This document shows, piece after piece, positions 1-64,000 of a stretch of DNA of 64,000 nt. The number at the start of each line of letters is the position of its first letter. Within the stretch, counting starts at the first letter, position 1. The stretch comes from Thelephora terrestris. Its lineage: Eukaryota > Basidiomycota > Agaricomycetes > Thelephorales > Thelephoraceae. A program made the translations under genes and the position numbers. A model generated the notes under the pieces. That model saw nothing but the letters and a program-made list of their open reading frames with translations. It did no database searches and was not told where the DNA came from. The stretch spans positions 496,001 to 560,000 of the forward strand of contig WIUZ02000018.1 of the NCBI GenBank assembly GCA_015956445.1. Reading direction: 5' to 3'.

Positions 1-187
1 AGCGGCCTCTGTCCGGTCATCTCTAAGCGGGGTGTAAGATCGCCCAGAATTCCACGACTTTGGCACGTACACGAATGTCTTGCCTTTCTGCAGCCTTTCT
101 GGAAGCTCGCCATTCAAAGATTCATAATCATCAGTCAATCCATCCAGCAGCCATCCGGCTCGACAATCCATCCCTACTGCTTCTTTG

Positions 188-3100
188 TCATGCGTCAGAG
201 TTGGACAAATGGGATATGCTATACAGCTTATGCGACATAATGGCGGCCGACCACTCTTCGATCACGATACTTGAGGTAAACAAAGGCATCAGATCCAGAG
301 GTACACCGTTGTGTATGGCATTGTGTGCGTGAAATTCAACGTCAATGAAAATTCCCGTGGGAATTGACTTGAGGAGAGCAAGTTGTACCCTATCCCAATT
401 CCGAGATGGGGTAGATTTCGGGGGGGAAGTGGACTCAGGATCTGGCAGAGGTGGGTCCAACGGACCAACCACACCATTCCAAATCATGGCGAGAGCGTCC
501 ACAGCACGCGTCATTTGTAATTGGGACAAAAAAGCAATCTTTTGCAGGAGTTGACTTTTCGTCTTGCTTTCGGTGCTCTCTGTCAATTCCTCCCTTATCT
601 TGCTAACGAGTTGTGAGACTTGTGTCGACAATATCTCAGGAAACCTACGTTGTGATGATGAGAATACGTTGACTGTTCGAGCCAGAGTGACTCACGAAAG
701 GGAGAAACTGGAAAACACCTCGTCTACTATATTGCAGTGTGCCAGATTTTTGTGGATGTGGGTCTTGGCCCGCTCTTTGAGGGTTGGTATTTCATACTAG
801 TACTGATGAGTCCGGTGGTGTCAGGCCGACGCGACCTCTATAGTTCAATAGCACTCTTGCTATCCAAACCTATTGTCACGAACGCGTGACATAGTAGCCA
901 AGATCACACAAATAATTCAAGACATTGGTCTTATTCGCAGTAATAAAAGTACAAGAGTGGCTAAAAAGGACTACAAACTCAGACAAGAACAAACGGGTCG
1001 ACATCACAGGAGCAGTTCTGAGGAAGAGGACAACGATGAGCGAAGTGGTGAGGATTGTGAATACTCTCAGGACAGTAGGACCACTCTCGCGTCGCCGGAT
1101 CCTGCCAACACTCCCTACACCCCAACACATCGTGAGATAGACTGTCATACATCTCTCGTCGCATGTCCGACAAGGCCCCGCTCACTAATGCGAACCCATA
1201 CCGGTCTTGGAGACCCGCCACCTCCACCTTCAACTTCATCCTCACCTGACGTGACTTGTCGGAGGGACGACAACGTTGACCAGAACGAGTCATCGGACTC
1301 TTGTGGGTCTTCTTCTTCTGGGACCTCTCCACCATCTGGCGAACTGGGGCAGGACTCCAGGGAGGGGATGGAGGGAGAGGAACGCCCTGATCCTGGCGGT
1401 GGCGAAGGGACGACTGGGGACTTGCAAGGGGGGTCGGTGCAATAAGCCCCGTGACATTGGTGTCCGAAATATCTGAAGAGAGATGCTGTCAGGAACATGG
1501 TATTTTTAAACTTTTTATAACACGCTCTTTCTTCGAACTCTTCTTACCAATTCTTATGTTTGAATGCTTCACATTCCTTATCCTGCACACCATTCATTCA
1601 AAACACACAAAACGCGCATACATTCACGGCAATACGGAACAACATGGCTATACTAGTGCTTATACAACGTCCTCAAAAGTCGACTCTATCTACGGCAGGC
1701 CTGAAGGTCATCAACTGTCCATCCCGGAGATCGAAGTGCTGGCCCCTCCTCGCTAGGACCTCCCCGAACATGGCGTCACCATCTTCGGCACTCAGCTGAA
1801 CGACTAGTTCAAGCCGATAGGAAGAGATACCTTCGAGCGGACCGATCAGCCTCCCAGATGTCACCGAACTGCTGAACACCTGGTCCCACATCTCCATCAC
1901 TGGGTGACTGCTCGACAGCACTATCGACGTAGTCGGCAAGCGACCCTCCGTCTCCCTCGTCGGACCCCTGGGTGGGATCCTGGATTGCGAGTCGACGCTG
2001 GTGGCGAAGCTGGATCTCCGACTCGACCTGTCGGTAGGGACGGTTGACCCGATAGCGGAACTCTCGTCCCCTATCTCGACCAGACTGGTCACCATCTGAC
2101 TCAACTGGACGCGGGTATGGGTAAGCCGATGGAACCATGCGATGAGCAGGACGGCGTCGAGAGCGTTTGCAACGTTGCCCCTTAGTCACCGGACGTACCT
2201 CGGCGACCCTCGGAGCATCTTCAGCTCGGTCAACCTCCATGACCTCATCCTCGATCTTCACCAACTGATGGATCGGCTGCAAGACGCAGCGCCCACAGTT
2301 CTCCTTGTCGGAAGCGGCCAAGGTGGAAGCAGGACCTGGAGTTGGAACGGGAACCGTGTTCTCGATCGGAGGCGTCGCATAGGACGACGGGTTAGGCGAT
2401 GGGAGTACCACCTCGTCGGCGTACTCCAACTCGAACGGAACATCGGCTGTCCCCTGACCAACCAATTTGGGACCCTCCTTGCAGTTGCAGGTCTTGTCCT
2501 GCAAGGACTCAACCTGCGCTGTCAACACAGCCACCACGTTCTCGAGTTCTTCAGTCTAGGAAATGTCAGCTTCCATCACTCTAAGCAATGATGAAAGAGG
2601 CATTACCTTTTCATCCCTCCTAGCCAACGCCCCCTTAATGTTGTTATCCCTAACCTTCAACCCGGCAATCAACTCTTGATGGTTGGCGACCATTGCCTCC
2701 AACGCCTCGTTCGTTCCCTGTTGAAAGGCGGCCAGAGTTTCCTTCATTTGAAGACCCTCTGCCGACAGACGAAGGACGTCTGCCTTCGCCTCCTTCACCT
2801 CGCGCTCCAAACGTTCAACCTAGGCAGTTTGATTAGTCGAGAGTCATACTCGAATATTCAAACGGAGAACCTACCTTGCTCTCCCCCTCCCGAACGAGCG
2901 ACCACAACAACGACGTGGTGGCAGTGGCATGGCGGACGGCCCGAGGAACGGTTGCTCCGTGCTCCAACAGGTCCTGATTGTAGATTCCCCTTTGCAGGGT
3001 GTACCAGAGCTCCTTCTTGATTGGATGCTCCAGCTCCCCAAACCTACCCCTCATTCGGAAGGCCACCTTCTCGGCGATGATCGTACGGACCCAGAGCTCG

Positions 3101-6100
3101 TCATCCCAGGTCAATCCTATCAAGTGAGGCATCGTCTCCCTGAGACGTTCGGCGTCCACTTCCGAGACGACCTCCAAGATCTAGAAGCCGTTAGTTTGAC
3201 ATCAACGCCAAAAGAACGTTCCTCTACCTAGAGGAAGGCGTTAGTGCAAACTACTAAGCTCTAGGTCTCCCCCATACCTGGTCATCCGTGGTATAGGGAG
3301 TCCCCGCCGCACAGGCATAGGTCTTGCGAGCGGCGGCACGACGGTCGATGCGAGAGATGGTAGAGATGCCGTTGGCGACTTTGTAGGTATGGTTGTTGGG
3401 GAAGGACATGTTTTGGTAAGATGATGGGGAAGTTGCTGGTGTTGCTGATCAAGGATGGCTCCAAGAAGACGTCCTTCTTATAGCCTAGATCGGTGATCCT
3501 TCACGTGACCTACCTCGACGAACCTCATTGGTCCGGGTCACATCAACTTCCGCCTCTGTACCATCATCGTTGGCTTACTACATCAAGCTGACACCTCGGC
3601 CCGCGGGACGGCCTTGGAAGAACTTCGTTCCGGAACGCCTAGAACGCGCGCGCACTAAAAATAGGTCTCAAGACCCTGATGACCCCTTTATGACATCACG
3701 AACCCCTTTTACGACCCCTCATGACTTTACGATTACGATCAACCCTGGACCCTGGAACACACACGTGGGCACGGGGTATCAACAATTGGACACTGTGCTT
3801 CTAATCGGATAGTAACCCTATCTGATCTAGTTGTGCTTTGGAAGCAGAGTAGGCCTGAGCCGAGAACGGCGGCCGAAGAATATAATCCCTGGTGCCACTT
3901 AGGAAGAACGATATTCCCGGGTGCTATGCCTAATCAAGACTGGGTCTGATCAAGCGATTATGGCTGCAACTCCCAGGTTACTGCCTGTCCGTTGGTATCA
4001 TACCACCTACAGACAACAAGGGATGTGTAGAGTCCTCGATATCTCTGGCCAATCGCAGAAGCCACGGGACGGACTCGCCTGACCCTTGGGTGTGGTCTAG
4101 ATTCAGGTACGAACTTTCATGACCCCATGCCCTCATTTCTTTTAGGACTAGTGTTATCTTACCCCTATGTTTCATGCGGACATTCGTTATCTTTTATGCA
4201 ATCCTTCACACGCTAGTAAGGCCCTTTGTCCTTTATCTTCCCACGCGTCATATTTGTTCGCTTCCCTTACTTAGCGTTCTCACACTCTTTATCTCCCTTT
4301 GTTCTGGACTTGATAAGGGTATATTAGGGTATTGATGTCATGGCCACTCCTTTAGTATAAGTAGCAACTGTGGCTGTATCGTAGTACCTTAGTTTTGTTA
4401 CCTCAGGAAATCCTCTGCCCTTCTCAGCCCAGTTGCAGTTAAGGCCAAGTCAGAGTTTCTTGTTTGATCCAAGACATCCCCCATCTGCTCTCCCTCCCGC
4501 TCTGCGCGTCAACTGCGCCTCGTAACTATAGACTCCCAGCAGTCATATTAGAACACCTCGAGCGTCCAGTCGATCAACTGGTGGAGTCATCAATCCTGTT
4601 GTAGGGATCAACCCTTGTTTGTTAAACCGAACGAAGTACGGTTTAGGTTGGGTTTCTCTTTAGGATTTCGACCTGACTTGTAGTGACCTCGGACAACCTA
4701 CCGGAAGAATAGAGACGTGATCGTTCTCTCACAAGCTAGTTGGACTAGTGAGTACTCTGCGGAGTCGGCTCAGTGAACTGGTAGTTGTTGGGGTAGAGTG
4801 GCCCTGACAGATGCCTGGAAAGGTCCCCAATGTTCCAAAGCGAAATGAGAGAAGTCGTCGTTCAAGCTGTTCATGATGACGTACATAAGGTCCACCCGTT
4901 TTTCTAGCTTCGCAATCCTGTCCTCCCTATCCCTCTCCATGACGTCCAATAAACGAACGGCTCCAGGGTGTTGAGCCCGGACCACAGGCCCAGAAAGCCG
5001 GGGATCTTCGTAACCAGCCTGCTCCCAGAACTCGGCGGAGCGTTATGAGCGGTGAGGAAATTAATGGCAACCTGGTTGTCATGAGCGATGTTGGCGGGGG
5101 AGTCATACAGATGTTGCTCCACGTCGAAGGGAGTAGCCGTCTCGAAGGACGGGGTGAAGGGGGTGGCGGCAGCGTTGAGCACGGCGTTGTTGGCAACGAA
5201 GGAAGACATAGTAGTGAGAGATATTTGGGAGAAGATGGTACTGGTGTTTGGTGAGAGTGGAAAAGAGACGATGAGGGAAACGATCATTAATTCCCCTGGC
5301 TTAAATACATCCTGACTCAAAAGGGAACCGAAAGGGGAAAACAATGACCTATTATTCACTAAAGTCCCAATTAGGATAAACGAACCCTCAGACCCAATCG
5401 CGATCCCATCAAAAACCGAGAAATCCCCACCGATCATGAGAAATCCCCATCAGCCTTCTATTACCACCATGAAACAAGAGAAATCCCCATCGATCATAAG
5501 AAATCCCCATCAGTCTTCTACTACTACCGTGAAACACGAGAAATCCCCATTCCGCTTCCAAAGACTCATTCGCTATTGTTCCCCTATCTCATACCCTCAT
5601 TCGTCGTCCTAAGTCCCACTTCCCCGACTCATCTACCCTACCCTAAACTACGCACAGACCATGTTGACTCCTGTTTGGTTCGTTGTAGAATACTGACTCC
5701 TGTAGAGAACCGGGTATATAAGGAAGAGCGTTCGCTCCTTCTTTTCCCCATTCTCAATCTCTTCTGTACTCCTCTAACCACAACCTGAATAAAAGTAAGC
5801 TGAAGAATTCTCTTCACGCCTTACCTTTTCTGACTCATCCCAGCAGGAATTCTCCTGCCAGTGTATGTTCAGCGCTCCTAACCCTTTCCCCTCTATCAGT
5901 CCAGTCCAGCGACCAATCATCCCTGACGCTAGGAGATCTATCTGGGAGTATAAACTCATCAGAAGTCTTCAAGTAAACCGAACTGCCGGTTTACTTACTC
6001 ATTTCCCTTACTACCGCCCTTTCGCAGCTCTCGACGCCGGAGTCACCACTCCCCCCTTTTTACTAGGAGCAGACCATCAATTCCTCTGGAATTCAGATCT

Positions 6101-9100
6101 TACTGAGAGCATCCTCGCGACAGTCTACTTCAGTATCAGTCCGGCCTTTTACTTTCCTTCCCCTTGTATTCACCTTACGACCAACGTCCACACCCACTCT
6201 CCTGCTATCATCGTTCTTTGGTGGGAAGTCCCAACTGAACTGCCTTATTCTGTTATAGAATACCTCGCCAACTTCGAACGTCTCAGTGACCAAGACTTCG
6301 AACCGTTTGCGCAGCAACTCAATCAGTTCTGCCAAGACTACCACTCACCCGTTCACCCTTATCAGACCGAGTCACCCCTCGCTCTCGACATCCCTCCTCT
6401 CCTCGTCTCCACACCCGGAACCCCCTTCAAGGTCAGACCCGACACCCCTCATCCAGCCGCTAATCCTCTAGCGCCCCACAAACAGTAAGCAGGCCCACAA
6501 CCCTGACACCTATCACACTCAGGGGTCAAACACACAGTTATAACCCTGTTGCAAACCCAGGGATATTGGAAGTCTCTTCACAGACTAGATTGGAGAAGAG
6601 GAGAAAGAAGGAGACAAGGGTCTTCAGGCACTCTTGCTCTAAGCACACAGCAATAGAGGTCACGGAGAGTCTGATGATAACAAATCTAAGGAGTACAGGC
6701 TAAACTACTCTGAGTATATATACTACTTAGATTTGTGATGTGACCGTTACATGTAACTACCCTAAAGATACAAACACAGACAAACATGGTCCGTGCGCAG
6801 CACTGCATGGTCTGTGCGTTACGTGGTGACTAATGCTACAAATTATCAGCTGATAAACGAAAGTGTGGCGGCCAATAGCAATTTGAGAGCATTACAAAGC
6901 AGTTACAAAGCATGACGTAGCCTGGGAATGTTCGGAAGGAATGTGGGTATGACTGACTAACAGCCAATGGCAAAAGGGGAGCATATGACTAAGAAATAGG
7001 GGCATATGATGTCATGTGGGTCATGCGCAGTAAACAATAGAAATGATGACTCAACTCCTGAGTCGTGGAAGGGGCGTGGCATTTGGTATATAACCAAAGG
7101 GGGTTGGATGACTGATCTCCCAACAAACCCACCTTTGTTACACACACAGCCAACATGCCTCGTGCTTCTACTCGTGTTCCTACTCGTCGTTCTTCCTCCT
7201 ATTCTCCTGTTCAGGAGAACAACTTCAATATCGACCGCTTCTCTCACGCTCGTCGGGACGCTTCCCGCCCTTATCCCACTTTGGGAAATGTCATGGACCG
7301 CACCGCCACCACCGACCCTAATGAGGGTTTTACCGACTTAGGTTCGGGATGTCGGTTGACATATTTGGCGTGTCTTCTGAGATTTCGCTTTTAGGTTTTA
7401 GGGATTTTATCCAGGCTTCTCGTAGGGTGTCTCGGCGCAAGTTGGCGCGTATCGAGACGAACCCCTATGCGACCGAACTCCTTAACAGGGGTGTCGAGTT
7501 CGTTACTGAGACCAATGAGACCTTCAACTCCGTGTTGGAGGCCAGCGTTATCCATACGGGTAACGTTGGGTCCATGTTGATGGACGAGATCGCTCATGTC
7601 AATGAGCGTGTCGATGGTCGTCAGGATGAAATCGAGAACCTGGAGAAGGACGTTGCCGTGTTGCAAGATTGGACGATGAAGACGGATGATGCCGCTGAGA
7701 AGCAGGCTGCGGATCTTGACATGTTGAAGGTAAGAAATGTGGGGTCGGGAGTAATTGACTTTCCTAACTCCACTTTTCTTTTAGGGAGAGGTGATCACGT
7801 TGAAGGACTTGATCCGGAGTCTCGTTACGAAGACCGGGGAATTGGAAGACGATAAGGTACTGGGACTGGGATCGAAGATAATTATCATCTTCTAACCCTG
7901 TTCCTTTTAGGTCCGCCTTACTCGTTGTGTTTCCGAGTTGACCGGAGAGGTCCGGGATCTCCAGAGGAGATGTAACGAGCCGGAGGTCCAAGTTGAAGAG
8001 GAAGAAGGGGAAGAGGTTCTGCATCGGGCCGGGTCGCCGATCATCCCTAATCGGGCTGAGTCGCCGCCTGCTCGTTTGTTGGTCCGTCACGAGAACAGGT
8101 TGGTTCCCATCGATGATGAGGTCATTGAGATCGGGAGCGACGAATTCTACCAGAACGTAGGAGTCGTCCGTCGGGACACTCCTCGTCCTGAGTTTGTTTC
8201 TACTCCTTGGGGTAGTCGCCGTCAATGGCCTGCTCTGGAGTATGATCCGTACGCCGAGTTCGTTCCTGATAGCGAACCAAACTCTGATACGGAGCTTCCA
8301 GATTACGATGACTTGTCGGACGTGGACCCGAACGAGATCCGGGAGCAGAATTGGTTGAACGAGGAGTTGGTGAGGTCGGCATTGGAAGTAGTACAAAGGA
8401 TTCGAAGAGATATTGATTAAATAACTCTTTTGTACTGTTGGCTTCTAATGCATCTTCTATATTGTCTATTGCGTGTGATCCATGGGTCGTAAAGCATAAT
8501 GGTTTTCATAAGTCTAATCCAAGGGTCAGATTAATAAGCCGGTTGACTTCTGCGAGAGGTCAGCGCGCGACACTCATTAATACATCCCTTGTTGTCGGTA
8601 GCCTGAATATCTACTAGTCGTCCAGGGGCAACGGAGGGCCAGGTAGGGGGGATCTTCATATGAAGGTCCGCCGGTACATGTTCACGTATTATACCTCGGG
8701 TCTTCTGGGGTATCTTGACTAGTAGCACGTTCCACGTATTGGACTTTGAGTCGTTAAGCATAGGGCATACTGCATAATAAACAGTTTACCGCCGTGTTTA
8801 GGGCAGGGCACCAACTGACTTAGTGGTGATGAGGCGTTAAATAAAGGAAATTAAAGGGGGTAAATGGCGAAATCATCACAGGTGGACGCCAAGAACGAGT
8901 AAGATGCATCACCTTGTCTGCAAGCCGGTAAATCGATTTCGCGGACGGGGATGGGGGCTTCGCCGCTTTCCAGTTGCCGGTTCTTGGCTCCGTGGTGAGT
9001 TCACGGCGTGGGTCTGAACTAAAGGGGGCAAAAATCACCTCGCCGGTGTACAAGTAATAGATCAGAGCCTCGAAGCTGCAGCAAGCTGTTCAGGTATGAA

Positions 9101-9724
9101 CATCCATCAACGACGGGTCTTGCGTACGTTACCGCTGCGATGTCACGGACGATGGCAACCCTCCCCATCCGCTCTGAAACGCGGTCGCGTCTGGAGTGGG
9201 ATGGTTAATGGGGAAGATTAGAGGAGAATTCAGAGCTAACATGCGACGGTTTTCAACCTCACTCATGCCTCGCGATGGCTGAGGCGGATTCCCAGGGGTC
9301 ATACGAGCCTCTGAGCCTAAGACTTGGGCAATACTTGGGAGCTCTTGTTCACAATGCTCAATAGGTTCTTCATCTTCAAGGTCGCTGTCCGATAAGTAGT
9401 CATAGTGGTCGGTGTAAGGGAAGGAGTCAGCCCCGGGGGGGAATCCTCCATTGATGTCTTTCGTCCGTCCTTCGGAGAATCCATCTGAGAACACTTTTTG
9501 ACACAATGTTGTCAGATACGCAACATCGTGGGGGGACTCCGTCACTCACGCGTGGAAAAGTAAGGAATTGTGTTCAGCACATGTCCGTTGCAGTAGAGTG
9601 ATTGAGGTGAGCTAACACGCCCTGAGGCTTCTCTGCGAGAGAAGACGTAGATCTTTGTGTCGACAAATGTTCCAGAAGTGATGGAACTATTGAGTGCATC
9701 CAACAAGATCTGTGGCGCGTCCAT
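188..9724 (-). CDS. BTB/POZ domain protein, five exons, one 8.1-kb intron
   Basis: The exons on the minus strand are 9724-9550, 9493-9133, 9075-8913, 796-696 and 644-188. All junctions are GT-AG and keep phase, giving 418 residues. The N-terminal half is typical of basidiomycete BTB proteins: SGTFVDTKIYVFSRR near residue 17, an acidic YLSDSDLEDEE stretch, FEALIYYLYTGEV near residue 180, and KSIYRLADK running straight into YEIPTLKERAKTH and NIVDEVFSSF across the long intron. BTB domains mediate dimerisation and often recruit cullin-3; the exact role here is unknown. Intron 3 (797-8912) contains the nested mobile units D, B1 and A1, yet its splice sites are intact, so the gene may still be expressed. 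The last about 60 codons (below position 370) resemble the family less and may hide another intron or an altered C-terminus. The start at 9724 is the first ATG that begins the conserved part. Confidence 0.8.
1487..4809 (-). mobile_element. LTR-like unit A, copy 1, inserted in B1
   Basis: The 3,323-bp unit begins TGTCAGGAACATGG and ends GTGGCCCTGACA. It is flanked by the 5-bp duplication GATGC (1482-1486 and 4810-4814), and the sequence on either side continues the larger gene of B1. A near-complete copy lies inverted at 55507-58847 (3,341 bp) with its own duplication. The ends form a 7-bp inverted repeat, TGTCAGG/CCTGACA. The unit holds one spliced gene on the minus strand (3409-1809) and, on the plus strand, a TATA-like box (about 4356-4361) roughly 450 bp before the end. 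That arrangement resembles an LTR whose U3 carries an antisense gene. It looks whole and is the youngest of the three nested units. Confidence 0.8.
1809..3409 (-). CDS. gene of unit A (copy 1): coiled-coil protein of unknown function
   Basis: This is a spliced gene on the minus strand of A1 starting with MSFPNNHTYKVANG. In order it shows a basic, Ser-rich N-terminus, a helical block containing LWYTLQRGIYNQDLLEHG, a heptad-rich coiled coil (EREVKEAKADVLRLSAEG and a second segment ending AQVESLQDKT), a short CNCKEGP motif, a Pro-rich linker, a basic patch, and an acidic Ser/Asp/Glu-rich tail. The same order and intron positions are seen in copy 2 (56884-58527). The layout is gag-like, but I recognise no named capsid or zinc-knuckle family. 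It is a mobile-unit gene and is treated as a fossil. Function is unknown. Confidence 0.55.
5410..5560. promoter_or_regulatory. iterated motif in the divergent promoter of unit B
   Basis: GAGAAATCCCC-type motifs recur at about 5418, 5437, 5479, 5498 and 5538. They form an imperfect direct repeat of about 60 bp between the two divergent B genes. Related motifs on the other strand (GGGGATTTCTCGTGATCGG) lie at about 44550-44600 in copy B2, also between the divergent genes. A TATATAAG box at 5715-5722 precedes the 207-residue ORF. The placement suggests upstream activating sites serving both directions. This is inferred from position and repetition only. Confidence 0.45.
5865..6488 (+). CDS. 207-residue protein of unit B, copy 1
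   Basis: A single uninterrupted ORF starts MFSAPNPFPSISPVQRP and ends NPLAPHKQ. Copy B2 encodes a protein of the same length (44234-43611, minus). By eye about four of five residues match, and many changes are conservative (I/V, D/E, S/T). Visible features are a central hydrophobic, aromatic-rich block (FLWNSDLTES, ILATVYFSISPAFYFP, PAIIVLWW) and a Pro-rich C-terminus. There is no signal peptide, no clear membrane span and no recognised domain. The equal length and conservative differences suggest past selection on the protein. Treated as mobile-unit content of unknown function. Confidence 0.55.
   Translation: MFSAPNPFPSISPVQRPIIPDARRSIWEYKLIRSLQVNRTAGLLTHFPYYRPFAALDAGVTTPPFLLGADHQFLWNSDLTESILATVYFSISPAFYFPSPCIHLTTNVHTHSPAIIVLWWEVPTELPYSVIEYLANFERLSDQDFEPFAQQLNQFCQDYHSPVHPYQTESPLALDIPPLLVSTPGTPFKVRPDTPHPAANPLAPHKQ
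6514..7154 (+). other. unit D sequence downstream of B1, with promoter of the D gene
   Basis: No gene was found. This part of D follows the B1 target duplication. A TATATA box at 7087-7092 lies about 65 bp before the start codon of the D gene at 7155 and is its likely promoter. Confidence 0.4.
7155..8420 (+). CDS. gene of unit D: coiled-coil, acidic-tailed protein
   Basis: The product begins MPRASTRVPTRRSSSYSP. It is encoded in several exons with short introns near 7340-7400, 7725-7790 and 7855-7910. It has a basic Ser/Arg-rich N-terminus, then a helical block (FIQASRRVSRRKLARIET), a coiled coil of about 90 residues (VNERVDGRQDEIENLEKD; SELTGEVRDLQRRC) and a long acidic tail (YDDLSDVDPNEIREQN). 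The order matches the unit A protein in style, but I see no clear sequence homology. Function is unknown and gag-like by architecture only. It is mobile-unit content treated as a fossil. The exon borders are approximate. Confidence 0.5.
8421..8818. other. 3' part of unit D, no gene
   Basis: Noncoding tail of D up to its right end. A short stretch (CATCCCTTGTTGTCGGTAG near 8585) also occurs in unit A (about 56292 and, inverted, about 4013). This links the two units outside their coding parts. Confidence 0.4.
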
Positions 9725-9949
9725 ATTGTGGTGGTTCGGAGTTGGGCTTGTGAGCCACGAAAGTGTGGCTGGTTGAGTATATACGGCGCGCATCTAGTTT
9801 GTCGGCCCGTACCTCCCTCCTCCTCTTCTGGAACATATACGTGATTGCGGACCCGTGGAGACGATCTTTCGGCTGAGTGCAACCGATGAATCCCACTTCT
9901 ACTGCGAAAGAACGTGTGTTAACTGGGACCCTAGTCATCATCTGCTGTA

Positions 9950-11560
9950 CAGTGTACGGATTTCGTCATAGCGATACTCTACGCTACCAACCCATCGCCT
10001 CAGTTCGTCCTCCAGCCCCGGCGGCACGCTTTCCTGCGGATACCACATGTTCGAAAAGTGCCCCCAGCGCGTGCTGCGACGCTGCAAGTCTTACCATCTC
10101 CGCCTTACATCTGCCATTAGATGAGTACGATGGGTGCAAGATTGTGAGCTCTTCACCGGCGGGGACACAACTGAATCCTCGTCATATACCTCTAAGTGAT
10201 TGAGAGAACGGAGGTACTGCCATAGATCGCAGTGGTAGATGGTTGACTCGTCCAGAGGGCCCACAAGCTTGAAGAGTCGTCTAAATTCTTTCATAACGTG
10301 CAAGTCCTAGAGGGAGAAAAGATCACGGAGGGTGTGAAACATGCGAAAGCGTTTGACGTTGGCCCGTCGTGGGTGATTCCGGATAGTCGCGACGGACTGA
10401 GTGAGGATTTCGTTCTGTTGCGTACTGACGGATGATCACGTTCGAAAAAACCGGAGCGAGGAATATTTCTTCCATGCTGGGGTCATCTCTCTTGTGCATC
10501 ATCGACGTGAATCTGGTGGAAGGACACGAAATGCGAGTGGCGATCTCATATCCAGGCCCTCCATCACTTATGATCTAGTAGAAGGTTTGAACATCGGGGA
10601 GGGTGACAACTCTTTCTCGGAGGACGCCTTCAAATGATGTGCGCGCAGTGATCCTCATACACACCGTTCGCAGGGTCGGTGAGGCTTCCGGGAAATCGGG
10701 TAGCCGCGAAGCGTGGAAGCCCTCCGAAGGTCTTGCCGTGAAATCATATGCGGCGAGGTTTGAGAAAGCGAAGCGGGTGAAGGATGGTGTCAACTTCGAC
10801 CTTGAATGGAAACGTAGCACCCTCAGATTTACTGCCTGGGTGAAGATGATAGGAGGGGGAGCGGTTGTCGTGTCGGAGGTGTCCGGTTTCCTGATTGTAA
10901 GAGCATACAGGAGTGGAGGCGGTCCAGAATTGACTCCTGAAAGCCTTTGAATGTCTGCCCAATCATTGCACACAGAACCGAGACTCCTGATCCTTTCGCT
11001 GTGGGAAGAAAGGAGGGCCATCACACTGATGGTCGATAATGATATCCAGAGCGGACCCCTTCGCACGTTCGAGGAAAGTGGGCACGTAGCCCTCGCATTT
11101 TGAGAGGATTAACTCGGACCATAGTTCGGTACGCTGAAAAAAAAAGCTTTGCGCCAATGACAGCACACAAGTTGGCGTGGGGACGGTCTCTCTGGGATGA
11201 GAGATGGGTGGGGATGAAAAAGAGGATATCCAACGAGATTCGGTTGATATTGATGAGCGAGTTCCTCCATTCGCGAATGGTTGCCAGCGCAATAGAGGTA
11301 TCCTGATCAAGTCGGGAGACATTGTCGAAGGAGAATCTGCAGAGGTATATCGACTCCGGGATCCCGAGAATCTTTCGCAACGACGTAGGATGGAGAATAC
11401 GATGCGCGATTGAGCTCCTGGTTCATAGCAAACTTGAAGACGAGTTGTTGAAGGGACGCCGGGCCCTTCCAAGGATATGTTTGTTTGTTCATGGAAGAGT
11501 TTGGAGAAGTGCTCACTGCTCGCATCCGCTTGACCTGCACGTGGTGAGCTCTCGAGTCGC
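9950..11560 (-). pseudogene. F-box/leucine-rich-type gene, probably decayed
   Basis: Minus-strand segments read like a basidiomycete F-box protein. One contains TIREWRNSLININR near 11270. Another contains TELWSELILSKCEGY followed by LERAKGSALDIIID near 11050-11130, the usual F-box to leucine-rich junction. Weaker repeat-like segments follow towards 10575 and 10091 (WQYLRSLNHLEVYDED). The segments lie in different frames and I could not find a set of introns that keeps the whole open. It is either a pseudogene or has exons I have misread. Such proteins normally recruit substrates to SCF ubiquitin ligases. The first part of this gene is duplicated at 14778-15114. Confidence 0.5.
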
Positions 11561-11629
11561 TTTCTACTAAGTTAGAAATTCTACTACCTACTGCTCTCGA
11601 TTAGTCTCAATTTCACAAGCGTTTTCCAG
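11283..11629. repeat. 0.34-kb segmental duplicate, copy 1
   Basis: This stretch is repeated in direct orientation at 14778-15114 with few differences, from GCCAGCGCAATAGAGG to CACAAGCGTTTTCCAG. It covers the start and promoter of the minus-strand F-box gene. It lies about 85 bp before the start of the RHS-type gene at 11715. Confidence 0.85.
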
Positions 11630-11714
11630 TGACTGTATACTACAGTAAGCAAGAGCGTGATCCCGGGCGTAGCAGCAAGGGTGGCATGGTGACGTCATTG
11701 TGCGTCATGCCGGC

Positions 11715-13959
11715 ATGCCGAGCCCCAACAGTAGCCAAACACAAAAAACACCCAAGGCCGATGTCTATGGAGAACCCCCCATCTTTTTCCTATTCCACCT
11801 CCACAGCATTCGCTTCGTTATGCAGAGCTCTCCTCCCTCTGAGTCCGATGAGCGGTCGGTACTACGACAGCTGGAAGACACAGGTAAGCAGATTGGCGTC
11901 TACCACATAAATTCTAATCGCCTCTTCCAGATGACGAGTGGTCCTGGTCGGCCAGCGACAGGGGAGAGTGGAAAATGGTGACTGATGAGTACCAGCAATT
12001 CTACGAGCACTGGCGCAGTTCCTCCCCTGGCTCTAGCTTTCCCAAAAAGTACCCCTACGAGTTATCTCTCGGGGTGGACAAGGATGGCCGATCCCTCCTC
12101 CATTTTCGAGACGTAGGCGCATCGGAGAGCGGGATTCTCGTCACCAAATCGTACGAAGACATCTATCAGCGCATATTGCGTCTCCGCGAGGAAACCTTCT
12201 TGCACGGAGTAGTGTTGACCGGACAGCCCGGCACAGGCGAGTCCCTGTCACTAGGTCCCCACCCGTGCAACGACTCACCGGCGCATCTGTTATACAGGAA
12301 AAACTACGTTCCTAAAGTTCATGCTCGCGCGGCTGATTTCAAATGGCCAGGTCGTGCTCCTGTTCGACAACGCTCGGGCCCACCTCTTCTACCGCGGCCA
12401 AGTGCATTATCGGGTGATGACGGACGTCATCGATGGTCTTCCTCGGCTAACCCGACCAGGACGGAAATCTCCCATATGGACGTTGGTTGATGCGGATATC
12501 TACCCCTTGGGGCCGCCTGTCGGAGGCAATCGGGATATCTGGCCAATCCATGCGACTTCTCCAAAGCGCGATCGATGGAAAGTATGGAGGAAAATGAACG
12601 ACGCTGCTCTGTGGGGGATGCCTAAGTGGAGTATGGAAGAGTTGATTAGAGGGTATGTCTTTAGCTTGTTCTTCATTTATTCCGTCAATCCCGGCAACAT
12701 CGTTTGATATCGGTTCATCGCTAAATACCTTCGCATTTGCAGTTTGTGTCTTCGCGCCGATTATGGCAGCTTCCGAAGCCTATTGAAGCAGCACCTCCTA
12801 TCCCTTGATGGGCCGACGCCCGCTACCACCGGCAACCGGGCTGTCGACTTTGCGCTGGGAGTCCTCCGGAAGGAGAGGGAGACGAAGGCAGAGAAGGAAA
12901 GTCAGGGTGATATGGGCAACGAACTCGGAGCACATGACGTAGATATGGCCGACGAACCGGGCCAGCCACAGGGTTTGGACAAGGCGGTGGACAATGCCTT
13001 CGAGATTTTGTTGCGCAATGCGACCGAAGAGATTGGCTTCGCCCCCCCGTGACGCATACGGCTTCATCTTCTATCCTAACTCGGGGGAGACGGATCACGT
13101 GAATTCACTCGACTATCAAACCCTAAACTCCATCATGGGGGAGTTCACTGGTAACTATTCCCTCCCCGAATCTTCCAATCGCGTGGTCGCCGTGTACCCT
13201 CGCCCACCGCCACCCATCGGGGTGAACGTCACCGATGATTGGACAATGGAGTTCAAATCCATCCGGATCGAGGCGAAAGCGGGGGAACGGATGCTGGTCA
13301 CAGACGACGCAGAGATCCGACGGATGTGCAACCGCTTCTACAAAATTCCAGCGGCTGCTTCGATGGTGGGGTGGCTCTTCGAGTCACTCATCCACCGCAT
13401 GTTCAACCATGGCTGGAAGTCAGAAGAAGACGCGCCGAAGCCTATTTGCATGAACTCTACCGGCGGTGATTCCCCTGTCTTCTCCTCTGATTCCCCTTCC
13501 AAGTCCTCCTCCCCAAAGCAACAGCCACATACTCTTGCGTCACCATTCACCCGGTCAGGAATGCCATGCTATCGCTTCACCAAGGAGATGAGTTGTGTCA
13601 CACTTGACGAGAACGCATACTACACCCCGGTCAACCCAAATAACCCCCTGTTTGATTCATTCATCATCGATCTTGACCAAAACCCTATTATGATTCACAT
13701 CATCCAGATTACGACCTCCAAAGAGCATGGAGGATCGGCTGAGGGCTACCCTTACATCCGTCAAATCATGGCCCGCGTATCCAAGCTTCTCAAAGAGGCT
13801 CACCGTAAAGACACAGTCAAAGTCGACTACTTCCTAGTCTGCCCCAAGGATGGATCCGAGCATAAGTGGAAGATGCCCGTCGGCTGGAACGAGGGTTTTA
13901 ACTCTAACGACCATCGTGGGGAGGCGTTCTGTATTTATGTTCCCGCTTTTGGAAATTAA
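11715..13959 (+). CDS. RHS/Crinkler-type P-loop ATPase with nuclease-like C-terminal domain
   Basis: The plus-strand gene starts MPSPNSSQTQKTPKAD (a later ATG at 11820 is possible). Introns lie at 11884-11930, 12237-12297 (GC-AG) and 12653-12742. In order: an acidic Ser-rich leader; FYEHWRSSSPGSSFPKKYPY; the family block LHFRDVGASESGILVTKSYE; a Walker A GQPGTGKTT formed across the GC-AG intron; VVLLFDNARAHLFYRG; WTLVDAD; and WGMPKWSMEEL. The C-terminal part has FDSFIIDLDQ followed by HIIQITTSKEH, resembling the PD-(D/E)XK core reported in RHS and Crinkler effectors. The frame looks whole apart from about one break, so it is either a fossil or contains a sequence error. Transposon-derived and effector roles are known for the family; none is shown here. 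Confidence 0.65.
12237..12297 (+). other. GC-AG intron inside the Walker A codons
   Basis: The donor is CACAG|GCGAGT and the acceptor TATACAG|G, with a branch-like GACTCAC about 20 nt before the acceptor. Splicing gives GQPGTGKTTFLKFML, the expected P-loop. Without splicing the lysine would read as glutamate. The length of 61 nt matches other introns in the window. Confidence 0.75.
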
Positions 13960-14441
13960 GCATGTCGCGTCCATGCACTCCCAATTTTGCCGTCCAGCTG
14001 AATCACGGTTGGTATAGGTCTCCGCTAGGGGAACAGTACCTGGCTCATTTCCTTCTTTCTCCTCGTTCTCGTCTACTCGCCCCCTCCCACTGTCTCAGCC
14101 CGCTCCTGTATGTGTACCTTGTTCGCACTTTGGCGTTTCACACATTTTATGCGACATTCTCTCCATGTAAATTTTCCGTGTCTCAGAGATCTCCTGCGGA
14201 TCTTCACCTGCTCGCAATCACATTGTCTCCTTGACTCTCACCCCGCATTGATTCTATGACCATGACCGATTGTTTGGTGCCAGTATGTTATTGTATACGC
14301 CAGGAGACAAATCGTATCGTTGAGACTCCTCAGCGTAAACGAAATTCTGAGGAATGATAGGTATCGATGTTATGAACTCATGCACTTTCCCGCCTAGGTG
14401 TAAGGTCGCCCACCCTTCTTCCCACCTCCTCCATTCTCACT
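13960..14441. other. intergenic, nothing recognised
   Basis: There is no supported gene. It is AT-richer, pyrimidine-rich sequence after the RHS-type gene, with only short incidental ORFs. Confidence 0.5.
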
Positions 14442-14777
14442 ATGCCAGGCGTATTCACTCACCAGTTTGACAACTAGCCCTCCAGTTGCTAGATAACTAT
14501 CAACACCTGCCTTTTCATCGACGGGCAATGGGTCGACAGTTCAGGGGGATTAACCATCGAGTACGCCACCCTGCACCCACGACAACCGTTTCCCTCACCA
14601 GATCATCCCCTCTGCTTACTATAGTGTCCTGAACCCAACCAACGACGAACTACTGGCCAAGGTCTCCGAAGTTACCCGCCGAAGACGTCGATCTTGCCGT
14701 CGCCCGCAGCTCAGAGGGCATTCGACACCACCCGGGGTCACAACACCCGCCGTCGAGGCTTTGGATAACGGTCTAGT
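14442..14777 (+). pseudogene. aldehyde dehydrogenase 5' fragment
   Basis: The fragment starts MPGVFTHQFD, typical of the N-terminus of fungal aldehyde dehydrogenases. It continues in shifting frames with FIDGQWVDSSGGLTIE, NPTNDELLAKVSE and AFDTTRGHNT. These match the NAD-binding domain start (VVNPTTGK..I..V..., AFDTTWG). Only about the first 75 residues remain, with stops and several frame shifts. The fragment ends exactly where the duplicated segment 14778-15114 begins, so that duplication or a linked rearrangement probably truncated the gene. Not functional. Confidence 0.6.
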
Positions 14778-15114
14778 GCCAGCGCAATAGAGGTATCCTG
14801 ATCAAGTCGGGAGACATTGTCGAAGGAGAATCTGCAGAGGTATATCGATCCCGGGATGCCGAGAATGTTTCGCAACGACGTGGGATGGAGAATACGATGC
14901 GCGCTTGAGCTCCTGGTTCATAGCAAACTTGAAGACGAGTTGTTGAAGGGATGGGCCCTTCCAGGGATATGTTTGTTTGTTCCTGGAAGAGTTTGGAGAT
15001 GTGGTCGCATCCGGTTGGCCCGCACGTGGTGAGCTCTCGAGTCGCTTTCTACACTACTTAGAATTTCTACTGCTCTCGATTAGTCTCAATTATTATTTCA
15101 CAAGCGTTTTCCAG
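14778..15114. repeat. 0.34-kb segmental duplicate, copy 2
   Basis: This is the direct-orientation copy of 11283-11629. It abuts the aldehyde dehydrogenase stump on the left. It ends 100 bp before the start codon of the intact F-box gene at 15215, so it may supply that gene's promoter. Confidence 0.85.
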
Positions 15115-15214
15115 AGGGATTGCCACGGTCACGAGACTCATCACGTGTGGTGCCGTTGTGCATGTCGGACCGAGGGGCAGGTTCAACTTGGAGTTGACTC
15201 CTCTCTCTCCCCTC

Positions 15215-16511
15215 ATGGCGAAAACAAGGGCGAAGAGGAAACGCGACGCAGATGAAATCACCATGTAGGTTATGATTCACCTCGCGTCGTATCCTCGTGT
15301 ATACTCAAATACTCCGTTACGTAGGTCCAACGCGGGGTCACGTTGGCTCATTTTACCTCCAGAGATACTCCGGATGATCCTTCAGTACCTCGCGACCGAC
15401 AAGGAAACCCTACGCGCTTGCTCCCAAACAGCCCAAGAGTTCCGTCACGTCGCCCTGTCTTTTTTTGGTCGTCATCTCTCAGTCAACGATGCCAATCGTG
15501 TCAAGGAATGTGCCCAGCTGATCACAAGAGGGGCATTCCAACACGTCCGATCTCTTGACCTCGGCGTCGTTAAGAAGTCAGCGACCTTGGAAGAGAACTG
15601 GAAGCACTACATCGTCATTCTCGGTTCATTCGCCCGGTTCCGCACTTTAGGCCGCCTCTGGCTTTCGGAAGTGCCCTTCACCTTCCTCCAGAAGAACAAT
15701 CTGAGAGAAACAATCACTTTGTTGGGTTCCGCAGTCACCGAACTTGGGTTATATGGATGCCACTTTTCTTCTTACGAAGAGATGATATCATTCATCCGCA
15801 CTTTCCCTCTCTGCAATTTCCTATTCATCAGGGATTGCGTCACAGGAGGGGAAGCAATTGGAGGAAATGCGCTCGCCGGCCTTCCTGAGCACAAACTGGT
15901 CGTCCAAGATCTCCAGCTCTCGGCCTCTTCGTCAAGAAACTTGTTGATAGATGTTTCCAACTTAATCAAGGACGCCGATTTGGATATAGGATCGCTCACT
16001 TCTTTGGTGTGCGACGTAGGGACCTCCGAAAGAACCCAGTGCGTGGCAGCAGCCGTCTCAACATCTCCAGTGAAACATTTCCAATTGGCGTGCTCCGAAC
16101 CTGGGGGTTTTCAAGGTAACTATTCGCCATATAACTTCCGAAGATGGTGGCTCTAACGCTACACCCCAAGTGTTTGTCAATCATTTGTCAAAGTGGAGCT
16201 TAAAGACGCTGACAATTGGACCGCAATTCCGGGAGACGAACACTGTATTTTGGGTAGAAGCGTTCAAAGGCCTCCCTCCGCTCCCATTGGTGAACAACGT
16301 CACCGTTGTATATCACTACCCGAAGTATGGGGATTTTAACATCGATTTTTGGGAGTATCTGGAACGGATCCTTTCCCGGCGGGATCTGTTTCCAGCGCTC
16401 AAATCGATGCATGTCCGGTGTAGCTTTGGATCACACAGACTTGAACGCATGTTGCGGTGGCAACTAGATCGTTCTCTCCGATCAATCAAAACGAGGGGAA
16501 TTGTGCGTTGA
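15215..16511 (+). CDS. F-box protein, three exons
   Basis: The exons are 15215-15264, 15325-16115 and 16171-16511 (introns of 60 and 55 nt, GT-AG, in phase), giving 393 residues. Exon 1 encodes a basic leader, MAKTRAKRKRDADEITM. The F-box follows at about residues 25-65: WLILPPEILRMILQYLATDK, then LRACSQTAQEFRHVALSFF, the usual LPPEILR...L...C...W/F..A pattern. The rest is leucine-rich (VRSLDLGVV, FRTLGRLWLSEV, VTELGLYGCHFSSYEEM), like the repeat regions of basidiomycete F-box proteins. It probably acts as a substrate adaptor of an SCF ubiquitin ligase; the substrate is unknown. The short first exon fixes the start: the ATG at 15272 would begin inside the intron. Confidence 0.8.
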
Positions 16512-17750
16512 AAGTTATTTGTGCTCGGGTGAGATGGGGAACTGACTACTCCGCGCACAACAGACCGTTGCTAGACAGGCAATCTAGAATGTCAGATATA
16601 ATGGCACATCTTGCGGGGCTGACGTATGAAATATGCAATAGATGTGGGCTTGCGGTTCTGTCATCTCTTAGATCGGAGTGTTCAGTCAGTAAAGTCTCGC
16701 GAACGGTGGTGCACACTCTAGAGGAGAAGCGCTTTCGAGCATCGCAATTGACATCTTGGGCCAAAACGCACCCGACGATCCATGATGGCTCGTGTGGTGA
16801 ATTATTACCATCCCCCCCAACCGCGTAACAGTTGGCTGAGAAAACGTTCACTGCTGAGGCATCGCCCAGACTGAAGACAACTGCTTTTGTCCGCTCGTTA
16901 AGATCGTTGGATTGAAAACAACGTGAGATTGTGGAAAAGATGAAACGTCCGTGGGGGATGGTTAACCGAAGGAGAGGTGACCTGGGCTGGCCCTTGTGGG
17001 CCTTCGGTGAGGTTCCCCATCTCTGAGAAACCTACGCCATCAAACAGACTCTCAGACGGGCATATCGATACTAGAGTGCACCGCAGAGTCCGTCAAGGAC
17101 CCTAACCGTTCCACGAGATTTGGTGCTCATACCACAGAAAAAGGAACGCAATCGGTTACGTGGGAAATCGTATCTATGACCTCACAACTCACGGAAATTA
17201 AAAAGAATCGCCTTGTGTGAAGTCTTGGAGTTCGGGCACCAGCATCTTACGACTGAAAGCTGCCAATGGTATAAGCATCCGTGCGGCAATCGAGTCTCTG
17301 GCGCGAGTGGGGAACGAAGGAAGTGGAAGTAGGTTGATTCGGGGATCCATGATGCGCGACCGTCGAGGAAGGGGTTACTCCAGGGAGGAATCAACGAGAA
17401 GCGTTGCGAACAACGGAGAAAGGCTACAAGGGTGTGGGTCCCCAAAGCTCGTGGACCCAAAACCGGGAGTGGAAGGGAAGAGAGTTCATGAATCCAAGGG
17501 TAGTAGGTACAAACATCACATGCAGACCCAGATCACTGCACACGCCCTACCAATGGGATGTCCCTTGTAAGATGAGGCCCAGGATTGGAACCGATCCGAA
17601 CGCAGAAGCTTCTACTGGCCAACTTCAACATTACACCGGGACGGCGTCAAACCCACCACTCCCAGAAAATCCCAACCTGGCAGTAGCCTCGATGGCATTC
17701 GGTGTGTCAACCTGAGTAGCCTAGTAGAATTCATCGGTCGACGTGGCAAG
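16512..17750. other. intergenic, nothing recognised
   Basis: The 1.2 kb between the F-box gene and VPS28 holds only short ORFs on both strands, without domain-like patterns. None can be supported as a gene. Confidence 0.5.
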
Positions 17751-18627
17751 TCATTGTCCCTGACCACTGCTCAAGCTCCTGAAGAATTCCGCATACGCAT
17801 GGTCAACATCGAACAGGAGCTGTATGTTGAGCGTACACAACATAATTGGTCATGGGAACCATGAGAGAAACGAAGGGACGTGCCTGACGCGATTGTTCCT
17901 CAGTGATCTCTTCGGATGCCTTCATCCCGTTCAACGTTATCAGCCTAAATGAGAGAAACAGCCATTCAGAACTCCACCAAGAAGTCGAGTTATCTGTTCT
18001 CGGCCTACCAGCCAATCATCTTGCTCCTCCCCTCCCAGTCCTTGCTCCCCTTAAACCGCGCATATCCCGTGACCAACTCCTGCAGGATCGGGTGTAACTG
18101 ATCCTTTGCTCGCAAACGCAGTTTGAGCGCGTCCATGAACGTGATGAAGCTTTGCGTGGTCTCCGCGACCCATTTCCCTGTCTCGGGACCGGCTTCGCTC
18201 GAGTGTTCGACCGTAGCGGGGACGCCCACTTTGATTCTGTGCTGTGCGGCAGGGAGATCCATCTGGGGAAAGTGAGAATGTAATGGCGAGGCGGTTTTAG
18301 ACGATCACTTACTCGATATTGAGACATGAACTGTTCGATGGAAGGCACGTCCTCTTCGACCAGTTTGGACATCGTCTTGTACTGGGAGAGCAGTCTCGTG
18401 CATGCCGGTGAGTATCTACCCACCAAGATATGATATCCCATAAATAGTAGACAGAAAGAAGAAGTCACTCACTCTGCGGCAGTCACGGCATCCCTCACGT
18501 ACGCTCTCTCGAGGTAATCTAACCCGACGATGATCCCATACAGCGTAGCTCTCGTCTCGAACTTCTCCCTTTCGGCGTTTGTCGTATACAACCGAACCTC
18601 TTCATCCATGTTGAGAGCCATCCCCAT
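17751..18627 (-). CDS. VPS28: VPS28, ESCRT-I subunit
   Basis: The exons (minus) are 18627-18473, 18415-18313, 18262-18009, 17944-17884 and 17819-17751, all in phase, giving 213 residues, the usual VPS28 size. The N-terminal coiled-coil domain reads DEEVRLYTTNAEREKFETRA, GLDYLERAYVRDAVT and YSPACTRLLSQYK, then VEEDVPSIEQFMSQY. The C-terminal four-helix domain, which binds ESCRT-II/Vps20, reads ETTQSFITFMDALKLRLRAK, QLHPILQELVTGYARF and LLFDVDHAYAEFFRSL. ESCRT-I sorts ubiquitinated cargo at endosomes. The last intron (17820-17883) has a GC donor (CAG|GCACGT); only this reading joins SRQ to LLFD. The gene is divergent from the NOP8-like gene, 155 bp apart. Upstream ATGs exist, but 18627 (MGMALNMDEEV) fits best. 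Confidence 0.92.
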
Positions 18628-18782
18628 CGTTCCAAGGTTGAGATGATAAACTGCGGAGGTGGTGAGCGTCTGAGGGCATGATCAATTCGCCGCTTTCACT
18701 GGGTCAGGCCCGGTCCGGATGCGGGCGGTCACCCGATCTCGATCATCCCCCGTGCTTTGAAAAATTCATGTGAAGTCAAGAA
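18628..18782. promoter_or_regulatory. shared divergent promoter, VPS28 / NOP8-like
   Basis: Only 155 bp separate the two start codons, so both genes must be driven from this interval or from sequence overlapping their 5' ends. No clear TATA box is visible, which fits housekeeping expression. Confidence 0.5.
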
Positions 18783-20600
18783 ATGGAATCTGACCCCAAC
18801 ACCGTTGTAAGGAAGCGACTCCACATCGCAGGTCTCACCCCATCTGTCTCCGCATCGGATTTGTCTCAACGACTGGGAACCTTTGGAAAAGTCATCACCG
18901 TCGATGGTGTTGGTGCGTTGGATGGTCTTGGTCAGCCACGGCCGTTCGCGTATGTTACAATCGAAGCGAAGACGTCCCAACTTGCCAGATGTACGTATCT
19001 GCTGTTCGTACAGCCTCTGAGGTGAACTGAGGATTACAGGTATGAATCTCCTAAGTGGGACGACGTGGAAAGGGGCGAAACTTCGAATTGGCGAAGCCAA
19101 ACCGGATTTTCGCGAACGGTACGATACTTCACATCTACGCGGACCTTTACTGACCAACACTTCTATTCCACCCATAGTATCAAACGAGAGAACGAGGCAC
19201 CTCCAGACGACCGGAAGACCAAAAGGCGTCGCCTGGGACGGGACATCCATGGCGTCCATGCTTCAGATATGACCCTCGTCACTCCCGAAAACGCCTCTTC
19301 ACGACCTGGTTGGCGCGTTACGCCCACTGGTCGGATCGTTCATCCCATACGGATGCGACCAGAGAAACCGCTTCCACCCACGTCTGCCGCGACCTCCAAT
19401 ATGACCGGAAAAAACGTCGAGAGGAAAAAACGGAAGCTGGAGAAGGCTAAGCTCGTCAGGGCGAGGCGGAGAACCATCGATCCTACGAAATGGGATTCGC
19501 AACATTTGAAGGGTGCTTTTCTGGACTCCGTCATCGTCGCCGATGACGACGGTGATCTGCCCATGACCACACTTTCACAGCCGCATCCACCGGGTGACCA
19601 GGAAGAATCTGATTCCTCCTCTGGGGAAGAGGAGCACGAGGAGAAGGATGAATCTGACACTTCCGAATGCGAATCTAACACTGGAGAGCTTCCAACCATC
19701 CCCACAGCTGCTCACGGACCCACTTCTACCGCTCCCATGGAACGCGATACAATCGCCACAGACCACGACTTCAACCAAGAGAAACTTCGTGCTTTTTCCC
19801 TTTTAGACTCGATGTTTGGTGGCCTGGAAGGGAATCAAGAGTGGGGCGGAAAGGAGGGATTGGATTCGGATGTCGAAATCCCAGAACTGTCACCTGTGCA
19901 GGCATCTCTTTCACCCATACAATCCCCTCCTCAAGGAACGTCGAAGGGACATGAGCCTCTCAGACCGGTGGTCGAGGAGGCGCAGGAGGACTCAGATGAT
20001 GATGAAACCTCTGCGAATTCACATGCACCTTCGCCAGAGCGTGTTCCCACATCTGTGACCACCCAGAATGCGGCCACAAAGGCGAAACTGAAGGACTTAT
20101 TTGCCCCTCAGGAAGAGCAAGGTGCGCTTCCACTTGCAAACCACCTTTCACTGTTCTGATGTTGTCCTGCAGTTTTCTCCCTCCTGAACCAACTTGACCT
20201 TGACCTGGAACTCGAGGATGAAGAACCGTTTCCAACCGCCCTGCTTCCCCCGCCCGCACCCGTTGCCACCCAGCCACAGACGGTTACCGCGAGTTCATCA
20301 ACACGAGTATCACTTCCACGCTCTCAAATCACACTCGATGCGACTCAGCCCTTGTTCTTCCCGCTCTCTAATGAGGAAAGAGAGAAGAAACATCGGAACG
20401 CGAAGCTCAAGGATATCGTGGACGTATTCAAAGAGAAAGGTTTGGACCCTCAATCGACGGGATTTTATCGGACGGAGAGCGATGAGGCGATCGTGAAAAG
20501 GTGGGAGGAAGTCAAAGGCGATTTGACACGAGATTGGAAGAGAAGGCACAGAGAAGCTGTGAAGAGTCGGAAAAGAAGGGGTGGTGTGGACGGTGACTAA
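18783..20600 (+). CDS. NOP8-like nucleolar RNA-binding protein
   Basis: The exons are 18783-18990, 19040-19118, 19178-20121 and 20173-20600, in phase, giving 552 residues. An N-terminal RRM covers about residues 10-90: KRLHIAGLTPSVSASDL (RNP2-like), PFAYVTIEAK (RNP1-like) and WKGAKLRIGEAKPDF. Basic segments follow (RKTKRRRLGRD; VERKKRKLEKAKLV) and then TRMxP-like VTPTGRIVHPIRMRP. A long acidic Ser/Glu-rich middle comes next, then FSLLNQLDLDLELEDEEPF. The C-terminus is charged (LFFPLSNEEREKKHRNAKL, GFYRTESDEAIVKRWEEVKG). This order matches fungal Nop8/NOL8 proteins of 60S ribosome assembly. The symbol is left blank because the assignment rests on architecture and remembered motifs. Confidence 0.72.
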
Positions 20601-20758
20601 GTTCAGGCTTCGCGGGCGATACTCTGAGAACTAGTGGCCTGAGAGAGAGAAATGAAAGAGGGTCCTATTATGTCAATGATAAAGCAAGGGACGATGGGGA
20701 ATGTATGTGTAAGATGTGATATTTCATCCAGTTCCCAGAATTGGAGACTGTACGGACA

Positions 20759-21354
20759 TCATGGCAAGACAGCAGCCGCCCCAGACCCCTTCCTCGTCTG
20801 CGACGGTGGTGGTGGGCTGCGAGCGTTTGGCGGGCCATCGACAATGGGAAGATGTGCAGCCTTCCTGTCCGCTTTCCACCTGTCCCAAGCCTGTGTTCCG
20901 GCAGCGTCCATGACATTCGTGAATATGGCCGAGGACCATTTATTATCCATTGTGAAAGACTTTTTCGAACCGTCCTCTGAAAAAATCGTTGAGCATCCAA
21001 CAGTAACGAGAATGTAAGGGAGGTGACACACCGAACTCCATTACCAGACTGGACTGCCAAGTGTCCGCTTCGGTTTTGGGGAATTTGTCGACCTCAATTG
21101 CTATTGTTGGGTTGACATACCGAATCCTGGGTAACTCTTCCTTCACAAAATGCCTGTAATTTCCGACCAATGGGTCACACAACACGTCGAGCTGAGCATA
21201 CAGAGGAGCCACACCTTGCACCAAAATGATCGTTCCGTACTGCGTATGTGAGCTTGAGCTTCTTAAGCGAGGATCTCAGAACTGGCTTAGGATCAGATTG
21301 TAGTTTTTGGAGGATTTGAGAGAGTCGAGAGGGACCAATAGCCGGCTTGGGCAT
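20759..21354 (-). CDS. mitochondrial ribosomal protein of the L51/S25/CI-B8 fold (MRP49/mL61-like)
   Basis: The exons (minus) are 21354-21215, 21153-21032 and 20976-20759, in phase, giving 159 residues. It begins MPKPAIGPSRLSQILQKLQ, then LKKLKLTYAVRNDHFGARHF, KEELPRIRYVNPTIAIEV and TWQSSLVMEFEDGS. The pattern of a beta strand, GARHFxKxxLPxIxxxNP, and V is that of the thioredoxin-like L51/S25/CI-B8 domain. That domain is found in mitoribosomal proteins and a complex I subunit. The length and C-terminal extension fit the yeast MRP49 (mL61) group better than NDUFA2, but this is a judgement. It lies tail-to-tail with the NOP8-like gene (158 bp) and head-to-head with SWC2 (118 bp). Confidence 0.75.
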
Positions 21355-21472
21355 CGTTTTGGGCTGTCGGAGTTGGGAGAAGGGGTTTGTGGTAAGAACT
21401 TCAACGCGATGATCGATCGCGTTCACACCCTGACTCTCCGTGAACACGTCTCAGCCGTAAATCACCGCCGGC

Positions 21473-23145
21473 ATGGACGAGCCGGATTCTTTGGTGATGA
21501 GGCGTTCGAGGCGGAGCACAGCTGGAAACAGGTACGAATATGCTTTAGATTTGATACTCAGACATAAGAATTAATGTACAGGATGGAAGCCGTTATGGCC
21601 TCTGAACTGGCTCAACTCGAATCCCGAACCACGGATTCACCTCCCCAGGCAACCACTGAAGTAGAAAAGGAGGACGTAGACTTCCAGTTCAACGGTGACT
21701 CTCGTCCGAGATGCCCTCAAAACCACCATTTTTCTGAGATCTGCCCCAGATGAAAACGACGTGTTCGAATCTGATTTCGAGAGCACCGATGAAGAAGGGC
21801 AAGCGGGTGGCGATGAAGAGCAGGAGTCTATCGCGGAAAGGTATATCCAAGAGGAAGAACGGAAGATAAGGAGGGTACGCATCTTTGAAAATCTTTGGCA
21901 GGCATGACCCACTGACCGTACGTAGACAGCGAAAACGAAGTTGGAGCGAGCGACAGCTCTAGCCCACAAGCACCAGCGAGCTACGTTCAACCCCGAGCTG
22001 TACAAATCTCCTACTTTGCGAACCGGCCCCTCAGAACGACGGACCCAATCGGCGGTGGTCATCGACCCTGAAACTGGAGAGGTAACAGAGTCGAACAAGC
22101 GGAAGAGTCAACGAACCTCTACAATGCTAAAACGCGCGGCCACAATCAACAAGCTGGTCAAAGATGCACAGGAGAAGGTGAGCTTCCGTCCATTGCGTTT
22201 TCCTCTTCGACTTTTCATGACAAATTAGTCCCACGTCGTGAAAAAACCCAAAACTCCACGTCGTGCTCCCACCCAGGAAGAACTTCTCAAACGTGCCCAA
22301 GAAATTGAGCAAAAAAATGTCATCGAGCATCGTGATTATCTTAGAGATGAGGATGAGAGGCGGCAACGCGCGCGGGTGGTGCGACCTGTTATCAAAGGCA
22401 GATTGGTTCGGTGGGTGAGTAAGGTGGAAGAGGAAATTGTCCCTCTTCCTCAGCCTGAATCTCCGATGCATGTGGCGCGCACTTCGCATGAATATGTGAC
22501 ACCGGCCGGGCCTTCAACCTCATACACAACGCAACCGTACACTCTCAGCCCCGGGAGGCCACCACACTGGGGTCACATTCCCACGACGCCCGGTTCGTCT
22601 TCTCCAGGCGCATATACCGCCCTGTTCCCCCATAGCCAGCCGTCTCTACACTCCAATTCCCTACATCCACCCTCCACTCCCCCCACCTCCAATGCAACAC
22701 GGCCACTCGAACCTCTCCCAGCTGTAGTCCAGCGGAAACGGAAAATTGCGAAGAACTATGTAGTTTTGGAGAACGCACAGATGGAGAAAGCTCCGAGGGT
22801 GACCTGGAAACAGACGATGGAAGGGATGTTTGGGGATCATGTCAAATGGGAAGACGTCAAGGCGTACACAACAAAGAATCGGCCGATGTGTGAGTTTCTC
22901 TCTTGCTTGAACAAAGATCGTCGTTCATTTGACCGCTGTTAGCGCGTCCGAGGGAGAGGTGTCCGATTACAGGATTGGCCGCGAACTACCTGGACCCACG
23001 AACTGGTACCCCATATGCAAATGTATTCGCTTTCCAGGAGATCAGCAAGGTCCTCGAGCACGAGTACGTTTGGAACGAGGAATTTGGGTGCTACGTCGGG
23101 CAAGAAGAGGTTGGGACAGACGAAGATGAAATTCAAGAAGATTGA
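21473..23145 (+). CDS. SWC2: SWC2/VPS72 (YL1) subunit of the SWR1 chromatin remodeller
   Basis: Six exons (21473-21531, 21582-21694, 21750-21874, 21926-22177, 22229-22887, 22959-23145) are in phase and give 464 residues. The N-terminal YL1 region reads MDEPDSLVMRRSRRSTAGNR, MASELAQLES and DVFESDFESTDEE (the acidic H2A.Z-H2B binding stretch). It is followed by basic and coiled segments (KRKSQRTSTMLKRAATIN). The C-terminal YL1_C domain is clear: CPITGLAANYLDPRTGTPYA, then FAFQEISKVLEHEYVW. The protein binds H2A.Z-H2B and helps SWR1 exchange it into nucleosomes. The intron before YL1_C (71 nt) has a weak donor (AT|GTGTGAG), but the conserved frame supports it. The Pro/Ser-rich stretch around residues 265-330 is probably disordered. 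Confidence 0.92.
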
Positions 23146-23296
23146 CAACTCGGACGAGTTGGGCTTGACGCATTTAGTTATCTCAGTATATTATCTCTTC
23201 ACATTTATCGCTTATGCAACTTGTACACGTTCAACACTGTGTGGGCTGGACATTATTCCAATAGCCCTGAACAAGGGGTTCCCACTAGCGACGCGA

Positions 23297-24082
23297 TCAC
23301 CAGTGTAACTTGTGCGTGGAGCATTGGTAGCCCGATGGGTTCCTGAAGAGATAAAGCTGGTGGTAGTCTTCCGCGTCGGTCCATTTGCCGGCTTCGGTGA
23401 TCTGGGTGACGATCTTTGTCCCATGTGGGTCGAAGTGTTTCTTCTGTACCTCCTCTGTCACCCTCTGAGCGATATCTTTCTGGGCGCGAGAGTTGTAGAA
23501 GATGGCTGAACGGTATTCTGGAGAGTAGTTCCGGGTTGAAGCTTTTACGGCGGTGGATGATTATGGGTGCACTCACGAACTCCACGGTCGGCCCCTTGTT
23601 TGTTGACAGTCGTTGGATCATGCGTCCGGTAAAAGAACTCTGACGCCATTGATCATCAGTTCCGCTCAGCGCGAAGAACAAAACACCCGGGACGTGCGCT
23701 CACCAACAAGTTCAGCATAGGACACAATGGTTGGATCAAACTCGATCCGCACAGCCTCAGCGTGATCTGTTCTTCCAAAACATATGTCGTCGTAGGTCGG
23801 ATCCGGTAACTTTCCGCCGATATACCCGACGGCGGTCTTGAGAATCCCTTTGTTCTCAGAAGGAGGGTAGTGCTTCAGGAATATGTGCTCGACTCCCCAG
23901 AAACACCCTCCTGCAAAGGTAGCAACTTCGGACGTGACTTCAGCTAGAATGCCAGCGCAGAAGCGAGGGTTGGCGTCTGAGGATGTGAGATGGTTCGAGG
24001 AAAGCTTACCTGGGGGAGGCATAGAGTAACTTGCGCGATCGAAAGGCTTGGAGTGAAGAAGAGCTTTTAAACGGTTCAGCAT
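23297..24082 (-). CDS. peptide methionine sulfoxide reductase A
   Basis: The exons (minus) are 24082-24010, 23943-23704, 23639-23577 and 23517-23297, in phase, giving 198 residues. MsrA hallmarks are present: the catalytic GGCFWGVEHIF; GILKTAVGYIGG; DHAEAVRIEFDP; FFYRTHDPTTVNKQG; GVQYRSAIFY; and a C-terminal YQCSTHKLHW with a likely resolving cysteine. The enzyme reduces methionine-S-sulfoxide using thioredoxin. An in-frame ATG at 24208 would add 42 residues rich in Arg and Leu with few acidic residues (HHVINRPLRLQWDHALAYY), which could be a mitochondrial presequence. The gene is tail-to-tail with SWC2, 151 bp apart. Confidence 0.92.
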
Positions 24083-24208
24083 GCTGCTAGGCAGTGCAGG
24101 TGGCGTGCTCGATGGTGGTGGATTATTAAGAAGTCGTGCAGCATAGTAAGCAAGGGCGTGATCCCACTGCAGGCGTAGCGGGCGATTGATCACATGATGT
24201 ATTTTCAA

Positions 24209-26371
24209 GCCTGTTTCCCACGGTTGCTACTTCCGCCGAGTTTTCAATTTCTCTACAAGACTCGGAATCGCGTGGCATCGCTCCTTCTGTACCCACGCGA
24301 GCAAGATTCAGAGCACATGAACGCTGGTTATGGAGGTGGCCAGGGGCCATGGAGGTGGCACTGCTAGCCAGGTTTTCGCTCGATGGGCGTTGATCCAGCG
24401 CTGGTAATTGGCTGAAACGCGGTTGCTGTCGCATTCAAACGCCGTCACACAGGATTACCCTCAGAGGTCTCTGGACTGGTACCTGTGCAAGTACCCGGCA
24501 CATCGCCGAGGTAGAAGCGGTAAGTCGATTTTCTTTTTCTGATTTATAGAATGGGATGTATAGGCGCCGATTTGCGTTCGACGTGGCGCAGGTTAACAGA
24601 CACTCCATTGACCTTATTCTCAATTCGCAGGCTTCTCACTCTTGTTCTGGTTTTGAAGGATTCTGTACGGGTCCCTGCACCCCAACCAACTTGGCGGGTT
24701 CCCGTTGAAATTAGCGTTATTCCTGATTTCAGGGTAAGTAGTCTCGGAGCCAGCTTTCCGTTACCTGGCGCAAGTTTGTCGACAATCCATGGAAATTGCC
24801 CACAGTTTGCTCACCGCCCATCTCCCACGCCTGTATCGTTTCGCTGAGCGTCGGATGTCATGCGAAGACTGCGCGAAAAATCAGAGCGGGATAACGAAGG
24901 TGGTGCAAATTTCTACAGGCTGCTGATGGGGCGTTAGACACTAGACCAGAGTTGAGGTCTAGTCGAGGGTGGTGGGCTGAGACAATGTCTCCCGAAGGAC
25001 CGCGAATGTACCTGGAATCTCGTTGCGATCGAAAGGAGGTGACTGCGGCAACTCGTGTCCTCCTCGAATTACTCAATGGCCGGCTCCCAGTATGACAGTT
25101 CAAAAACGCCCTCAAACCCTCCACGGCCGGATGGTGCGGCCCCTTCTAGATAAATCCTCGACGACGTCCTGTCATGGAACAACCATTCATCCTTTTCACC
25201 GCCTGATCATGAACTTCTCAGGGCGGTGATTTGTATCTTTCCCAATTCAAAGCGGTCGAAAGATAAGTACGAATGGAAGGAAGAATCATGTAGAACGCAG
25301 GCTGTGGCCATGTATTGGTTTGGTGGTCGCGCCTTACTTGCCCTGCACCCTGGGCGAATTTCGCCCACTACCTGTCGCGACGTTTCTGGTATAGGTGATG
25401 AGATCCGGACAACGTCACAGGCCGCACCTATTCTTTCCTATTTTATTATGTGGTTCCAAGGGTTTTGCAGATTGAAGCGCCCCCTGGGGTATTGTAAGAC
25501 TTCTCGTACGAAGCCCTATCCCTACAAACCTAGCAGTCACCGGCCTTCCCTAGTCGGGATTGAATTGACCGGATGTTTTAATCGCTGGGCTTAGCAGAGT
25601 GTTTATGGTATAAGGCCCTGAGGCACGACGTGGGTCGAAGGATGGCTTCCCTATAAGGTATCTTCGTGCGACTCGGGTGAACTCTTTTTCCATTTTGGAG
25701 TTCAAATCTGTCAGCTATAGTCGATCAACCCAGGGGCTGCATTGAGATCTCAAGTGAGGTAAGATGGCTGAATCGCGAGCCTAGTTGGTTTTCTCAATGA
25801 CGCCGGTTGTCATGCCCAGTCATCTGATCGGGCGTGCCCTGCCACCTCGATTGCCCCTTCGCCTCTTCCATCGGTCCGCTGTCCTGACCCTCGGAGCAAC
25901 AATTCCTTATCGCTCTCCACGTTTACGTATTCTAAATTTTCGCCGCAATACCTGGGCACGTTTCATATATCGACAAGTCATGCCACCCCTACATATAGCC
26001 GCTCACTTTGCATCAAATCGACTGCTCTCCCCTTCAAAATCAGGCCGGCGATTGCCATAGCTTTCCATTGAATTCATTCGTATTGACCCCACCCCAGGAG
26101 GGCGTGGTTTTGTTTGATGGCACGGTCGCATTGGTGCACCCATGGTTGCAACTGGATTTGTGCGCATACGTACATGATTCATACCCAGAAAATGAGCATA
26201 CTCGGAAACCGAATAACTGAAACTAGATGTGACTACTGCGGAGCGAATTGGGGCTAATCGACTAAGTACAAGCTTCGAGAATGGAAAACAACGTTAACGT
26301 GGCACCTGGCTCAAACCTCTGCGAAAAGAGAGCCCCGAACGTGATGAAAACGAAGCAACCACCCCTAGAAA
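24209..26371. other. 2.2 kb without recognisable genes
   Basis: Only short ORFs occur on both strands, with no domain-like pattern and no clear repeat ends. It marks the right edge of the housekeeping island and the start of decayed sequence. Confidence 0.45.
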
Positions 26372-27529
26372 CTACTCCACGAAAAGTTCAGGTTGCCATG
26401 AGGCAGTAGAAACGCGAACGAATCGGGTCAAATACACCCTCCTCAACGACACGTTCATTAGGGGGCATTGTGAGTGGCCGACATCATTCATGTTTCGACA
26501 CCCACTCTGGTGTATTGCATCAGAGTTGTGATGGAGGCGATGTCTCGAAACGCACCGCAATGAATTTCTTTACGCGCTTTGCCACTTCGGCAGCCAACTT
26601 CGCGCGCGTGATTGGTCGACGTTGCTTGGTGAAGTCCTTGATCGGGATCTATGATAGATCCGACTAAGCCTGATGCGAACACAACAGGCATTTGAACAAC
26701 TCTTACCTTAGATTGCCAGGTTGAACCCCCGGTGAGCTTGAAAGGTATCTTTAGTCAACCCCGTCGATTGTACACGCCAACCTGAATCCCTCACTTGTAA
26801 CCTTAGGACGATTTGAGCTCGGTCCTCGCCAAACAAGGACCTATCATCCCGGCCATCGAAGCCTGCCCAGTTGCCTTCTGACGCATCGGAGAGACGGATT
26901 CCTACCACACCGCTGACGGAAAACTCAATTTCTCTAGGACCCGAAAACCCTACGAGCCTGCGTGGCTTGTAGGCTACTTGGGAGACGAGGCGGCGTGGGG
27001 TTGGCCCTCGGTAGGTGCTTTGTCGTTCATTCCTAACGCGAGTGTCGACTACAGAATCCGACAGGGCGGTCTGTGTGGCCTTTTCCGCGTGATGATGATG
27101 GTCGCCCTAGCACGTCAATCGTCAGCGCCGTGGAACTGAGGTGGGTGAAGGGGATACAGTGATAACCTGGAGCTGGAATGGGGGTATCCCGATCGGCCTT
27201 GGTTCGCTGTACACTATACCATGTGGACCATGTTCCTATGAAATTCCCATGAGCGTTGAATCCCTCAACCAATTTCCCGGCCATACCATTGAAGGGCGGT
27301 ACCAAGCATCTCGAACGGGAGAAGTGCTGATGGGATTGTACACAGTGGTGCATCGGCGATCGTAAAGCATTTCAACGTGATCCGCAGGCGCATGATTGTA
27401 TGCGAACATGTGCGGAGCCTGGTAGAACAGTGGGTACGGTTCAGAAGTGAGGCCAGTTGCGTTAGGCTGGAGAGAGCCGAGGCTTTCGTATGACGGGTAA
27501 GGTGATTTCGGATAACGACTTGGTTCCAT
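26372..27529 (-). CDS. conserved basidiomycete protein of unknown function
   Basis: Several minus-strand exons are implied. The first (27529 to about 27240) starts MEPSRYPKSPYPSYESL and is Tyr/Pro-rich. A middle part (about 27040-26800) reads GFSGPREIEFSVSGVVGIR, then EGNWAGFDGRDDRSLFGED and AQIVLRLQ. A later part contains PITRAKLAAEVAKRVKKFI, and the end reads VRVSTASWQPELFVE. From memory this order matches a protein found widely in Agaricomycetes: an RQV.YK-type strand block, a GRDD motif, ITRAKLA..VAK, and SWQP..L at the C-terminus. No function is known to me. The exon borders, especially the first, are uncertain. Confidence 0.5.
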
Positions 27530-28439
27530 TCGGAAAGAGATGCAAGACTTGTGAAGGGAGGTTATGGAGGAGAGGGGGGGACAATTGATGTCGATGTATT
27601 TAAAGGCCCAGGACCCGCCCAGGCCAGATCATCACATAGGATATGTTTTTGTCTAGCATTCCAATGCTTTCAATAGGAAAAAAACCGACAACATTCATGG
27701 CATGTCCCGTGCCCTTTGCATGCCCTTTCCCTACCCTGTCCCGCCAAGCGTAAGCTCGGCGTCTGATCATTTTCGGCCCTGTTCTCGTCATCTGCTTCGT
27801 TGTGAATATTCCTGCACTTGGTAAAAACGACCTGTTTTCTTTCGGTCGCTTGCGGTTTCGCTGGGGTCAGCGTTGTTATTCTCTTTTTATATTTCTGGGC
27901 TTGACGTTACAACCTCGATGATGTTCGGCACCTCGAGAAACTCAGTGGACCCGTCGATCCCCTTGATCATCCAGCACAGCACAGACTTTGCGGGCAGTGT
28001 AAATTTTGTGGATAATGTTAAAATGGTTAGATTCTGGGCTTGCACCTGGGATAGGATATGGAACGGTCATGGGACGTGCCATCCATGGTGGCCCGTCATA
28101 TATTCATATTGCGGCTCCCAGAAGTCTCCTGATATATGATGGTTTTCCAAGAAACGTTATTGGATCAAAGCAGTTACATACGCGTTTCAAAGTTTGCAAC
28201 TCAACTGGTCACTGATCGGTGCCCGCTTCGCTATGACTGGTTGCAATAACCCTCGGCCGAAGCTTATAAAAGCTGCAGTCAACTTGACTGCTCGGACAGG
28301 GTGTCCGATGGCACTGGCCAGACCAACGGGATATCCCGGTGGGTCTGGCTCGTCGATTTTGGGGAAACCTCCCGCGCGCTTTCCTCGGCACCAGCCGCGA
28401 TAAGGGAAATGCCACGGAAAGCTCCGAGAGCTGCGGGCG
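27530..28439. other. intergenic, nothing recognised
   Basis: No gene or repeat end was identified. The first about 70 bp may be promoter for the minus-strand gene ending upstream. Confidence 0.4.
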
Positions 28440-29640
28440 AATTACACTTGCAGTCGCGGTGGTCTGTATGGAAATATGCCGCAACGGTATGGTCCTTTCC
28501 TGTGAAGTCGTGGGTGGTACGGTGTCACCGGGGTACCCAACCGTCTTCTAGCCTTCAGATCGACTTGAAGTGATTTACCTGCATTTTTAGGTCGGCGTGG
28601 GCCGGTTCCTTCTCGTTGGAGGTGGATTAACCGCCACGAACGCTCTGATCCGAAGTTTCGACGCCCGCCATTCGTCGTTTTGCCCGCTGGTACTATTGTG
28701 ACCGCTTCCGAAGATGGAAGTCCGGAACTCCCTTGGGTTTTCAAGTTACACTTATCATGCAACCGCCATGACTGAATCATTGCTTTGTTCACGGCTGGAC
28801 AAATAGGGCGGAGGCAACAGCTTTGTGCACCATCAACCTTCATCGCGGAAGTGGGACGCCGCGCTTACCAGGAACAGGGAATCGTCATCTTGTTTGTGAC
28901 CAGGACTCATCCGCAGCTGGGCGGTCCCTGGGTAAGCAAAGCGATACCGTTGAAAAGTTCGTGAACACGGTGGAAAATCCCAAAGCGGCAAACCTCCCAC
29001 TTACAACTGGATCTTAGGCCATGTCGGTACTCCTTAATTCCTATCCCCCGCTCCGTTCCAACATCACTGACCTCGATCGTTGAAACGCTGACCACATAGA
29101 TTGTCCTCTCCAGTCAGTGTTGGGCAGCCACTGTCCGTAATCTATTGCTTGAGGCGACGGTGGGTCGAGGTCACCGGTTGTAGCCATAATGCCAAGTGTC
29201 CACTCGCTTTCGGCCTGATCCGGCCGTCCTTGCCGGACCAATAAGGTGCCTTGGTGATAAAATCAGCCTTCCTCGAGCCGAGTCTGGCGTTTTCTCGGCA
29301 ATGTGTTGAGTGTGGGAAAGGGCCCCACTGAAAACCCCGAAAGCGGAGGTCAAATAGCGGTTAGTAGCTCTAGCCTGGTAGGGGCAGTAACCGGCGACTA
29401 GCCGCGACTGTCCGGCACAACACTGCTCTCCAGGGCATGTTCTTCTACGATTCGCTAATCTTGCCATCTGGCATCTTTCATGATTTTTTATATAGCTATT
29501 CCTCGACATAGCAGCAACCTCGGGACCCGTGGAATGGCTTCCATGGCAGAGGTTGGAAACTACAGCAGCTTGGTCACCGGACACAGCCAAGCCTCCGACA
29601 AGCCCATGAGTTGATGTCATTCATTTTTTATCTGACTGAT
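28440..29640 (+). pseudogene. FAD-linked oxidase (BBE-like) relic, copy F1
   Basis: Scattered pieces in shifting frames resemble the middle and C-terminal half of secreted BBE-like FAD oxidases: KFVNTVENPKAANLPL near 28960 (family FVNTVTDPKAALLP) and PSGIFHDFL near 29470 (family PPGIFDDFLAIP). A related relic (F2) lies at about 36040-36840. The two share stretches such as CCTCCCACTTA.AA.TGGATC (about 29000 and 36600). Many stops and shifts are present, so this is a pseudogene. Confidence 0.45.
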
Positions 29641-31843
29641 AAAACTTACTTCAACGCCATTGCCGTCCGTAATCCGACATCATCCTTGTTTAAGCCTATC
29701 GAATAAGAGGCGGAAGCAAGTTCAGCTCGGGACCAAAAGTTCCTCGTCGATACTTCCGTTGCTTACTCCATCTTCGTTTCGTTTTGCGAGTCAGGTCAAC
29801 AGTCGGGTGATGTTCGACTACGCATACACCCTCCTTATCTCCCGTTCTTCCGCCTGCATGTACCGTTGGATGCTCTTCGTCGGTGGGTCTCGTTCGTTAC
29901 CCAACCTATCTGCGACCGAACTTCTGTGTAAATCTTCATTCAATGTGGTCTACAGAATCCATTCCCGATGGCGTCTGGGGTACTGATTATTTTTCTTTTC
30001 TTGTTCCCACGGCCGTAAACAACATTTGGATCGCGGGCGCGGAGCTCACCTATGTGGGCCATGGGTCCAGGACCTTCTGGGTGCGCCTCTCACACCGCAT
30101 CTAGACGGTTAGTGCGAGAAACAGTAAGCTCCCAGCGAATGATCTCTGCATCTAGCCTCGACTGGTGTTGGGTTACTTGCAGGCGGGTTACACATAGGCG
30201 TGGTATGGCGTAAGATCAAACGCTGGGGAGGTCGAGGTTGTTTCCTAAGTATTGTAGAACTCTTCCTTGAGGTAAACCCTATCCGTCTGGCTATTCGTCG
30301 GAGTCCAGGACCAGGTGACGTCCCTATATTTTATTGAAGGTGCAGGTCGCTCGAAGCCATATCCGTGCGTTCGGTAAGTGGGTGACAAGGTAACAAGAAG
30401 GGTGGTAGTCGTAATTTCTGGCCAGTGGCGAAGAGAGGAGTTGCTGGGGTGGGATCTGGGCCGTGCGGAGTAAACAAGGTGAATTTGTCTGCGTTCGCGG
30501 CGTCCTGTGTCCCAAAAAATTCATTAGTGTACTTCCGTAGGAGTACTTGTAGAGCCCGGGATCCGCAATTTGGGACCCGGCACCAGAAACCAAGGATTCC
30601 TATCTGGCAGTGCTCGAGGTGAGAGCTCACCCTAATAGTAATATCCAACCGAAATTCCACCTCACTCAGGCCGTCGGCAATTCGCTGTGGGACCAAGAAC
30701 ACGTAGGCGCAGTTGGAAAGGGCGGGGGATACACAGGATACACCTCATCATAAAGACAGACGTAACAGTTAGGGCAGAGTATTTTTGGGGTGGACCAACC
30801 ACTTGGGTCGGGGACCGTGGGGCCGAGGCAACATTTGACCCGAGCGGAGTGAAGCCATTACGCTCTCCGCTCTTGCGTGGTAATTGCTAACCCCCCTTCG
30901 TCCTTTCATCTACCCCTTACAACCTCCAATTAAACCACCAGATTTTTTGCAAACCACGAAGCGACCAAACTATCCTCTGCTGCCCCTCCTCAATTTCCAC
31001 CTCCTGCAACCCTTGGATAACAGGTACCAAACCGCACGAATGCATTTTCCAACAAGGAGAAACTACAAACGCCTTCGTATAAAGCGGCCAGAACGAAACG
31101 CAAGCCTATCCCTATCCTCACCCGAAAATGTTCCAACAGATCTCATTCACGTTCACAGCGGTCTCCGCAGCCGGGCTGAAAGCATGTTCTTCCGCGGCCG
31201 CTAGGCTCCACGCCCTGAAGCGCGTTTTGTGGAATATTTACCAGAGGCAGATGATCTGCAAGAATTCCCAGACCCCGTTGGTCGAGGGAGCGGAGGCCAC
31301 TGCACCGACCGCTAGACGTCCACCCCCAGCCCACGGCCGAGCTCCAAGCCCTACCAACCCACGTTCACTCGTCGACAGAAACGATTATTGTAAATACCAA
31401 TACACGCCCGTAGGAAGATATCCCTCCCTGTCTCGAAGGTCTACAGCCATGGCTAATCGTGTTCTCAGTTGCTCCTTAATAGACGTAAACCAGCAACCGA
31501 GGTCAAGGCCCTCTTGAAGACTCCCGGTGGTCAACAAAGGTGCCCCTTCAAAGGACGCGAGAACACCCGTTTGCATAGCTTGAAGAACGGAGAGGGGGAG
31601 ACTTGGTCGTCTCCCAGGTTTGATGGCACATCACGCACATCCAGGTACGTAGGTCTTCCGGTGCTCTCTGTGGATGAACTCGCTAAAGTTCTACTCTCTA
31701 GTAGCCCTCTCGGACGCGAGCTACCTCCATACTAACCCACAATTTCGGATACTAAGGAATTCCATCAAGGGCCAAATTTTGAGCAAAGGAACTCTCCCGA
31801 CACACGATTGATGAGACCATACTATGAATTTCCCGCCTTACGT
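29641..31843. other. 2.2 kb without recognisable genes; one duplicated segment
   Basis: No supported gene. A segment at about 31480-31620 has an inverted relative at about 37690-37560 (shared reading LHSLKNGEG and an upstream EAKALMKAL/EVKALLKTP block). It therefore belongs to the shuffled duplicates of this region. Confidence 0.4.
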
Positions 31844-32395
31844 TTATGACTCATGTACAATCAACGTATTCGTATGCTCCAAACCCCCTGTTATGTCCAT
31901 CACTTCCTCAGTATCATAATTCAACTCCCGAAAGTCAAGAGATTTATTGCCATCCATGTCGACCAACGGGGTACTGAACACCGCGTAGTTACACCCCAGG
32001 AAGCTCTCGCAGATCAAACCTGGCTCCCTGGGACAGTGGCAGTCTGAATGCGCATCGCACACCGGATTCTCCCGCTCAGGTCCGGAGTTGCGAACTGACC
32101 CAGGAGGCCGGGCCGATGGTGATGTATTATGTGAGAGGTAGTTCCAGAGGAACGGTTCGACGCTGATCTCAGAGGCCAGGGTATAGTTCCCCAGTACCAA
32201 GCACCATGTCAGGCGACGGACGGAAGGTCTGATGTGGACTGAACTCACCTCCATCTCTTGCTCGATGAGTTTGATGAAGGTTCGTGCATAATTGAGAAAG
32301 GCGACGATTTTGGAGCAGGTTCCGTTTGTCAAACAGAAAATGATGACATCAGCGATGGTCAGTCGTGTTTGTTGGCTTGTCAGAAGGACGTCCAC
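31844..32395 (-). CDS. 183-residue ORF with an EF-hand-like loop
   Basis: This open frame starts MDVLLTSQQTRLTIADVI and ends NTLIVHES. The segment DMDGNKSLDFRE at about residues 147-158 fits the 12-residue EF-hand calcium loop: D1, D3, N5, S7, hydrophobic L8, E12. It lies near a Cys-rich stretch (VCDAHSDCHC). Only one loop is visible and the rest matches nothing I recognise. It could be a fragment of a calcium-binding protein, a relic exon, or a chance ORF in decayed DNA. Confidence 0.3.
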   Translation of the reverse strand: MDVLLTSQQTRLTIADVIIFCLTNGTCSKIVAFLNYARTFIKLIEQEMEVSSVHIRPSVRRLTWCLVLGNYTLASEISVEPFLWNYLSHNTSPSARPPGSVRNSGPERENPVCDAHSDCHCPREPGLICESFLGCNYAVFSTPLVDMDGNKSLDFRELNYDTEEVMDITGGLEHTNTLIVHES

Positions 32396-32754
32396 GTTTT
32401 CCTGGCGATCAAGCTGTTATAGTAGGTGCCAACCTTTGCATGTAAGCCATTCCACGAGTCCCGAGGTGGCCGCTGTGTCACTTGCCAAACGGGGGGTCGA
32501 AGGCCGGGTACTGTCCTAACCCGTCAATGGCGATACCACCTAGGCACTCGGTTGGTGGAGTTTTCGACGAAGGAGTTCAGTGTTTTTCTTCTTACCCAAA
32601 TGCCGCCCAGCTTCGGAGAGGCCTTGATCGCGGAGCAAGTAACGAAACCCTGTCTCCCTGACAAGCATAAACGACGGCGATCAAAATAAATTAGGCGCTC
32701 AATTGCTGCCCCACCCTATTGATGAGCTGTAATTAGAGGAACGATTGGGCCATG

Positions 32755-33830
32755 TGGTACAGCTGTTCCGGAAAACCTTGTCCTCGCCGACTTTTTTTTT
32801 TCTTTTGACGTTGACAGCTGTCGATGTCAAAAATGTCCGATACGTCAAGGTTACTGCGGGGTAGGATCCGTCCGCGTTTCCTCGAGATTTCCAGAGACAA
32901 GAGAGCGGAGGCAACAGATTGCGAGCCTCTTGGGGTAAGGGAGATCTGAGGAAACATCCCACTTCCCCCCCCCAGCAAGTCGATATTCCTTCCTGAGTTA
33001 TGTGGAGTCTGCCCCATTTCTTTATTTTTGTCGACCTCTACTCTACTATGTGATTAAGGAGGCGGACATTCCAAGTTGTGAACCGCCGTCCCGCCCTCTC
33101 CCCGGTCACTACAGTCCGCGTGTTGTCCAAGTTGGCAAATGGGTGCTTCGCCGTCTACTGAGGATGCCCAGTTGTGATTTCACTATGCGCAATCATCAGT
33201 AACTATTTGGTAAATACCATGGGATTGCTTGCCCGCCTGAATCTGCGAAGGATCTTGAACGAGTCCCCAGGCTGCACCTTGGATTAGGGCAGATTGTACC
33301 CTCTTCGAATGGGCACCTACATCGTTAGAGTGACGCAAGTCCATACCTCATCAAGGACATCCCTGGCACCCTATTGACTCCACCGCAGGGCAAGAGGACC
33401 TGCTTGTCGATAAGAATCTGTGGCCGGCTGACCGTGTGTATTGGAGGAGGGAGGGTGAGTTTGTGGACGTCCCGGTCGCATCTCCGCCTGGGTAGGCCCC
33501 GAGCGAGATCCCAGTGAGGTCGCGGATGTCCTGAGGAACGGGTCCTTGGTGGTGCAAGTCGATTGCGGGATCCTTGATGTCTCTGGTGATTTTTCGGAAG
33601 ACCGCGAGGAGCGCAATGGGGAAGCGGGATGTCTCCTCAGATCTCCCTTACCCCAAGAGGCTCGCAATCTGTTGCCTCCGCTCTCTCGTCTCTGGAAATC
33701 TCGAGGAAAACGCGGACGGATCCTACCCCGCAGTAACCTTGACGTATCGGACATTTTTGACATCGACAGCTGTCAACGTCAAAAGAAAGAAAAAAGTCGG
33801 CGAGGACAAGGTTTTCCGGAACAGCTGTAA
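32755..33830. repeat. inverted repeat, arms about 0.2 kb, spacer about 0.68 kb
   Basis: The arm at 32755-32955 is the near-identical reverse complement of 33630-33830. The shared run goes from GGAAAACCTTGTCCTCGCCG, through ACGTTGACAGCTGTCGATG, to GAGCCTCTTGGGGTAAGGG. The spacer has no recognised gene. It is either an inverted duplication or a degenerate foldback element. Confidence 0.75.
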
Positions 33831-34029
33831 CTGAAGGAGATCATCGTCCAAGAAGGCTGGACCCGTGAGGGATCCGAATATCCTGCCGGGCGCTAAAAGT
33901 TTCGGATCAAAGCATCCGTGACGGTCAATCTGCCTCCGCCGAGAAGGGATCCGCCCACACCGACCTAGCAATGCAGGTAAATCACTTGTACAATTCGATC
34001 CAAAGGCTAGAAGTCAGTTACGTACCTCG

Positions 34030-34165
34030 GTGACATGTCCATCCGCGACTCCTACCCCAAGGGGATCGTGAACTGCATATACATCATCCGAGATCAACCC
34101 GGCGCCGACAATGGCCACATGATTCTGGGCGCCATGATCAACCTCGGAGAATCTGATGTGGATAC
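34030..34165. repeat. inverted duplicate of 35865-36026
   Basis: The plus-strand frame here (PKGIVNCIYIIRDQPGADN, then MILGAMINLG) matches the minus-strand frame at 36026-35865 (PKRIENRVHIIPDQPSANS, then MILGVILNLG). The two are old inverted copies of one coding fragment of unknown family. Confidence 0.55.
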
Positions 34166-34759
34166 TGGTGGTTGGAGAAAGCCCAGGGTCCATTGCGTGC
34201 TCGCCGCCCTTGAAGCTTGACCGGCAAAGTTCCTATACCGAGTACTGATTCACGTTGCGGGTGCAACCGTTATGTGTCCAAGTGTTCGCCGTGAGCCTAA
34301 AGCGAATGGGATCCCCGTCGCGGACAATACCACTAGCTGAGAAGAGTCGCATACAATAGCACAGCTCCAGGTGGTGACTATATATAGCACCCATTCGAGC
34401 AACGGCAGGTATCGAGAAAACATGGGGAAGAAGGTGGAGGTGTCGAGGCTCTTTTGAACCAAGATCCCATGAGTCGGAATTTGGGAACGCTGGTGGAACT
34501 TGACGAATAAGAGCTTTGCCGTTGTTTCACAGTACCTGCAGATGCCAGTGAAGATGGTGGATTTTAGGTAGCAAGTTGAGGTTAGAAGTTCTGACCAGCC
34601 CCGATATAATGTTCACGGGACATTTTTTGTTTGCATTCGGTGTCGAGAACCTCATGTAGTGCGTAGCTTGAATTTTTCGAGCGCTCGCATGGGATGGAAG
34701 TGGAAGCACGGGGAGGTACGATGCGATAGAGGGCTTCTTTCTCGTGAGGAACGGCCGCC
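34166..34759. other. nothing recognised
   Basis: No gene or clear repeat was seen between the inverted duplicate and the 1-kb paralogous block. Confidence 0.4.
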
Positions 34760-35790
34760 AACACACACGGTTCCTTACCAGACTGTTGCGGGGGAAGGTG
34801 TGGTTGTGTAAGCACCCAGTGAAAGGCTGTCGCTGTGATGTTGGTGTTCAGCGTAGAGCTCGTCGATCATCAAATTGATGGCACGTCTTGGCCATTTTAA
34901 CTTCATAGTCAATGCTCTCAAAATCCACGGCCACCGCTTGTGCTCAGAGCAATCACCCAAGCGATCCTCCCGAGCCACCCCCACCCCCTCCACTCCGCTC
35001 TGAACTTGATCCCGGATTCTAGCCTACTTATGACGGCCTCACACGTGCGACCGTTTCCCCCCGACGACCTGCAGATCTCAGAGCTGTCCCCCCCTTTACC
35101 TCGACGAAAACGCGTTTCCCGAGCTTAAACCCGAAATGCTCAATGTGGGATCTTCTCGACTCGGTCCTAGCCCAAGTACGGTGCAGTGTGCGTTACATAC
35201 AAACCCAGTACCCATAGCCTCAGAGACTGTCACCGCCCATTGACGAGTTTCGGGCTCCTCCGCGTTTTTCAAGCAAGGCGCGACACCGATCCCACAATGA
35301 TCGCAGTCAGATAAAAGGGCCAGACTCATCAAACATGATGCATGATGCCCTGGAGTCCATCGTTAACGATAATTTTTCAACCTACTCCTTCTCTATTGGT
35401 CTTTCTGTTTCTACCTCATGCCCTCACCAACGCGACCTGTGCGACCCTGTAGCAAAGCTCGCCAGCAAAGCTCGCCGCATGCATTAGTTTTCCGGCTCAG
35501 GCGAGTATATTCCTCGATTCTCATCTCGGCTGACGTCCGAACAATTATCTCGTGCTAGGGTCTCCCAAGTATACTGAAGCCATCAGCTATCTCTCAACCG
35601 CGAACGTTCACCAGTCTGCCTGCGTCTCAGTCGGCCGCCTCGACGATTGTATACGTCTCTTCTCATCCACATCGATAACAAAACTTCAACGCCACCTTTC
35701 GATGGCTCAACGTATTTTCGGTGACGAGAACCCCGTTTACTGTAAGCTCGTGACGTACAGTTGGGCACAAATCGGTTGTTCCCTATAATC
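34760..35790. repeat. 1-kb paralogous block, uninterrupted copy
   Basis: This block matches, piece by piece, 53201-53475, 54835-55447 and 60451-60560. The missing junctions in the second copy are where solo LTR T (53476-54834) and foldback P2 (55448-60450) inserted. The uninterrupted copy therefore serves as the empty site. Examples: CACACGTGCGACC at about 35041 against the T site, and ATCGATAACAAAAC at about 35671 against the P2 site. Confidence 0.8.
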
Positions 35791-36850
35791 AACTATTCAA
35801 GAATCAGAACTCTGCAGGTCAACTGCGGCGGGCACGAAACGAACCCTGGATTTTGATCAATCACCGGTGTCCACATCAGCTTGAAGAAATTTCCGAGGTT
35901 TAGTATGACGCCCAGAATCATCTCGTCACTATTGGCACTGGGTTGATCAGGGATGATGTGGACGCGGTTCTCGATCCTCTTGGGGTTAGGAGCCGCCGAC
36001 GGATGTGTCACTGGGTACGTAGCCATCTTTTAGGATCGACTTGACAGTGATTTGACTGCATCTTTGGGTCGGTGTGGGCGTGATCCCTGTGGATTAACCG
36101 TTACGAATGCTTTGAGCCAAAATTTCGGCTCCCGTTTTTTCAGGTTATTCCTACGGGACAAAGCAATATGGGGTCGCTGTCAAGAACGTCCTCCCATATA
36201 ACGCAGTTTTTCCCGATGGACTATTATGATCGCTTCCGAAGATGAATGTCCGGAACTTTTTCGTGCTCTCAAGGTACAGTCATCATGCGACCGCCATGAC
36301 CGAATCGTTGCGCTAATCATGGCTGAATGAACAGGGCGGAGGGAACAAGTTTGTGCGCCATCAACCTCCATCGCGGGAGCAAGATGCCTCGCTTACCAGA
36401 GGCAGACCATCGTTACCTCGTTTGGAACTAGGACTCATCCGCAGGTGGGCGGTATCTGGGTAAGCACAAAGATACCGGATTCCTTCGGTGAAACCACTAC
36501 CAACTGAACTCCCAGGGTGGCATCATCGTCTACGGGCCAGCAGCCTTCACGCTGCATTCTACAACTTCGTGAACGGGGTGAAAGATCCCAGAGCGGCAAT
36601 CCTCCCACTTATAAATGGATCCTAGGCCAGGTAGGTACTTTCTTCATATACCCCGCTCCGTTTCCACATCACTGACCTCGATCGTTGACCGAACTTATAA
36701 CGCATCTCACCTATGCATATTCTTCTACGATTCCCAATATGTCACCTAGCATTTTTGATGATTTTTTAGCTATTCTCCGGGATTGCAGCGACATCGGGAC
36801 CCGATGAATGACTTCCATGGCAAAGGCCGTAGAGCTTGATTAAAGAACCA
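35327..36850 (+). pseudogene. FAD-linked oxidase (BBE-like) relic, copy F2 with 5' part
   Basis: The 5' part (about 35370-35640) encodes a signal-peptide-like leader, then TNATCA-like residues. A GC-AG intron (35501-35558) and GSPKYTEAISYLSTANVHQS follow, the expected start of a secreted BBE-like oxidase. Farther on, FVNGVKDPRAAILPLINGS (about 36570) and FFYDS (about 36731) match the later part of the fold. Stops and frame changes are frequent, and an unrelated inverted duplicate (35865-36026) interrupts it. A second, better preserved 5' part is at 55147-55440. Confidence 0.45.
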
Positions 36851-38362
36851 TCGTCGTCCGTACTTGGACACAATCCTTTATCAAGTTCATCGAACAACAG
36901 ATGGGACTAAGCCCACCTCACACTCAACGATCCATCCGTTGCGTATAGTCCTGGGCAATTGCCCTGGCTTCCGAGATCGGTGTCTTCCTGCAGCGTCGAA
37001 CCGTTCCGCCGTCACATAGCACGTTACCATCCACCTGGCCTCCCGAGTCAGCTTGCAAACCCGCCGTCCCAGTCGACGAGATAACCATCTTCCTCGGGCG
37101 GGGGGACCCGGCGTATGATGTTAAATACCTCACTGCCATCACTGAGGCCGCTACCCGTCTGGGGACCCTCGTCGGTGAAGAGCAGGGGTTCGTGTATTTC
37201 CAGAGGTGTGATAGCTACGTAGTATTTGGCACCCCGTTGGTTGATGCGGAAGGGTGGAGATTCTGCAGCTGATACGATCTTACGAGTACATTCGATATAC
37301 ATGAGTCGTCATTGTAGGAGTAGATATGTATATGTATGGTCTGATCTCATAAACCCCGTGTAGGGAGAGTTCCTTCGATATGTGGGTCCCGCTCAAGCTT
37401 CTGCTTCTGCTCTTGGCGGGATCGTTGGCTTCGAAAATGCGCGCCCAACAGGATGGTGGTTCGTGTCTAATAGCCTAGGGCTGGAAAGTAGGGTTGGAGC
37501 GACTTGGTGCACAGACAACACCCTACGCACCTGGGCGGGCACGACCCAACAGCGATTCTGAAAGACGACCAAGTCTCCCCTCTCCGTTTTTCAAGCTATG
37601 TAGACAATCGTTCTCGAGTGATTTAAGGGGATTCCTTTGTCGACTGTAGAGGGCCTTCATAAGAGCCTTGGCCTCGATTGCTGATCCATATCTACGACGG
37701 AGTAATAATTGAGGACCCCATAAACCACAGCGGTAGAGCTTCAAGATGAGGGGTAGAATAAGACCTCTTACAAGTACGTATTCGTAGTTACTATACTCGT
37801 TTCCGCGGGCGGACAGAGCTTGGAGGTTGACTGTGCCAAGCTGGGAGTGAACATCTAGCGGTCACCGTTGTGGCTCTCGCACCTTCCAAAGCAGTCGTTG
37901 AATTTTTACGAAGCACTTGCCCCCGGCGAAAAATATTCCATAAAATCCACACCAAGATGAGGCCGATGGCTGCTTAAGAACATGCCTTCAGCCCAGGTGC
38001 CAAGCAGGTTATGGTTGTGAGTGGGAGCTGTTTGAGTGTTTCTCGACTGACGATGGGGGTACGCTTACGTCTGTCCTCGCAATTCAGTACAAATGTTTTT
38101 CCATGCTAAAACTCAATTTCTGCGCTTGGTAGCTGTCACCCAACCGTCACACAAGGGGAAAATTGAGGAGGGGAGCAGAGAATGGGTTTGTCTGTTTGCG
38201 ATTTGCGGGAAACCTCGAGTGGTCTTATTGGAGGTTTGAAGGGCGGGTGGTGTACTCCACTGTCAGCCGCTTGTCCAGGTAAGTATATTGCGCAGGAGGC
38301 GTTGGCCGTGTGAACTTCCCATCACTTCTAGTCAGATCTCTTCCCCACCTCCTCCGACTGAA
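36851..38362. other. 1.5 kb without recognisable genes
   Basis: No supported gene. A segment at about 37560-37690 is the inverted relative of 31480-31620. The last few hundred bases are probably the promoter and 5' leader of the NACHT gene. Confidence 0.4.
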
Positions 38363-41300
38363 ATGAAACACCTCCTGAAAGTAATTCGCAACAAAAAAAC
38401 ACCCAAACCTTCCCACCAAGTGGTTTCTCCTGGAAATGCTTCCAACATCGTTCCTGGACCATCTGATCTCGCATCGGGACTGACCGCCGTCCCCGAAGGT
38501 GCGCAGCTGCCTTCTTTATAGGACGATTGACGAATTGCCCTGACATAACTGTGGCACTAGATGAGGGAAGCCGTATGGATTCCTTCCAGCACAACATCGG
38601 TGAAGATGTAGAGCATCCCGCGTCGAAACTTCAGACCTTTGGAGTTGTAGTTGGTGGTCCCGGCCACGGGTACGGTGAGTACCCTTTATCTCGGTGATTG
38701 TGGGTCAACATTCATCCGGGTGTCTGTTGCCATCAGTCCTGGACGCCGATGACGCTGGAGGGGGGGAGATCGAATCGCCAGAGGCTTCCAGAAGTATGTT
38801 TCGGTGTGGAGGTGTTTACTCTCGCTTACCATGTACCAGCCGCAAAGAGAACTCGTGAGGGGACTTTTCCTGGGGGCGCAAACAAAACCTCGGAAAAGTT
38901 TGGTCGCCTAAAACTCGTCTTAGGGGCCATCCCCGCTGTTTTCGCCACTCACGAGGTTCGCTTATTCTTTCCTGCTCGGAATTCTCTTTTCACAAACACC
39001 CTATTAGGGATCCGTCGCCGTAGGAAACAGGATTGAGATCCTCCTCTCTCGTACAGCTGCGCTGGAGGAGCATTTCAACTCGCGTCCGGCCGAGTCGGCA
39101 GAGCTGAGGCGCCGGGATGAGTGGATACGGTATGTCATTGTCACCCTTTCACGCTCGGTGCTGATTCCCTCCTAGCAAGCTCAAAGGCATCGAGGGGCAA
39201 CTGCGCTCGTTCTCCGAGAAGGCGGAGTCCCAGCAACTGACTGATCGCACCCAAGACGATGAAGAAGTGTTCGGGCTTCTTGAAGACCTACAAGAGGAAA
39301 TTCTCCACTATCAGGTCTGTTGGTTGAATTCCTCTGTTCTCGTCGCTAACAAGACTAGCAGATGGTGCGACGAACAAGGATTCACGACCAATCGTTCAAC
39401 TCAATGGTGAGTATTCTCTGTCATGTCTGGGCCAACGAAATAACCTCTTTCGACAGGACCCAGGTTAGAATGCCTCCTGGTTCTGTATTTTTGATGATGG
39501 TTTTCTAACACAACCTCGCCTGATAGCCGAATCTGCTACCCTCGACAACCTCCGCTGTGCGCACAAGGCGGAGTATAGACACAGTAACCGTGACCATTGT
39601 CTGAAGGGAACCCGCAGAAACATCCTGGACGAGATCGAGCTCTGGACACGCAACTTTAATAGGCCTTCTGTCTACTGGTTGAATGGGCTCGCAGGGACCG
39701 GGAAGAGTACCATCGCTCAGACAATCGCGGAGAGGGCGTTCGCAGACGGACGGCTTGGTGCCTCCTTCTTCTGTTCACGAGACTTTGAAGACCGGAGGAA
39801 CCTCCAGTTCATCCTACCTGCCATAGCTATCCAACTCGCAAGAAGATACACTGAATTTCGGTCAATCTTCATCCCCCTGGTGCGGTTGGATCCCGAAATC
39901 ATCCACGAGAGCATGTATGGCCAAATGGATAAGCTGATTGTCCAGCCTCTCGTGAAATCTGCCATCTCAACTGTCATCGTGATCGACGCGTTGGACGAAT
40001 GCCAAGACGACGAACCCGCTTCGGCAATCCTGTCCGTTCTTGGCCAATTTGTGAACGAGATCCCCAAGGTCAAGTTCTTCATCACCGGTCGTCCGGAGCC
40101 CCGGATCAGAGAAGGCTTCCGTCTCCCACTGTTGGCCAAAGCAACAGACGTGTTCATTCTCCACGAGGTCGAGCCGGATCAAGTCAATTGCGACATAGGG
40201 CTGTTCTACAAACACAATCTCTCAGAAATTAAGAGACGTCGACAAATATTGGACAATTGGCCGGTGGAAGAACAGCTGGACCTGCTTTGTGGACGTGTGG
40301 CAGGACTTTTTGTCTATGCAATGGCTACAGTCAGGTTTATTGACCAAAAGACCAAGAACCCTAAGACACAGCTGGATCGGCTTTTACAGTCACAGGATAG
40401 TGGGCCTGAGGGCAAGGCTAAGCTTAGGGCAAACTCAACACTTGATTCACTCTACCTGTCAATCCTTCATGAGGCCTTCAGTGACAATGACCCAGAGGAT
40501 GATGCCAAGGTTCGCTCTGTTCTTGGTGCTGTGATCCTTGCCAAAAACCCTCTTTCCCAATCCACCATTGCTGCACTCCTGGGCTTTGATTCTGAAGACA
40601 TATCCCCCCTCCTATCATTGGTGTGTTCACTCCTCATTCTCCCGGAGGACATCAATCACCCTGTTCAGCCCTTCCACAAGTCCTTCCCTGACTTCATTGT
40701 TGATTCCACCCGGTGCACAAACCCAAGGTTTTGTATCTACCCTCCTGATCAACATGCAGAACTTCTGGTCGGCTGTCTTGAGCTAATGGACAGACAGCTG
40801 AAGCAGAACATGTGTAAGCTCCCAGATGGGGTGAAGAATGCAGAGGTCAAGAACTTGAAGCAGAGGGCTGGAGAACATATCAGTAAACCCTTGGAATATG
40901 CCTGTAGATCATGGCACAAGCACCTTGATAACACAATATCAACCCAGAAGCCAAAAATCACACATATCCTACACCAATTCCTAGAGAGAAAATTTTTGTT
41001 CTGGCTGGAAGTGCTGAGCATCTATGGTGCAGCGAGGGAAGCAGTGGATGCATTGGAAAAGATGGAAAAATGGTTGGATGTAAGTTTTGTTTCATTGTTT
41101 GTTGTTTTTCCAAAAGTTTGATTTGGCTGGACCTAGGTATCACAGGCTCTGGAACTTACCAGGGATTGCTTTCGTTTTACACTCACATTCTTTGAAGTCA
41201 TCAGCACCTCAGCACCTCACATCTATATCTCTGCGCTTCCCCTATCTCCCCGGGTATCAATTATATGGAAGCTTTACAAACAATATGCCTGTCCCTCAGT

Positions 41301-43110
41301 AAGGGTTGTGTCTGGGTTACCAATCTCATGGAGTACAGTTCTTGCAACTGTCAGTCATGGTGATGGTAATTCAAGCTCGCCTGCATGGTCACCATGCAGT
41401 AGGTTCATTGCTGTTGTCCAAGGTGGAATGGCAAAAGTTCTTGATGCTGCAACCCTTGAACAACTTAAAACTTTTGAGATCCCCCAAGATGATCCCAGTG
41501 ACCTACTTGGATTTTCCCCAGATAGTTGCACTCTGACCTATTTTGAGAAAGGAATGCTCACCAGCTGGGATCTTCAAACAGGTGTTCCAGCCCATATTTC
41601 CTTCTCTGACAAAAGAGAGGATGACTATCTTAACTGCTTCTTCTCACTTGCATATTCTGTAGATGAAGAAATGCTTGCAGTTTCAAGTGGTTCATCCATA
41701 GACTTCACCTCCATTGACACCTTTGATCTTCTTTCTGGGACCCATATAGGTTCTTATGCTTGTCCAGAAGGACACATTGTAACCCCAATCTGGACTCATG
41801 GCAAATATCTTCATTTTGTCACTGTGAAGCCAGGGTCCATCACTGTTTGGAGAACCACATTCACCTCAGTACACATGCCAGTGATGCTTGAGTCTTTGCC
41901 TATACCAGATCTGTTAACTATCACAAGTGATGAAGACTTTCTGTTTCTTCCCACTCTTTCCTACCTTGCCTTCATTCAGGAGGACAGAACCTTTGTCTGG
42001 GATACCAAGAATTCCAGGTTCCTTCTGACTTTTGAGGGGGTTTCATTCAGGTACATGCCAGGTTGCCGGAGGATGTCATTTTCCTCTGATGGCTGTTACT
42101 TTTCACACAAATCTGGTAAGGAAGTGATCAATGTTTGGAAGAAAACTCCTGCTGGATACATTTCTCATCAAAAAGTTGTACTTCCCCCTGGATGGATGAG
42201 TCCATTTCTCTCTCCAAATGGGGCATCAATTGTCACTATTGGGGAAACAATCTGTCTATGGCACATACAAGATCAAATCCTCTCCTCCCCCAGCATTACT
42301 GCCCATAAAGAGAATGCAGAATTTATTCTGGAATTCTCTCCAAATGTGCTGATGGCAGCATTTGCACGTTTGAAGGAAAATGTAGTCAAAATTTTTGACC
42401 TCCAGTCTGGTAACCTGCAGCTGATCATTGATGCTGGGATAGACATTCGAGGCCTAAGGATGACAGAGAGCACTATTATTGTGGTTGGTGAGGGGGAGAT
42501 TATCACTTGGAACTTACCCATGGGGAACTGCATTAATGCTAGGGCTAATTTCAATGATAACATTCAGACCACAATGTTTGATTATCTGGATTCATCCAAG
42601 TTCTCTATATCTCCTGATCTCAGCTACTTTGCCACTGGAAGGGATGATTGGTATCAGACGTACTTTGATCGGCCTAGAGAAGGTTATGTAAAAGATTCTC
42701 CTTGGTATCTGCGGGTTTACAACATGTCTACTGGGATGCTTCTTGGGAGTGTTGAAATGGTTGCTGAGATAACAGATATCACTGTGGATGGGGATAAGAT
42801 CTGGTGCTCATTATTCCAAAATCCTGTAATGGGGTGGAAGGTCATTGAGGACTGCGAATCTGGCATTGCAAAGCTGGAGGCCTTGAAGGAAATAACATGT
42901 CTGCCACAAGTGTTTCCCTGGCAGTCACAGTGTGGTTACCAAGTTACAAAAGATGGGTGGGTATTGAGCCCTACCCAGAAGCGACTTATGTGGCTTCTAC
43001 CTCATTGGAGGTTAGGAGAGGTGTTCAGGACATGGAGTGGACAGTTTCTTGGGTTAGGGCATCCCAATTTACCAGAGGTAGTTCTTTTAGACCTAGAGCC
43101 ATTGAGGTAA
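38363..43110 (+). CDS. NACHT-WD40 STAND (NLR-like) protein, nine exons
   Basis: The exons are 38363-38498, 38561-38674, 38840-38955, 39008-39129, 39176-39314, 39362-39406, 39457-39463 (7 nt), 39527-41079 and 41137-43110, all in phase, giving 1,401 residues. The N-terminal helical region has FGRLKLVLGAIPAVFATHE and VGNRIEILLSRTAALEEHF, as in fungal NLR-like proteins. The NACHT module has Walker A GLAGTGKST (about residue 280), Walker B TVIVIDALDEC (about 375-385) and KVKFFITGRPEPRIRE as sensor 1. The C-terminal 650 residues form divergent WD40-like blades (LTSWDLQTG, FVWDTKNSRF, ICLWHIQDQ, VKIFDLQSGN). Such proteins act in fungal non-self recognition and cell-death signalling; the ligand here is unknown. 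CpG falls sharply after about 40.35 kb. An LTR-like piece (C1) starts within about 100 bp of the stop. Confidence 0.85.
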
Positions 43111-43610
43111 CTCAGTGGGCAGTTTTTTTTACTTCTAAATATATTGTTTGACCCCTATTGTTCTATTTTTCCCCTTTATCTGTTTCTTCACATGCTAGTA
43201 AGGCCCTTTGTCCTTTATTTCCCCACACATCATACTTGCTCGCTTCCCTTACTTAGCGTTCCCACACTCTTTATCTCCCTTTTTTCTTCCTGCTTAAGGG
43301 TAGATTAATTTCTCATACTGTTGGGTCACTCATAGTAGTATAAATAGCCGGTCTGACAGTAGAGTAATTCCCTAGCTTTGAAATCACAGGAATTCCTCTG
43401 CCCTTCTCTGCCTCAGTGTAGTTAAGGTCAAGTCGGAGATTCTTTTGAAACACCTGCGGCATGGTCCTTTCTCCTCCCACTCTAGGCACTTGTTGAGCCT
43501 TCAGACCTTTTTCCTTAGTGGAATCTGCAAATACTTGAAGCCCCTCTTTGCCACTTGGGTTGTGACACTCATCGGCAAAAGCCTTTCGACTGTCAGGGTT
43601 GAAGGCCTGC

Positions 43611-44234
43611 TTACTGTTTGTGGGGCGCTAGAGGATTAGCGGGGTAGGGAGTGTCAGGACGAGGTTTGAGGAAGGGGGTTCCTGGAGTAGAAACGAGGGG
43701 AGGAGGAATATCAAGAGCAAGTAGTGACTCAAACTGATAAGGGTGGATGGGAGTGTTGTAATCGCTACAAAATTCAACTAGGTGTCGAATGAACGGTTCA
43801 AAGTCTTGATCGCTAAGACGTTCAAAGTTGCTGAGGTATTCTATAACAGGGTAAGGTAAATCAGTTGGTATGTCCCACCAGAGAACGATGATAGCCGGGC
43901 AATGGGTGTGAACGTTGGTGGTTAGGTGGATTCGAGGAGTAGGAAAATAAAAGGCCGGACTGATACTGAAATAAACAGTGGCTAGCACGCTTTCAGTGAG
44001 ATCAGATTTCCAGAGGAACTGATGATCAGTGCCTAGTAGGAACGGAGGAGTGGTTACTCCTGCGTCGAGGGCAGCGAAGGGGCGATAAAATGGGTAATGG
44101 GCTAATAGACCGGAGGTCCTATTTAGCTGAAGACTCCTGATGAGTTTATACTCCCAGATAGAGCATCGGGTGTCGGGTATGACCGGTTGTGGGATAGGAC
44201 TAGTAGAAGGGAAGGGGTTAGGGGCGCTGAACAT
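43611..44234 (-). CDS. 207-residue protein of unit B, copy 2
   Basis: Open ORF from MFSAPNPFPSTSPIPQP to NPLAPHKQ, the same length as copy 1 (5865-6488). Conserved blocks include SIWEYKLIRSLQ, YRPFAALDAGVTTPPFLLG, ATVYFSISPAFYFP and NFERLSDQDFEPF. The differences are mostly conservative. No known domain is recognised and no signal peptide is seen. Its 3' end lies within 20 bp of the left end of unit B. Confidence 0.55.
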   Translation of the reverse strand: MFSAPNPFPSTSPIPQPVIPDTRCSIWEYKLIRSLQLNRTSGLLAHYPFYRPFAALDAGVTTPPFLLGTDHQFLWKSDLTESVLATVYFSISPAFYFPTPRIHLTTNVHTHCPAIIVLWWDIPTDLPYPVIEYLSNFERLSDQDFEPFIRHLVEFCSDYNTPIHPYQFESLLALDIPPPLVSTPGTPFLKPRPDTPYPANPLAPHKQ

Positions 44235-44797
44235 ACACTGGCAGGAGGATTCCTGCTGAATGAGTCAGATGGAGGGTAAGACGTGAGGAGAATTCCTCAG
44301 CTTACTTTGTTTTATTGAGCAGTTGGTAGACGAGTACAGAAGAGATTGAGAATGGGGAAAAAAAGGAGCGAATGCTCTTCCTTATATACCCAATCCTCTA
44401 CAGGCTTAGTAATCATACAATGAGTCAAACGAGAATCAACATGGTCTGTGCGTAGTTTAGGGCAGGGTAAATGAGTCAGGGAGGTAGGACTTAGGACAAC
44501 TGATGGTGAGTACGAATAGGGGAACAATAGGAGATGAGTCAATAAGGATACAGTGGGGATTTCTCGTGATCGGTGGGCATTTCTCAGGATTTGATGGGAT
44601 CGCGATTGGGGTTGAGGGTTTGTTTACCCTTTTTGGGATGACAATGAACAATGATGCCTTGTCATTACTCGTTTGGGTGTCCATTTGATCTGGACGTATT
44701 TAAGTTGCAGGATATCTTTGTCTTTCCCCTCATCGTCTCTTTTCCACTCCCACCAATCCACAACAGCTCTCTCTTCTCATAAACAATCCTCGATACT

Positions 44798-45665
44798 ATG
44801 TCTCTCAACACCGCTGCCACCCCCTTTGTCTCCGTCTCCTACAAGGACGACACCCCCTTCGACATGGAACAACACCTATACAATACTCCGGCCAACATTG
44901 CTCACAACAACAGGGTTGCCGTGGAGTTCTTAACTGCCCACCAAGCTCCTCCTCAATTTTGGGATCAAGCTGGGTATGAGGACCCCAACCGTACTCATCG
45001 GCGCACGCAGTGCGCTCCTGTTTTGTTGGATGCTATAGAGCAAGAGAGGGAGGACAGGATAAAGAAGTTGGAAAGTCGGTTGGACGTGATGTATGTTGTC
45101 GTTAACAGTCTTAACAAGGACTTTTCTCACTTCGCTTTGGAACATTGGAAACCTTTCCAGGAATCTCTCTACCGATATTTTGGCCACCAGTGTCAAGGGG
45201 CTTACTGCACCGACCCTGCTCCTTACACCCCTGTTGTCCCTCCGACACCGCCAGGATCAAGGGGTTCCTCTCCCTCAATCCCCTCCTTGGAGTCCTGCTC
45301 AGGTTCCTCAGATGGTGGCAAGGACGTTGAAGAAGCCGCGCAAGAGTCCGATGACTCGTTCTGGACAGTGGTGTCGCCCGTCAAGCAAGAGTCGCCAAGT
45401 TCGAATGCGGCTGAAGTTGGAAGTGGCGAGCCTGCAGGAAAAGTATGGGTTCAATCTAGTTCGTGAAGGACTAGATTCAGTGAGGAGGGATATGTTTGAT
45501 GGCTTGGAGCATGATGTTCTGGGGTGCCGGGACTGCTGGGTGGATCCAATATCTCGGGACTATACTTACTGTCCTCAATCCATGTATAATCCTTTCCATT
45601 TTGCCCATCATTGTCCGATAGATCAGGATTGCGTCTGTAAGGTAGATCCTTTCCTCCTGGTTTAG
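44798..45665 (+). CDS. larger gene of unit B, copy 2: coiled-coil and Cys/His-rich protein
   Basis: Starts MSLNTAATPFVSVSYKDDTP. In order: TPFDMEQHLYNTPANIAHNN; a coiled coil (IEQEREDRIKKLESRLDV); HFALEHWKPFQESLYRYFG with HQCQGAYCTDP; a Pro/Ser linker; an acidic SDDSFW segment; and a C-terminal domain with VLGCRDCWVDP, YCPQSM and HFAHHCPIDQDCVC, possibly zinc-binding. The coding potential is spread over two overlapping frames in both copies, so an intron or a frame change is likely. It is preceded by a divergent promoter shared with the 207-residue ORF. Treated as mobile-unit content of unknown function. Confidence 0.5.
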
Positions 45666-45879
45666 TTTCTTTCTTGTTTCCCTTTGTAGTATTACCACGA
45701 TTGCGAATAAGACCAATGTCATAAATTATTTGTGTGATTTTCTTCAATATGTCACGCGTTCGTGACATCGACTTGACCTTTATGATGAAGGACAACCTAC
45801 CAGGAGTCGCTAGTTGGACTAGCTAGGTTCTGGGAACCTCAGTGAACACTGGGAGCTAAAGGGTAGAGTGGCCCTGACA

Positions 45880-46339
45880 ACCTGGAAACAGTGATTACAT
45901 CTTGATTACATGGTGAGATCTGGTGCACTTTACTCACACTGTTTTGTCGAATTCCATATTGATAATACTAGGATGCCTGTCCCATGTATTGGAACTATGT
46001 GCTACACCTGCTTATGCCACCTGAGGACCAAAGTTAAGATGAGATCGTGCGATTACCGGCAATCATTGTACTTACCTGTCATGAACATCAATTTTTCGTA
46101 GTATTTTTCTTCAAATTTTCCAAACTCACATTTTTTCTTGTCTTATCTTCGTCATCCCACCACACTCATTATCTTTTCATCTTCTCAAACCCCAAGAAAA
46201 CAATAATGCGCAATCAATTCCAAGACACTATCATAGCCAGACAACAAACTGGTTATAGTATAGACACTAGGAGTTGAATCCTAGCTGACCTGGTGTTCTA
46301 CCAGGAACTGTTTCACCCCTGCAATCACCAAACCACTTC
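45880..46339. other. nothing recognised; possible degenerate left end of P1
   Basis: There is no gene. The stretch at about 46280-46345 loosely resembles the outer arm of the P foldback family (GGTGTTCTACCAGGAAC), which suggests a diverged or rearranged terminus. Confidence 0.35.
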
Positions 46340-47123
46340 TTCCCAGTGCATCACAAACACATTCTGAAATTTCCAGGCCAATTTCCTTGCAGTGTTCCAG
46401 CACAGAAAATTGTAAGTTCATTCACAGTGTTCTGGTGATGTTCTCATTAGATAATCAATGGGTACATTCAGAATTTTCCCAAAGAATGTAACCTCGATGT
46501 TGCTGATCAGTGCATTTAAAATGTTCCTGGTCAGGAAAATTCAAAATGCACCAAAACAATGTTTTTGCAGTGTTCTGGGGTGGTACACCCAGAATGTACT
46601 GGTGCTGTCAACCATGTTCAGCAAACATCAGGAAAACTGCCGGAACACTTCAAGGAAACTGGAAAACCTGGGAACATCAAAAGTTCATTCAAAATGTTCC
46701 CAGTTTTTCCAATGTTCTTGCAGTGTTCTGGCAGTTTTCCTGATGTTTGCTGAACTTATTATATTGTGGTTGACGGCACCAGTACATTCTGGATGTACCA
46801 CCCCAGAACACTGCAAAAACACTGTTTTGGTGCATTTTGAATTTTCCTGACCAGGAACATTTTAAATGCACTGATCAGCAACATCGAGGTTACATTCTTT
46901 GGGAAAATTCTGAATGTACCCATTGATTATCTAATGAGAACATCACCAGAACACTGTGAATGAACTTACAATTTTCTGTGCTGGAACACTGCAAGGAAAT
47001 TGGCCTGGAAATTTCAGAATGTGTTTGTGATGCACTGGGTGGGTTTTGGCCAGGTACATTGTCCATGTCCTTGCAATGAACTTGCAATGTTCTGGACCAG
47101 AACACCACCCCTTGCCCCCAGTG
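46340..47123. mobile_element. foldback element P, copy 1 (CACTA-type MITE)
   Basis: A long palindrome has its axis near 46690, with arms of about 345 bp that mirror each other (for example TGCATTTAAAATGTTCCTGG at about 46512 and its complement at about 46852). The right terminus CTTGCCCCCAGTG at 47123 matches P2. The left terminus is degenerate. It is non-autonomous, with no transposase. It is classed with CACTA/EnSpm-like elements because the better copy P2 has CACTG ends and 3-bp duplications. Confidence 0.75.
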
Positions 47124-47164
47124 TAACCAGAGGTGACCTCTCAACCGGTCTCGGTGTGGGTTCC

Positions 47165-49480
47165 AAAATGAACTGCTACTATCCGGGTGGAGTCAGGACA
47201 CGACCAGAATAGCAGGAGTGAAGGTGAGGGGTCGCCGGTTGTGCAGAGGTTGGGAGGAGGGAGAAGCTGGATAGTGGAGGGAGGACCATGGTAGGTTGGG
47301 AAGTCGTTGGGATGAGAGAAAGAACTCCGTACTAGCAAACTCCTTGCTAGACAATGGTGATGGGCTAGGGGGCTAGTGGACTAGGGGGCTAATTGGCTAT
47401 TGGAACTATGGGGCTATTGGAATCGATGGTCAGAGCAAAGAGCGAGAGGTTTGCGGTGATCAGGTCGTTCAGGCAGAAGGGAAAAGAGGTGTGAAGAGGC
47501 CCAGGGGGTTTCTCGTTTGTTCAGCTAGCTAGTACAGAGTATTTATAGGTAAAGACAGCGCGATCTACGCAAAAGAGATGTGAAAAGTAGTGAACAAGTG
47601 GGGAAACAGTGGGAGAATCAGAACAGGTAAATAGAAGGGGGTAAACGAGGGTCCGACGCAGGGTAGGGAAACAAACGGTTCATCGGGAGACCGGGATGAG
47701 GCTGGGGCAGGTATTACCGAGATGGAGCGATCGTGCAAAACAGAACTGAAAGGGGAAGTCTACGGGTTTGAGATCAAAAGATTGTAACCGGGCGGGAGAT
47801 CAGGAGCAGTCGAAGGTGATTGGCGAGCGAGGGGGGGACGGGTTGACACATGTCTAGGCAGAAGGGAACCGGACCGGAGGAGGGGACACGTGATCAGGAC
47901 AAGATAAGAGATTGGGAGGCATCAGCCGATCGCAACATCAGTGCCGTTCAGGGAGGACAGACACAGAGGCAGAGATAGCGAAGGGGGACACGCGTTGATG
48001 GGATTGCGGGAGTGGTTTGGTGATTGGGATGTCGAATGGAGAGCCCATTCAGCTACTTTTTCCCCATGACCCATGGACCGTACGGTGTGACAAAATCCCA
48101 TGACCCATGGGCCATACGTCGCTGTACGACAGGTACAAATCCCCATGACCCATGGACCGTACGATGGTGTGTGGGCCCCATGACCCGTGGGTTGTACGGT
48201 GCCGTATGATGGTATGGCCTGTCCATGACCCATGGGTTGTACGATGCCGTATGGTGGTATGCCCTTCCCATGACCCATGGGCCGTACGGTGGTGCTGGAC
48301 AGCCATCCACCCTGCCCATGACCCATGGGGCGTACAGCGCCGTACGGTGGTATGCCCTGCCCATGACCCATGGAGCATACGGCGCCGTACGGTGGTATGC
48401 TCTGCCCATGACCCATGGAGCGTATGGCACCGTACGACAGTATGCCCTGCCCATGACCCATGGAGCGTACGGTGAACTGCTACTATCTGGGTGGAGTCGG
48501 AACACGACCAGAATAGCAGAAGTGGGGGTGAGGGGTCACCGGTTGTGCAGAGGTCGGGAAGGGGAGAGAAGCTAGACAGAGGAGAGGGAACCACGGTAGG
48601 TTGCGACGTTGTCGGGACGAGAAGGGAGAACTCCGTACTAGCAAACTCCTGCTAGACGATGACGATGGGCTAGGGGGCTAGTGGGCGATGGGCTAGTAGG
48701 CTAGGGGTCTATTGGAACTATGGGGCTAGTGGAATCGATGTCAGAGCGAGGAGCTGGAGGTTTTCGATGATCAGGTCGTTCAGGCAGAAGGGAGAAGAGG
48801 TGTGAAGAGGCCCAGGGGTTTCTTGTTCGTTCAACTAGCTAGTACAGGGTATTTATAGGTAGGGACAGTGCGATCTACGCGAAAGAGATGGGAAAAGTAG
48901 CGAACAAATGGAGAAACGGTGGGAGAATAAGAACAGGTAGACAGAAAGGGATAAACGAGAGTCCGACGCAGGGTAGGGAGACAAACGGTTCATCGGGAGG
49001 CCGGAACGAGGTTGGGACAGGTCTTACCGAGAGGATGGAGCGATCGTGAGAAACAGAGCCAAAAGGGGAAGTCTACGGGTTCGAGATCAAAAGATCGTAA
49101 CCGGGCGGGAGAGCGGGAGCAGTCGAAGATGATTGGCGAGCGAGAAGGAACGAGTCGACACGTGTCTAGACTGAAGGGAACCGGACCGAGGGAGGGGACG
49201 CGTCATCTCGACGGGATAAGGGATCGGGAGACATCGGCCGATCTCAACATCACGTGCCATTCGGGAAGGACGGCCACAGAGGTGGAAGCAGCGTGCGATG
49301 ACGCACGTCGAAGGGATCGCGGGAACGGCTCGATGATCGGGACGTCAAGTGGGCGTGACCTCCCGTGACCGATCGAGGGGCCGTCGGTTCGCATAGGGGG
49401 TTTCGTCGAGATAGACGGGGTAGGAGCTGGGACTGGAGCTTAAGTCGAAGCTCGCGCGAATAGACGGCGGGTCAACGGCG
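47165..49480. repeat. tandem pair of a 1.3-kb unit (unique part plus 45-bp array)
   Basis: The sequence from about 47168 (GAACTGCTACTATCCGGGTG) recurs from about 48472 (GAACTGCTACTATCTGGGTG) with the same order of landmarks. These are AGCAAACTCC, GGGCTAGGGGGCTAGTGG, TATTTATAGGTA and a final block leading into a 45-bp minisatellite. The offset is about 1.3 kb. No gene is supported. The TATTTATAGG segment could be a promoter of an unrecognised element. Confidence 0.7.
48058..48478. repeat. 45-bp minisatellite, array 1
   Basis: About nine imperfect 45-bp units are built around CCCATGACCCATGG, a palindrome ACGGCGCCGT and a TATGCC spacer. The period is a multiple of three, so several frames stay open on both strands (for example MTHGAYGAVRWYALP). 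Confidence 0.85.
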
Positions 49481-49483
49481 CCA

Positions 49484-49890
49484 TACAATGGTATGCCCTA
49501 CCCATGACCCATGGGTCGTACGGCGCCGTACAACAGTTTGCTCTGCCCATGACCCATGGAGCGTATGGCGCTGTACGACAGTATGCCTTGCCCATGACCC
49601 ATGGGTCGTACGGCGCCGTACGGTGGAATGCCTTGCCCATGACCCATGGGGCGTACGGTACCGTACGGTGGTTTGCCCTGCCCATGACCCATGGAGTATA
49701 TGGCGCCGTACGGTGGTATGCCCTGCCCATGACCCATGGGTTGTATGGTGCTGTACGGGGGTTTGCCCTACCCATGACCCATGGAGCGTACGGTGCCATA
49801 CAACAATTTGCTCTACCCATGACCCATGGAGCGTATGGCGCTGTATGACAGTATGCCTTGCCCATGACCCATGGGTCGTACGGCGCCGTA
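49484..49890. repeat. 45-bp minisatellite, array 2
   Basis: About nine units of the same 45-bp repeat lie at the end of the second 1.3-kb unit. The array passes straight into the left arm of palindrome R. Confidence 0.85.
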
Positions 49891-49891
49891 C

Positions 49892-51435
49892 GGTTGATTA
49901 CCTCGAAAAGAATATTTAATGGATTACCTAATAAGGAACTATATGATGGATTACCTAAAAAAGAAATATTTGATGAATTACCTAAAAAGAAAATATTTGA
50001 TGGATCTCCCCAAAAAGGAAATATTTGATGGATTACCTAAAAAGAAAAAATTACTTGACTGCCTAAAAGAGAAATAGTTGATGGATTACCTAAAAAGGAA
50101 ATATCTGATTGATTCTGGAAAACAGCAACATCCTAACCTAACCTCAAGGCACTGCCAGATCAGGAATCCATTCACCTCTTGCATTATTTTTCTGTTTATA
50201 GTCCTGACTAACCCAAAGTAGTTAAGCTAAAATCATTCAATCTAACCTAACCTAACTCAATTCAACCTAACCCAACCCAACCTAACCTAACCTAACCAAA
50301 CCTGAAATAGCCAGTCTAACCCATTTCAACCTAACCTAACCTGCAGTGGTCTATCCAACCTGACTATAGCTTTGCCTAAGCTGACCCATGACAAACAAGT
50401 CCTAACTTAAACTTGACCTTGCCTAGCACACCCACATGTAACATGGGTTACAGGAATGCAGTGCAAAGTGCATACCCCTTGGGGGACCTCCACCTGTATT
50501 TAGCCATAGGCTGACTATCACTAGAACACACCTACTAAGCTGGACCTACCAGTTGGTAGACCTGCAAGCCAACAGGTCCATGGACTATATTCCATAAGCT
50601 GTGCCTGCCACCCAACCATATTCACCTCTCTTGTACCAGATAGTAACTTGATGACAAATAAAGCCAATCCACCTGGCTGAACCTATGACCCAGTGGACTC
50701 ATTAATTCATAAGTCTATAGGTCTGTGGGCCTGTAATGTGGAGGAACACGCCCAGCTGGATTCTGGGTCTGGTCAGGTAGGTAAATTTGAGTTGTTGCTG
50801 AGTTTTGGCCTGGGCAAGAGATGTTTTGTGAATGTGGTTGGTGGTAATTGAGTGGCAGGATCTTTTATGGAATACCAGTCCAAGGACCTTTTGGCTTGCA
50901 GGTCCACCAACTGGTAGGTCCAGCTTAGTAGGTGTGTTCAAGTGATAGCCAGCCTATGGCTAAATACAGGTGGAGGTCCCCCAAGGGGTATGCACTTTGC
51001 ACTGCATTCCTGTAACCCATGTTACATGTTGGTGTGCTAGGCAAGGTCAAGTTTAAGTTAGGACTTGTTTGTCATGGGTCAGCTTAGGCAAAGCTATAGT
51101 CAGGTTGGGTTAGGTTAGGTTAGATTGGATGGTGTTAGCTTAACCACTTTGGGTTAGTCAGGACTACAAACAGAAAAATAATGCAAGAGGTGAATGGATT
51201 CCTGATCTGGCAGTGCCTTGAGGTTAGGTTAGGATGTTGCTGTTTTCCAGAATCAATCAGATATTTCCTTTTTAGGTAATCCATCAACTATTTCTCTTTT
51301 AGGCAGTCAAGCAAATTTTTCCTTTTTGGGGAGATCTATCAAATATTTCCTTTTTAGGTAATTCATCAAATATTTCTTTTTTAGGTAATCCATCATATAG
51401 TTCCTTATTAGGTAATCCATTAAATATTATTTTTG
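49892..51435. repeat. large imperfect palindrome R
   Basis: The arms meet near 50731. Outer arms carry GATGGATTACCTAAAAAGG-type repeats, then CCTAACCTAACC tracts, then single-copy-like sequence. For example, CATACCCCTTGGGGGACC at 50471 mirrors 50975-50990. Matched blocks near the centre are in register, but the outer arms differ by about 120 bp, mainly in the CCTAA tract. Both arms border inverted 45-bp arrays. No coding capacity is supported. Confidence 0.8.
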
Positions 51436-51870
51436 AGGTATTCCACTGTACGGCACTGTACAACCCATGGGTCATGGGCAGGGCATACTGTCGTATGGTG
51501 CCATATGCTCCATGGGTCATGGGCAGAGCATACCACCATACGGCGCCGTATGCTCCATGGGTCATGGGCAGGGCATACCACCGTACGGCGCTGTACGCCC
51601 CATGGGTCATGGGCAGGGTGGATGGCTGTCCAGCACCACCGTACGGCCCATGGGTCATGGGAAGGGCATACCACTGTACAGCATCGTACAACCCATGGGT
51701 CATGGACAGGCCATACTGTCATACAGCACCGTACAACCCATGGGTCATGGGGCCCACACACCATCGTACGGTCCATGGGTCATAGGGATTTGTACCTGTC
51801 GTACGGCAACGTATGGCCCATGGGTCATGGGATTTTGTCACGCCGTATGGCCCATGACCCATGGGGAAAA
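51436..51870. repeat. 45-bp minisatellite, array 3 (inverted)
   Basis: This is the reverse complement of array 1, including its diverged outer units and the boundary sequence AGCTACTTTTTCCCC. It forms the outer part of the R palindrome on the right side. Confidence 0.85.
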
Positions 51871-52440
51871 AGTAGCTGAAACCTGTGGAACGGACGTGAC
51901 ACTTCTGTGACCGATTGAGGGGCCGTTGACTCGCGTAGTCAGTAGCTAGTGGGGTAGGGAGGTAGGGACTGAGGGCTGATATCAGAGTCGAAGGTCGCGC
52001 AAATAGATTGCGGGTCACCGGGTGTGCTGATGATGAGATAGAATTGACGGGGGAGACGGTACACTTCCAATTTGTCCTTGTCACATTGGGTGTGGGTGGC
52101 GCAGCTCATGCGAGCGGGCAGACACGCACCTGCAGATATGGTGAGTGAATGGATGAAAGGGAAGGACTCACTTAGACGAGGGCCTACATGAGAGAAGGTG
52201 AAGGAAACGGAGGAAAAGGGGGATTTATATATATACATTTATAGGCAAAGTCATCCAACATGTAGCCGAGACACCAAGTCTACCATAAGTTCCCTTCAGT
52301 ACCTACAGTGGTATTGCCTGTGGCGCTGGTAAGTGCTTACTTATTCTTCAGTGAAAATGTGAACTGATTCATCAATAACAAGAATATGAGTTCACACGCA
52401 ACATTATTGGTGTGTACTGACAGTCATGTGCACGAGTTCC
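51871..52440. other. nothing recognised
   Basis: The left part resembles the sequence before array 2 (GAGGGGCCGTTGACTCGCG against 49375-49390). The remainder up to C2 has no gene and one TATATATATA stretch near 52230. Confidence 0.4.
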
Positions 52441-52728
52441 CACAGTGAGTGTAGTTAAGGTCAAGTCAGAGATTCTTTTGAAACACCCTCAGCACAATCC
52501 TTTCTCCTCCCACTCTAGGCATCTGAAGAGCCTTCAGACCTCTCTCCTCATTGGAGTCTGCAAACACTTGAAGTAACTCTTAGTCATTGGGTTGCAGCAC
52601 TCATTGGCAAAGACCTTTCGACTTGACCAACGTGATAAAGGACAACCTACCAGGAGTCACTAGTTGGACTAGCTAGGTTCAGGGAACCTCAGTGGACACT
52701 GGGAGCTAAAGGGTAGAGTGGCCCTGAC
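52441..52728 (+). mobile_element. LTR-like unit C, copy 2 (right-end fragment)
   Basis: This matches 43408-43590 joined directly to 45773-45879. It ends GGTAGAGTGGCCCTGACA. It lacks unit B and so gives the empty site for B2. The left part of the unit is missing. Confidence 0.75.
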
Positions 52729-53200
52729 ACCCCCCGACCCTCCTATATTGGGAAACAACCCCCCACCCCATATAAAAGTTGTCCATATATAGTAGTGAGG
52801 ACCAGATACACGACCACAGCGCAGGAGAGCCGATGACTAAACTGTAGAAGAAGCACTGTGGAAGAGTGAAAAGGTGATGGTGGCGAAGGTGCTTTTGTCA
52901 CATCCTCTACCCGGAAAAACAGCACAGAGACCACACACCCATTTTGGGTCATGTGTGTTTTTCTGTTCCATAGAAAACCATTGGTTATTTTGCATGGGTA
53001 TATAGGAAAAAAAATTCCTTGCGGGCATTGCCTCAACTCAGCAAGCAAAACCCTCCCCAGAAAGTGCACAGACCACTCTGCAACCACACCCCCTGTATTT
53101 TTCATTCAATTGTCAAGATCAGGGACCCCAGACACTGGGGTGGGGGGGTTCCTAGGGACAGTTGTGTGTCCCCGGGTGCACTCCCATGCACCCCCTGACA
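52729..53200. other. possible short LTR-like piece
   Basis: The interval begins with a C-rich run after C2 and ends CACCCCCTGACA at 53200, followed by the paralogous block. A TATAAAAG box is near 52781. No duplication could be matched at both sides, so the identity is open. No gene is supported. Confidence 0.3.
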
Positions 53201-53475
53201 CTTCCTTACCAGACTGTTGGGAAGGTGTGGTTTTGTAAGCACCCAGTGGAAGGCTGTCGCTGTGATGCTGGTGTTTGGCATACAAGCTCGTTGATCATCA
53301 AATTGATGGCATATCTTGGCCATTTCGGCTGACTTTAACTTCATAATTAATGCTCTCAAAATCTCCAGCAACCGCTTGTGTTCAGAGCAATCCCCCAAGC
53401 AATCCTCCAGAACCACCCACACCCCGCTCTACACTTGATTCTGGATTCTAGCTTACTCATGACGGCCTCACACGT
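53201..53475. repeat. paralogous block, interrupted copy (first part)
   Basis: Matches about 34760-35040, starting TTCCTTACCAGACTGTTG. It continues at 54835-55447 after LTR T and at 60451-60560 after foldback P2. Confidence 0.8.
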
Positions 53476-54834
53476 TGTCGGACCCCTGGATTAATCATGA
53501 TTTATTTACGATTTTTCGCACAATTAATAGTGTACTTACAGCCCAAGGAAGAATATTCTATGGATAAAGAATTGTTTATTCATTTGATAAGATAAGGACA
53601 AATAGATAAGATAAGAGATAAGATAAGCCTGGAAAATCATGGAAAATCATGGAATTCCTTGGAGCCTACTGGAAAACACTGGAACATATTAGAAGGTAAT
53701 GGAACATTCTAGAAGGTGACAGAATGTCACAGACATGACCACTTGTCACCCAAAGGAACAAGACGGAAGTCCATGGAACATGATGGAATGTTATGGAGCA
53801 ATGTGGAATGTGTTGGAATGTTCTGGAACATTCTCCTGTAAATTAGTATATATAGACCTCAACCACACTTCTAAGGGAGAAGCAGTTCACCCACCAGAAC
53901 AGCAGTTCACCCACTGCTCAGGGAGAATCACCAATAGCTCAGTCTTCACCTAGACTGAGGCTCTCTTTGCTAGTTTTCCCCCGCAACTTTGCATCTACCC
54001 TCTACCCCTAGGACTGATTGGTTGAGTGATTTTGAGTAATCACATACCACTTTCAGCCTCATCCTCTGTGTGAAGAAGCACTAAGTCAGAAGTACTGATT
54101 GAGCCTAGCACACTTGTGACATCGGAGTTTTTGGTGTCTGTATTTACTGAAGTCTGATACCTTAGGCAGATAGCCCTCCACCTCAGAAGAGTGATTGTCT
54201 AGGTGACAGCCAGATTTAGCAAATACCACAAAGGTCTACAACATATTCTACGACATACCGTTTTATCTCAAGTTTATTTGAAGTTATATTTGTTTGACAT
54301 ACTAGGCGTCATCTGCAGCAAGTTTAAGGTATCTGACATATCTCTATCAGTTCTATGACATATCTTGTCACTTTTACGACACATCAAGCACAGCCTCAGG
54401 TGTAAGCATACACCTTCCCTATTTGGTTTAGCCTCACAACACAGCCTTAGGTACAGCCTAAGCACAGGACTATTACACAGCCTCAAGCATAGCCTCAAGG
54501 TCCATTCTTGAGTCAGGAACTCCATTCCCATCAGAACACAGATTCCCACGTTCAAGTTAGGTGTCTAATCAGAGTGGACAGAGCCCCTGAGTGATAACAT
54601 TACTGATTCCCTGGAATAATTACTGAGGGACGCACTACAAGTAGATCCCCAGCAAACTCATCAGGACCAAGAGCCGGAAAGAGGAACCCCGCTCTACCCT
54701 GTGGAGTTGTTAGTAAAGTTCATTGACTAATCAACCAGCCTGCTTGGTTTCTATACTCTAGTCTCTAAGCAAACCAAAGGGTGTTAGTTATCTTCTGTAT
54801 AGAGAATAGCACTACACTCCCCACAAACCTGACA
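53476..54834 (+). mobile_element. solo LTR T (1,359 bp)
   Basis: Begins TGTCGGACCCCTGG and ends ACAAACCTGACA, with ACGT on both sides (53472-53475 and 54835-54838). The uninterrupted paralogous block has one ACGT at this place (about 35043), so the ends and the 4-bp duplication are well supported. A TATATATA box at about 53848 and AT-rich sequence fit an LTR promoter. It is a single repeat without an internal region, best read as a solo LTR. Family unknown. Fossil. Confidence 0.8.
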
Positions 54835-55146
54835 ACGTACGAACATTTTTTCCCCGACAACCTGCAGATCTCAGAGCTGTCTCTCCCTTTACCTCAAGGA
54901 AACTGCATCTCCCGAGTTTAACCCGAAATGGACAATGTGCGATCTTTTTGACTCGGTCCTAGCCCAAGTACGCTGCAGTGTGCATTACATAAAAACCCCG
55001 CACCCATATGCTCAGAGACTGTCACCACCCATTGACGAGCTTTGGGCTCCTGCACGTTTCTTCAGCAAGGCATGAAACCCCACAACATCACAGTCAGATA
55101 AAAGGGGCATACTCATCAAACATGATACCCTCCATTGTTGACGATA

Positions 55147-55440
55147 ATGTTTACATTTACTCCTCTCCTGTTGGTCTTTCTCTTTCTACCTCATGCCCTC
55201 TCCAATGCAACCTGTGCGACCCTTGAAGCCAAGCTCGCCGTGTCATCAGTTTTCTACTCAGGCAAGTATTTTCCCCGATTCTCATCTCGACTGACATCCG
55301 AACAATCATCTCGCGCTAGGGTCTCTCAAGTACACTGAAGCCATCAGCCATTTCTTAACCGCAAACATTCACCAGTCTACCTGCATCTCACAACCTGCCA
55401 CTCACTTGGCCCTTTTGGAGATTTTATGTGTCCCTCAGCA
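55147..55440 (+). pseudogene. FAD-linked oxidase (BBE-like) 5' fragment
   Basis: ATG at 55147 opens MFTFTPLLLVFLFLPHALSN, a clear signal peptide. ATCATLEAKLAVSSVFYSG follows, then a GC-AG intron (55262-55319; donor TCAG|GCAAGT) and GSLKYTEAISHFLTANIHQS. This is the typical N-terminus of secreted BBE-like oxidases, before the FAD-histidine motif. Foldback P2 cuts the gene at 55448, and the sequence beyond P2 (60451-60560) is short and shared with 35690-35790. It is only a fragment, but this part is well preserved. Confidence 0.6.
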
Positions 55441-55506
55441 TCGATAACACTGGGGGCAAGGGGTGGTGTTCTGGTCCAGAACATTGTAAGTTCATTGCAA
55501 GGAAAT

Positions 55507-58500
55507 TGTCAGGGCCACCCTACCCCAACAACTACCAGTGCACTGAGCCGACTCCGCAGAGTACTCACTAGTCCAACTAGCTTGTGAGAGAACGATCACG
55601 TCTCTATTCTTCCGGTAGGTTGTCCGAGGTCACTGCAAGTCAGGTCGAAATCCTAAAGAGAAACCCAACCTAAACCGTACTTCGTTCGGTTTAACCAACA
55701 AGGGTTTATCCCTACAACAGGATTGATGACTCCACCAGGTGATTGACTGGACGCTCGAGGTGTTCTAATATGAACGCTGGGGTTCTATAGTTACGAGGCG
55801 CAGTTGACACGCAGAGCGGGAGGGAGAGCAGATGGGGGATGTCTTGGTTCAAACAGAAAACTCTGACTTGGCCTTAACTGCAACTGGGCTGAGAAGGGCA
55901 GAGGATTTCCTGAGGTAACAAAACTAAGGTACTACGATACAGCCACAGTTGCTACTTATACTAAAGGAGTGGCCATGACGTCAATACCCTAATATACCCT
56001 TATCAAGACAGAACAAAGGGAGATAAGGAGTGTGAGAACACTAAGTAAGGAAAGCAAACAAATATGACGTGTGGGAGAATAAAGGACAAAGGGCCTTACT
56101 AGCGTGTGAAGGATTGCATAAGAGATAACGAATGTCCGCATGAAACATGGGGGTAAAGATAACACTAGTGCTAAAGGAAAAAGGGGCATAGGGTCATGAA
56201 AGTTCGTACCTGGGGATCACACCCAAGGGTCAGGTGGAAACCTCTCATTGCTTTGTGCAATTTTAGAGTGGCTCCGAGATAAGGGACCATGCATCATCCC
56301 TTGTTGTCTGTAGGCGGTAACAGCATCACGGACTAGTGGCAACCTCAACGTACGTCCGAACATGAGGAGGTCGAGCCTAGACTCATGGGACATGAGGGAT
56401 TACAGATTCGCCGGTGTTTCACGCTAACGGCTACTCCACGTTCGCTGGGCTAAACAAAAGGAGTCTAAGGCACTCCTTCCGAATAACGGCGATTCCTTCC
56501 TCCGGTTAGGAGACTGTGATGTGACTGTCCACGTGTGTGATCAGGGTCCAGGGTTGATCGTAATCGTAAAGTCATGAGGGGTCGTAAAAGGGGTTTGTGA
56601 TGTCATAAAGGGGTCATCAGGGTCTTGAGACCTATTTTTAGTGCGCGCGCGTTCTAGGCGTTCCAGAACGAAGTTCTTCCAAGGCCGTCCCGCGGGCCGA
56701 GGTGTCAGCTTGATGTAGTAAGCCAACGATGATGGTACAGGGGCGGAAGTTGATGTGACCTGGACCAATGAGGTTCGTCGAGGTAGGTCACGTGAAGGAT
56801 CACCGATCTAGGCTATAAGAAGGACGTCTTCTTGGAGCCATCCTTGATCAGCAACACCAGCAACTTCCCCATCATCTCACCAAATGTCTTTCCCAAACAA
56901 CCACACCTATAAGGTCGCCAACGGCATCTCCACCATCTCCCGTATTGATCGCTGTGCTGCCAACCGCAAGAGTTACGCCAGTGAAGCAGGGGTTCCCTAT
57001 ACCACAGATGACCAGGTATGGGGGAGATCTAGTGCTTCTTGTGCTTGCGCTAACTTTTCCCTCTAGGTAGAGGTTACGTTCTTTTGGCGTTAATGTCAAG
57101 CTAACGGCTTCTAGATCTTGGAGGTTGTCAAGCAGGTGGACGCCGAACGTCTCAGGGAGACGATCCCACATTTGATGGGGTTGACCTGGGACGATGAGCT
57201 CTGGGTCCGGTCCATGATTGCCGAGAAGGTGATCTTCCAAATGAGGGGTAGGTTCGGGGAGTTGGAGCATCCGATCAAGAAGGAGCTCTGGTACACCCTG
57301 CAGAGGGGAATCTACGATCAGGACCTGTTGGAGCACGGGGCGACTGTTCCTCGGGCCGTCCGCCACGCCACCGCTTCCACCACGCTGTTGTGGTCGCTCG
57401 TTCGAGAGGGAGAAAGCCGGGTAGGTTCTCTGTTTGAATATTCGAGTATGACTCTCGACTAATCAAACTGCCTAGGTTGAACGTTTGGAGCGCGAGGTGA
57501 AGGAGGCGAAGGCAGACATCCTTCGTCTGTCTGCGGAGGGTCTTCTGATGAAGGAGATTCTGGCCGATTTCCAAAAGGGGACAAACGAGGCGTTGGCAGC
57601 GGTGATACTCAATCATCAGGAGTTAGTCGCCGGTCTGAAGGTCAGGGACACCAACATCCGGGGTGCTTTGGATGCGAGGGACGATCGCCTGGACAGGCAC
57701 TCAAAGAAGATCGGGGAGGAGAACGCAAAGGTTCTTTCAGCCTTTGCAGGTTTATGCAATTTCTGATAGACTTCTTCTAGATCGAGGAACTCGAGGATCT
57801 GGTGTCCGTGTTGACGGCACGGGTTGAGTCCTTACAGGACAAGACCTGCAACTGCAAGGAAGGTCCGGTGTTGGTGGGACAGGGTATGGCCGATGTTCTG
57901 TTCGAGCTGGAGTACGCCGACGAGGTGGTACTCCCATCGCCTAACCCGTCGTCCTATGCCACGCCTCCGATCGAGAACGCAGTTCCCGTTCCGACTCCGG
58001 CTCCGGCTTCCAGTCTGGCTGAGTCCGACAAGGAGAACTGTCGGCGTTGCCCGTTGCAGCCAATCAGTCAGCTGGTCAAGATCAAGGACGAGGTCATGGA
58101 AGTTGACCGGGCTGAAGATGCTCCGAGGGTTGCCGAGGTACGTCCGGTGACTAAGGGGCAATGTTGCAAACACTCTCGACGCTGTCCTGCTCATCGCATG
58201 GCTCCTTCGGCTAACCCGTACCCTCGACCAGTTGAGTCGGATGGTGACCAGTCTGGTCGAGGTGAGGGACAATCCTTCCGATACCGGGTCAACCGTCCCA
58301 ACCGACAGGTCGAGTTGGAGATCCAGCGTAGGCACCTCACTCAACTCGCAGTTCAGGATTCCGCCCAGGGGTCTGACGAGGGAGACGGAGGGTCTCTCGA
58401 GGACTACATCGACAGCGCTGCTGAGCAGTCACCCAGTGATGGAGATGTGGGATCAGGTGTTCCGCAGTTCGGAGACATCTGGGAGGCTGATCGGTCCGCT

Positions 58501-58847
58501 CGAAGGTATCTCTTCCTATTGGCTTGAACTAGAGGTTCAGTTGAGCGCGGAAGATGGTGACACCATGTTCGGAGAGATCCTTGCAAGGAGGGGCCAGTTC
58601 TTCGATCTCTGGGATGGAACGCTGATGATCATGAGGCCTGTTGTAGATCGAGTCGACTTTTGAAGAACTTTATAAGCATCGTATATAGCCATGTTGTTCT
58701 GTTTGCCGTGAATGGATTACGTGTTTGTGTGTTTGAATGTTTGGTGTGAAGGATAAGGAGTGTTAAGCATTCAAACATAAGAAATGGTAAGAAGAGTTCG
58801 AAGAAAGAGCTTGTTATAAAAAGTTTAAAAATACCATGTTCCTGACA
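55507..58847 (+). mobile_element. LTR-like unit A, copy 2, inserted in P2
   Basis: The 3,341-bp unit begins TGTCAGGGCCACCC and ends ATGTTCCTGACA. It is flanked by the 5-bp duplication GAAAT (55502-55506 and 58848-58852). It is the inverted counterpart of A1 (1487-4809) over its whole length and carries the spliced gene 56884-58527. No terminal direct repeats or polymerase genes are seen. It looks whole. Confidence 0.85.
56884..58527 (+). CDS. gene of unit A (copy 2): coiled-coil protein of unknown function
   Basis: Starts MSFPNNHTYKVANGISTISR. A TATAAG box lies about 70 bp upstream (about 56812). Several exons with short introns occur, for example near 57015-57115, 57420-57475 and 57732-57780. 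In order: a short basic start; a helical block (LMGLTWDDELWVRSMIAEKV, KKELWYTLQRGIYDQ); coiled coils (EREVKEAKADILRLSAEG; ELEDLVSVLTARVESLQ); CNCKEGP; a Pro-rich linker; a basic patch (KHSRRCPAHR); and an acidic tail ending FLLA. Copy 1 keeps the same plan. Gag-like in layout only. Function unknown; treated as mobile-unit content. Confidence 0.55.
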
Positions 58848-58857
58848 GAAATGGTTG

Positions 58858-59543
58858 AAGTACCTGGCAAAAACCAACCCAGTACATCACAAACACATTC
58901 TGAATTTTCCAGGCCAATTTCCTTGCAGTGTTCCAGTGATGTTCCCATTAGGTAATCCATGGGTACATTCAGAATTTTCCCAAAGAAGGTAACCTCGATG
59001 TTGCCGATCGGCACATTTACAATGTTCCTGGTCAGGGAAATTCAAAATGCACCCAAACAGTGTTTTTGCAGTGTTCTGGGTTGGTAAATTCAGAATGTAC
59101 TGGTGCCGTCGACTGCGATGTACTGAGTTTGGCAAACATCAGGAACACTGCAGGAACACTGCAAGGAAACTGGAAAAACCAGGAACATCACAAGTTCATT
59201 CAAAATGTTCCTGGTTTTTCCAGTTCCCTTGCAGTGTTCCTGCAGTGTTCCTGATGTTCGCCAAACTCAGTACATCATGGTCGACGGCACCAGTACATTC
59301 TGGATGTACCACCCCGGAACACTGCAAATACACCAGTTGGGTGCATTTTGAATTTTCCTGACCAGGAACATTTTAAATGCACCGATTGGCGACATCGAGG
59401 TTACATTCTTTGGGAAAATTCTGAATGTACCCATGGATTACCTATGGGAACATCACCAGAACACTGTGAATGTACTTAGCATTTTCTGTGCTGGAACACT
59501 GCAAGTGAATCAGCCTGGAAAATTCAGAATGTGTTTGTAATGT
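58858..59543. other. inner palindrome of P2
   Basis: This resumes element P after A2. The axis is near 59196, with GGAAAAACCAGGAACATC facing its complement. No genes. Confidence 0.7.
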
Positions 59544-60357
59544 CACTGGGAACAAGGGGACAAATACCCAGTGGGTACATGCTGAACACATTGAGATTAC
59601 AGTCAACAAGTAATCACAATGTGCCCAATGGGGAAAATTTGAATACATTCAAAATGTGCCAGGCCATGTGAATCCAATGTGCCCACTGGGTACATTTTGA
59701 TTGTGATCACAATGTACTCAGCAATGTGATCTCAATGTGCCCAGTGGGGACATTTTGATTGCAATCACAATGTACCCAGCTCATTACATGATGGTTTCTT
59801 TCACAATGTTGTCCACAATGTGTCCAGCATGTGCCTGAGCCACTCATTCAAACTTCTTTCACAAAGTATCCAGTGATGTGCCCAAAATGTGTGCAGCCAT
59901 ATACATGATGATTTCTTTGAGAATACATGGTGAAATTGAACAATATTGTGATTACATTGTGATTACTTCAAAAAGAACCCCCTGGGGACATTATGGACAC
60001 ATCACTGGATACTTTGTGAAAGAAGTTTGAATGAGTGGCTCAGGCACATGCTGGACACATTGTGGACAACATTGTGAAAGAAAACATCATGTAATGAGCT
60101 GGATACATTGTGAACACATTGCTGAGCACTTTGTGAAAGAATTTAAAATGTGCCCACTGGGCACATTGAGATCACATTGGTGGGTACATTGTGATCACAA
60201 TCAAAACGTACCCAGTGGGCACATTGGATTCACATGGCCTGGCACATTTTGAATGTATTCAAATTTTCCCCATTGGGCACATTGTGATCACTTGTTGACT
60301 GTAATCTCAATGTGTTCAGCATGTACCCACTGGGTATTTGTCCCCTTGTTCCCAGTG
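59544..60357. mobile_element. foldback element Q (814-bp CACTA-type MITE) inserted in P2
   Basis: A near-complete palindrome (axis at 59950.5) starts CACTGGGAACAAGGGG and ends CCTTGTTCCCAGTG. It is flanked by TGT on both sides (59541-59543 and 60358-60360). The two halves mirror each other over nearly the whole length. No ORF of interest and no transposase. Related to P by CACTGGG ends and 3-bp duplications, but the internal sequence differs. Confidence 0.88.
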
Positions 60358-60450
60358 TGTACTGGGTGGTTTTTGGCCAGGTACATTGTCCATGTCCTTG
60401 CAATGAACTTGCAATGTTCTGGACCGGAACACCACCCCTTGCCCCCAGTG

Positions 60451-60560
60451 TAACAAGAGCCTAATGCCACCTTTTGATAGCTCAACGTGTGGTCGGTAAC
60501 AAGAACCCCGTTCGCTGTAAGTTCGTAACATACACTTGGGCGCAAAATGGTTGCGCCTTA
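60451..60560. repeat. paralogous block, interrupted copy (last part)
   Basis: Matches 35676-35785 (CTCAACGTGTGGTCGGTAAC against CTCAACGTATTTTCGGTGAC). It closes the block after P2. Confidence 0.7.
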
Positions 60561-60780
60561 CACTGTAGGAAAAGACTAGGTTGATTTTCAACCAAATAAT
60601 ACAGTAGTCCTTATTAAAAACATTAATGTTTTAGGAGTTTTTGTCGCAAATTTGAATGATTTTTCTCATGAGTTTTTGAATGGCCTGAGGGGGGATATTT
60701 TACTCATAAAGTTTTAATGGAAATTATGGGGGGGACTGGGACCCAGCTTACTGGGCACTGGTGCTCCCAATTAGGCAGGT
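60561..60780. other. nothing recognised
   Basis: AT-rich sequence between the paralogous block and palindrome S. The left border of S must lie here or slightly beyond. Confidence 0.3.
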
Positions 60781-61625
60781 GCCGACAGTGTGGGTGGCCC
60801 GGGAGAGTGGATTGCTTATATAATAAAAATTAAAAAATTCAGGGAAATTCTGGAAAATTCTGGAAAAATTCCAAAAATTATTAGAAAATTCCCACGGGTG
60901 TCAGGGAGGGCAGAAAATGAAAAATTGACTGTGGGAATTTCCGATCAAATTTCCCAAAAAGGATATTTTTGATGGCTTACATAAGCAACTCAAAAATGAT
61001 TTTGATATTGAATTTCCTTTTTGGGAAATTTTGATGGCTGACATAAGCAGGTCATGTGACTGAAAAAAGTGGGTGTTGCTTATGTAATCAGGTCATGTGA
61101 CCGACCAAAAAAGGAAAGTTTTGATGGCTTACATAAGCATCTCAAAAATGCTTTTGGAGGGGTCTTTCCTAAAAAGGAAATTTTGATGGCTTACATAAGC
61201 AACTCAAAAATGATTCTGGCAAAAATTACCAAAAAAGGAAATTTCCTAAAAGAGAAATTATATGCTAGAAAATTCGGAAAAATGCCAGAAAAATCCTAAA
61301 AAATACTGAAAAAATTCCCACACGTCTAGAAAGTGCCCAAAATGGTAAATTATTCCCAGAAATATTCAAAAAATTGTTTTTCTGGCTGGAAAAATCAGGA
61401 AAAAATTCCAAAAAAATTCCAAAAATTCCAGAGTATAGATAAATATTTTATAAAAATTATTCCAATTTTTTTGGTCCATTGAATAGCTCATAATTTCAAT
61501 ATTAATATATTTTTTGCCCAAAAAATAGATAAAAATAGGAAAATACAAATACATCTGTAATATTCATTATATCATGAAGTACAGACCAGTTTGTGGTCGT
61601 AAACTAGCCCTAAACCTAGTCCTGG

Positions 61626-61865
61626 ACCTAACCTAACCTAACCTAGCCTAACCCTAACCCTAACCCTAACCTAGACCTAAACCTAACCTAACCTGACCTA
61701 ACCTAACCTAACCTAACCTAACCTAACCTAACCTAACCTAACCTAACCTAAACCTAACCTAACCTAACCTAAACCTAACCTAACCTAACCTGCCCTAAAC
61801 CCAGCCTGCCCCAAACCTATCCTAGCACCAAACCTAAACCTAAACCTAAACCTAACCTGCCCTAA
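61626..61865. repeat. CCTAA tract with telomere-like units in palindrome S
   Basis: A long (CCTAA)n tract with interspersed CCTAAA and three consecutive CCCTAA units at about 61649-61667. CCCTAA is the usual fungal telomere repeat. The mirror copy (TTAGG)n lies at about 62967-63206. A (TCTTA)n microsatellite follows at about 61892-61930. Confidence 0.85.
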
Positions 61866-61900
61866 ACCTAACTCTGACCTGGCCTAGTTCAGCCTTATCT

Positions 61901-61931
<31 letters not shown>

Positions 61932-62900
61932 TCTTATTCTGTCTTACCTACCCTAGACCCAACCTAACCTGACATAGTCAACTTAACCTGGTCCACCACA
62001 GATCACCCAACCTAACCTAAAGTGGTCTACCTGACCTAGACTGATGCAACTTGAGTTTATCTCTTCTAATCAGCTGTTATCCTATCTGGCCTTAATCTAA
62101 ATACCGTAGCTAACCAACATCTAACCCAACCTCACCTGGCTCACCAGCAAGTAACTGGGCTACAGGAACACACCGTGAGCTGCACCATCCCATATCCTAT
62201 ATCCAACTGTCACTCAAACACAAGAACTGTGGTGGACCTACAAGTTAAGTGGACCCATAAGCCCACAGACCCACAAGTATAGGCTGTTCACTCAGTGGAA
62301 ACATCTGTTATCCATCCTCACTCACGTACCACCCTCACCCTGTGTTCTGTGCCAGACTGCAACTTCACCACAGCTCATGTTCAGCCACCTACTTGTTATG
62401 GATCCATGGATTTGTAGACCTGATTGTACATGGGTTTAGCTAGGTGGCTGAACATGAGCTGTGGTGAAGTTGCAGTCTGGCACAGAACACAGGGTGAGGG
62501 TGGTACGTGAGTGAGGATGGATAACAGATGTTTCCACTGAGTGAACAGCCTATACTTGTGGGTCTGTGGGCTTATGGGTCCACTTAACTTGTAGGTCCAC
62601 CACAGTTCTTGTGTTTGAGTGACAGTTGGATATAGGATATGGGATGGTGCAGCTCACGGTGTGTTCCTGTAGCCCAGTTACTTGCTGGTGAGCCAGGTGA
62701 GGTTGGGTTAGATGTTGGTTAGCTACGGTATTTAGATTAAGGCCAGATAGGATAACAGCTGATTAGAAGAGATAAACTCAAGTTGCATCAGTCTAGGTCA
62801 GGTAGACCACTTTAGGTTAGGTTGGGTGATCTGTGGTGGACCAGGTTAAGTTGACTATGTCAGGTTAGGTTGGGTCTAGGGTAGGTAAGACAGAATAAGA

Positions 62901-62931
<31 letters not shown>

Positions 62932-62966
62932 AGATAAGGCTGAACTAGGCCAGGTCAGAGTTAGGT

Positions 62967-63206
62967 TTAGGGCAGGTTAGGTTTAGGTTTAGGTTTAGGT
63001 TTGGTGCTAGGATAGGTTTGGGGCAGGCTGGGTTTAGGGCAGGTTAGGTTAGGTTAGGTTTAGGTTAGGTTAGGTTAGGTTTAGGTTAGGTTAGGTTAGG
63101 TTAGGTTAGGTTAGGTTAGGTTAGGTTAGGTTAGGTCAGGTTAGGTTAGGTTTAGGTCTAGGTTAGGGTTAGGGTTAGGGTTAGGCTAGGTTAGGTTAGG
63201 TTAGGT
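62967..63206. repeat. TTAGG tract, mirror of 61626-61865
   Basis: This is the reverse-complement copy in the right arm of S, including three TTAGGG units at about 63165-63183. Confidence 0.85.
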
Positions 63207-64000
63207 CCAGGACTAGGTTTAGGGCTAGTTTACGACCACAAACTGGTCTGTACTTCATGATATAATGAATATTACAGATGTATTTGTATTTTCCTATTTT
63301 TATCTATTTTTTGGGCAAAAAATATATTAATATTGAAATTATGAGCTATTCAATGGACCAAAAAAATTGGAATAATTTTTATAAAATATTTATCTATACT
63401 CTGGAATTTTTGGAATTTTTTTGGAATTTTTTCCTGATTTTTCCAGCCAGAAAAACAATTTTTTGAATATTTCTGGGAATAATTTACCATTTTGGGCACT
63501 TTCTAGACGTGTGGGAATTTTTTCAGTATTTTTTAGGATTTTTCTGGCATTTTTCCGAATTTTCTAGCATATAATTTCTCTTTTAGGAAATTTCCTTTTT
63601 TGGTAATTTTTGCCAGAATCATTTTTGAGTTGCTTATGTAAGCCATCAAAATTTCCTTTTTAGGAAAGACCCCTCCAAAAGCATTTTTGAGATGCTTATG
63701 TAAGCCATCAAAACTTTCCTTTTTTGGTCGGTCACATGACCTGATTACATAAGCAACACCCACTTTTTTCAGTCACATGACCTGCTTATGTCAGCCATCA
63801 AAATTTCCCAAAAAGGAAATTCAATATCAAAATCATTTTTGAGTTGCTTATGTAAGCCATCAAAAATATCCTTTTTGGGAAATTTGATCGGAAATTCCCA
63901 CAGTCAATTTTTCATTTTCTGCCCTCCCTGACACCCGTGGGAATTTTCTAATAATTTTTGGAATTTTTCCAGAATTTTCCAGAATTTCCCTGAATTTTTT

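What the first reader, a model, noticed from the sequence alone, without database searches (positions are those of the whole stretch)
819..8821. A set of LTR-like units carrying spliced genes but no polymerase
Units A (2 copies), B (2 copies), D and C share TGTCA/TGACA-type ends. A and B have perfect 5-bp duplications, and A and C share their last several hundred bases. Each carries its own promoter(s) and gene(s), and none shows reverse transcriptase, integrase or terminal direct repeats. They are either extremely long solo LTRs with embedded genes or a gene-carrying non-autonomous element class. I know of no described fungal element with this layout.
Basis: partly seen in the sequence, partly recalled or inferred. 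Interest (0 to 1): 0.88.

Follow-up and report, generated by a model that had tools for sequence, protein, structure and literature searches.

The report
Fungal retrotransposon LTRs carrying their own genes
Three nested DNA pieces in a fungal genome are very long ends (LTRs) of retrotransposons, and unusually each end carries its own spliced, protein-conserving gene, mostly on the strand opposite to the element's own genes.

Summary
The units are real, but A at least is an LTR, not a polymerase-less transposon. Window 819-8880 is a Russian doll: LTR C (TSD GGTGG) holds D (TSD CCTAT), which holds A (3,323 bp, TSD GATGC). Elsewhere in this genome A flanks, in direct orientation, a 6-kb gag-protease-RT-RNaseH-integrase-chromodomain region with a self-priming primer site: a Ty3/gypsy chromovirus. 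A second chromovirus family, E, has 2.9-kb LTRs of the same plan. The surprising part holds up: the LTRs carry spliced genes under purifying selection (dN/dS 0.05-0.22 in the main exons, 10-12 sampled copies). In A and E the gene is antisense to gag-pol, lies in U3 and is homologous between families. C's gene is antisense by inference; D has an inferred antisense gene plus a sense ORF. D ends occur 317 times and C ends 218 times; complete copies examined have perfect 5-bp duplications in 10 of 11 (D) and 8 of 9 (C). No full-length C or D was found in a partial search. Because LTR-LTR recombination removes gag-pol but not these genes, hundreds of accessory-gene copies may persist. The tested proteins match no known family; a regulatory or anti-silencing role is inferred. 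Ten open-access literature searches found no such fungal LTR gene.

The parts
819..873 (-). LTR C, first part (its 3' end in the inferred LTR sense); TSD GGTGG at 814-818 and 8881-8885
6514..8880 (-). LTR C, remainder (2,422 bp joined with 819-873); sense strand inferred to be minus from terminal and R-start similarity to A
   Evidence: 218 copies of its end in the genome
7155..8420 (+). spliced gene of LTR C (antisense to the inferred LTR sense): exons about 7155-7341, 7395-7729, 7785-7855, 7911-8420; TATA near 7087
   Evidence: selection; splice sites read by eye
874..1486 (+). LTR D, first part; TSD CCTAT at 869-873 and 6509-6513
4815..6508 (+). LTR D, remainder (2,307 bp joined with 874-1486); plus orientation inferred from its ends
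   Evidence: 317 copies of its 3' end in the genome
979..5210 (-). antisense gene of LTR D, split by the insertion of A and frameshifted in this copy; C-terminal exon ends at 979
   Evidence: selection in other copies
5865..6488 (+). sense ORF of LTR D, 207 aa, ending 20 bp before the LTR end; TATA 5715-5722 upstream
   Evidence: dN/dS 0.05 in other copies
1487..4809 (+). LTR A, 3,323 bp; TSD GATGC at 1482-1486 and 4810-4814
1673..3409 (-). spliced antisense gene of LTR A: exons 3278-3409, 2875-3180, 2607-2819, 2199-2555, then 1673-2104 if a 94-nt intron (2105-2198) is removed (479 aa); if it is kept, a second frame stops at 1809-1811 (465 aa). The last exon is the least certain. Antisense TATA 3478-3482
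   Evidence: selection
4356..4401 (+). sense promoter of LTR A: TATA 4356-4360 and inferred start of R (TAGTTTTGTTAC, 4390-4401), complementary to the primer site of the full-length element
   Evidence: 8 genomic copies with the same primer site
55507..58847 (-). second A LTR copy, TSD GAAAT, exons 1-4 of the antisense gene unshifted
43591..45767 (-). second, diverged D LTR copy, TSD TCGAC, inserted in an A-like LTR relic

Best explanation
The units are long LTRs of Ty3/gypsy chromoviruses that have placed accessory genes inside the LTR. Shown for A and E: the LTR pair flanks gag-pol with a chromodomain, the primer site pairs with an LTR stretch just past a TATA (predicted self-priming), and U3 contains a multi-exon gene on the opposite strand that is conserved between the two families. 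Inferred for C and D: they are LTRs of related families, seen here only without an internal region; C's gene is antisense, and D has one antisense gene and one sense ORF in R-U5. How it likely works (inference): the sense promoter makes the genomic RNA; the gene's own TATA promoter in mid-U3 makes a spliced antisense mRNA for an accessory protein. Because the gene sits in the LTR, a full element carries it twice and a solo LTR keeps it, so many copies can supply the protein in trans. I think it most likely acts in the nucleus on element transcription or on host silencing (about 50%); nothing here tests that step.
For: A: 30 kb of contig C23 holds three A LTRs (99.9% identical) around two 6.0-kb internal regions; outer 5-bp duplication CATCA. 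Pfam in the internal ORFs: RVT_1, RT_RNaseH, Integrase_H2C2, rve, Chromo, zf-CCHC. The internal region occurs 8 times, and the primer site follows an LTR end 8 times on the same contigs. E: 2,931-bp LTRs, 99.93% identical, outer duplication ATGTC, pol 62-63% identical to A in 3 copies, one copy examined. Self-priming: 12-nt (A) and 11-nt (E) complementarity to the LTR about 35 nt past a TATA. Antisense exons of A and E: 34% identity over 113 positions, E 4e-10; 39% over 75, E 1e-11. Selection: dN/dS A exons 1-4 0.07-0.13 (10 copies), C exons 0.11-0.22 (11 copies), D antisense 0.16 and 0.20 (12 copies); D sense ORF 0.05 (10 copies). Variable sites pile up at one codon position: p 7e-29 in A, 2e-17 and 6e-10 in C, 1e-15, 1e-8 and 3e-30 in D, columns taken as independent. 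Frame unshifted in 9 of 10 A (exons 1-4), 10 of 10 C, and 11 of 11 D rows for antisense exon 1 and for the sense ORF. Perfect TSD in 10 of 11 D and 8 of 9 C complete copies.
Against: No full-length C or D was found by predicted primer site, predicted polypurine tract or recurrent flanks, checked by eye in capped lists: 100 of 278 places for D-like ends, no flank of a D end recurs; 100 of 137 for C, three flanks occur twice, of which two pairs proved to be 7-kb segmental duplications without pol and the third (two facing C ends on C1) was not fetched. So LTR status of C and D rests on ends, TSD, TATA plus R-start layout and gene plan. No expression data: transcripts and splicing are predicted. 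Copies tested are the best-scoring ones, so young copies are over-represented. In A's last exon the spliced frame is not constrained at 2706-2900 of the antisense strand (dN/dS 1.19 and 0.85) though it is at 2901-3136 (0.16, 0.27), so that part of the gene model is uncertain. The window's own D copy is frameshifted, the other window D copy has a stop in the antisense match and one D sense ORF (L017) has a stop. One control, the C 3' region, departed from equal codon positions (p 0.017, a third-position deficit). The D segment 1700-1930 did not single out one frame (0.49 and 0.41). Structure models were too poor to use (mean pLDDT 56 and 34).
Confidence: 0.86

Rival explanations
1. A distinct class of gene-carrying non-autonomous elements (no LTR pair, no internal region) mobilised in trans; this could still hold for C and D.
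For: C and D are single units with 5-bp duplications, and no copy with an internal region was found in the partial searches.
Against: A, with similar ends, the same TSD length, TATA plus R layout and an antisense gene, is an LTR. E has antisense exons homologous to A's and is an LTR. C shares a 48-bp block with E in matching LTR orientation. Solo LTRs commonly outlive their internal regions (general knowledge).
Confidence: 0.1
2. Host genes that were captured by LTRs and are kept by host selection rather than for the element.
For: Purifying selection is seen among copies that are mostly single LTRs; no homologue is known that would fix the origin.
Against: The gene is conserved between two mobile families (A, E), and C and D ends occur in hundreds of copies, so their spread follows the element. 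Fungal genomes other than this one could not be searched.
Confidence: 0.05
3. The antisense transcription matters as RNA (for example double-stranded RNA that regulates the element), and the protein is incidental.
For: Antisense transcripts with proposed regulatory roles are reported for other retroelements (PMC7264820, passages seen).
Against: dN/dS of 0.05-0.22 in the main exons with frames kept in nearly all rows examined requires selection on protein. A regulatory RNA role in addition is not excluded.
Confidence: 0.05

Closest known systems
Ty3/gypsy chromoviruses, including self-primed (Tf1/sushi-type, name recalled) elements
   Same: gag zinc knuckle, pol order RT-RNaseH-integrase, C-terminal chromodomain, TG..CA LTRs, 5-bp TSD, self-priming primer site
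   Different: LTRs of 2.3-3.3 kb against 440 bp in the Tcn1-like element SM-Tcn1 described in PMC2864245 (passages seen, from its section on non-seed plants), with multi-exon genes inside the LTR
Plant LTR retrotransposons with antisense additional ORFs (Grande, RIRE2, Retand)
   Same: accessory gene antisense to gag-pol, own promoter reported for Grande gene23, function undetermined (PMC7264820, PMC11963269; abstracts and passages seen)
   Different: there the ORF lies in the internal region between pol and the 3' LTR, so a solo LTR would lose it (inference); here it lies in U3 of the LTR
Retroviral antisense genes (HTLV-1 HBZ, HIV-1 asp)
   Same: antisense gene expressed from a promoter in the 3' LTR (PMC10186651, start of abstract and passages)
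   Different: their coding regions extend into internal retroviral sequence (recalled for HBZ); here the whole predicted gene, promoter to stop, lies within the LTR
MMTV superantigen ORF in the LTR (recalled; no paper read)
   Same: a protein gene inside the LTR U3
   Different: MMTV sag is on the sense strand (recalled); the A and E genes are antisense and multi-exon

Membership tests
Ty3/gypsy chromovirus LTR (unit A) | two copies in direct orientation flanking gag-pol | tested here: met
   A-INT-A-INT-A on C23, the one locus read in full
Ty3/gypsy chromovirus LTR (unit A) | RT, RNase H, integrase and C-terminal chromodomain | tested here: met
   Pfam
Ty3/gypsy chromovirus LTR (unit A) | TG..CA ends and 5-bp target duplication | tested here: met
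Self-primed elements (Tf1 type) | primer site after the LTR complementary to the start of the element's own RNA | tested here: met
   (A 12 nt, E 11 nt); the RNA start itself is inferred from TATA spacing
Ty3/gypsy chromovirus LTR (units C and D) | paired copies flanking gag-pol | tested here: inconclusive
   none found, lists capped at 100 places
Solo LTRs (units A, C, D in the window) | single LTR flanked by a target duplication, no internal region | tested here: met
   for C and D only if they are LTRs
Non-autonomous LTR elements (LARD/TRIM, names recalled) | a pair of LTRs around a non-coding interior | tested here: not met
   the window units are single
Plant-type antisense aORF elements (Grande/Retand) | antisense ORF in the internal region between pol and the 3' LTR | tested here: not met
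   in A the pol frame runs to about 20 bp from the internal end, and the antisense gene is in the LTR

The most novel reading that the evidence does not exclude
The LTR has become a self-contained gene cassette: by moving accessory genes (with promoter, introns and stop) into the LTR, these chromoviruses turned solo LTRs, normally dead remnants, into lasting trans-acting gene copies. C and D would be families that now persist as LTR-only units, spreading and recombining without any gag-pol of their own; more than half of informative site pairs over 100 bp apart do not fit one tree in A and C, and about half in D.
Probability: 0.15. Interest if true: 0.92.

Novelty: new variant of a known kind. 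Interest (0 to 1): 0.74.

Why it matters
Solo LTRs are usually treated as inert scars or stray promoters. Here single LTRs keep intact, selected protein genes, so loss of gag-pol need not end the element's accessory functions. It gives a fungal counterpart to retroviral antisense genes in high-copy elements and makes testable whether an LTR-borne protein controls transposition or host silencing. It also warns that annotation and repeat masking can confuse such LTRs with host gene families.

Tried and rejected
Full-length D at C1:187-199 kb (spacing 7.5 kb): nested D and C units, no gag-pol seen. Full-length D at C12:3248231 (primer-site pattern): a chance match at an A LTR. Predicted primer site of C: the 8 matches were all the A primer site. 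Predicted polypurine tract before C or D: 22 matches, no clear recurring context; my rough expectation by chance was about 15. Recurrent C flanks: two of three repeated pairs are segmental duplications. Protein families: Pfam (A exons 2 and 4, C exons 2 and 4, D sense, D antisense and D C-terminal exon), NCBIfam (five of these) and PDB sequences (A exon 2, D sense, D antisense only) gave nothing above noise; Csm1_N and DivIC at E 0.04 and 0.03 (C exon 2) and a stress protein at E 0.03 (D antisense) are chance or coiled-coil level. AlphaFold models of the A exon-2 domain and D sense protein had mean pLDDT 56 and 34, so no fold search was run. Viral contigs: no relative of the A exon-2 protein or of pol. 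A coiled coil in A's protein: my crude heptad count was only slightly raised. Dual coding of A's last exon: both frames are open in the 10 copies, but random synonymous recoding leaves the second frame open in 8,281 of 20,000 trials one way and 426 of 20,000 the other, so only suggestive. Literature: ten searches of an open-access library showed no fungal LTR-borne gene; subscription papers are not covered.
Full report
What is in the window. Reading 1-10,000 and comparing with other copies shows three nested units. C (819-873 + 6514-8880, 2,422 bp) is interrupted by D (874-1486 + 4815-6508, 2,307 bp), which is interrupted by A (1487-4809, 3,323 bp). Each has TG..CA ends and a perfect 5-bp duplication. 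A second A copy (55507-58847) and a diverged second D copy (43591-45767) also have perfect duplications.

Copy number. A first look gave 995 candidate places for a 2,001-bp query, two thirds of it A; 40 were scored and most matches were 93-96% identical. The D 3' end occurs 317 times and the C end 218 times with up to 2 mismatches; the reversed-pattern control gave 0 for both. In the loci held, complete copies have perfect 5-bp duplications in 10 of 11 D and 8 of 9 C. Of five complete A copies, the two in the window have one; the other three are the LTRs of a full-length tandem whose outer flanks match (CATCA).

A and E are LTRs. On contig C23 three A copies alternate with two copies of a 6.0-kb region in a 9.31-kb period, 99.98% identical. 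The region encodes a gag ORF with a zinc knuckle and a 1,322-aa pol frame, read and by Pfam (RVT_1, RT_RNaseH, Integrase_H2C2, rve, SH3_Tf2-1, Chromo). The region occurs eight times in the genome, and the sequence just after the LTR occurs eight times on the same contigs; only the C23 tandem was read in full. Bases 3-14 after the LTR are complementary to LTR bases about 35 nt past a TATA box, the self-priming arrangement. A second family, E (three pol copies at 62-63% identity; one examined, C23:1909986-1921674, its pol read by eye), has 2,931-bp LTRs, 99.93% identical, outer duplication ATGTC and an 11-nt self-priming match. A's U3 is therefore about 2.9 kb.

The LTR genes. In A the gene runs antisense to gag-pol, with its own TATA in mid-U3, three introns placed by inspection plus an optional 94-nt fourth, and a stop near the LTR start; the window and C23 copies both give 479 aa when the fourth is removed. 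E's LTR has homologous antisense exons. C's gene is multi-exon; C's LTR sense is inferred to be the minus strand because that strand has a TATA and an R start resembling A's, ends in GGCCTGACA as A ends in GGCCCTGACA, and aligns with E in matching orientation, so the gene is antisense. D starts TGTCACGAAC against TGTCAGGAAC in A and ends CCCTGACA like A, so it is read as plus; it has an antisense gene and a 207-aa sense ORF that ends 20 bp before the LTR end.

Selection. Pairwise dN/dS in the reading frame: A exons 1-4 0.11, 0.11, 0.07, 0.13 (10 copies); C 0.14, 0.22, 0.17, 0.11 (11 copies); D antisense 0.16 and 0.20 (12 copies); D sense 0.05 (10 copies). The other two frames of these exons give 0.92-4.9. 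The D segment 1700-1930 gives 0.49 and 0.41 in two frames. Introns, upstream and 3' stretches give 0.46-1.84, apart from the 55-nt intron 2 of A (0.33 and 0.11 in two frames), too short to weigh. In A's last part the frames overlap: the unspliced frame is constrained to about 2900 of the antisense strand (0.27, 0.47, 0.51) and the other frame beyond it (0.16, 0.27) but not before it (1.19, 0.85), so the exact splicing there is unsettled. Variable columns are concentrated at one codon position in each exon set and not in four of five control stretches; the fifth (C 3', p 0.017) has a third-position deficit.

Rows dropped before these counts. A: duplicates of the window or C23 copy, two pieces of an interrupted copy and one partial copy at 74%. 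C: duplicates of the window copy, and C6 also. D: the interrupted window copy in all counts, the second window copy in all but, and D14. Damaged copies exist: the window D copy is frameshifted, the second window D copy has a stop in its antisense match and the D copy in L017 a stop in its sense ORF. Frames were unshifted in 9 of 10 A rows (exons 1-4), 10 of 10 C rows, and 11 of 11 D rows for antisense exon 1 and for the sense ORF.

Mosaicism. In C, windows covering bases 1-600 differ by 0-7% between copies (mostly 0-4%) and the last 320 bp by 1-5%, while gene windows differ by 0-27% in patches. In A, bases 1051-1350 differ by 0-7% and gene windows by 0-33%. D shows no such clean contrast. Of informative site pairs more than 100 bp apart, 57-63% in A and C and 46-52% in D do not fit a single tree, and misfit within 100 bp is lower than in all 200 shuffles in each family. 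The copies recombine heavily. Why silent sites of the A and C genes are more diverged than their flanks is not explained; exchange with diverged relatives is my guess.

Full-length C and D. Searches by predicted primer site, predicted polypurine tract and recurrent flanks found none. The flank lists were cut at 100 places (of 278 for D-like ends, control 40; of 137 for C, control 1) and read by eye. Three C flanks occur twice: two pairs are segmental duplications that share 6.7-7.0 kb on both sides of a truncated or diverged C piece, with no pol match; the third, two C ends facing each other on C1, was not fetched. Absence is not shown.

Function. The proteins searched match no family or solved structure (Pfam, NCBIfam; PDB for A exon 2 and the two D proteins), and models were poor. 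By analogy with retroviral and plant antisense genes (PMC10186651, PMC7264820, PMC11963269; passages seen), I infer a nuclear regulator or anti-silencing role. Shown: gene content, conservation, LTR identity of A and E. Inferred: transcription, splicing, function, LTR family and orientation of C and D.

Literature. Ten searches (listed in Tried and rejected) showed additional ORFs in plant internal regions but none inside fungal LTRs; this covers open-access full texts only, mostly seen as listings.

Noticed in passing
window 60602-64000 and L033 1-230: A 3.63-kb inverted repeat, 99.2% self-complementary, centred near 62416; either a long palindrome or an assembly fold-back.
   Followed up: partly
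window 7339-7386 and L030 2950-2995: C and E LTR genes share a 48-bp block (85% identical) lying in a putative 50-53-nt intron with an atypical donor; its core occurs once in the window.
   Followed up: partly
window 2105-2198 and 1809-2104: A's last exon is open in two frames in the 10 copies tested, joined by an optional 94-nt intron; E has two overlapping ORFs in the corresponding part.
   Followed up: partly
A and C LTR copies: Gene bodies are more diverged than much of the flanking LTR, in a recombinant patchwork; the cause is unknown.
   Followed up: partly
window 43175-43590 and 45768-45879: An A-like LTR relic that hosts the second D copy.
   Followed up: partly
window 48108-49947 and 51437-51771: Arrays of 45-bp tandem repeats in both orientations.
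   Followed up: no
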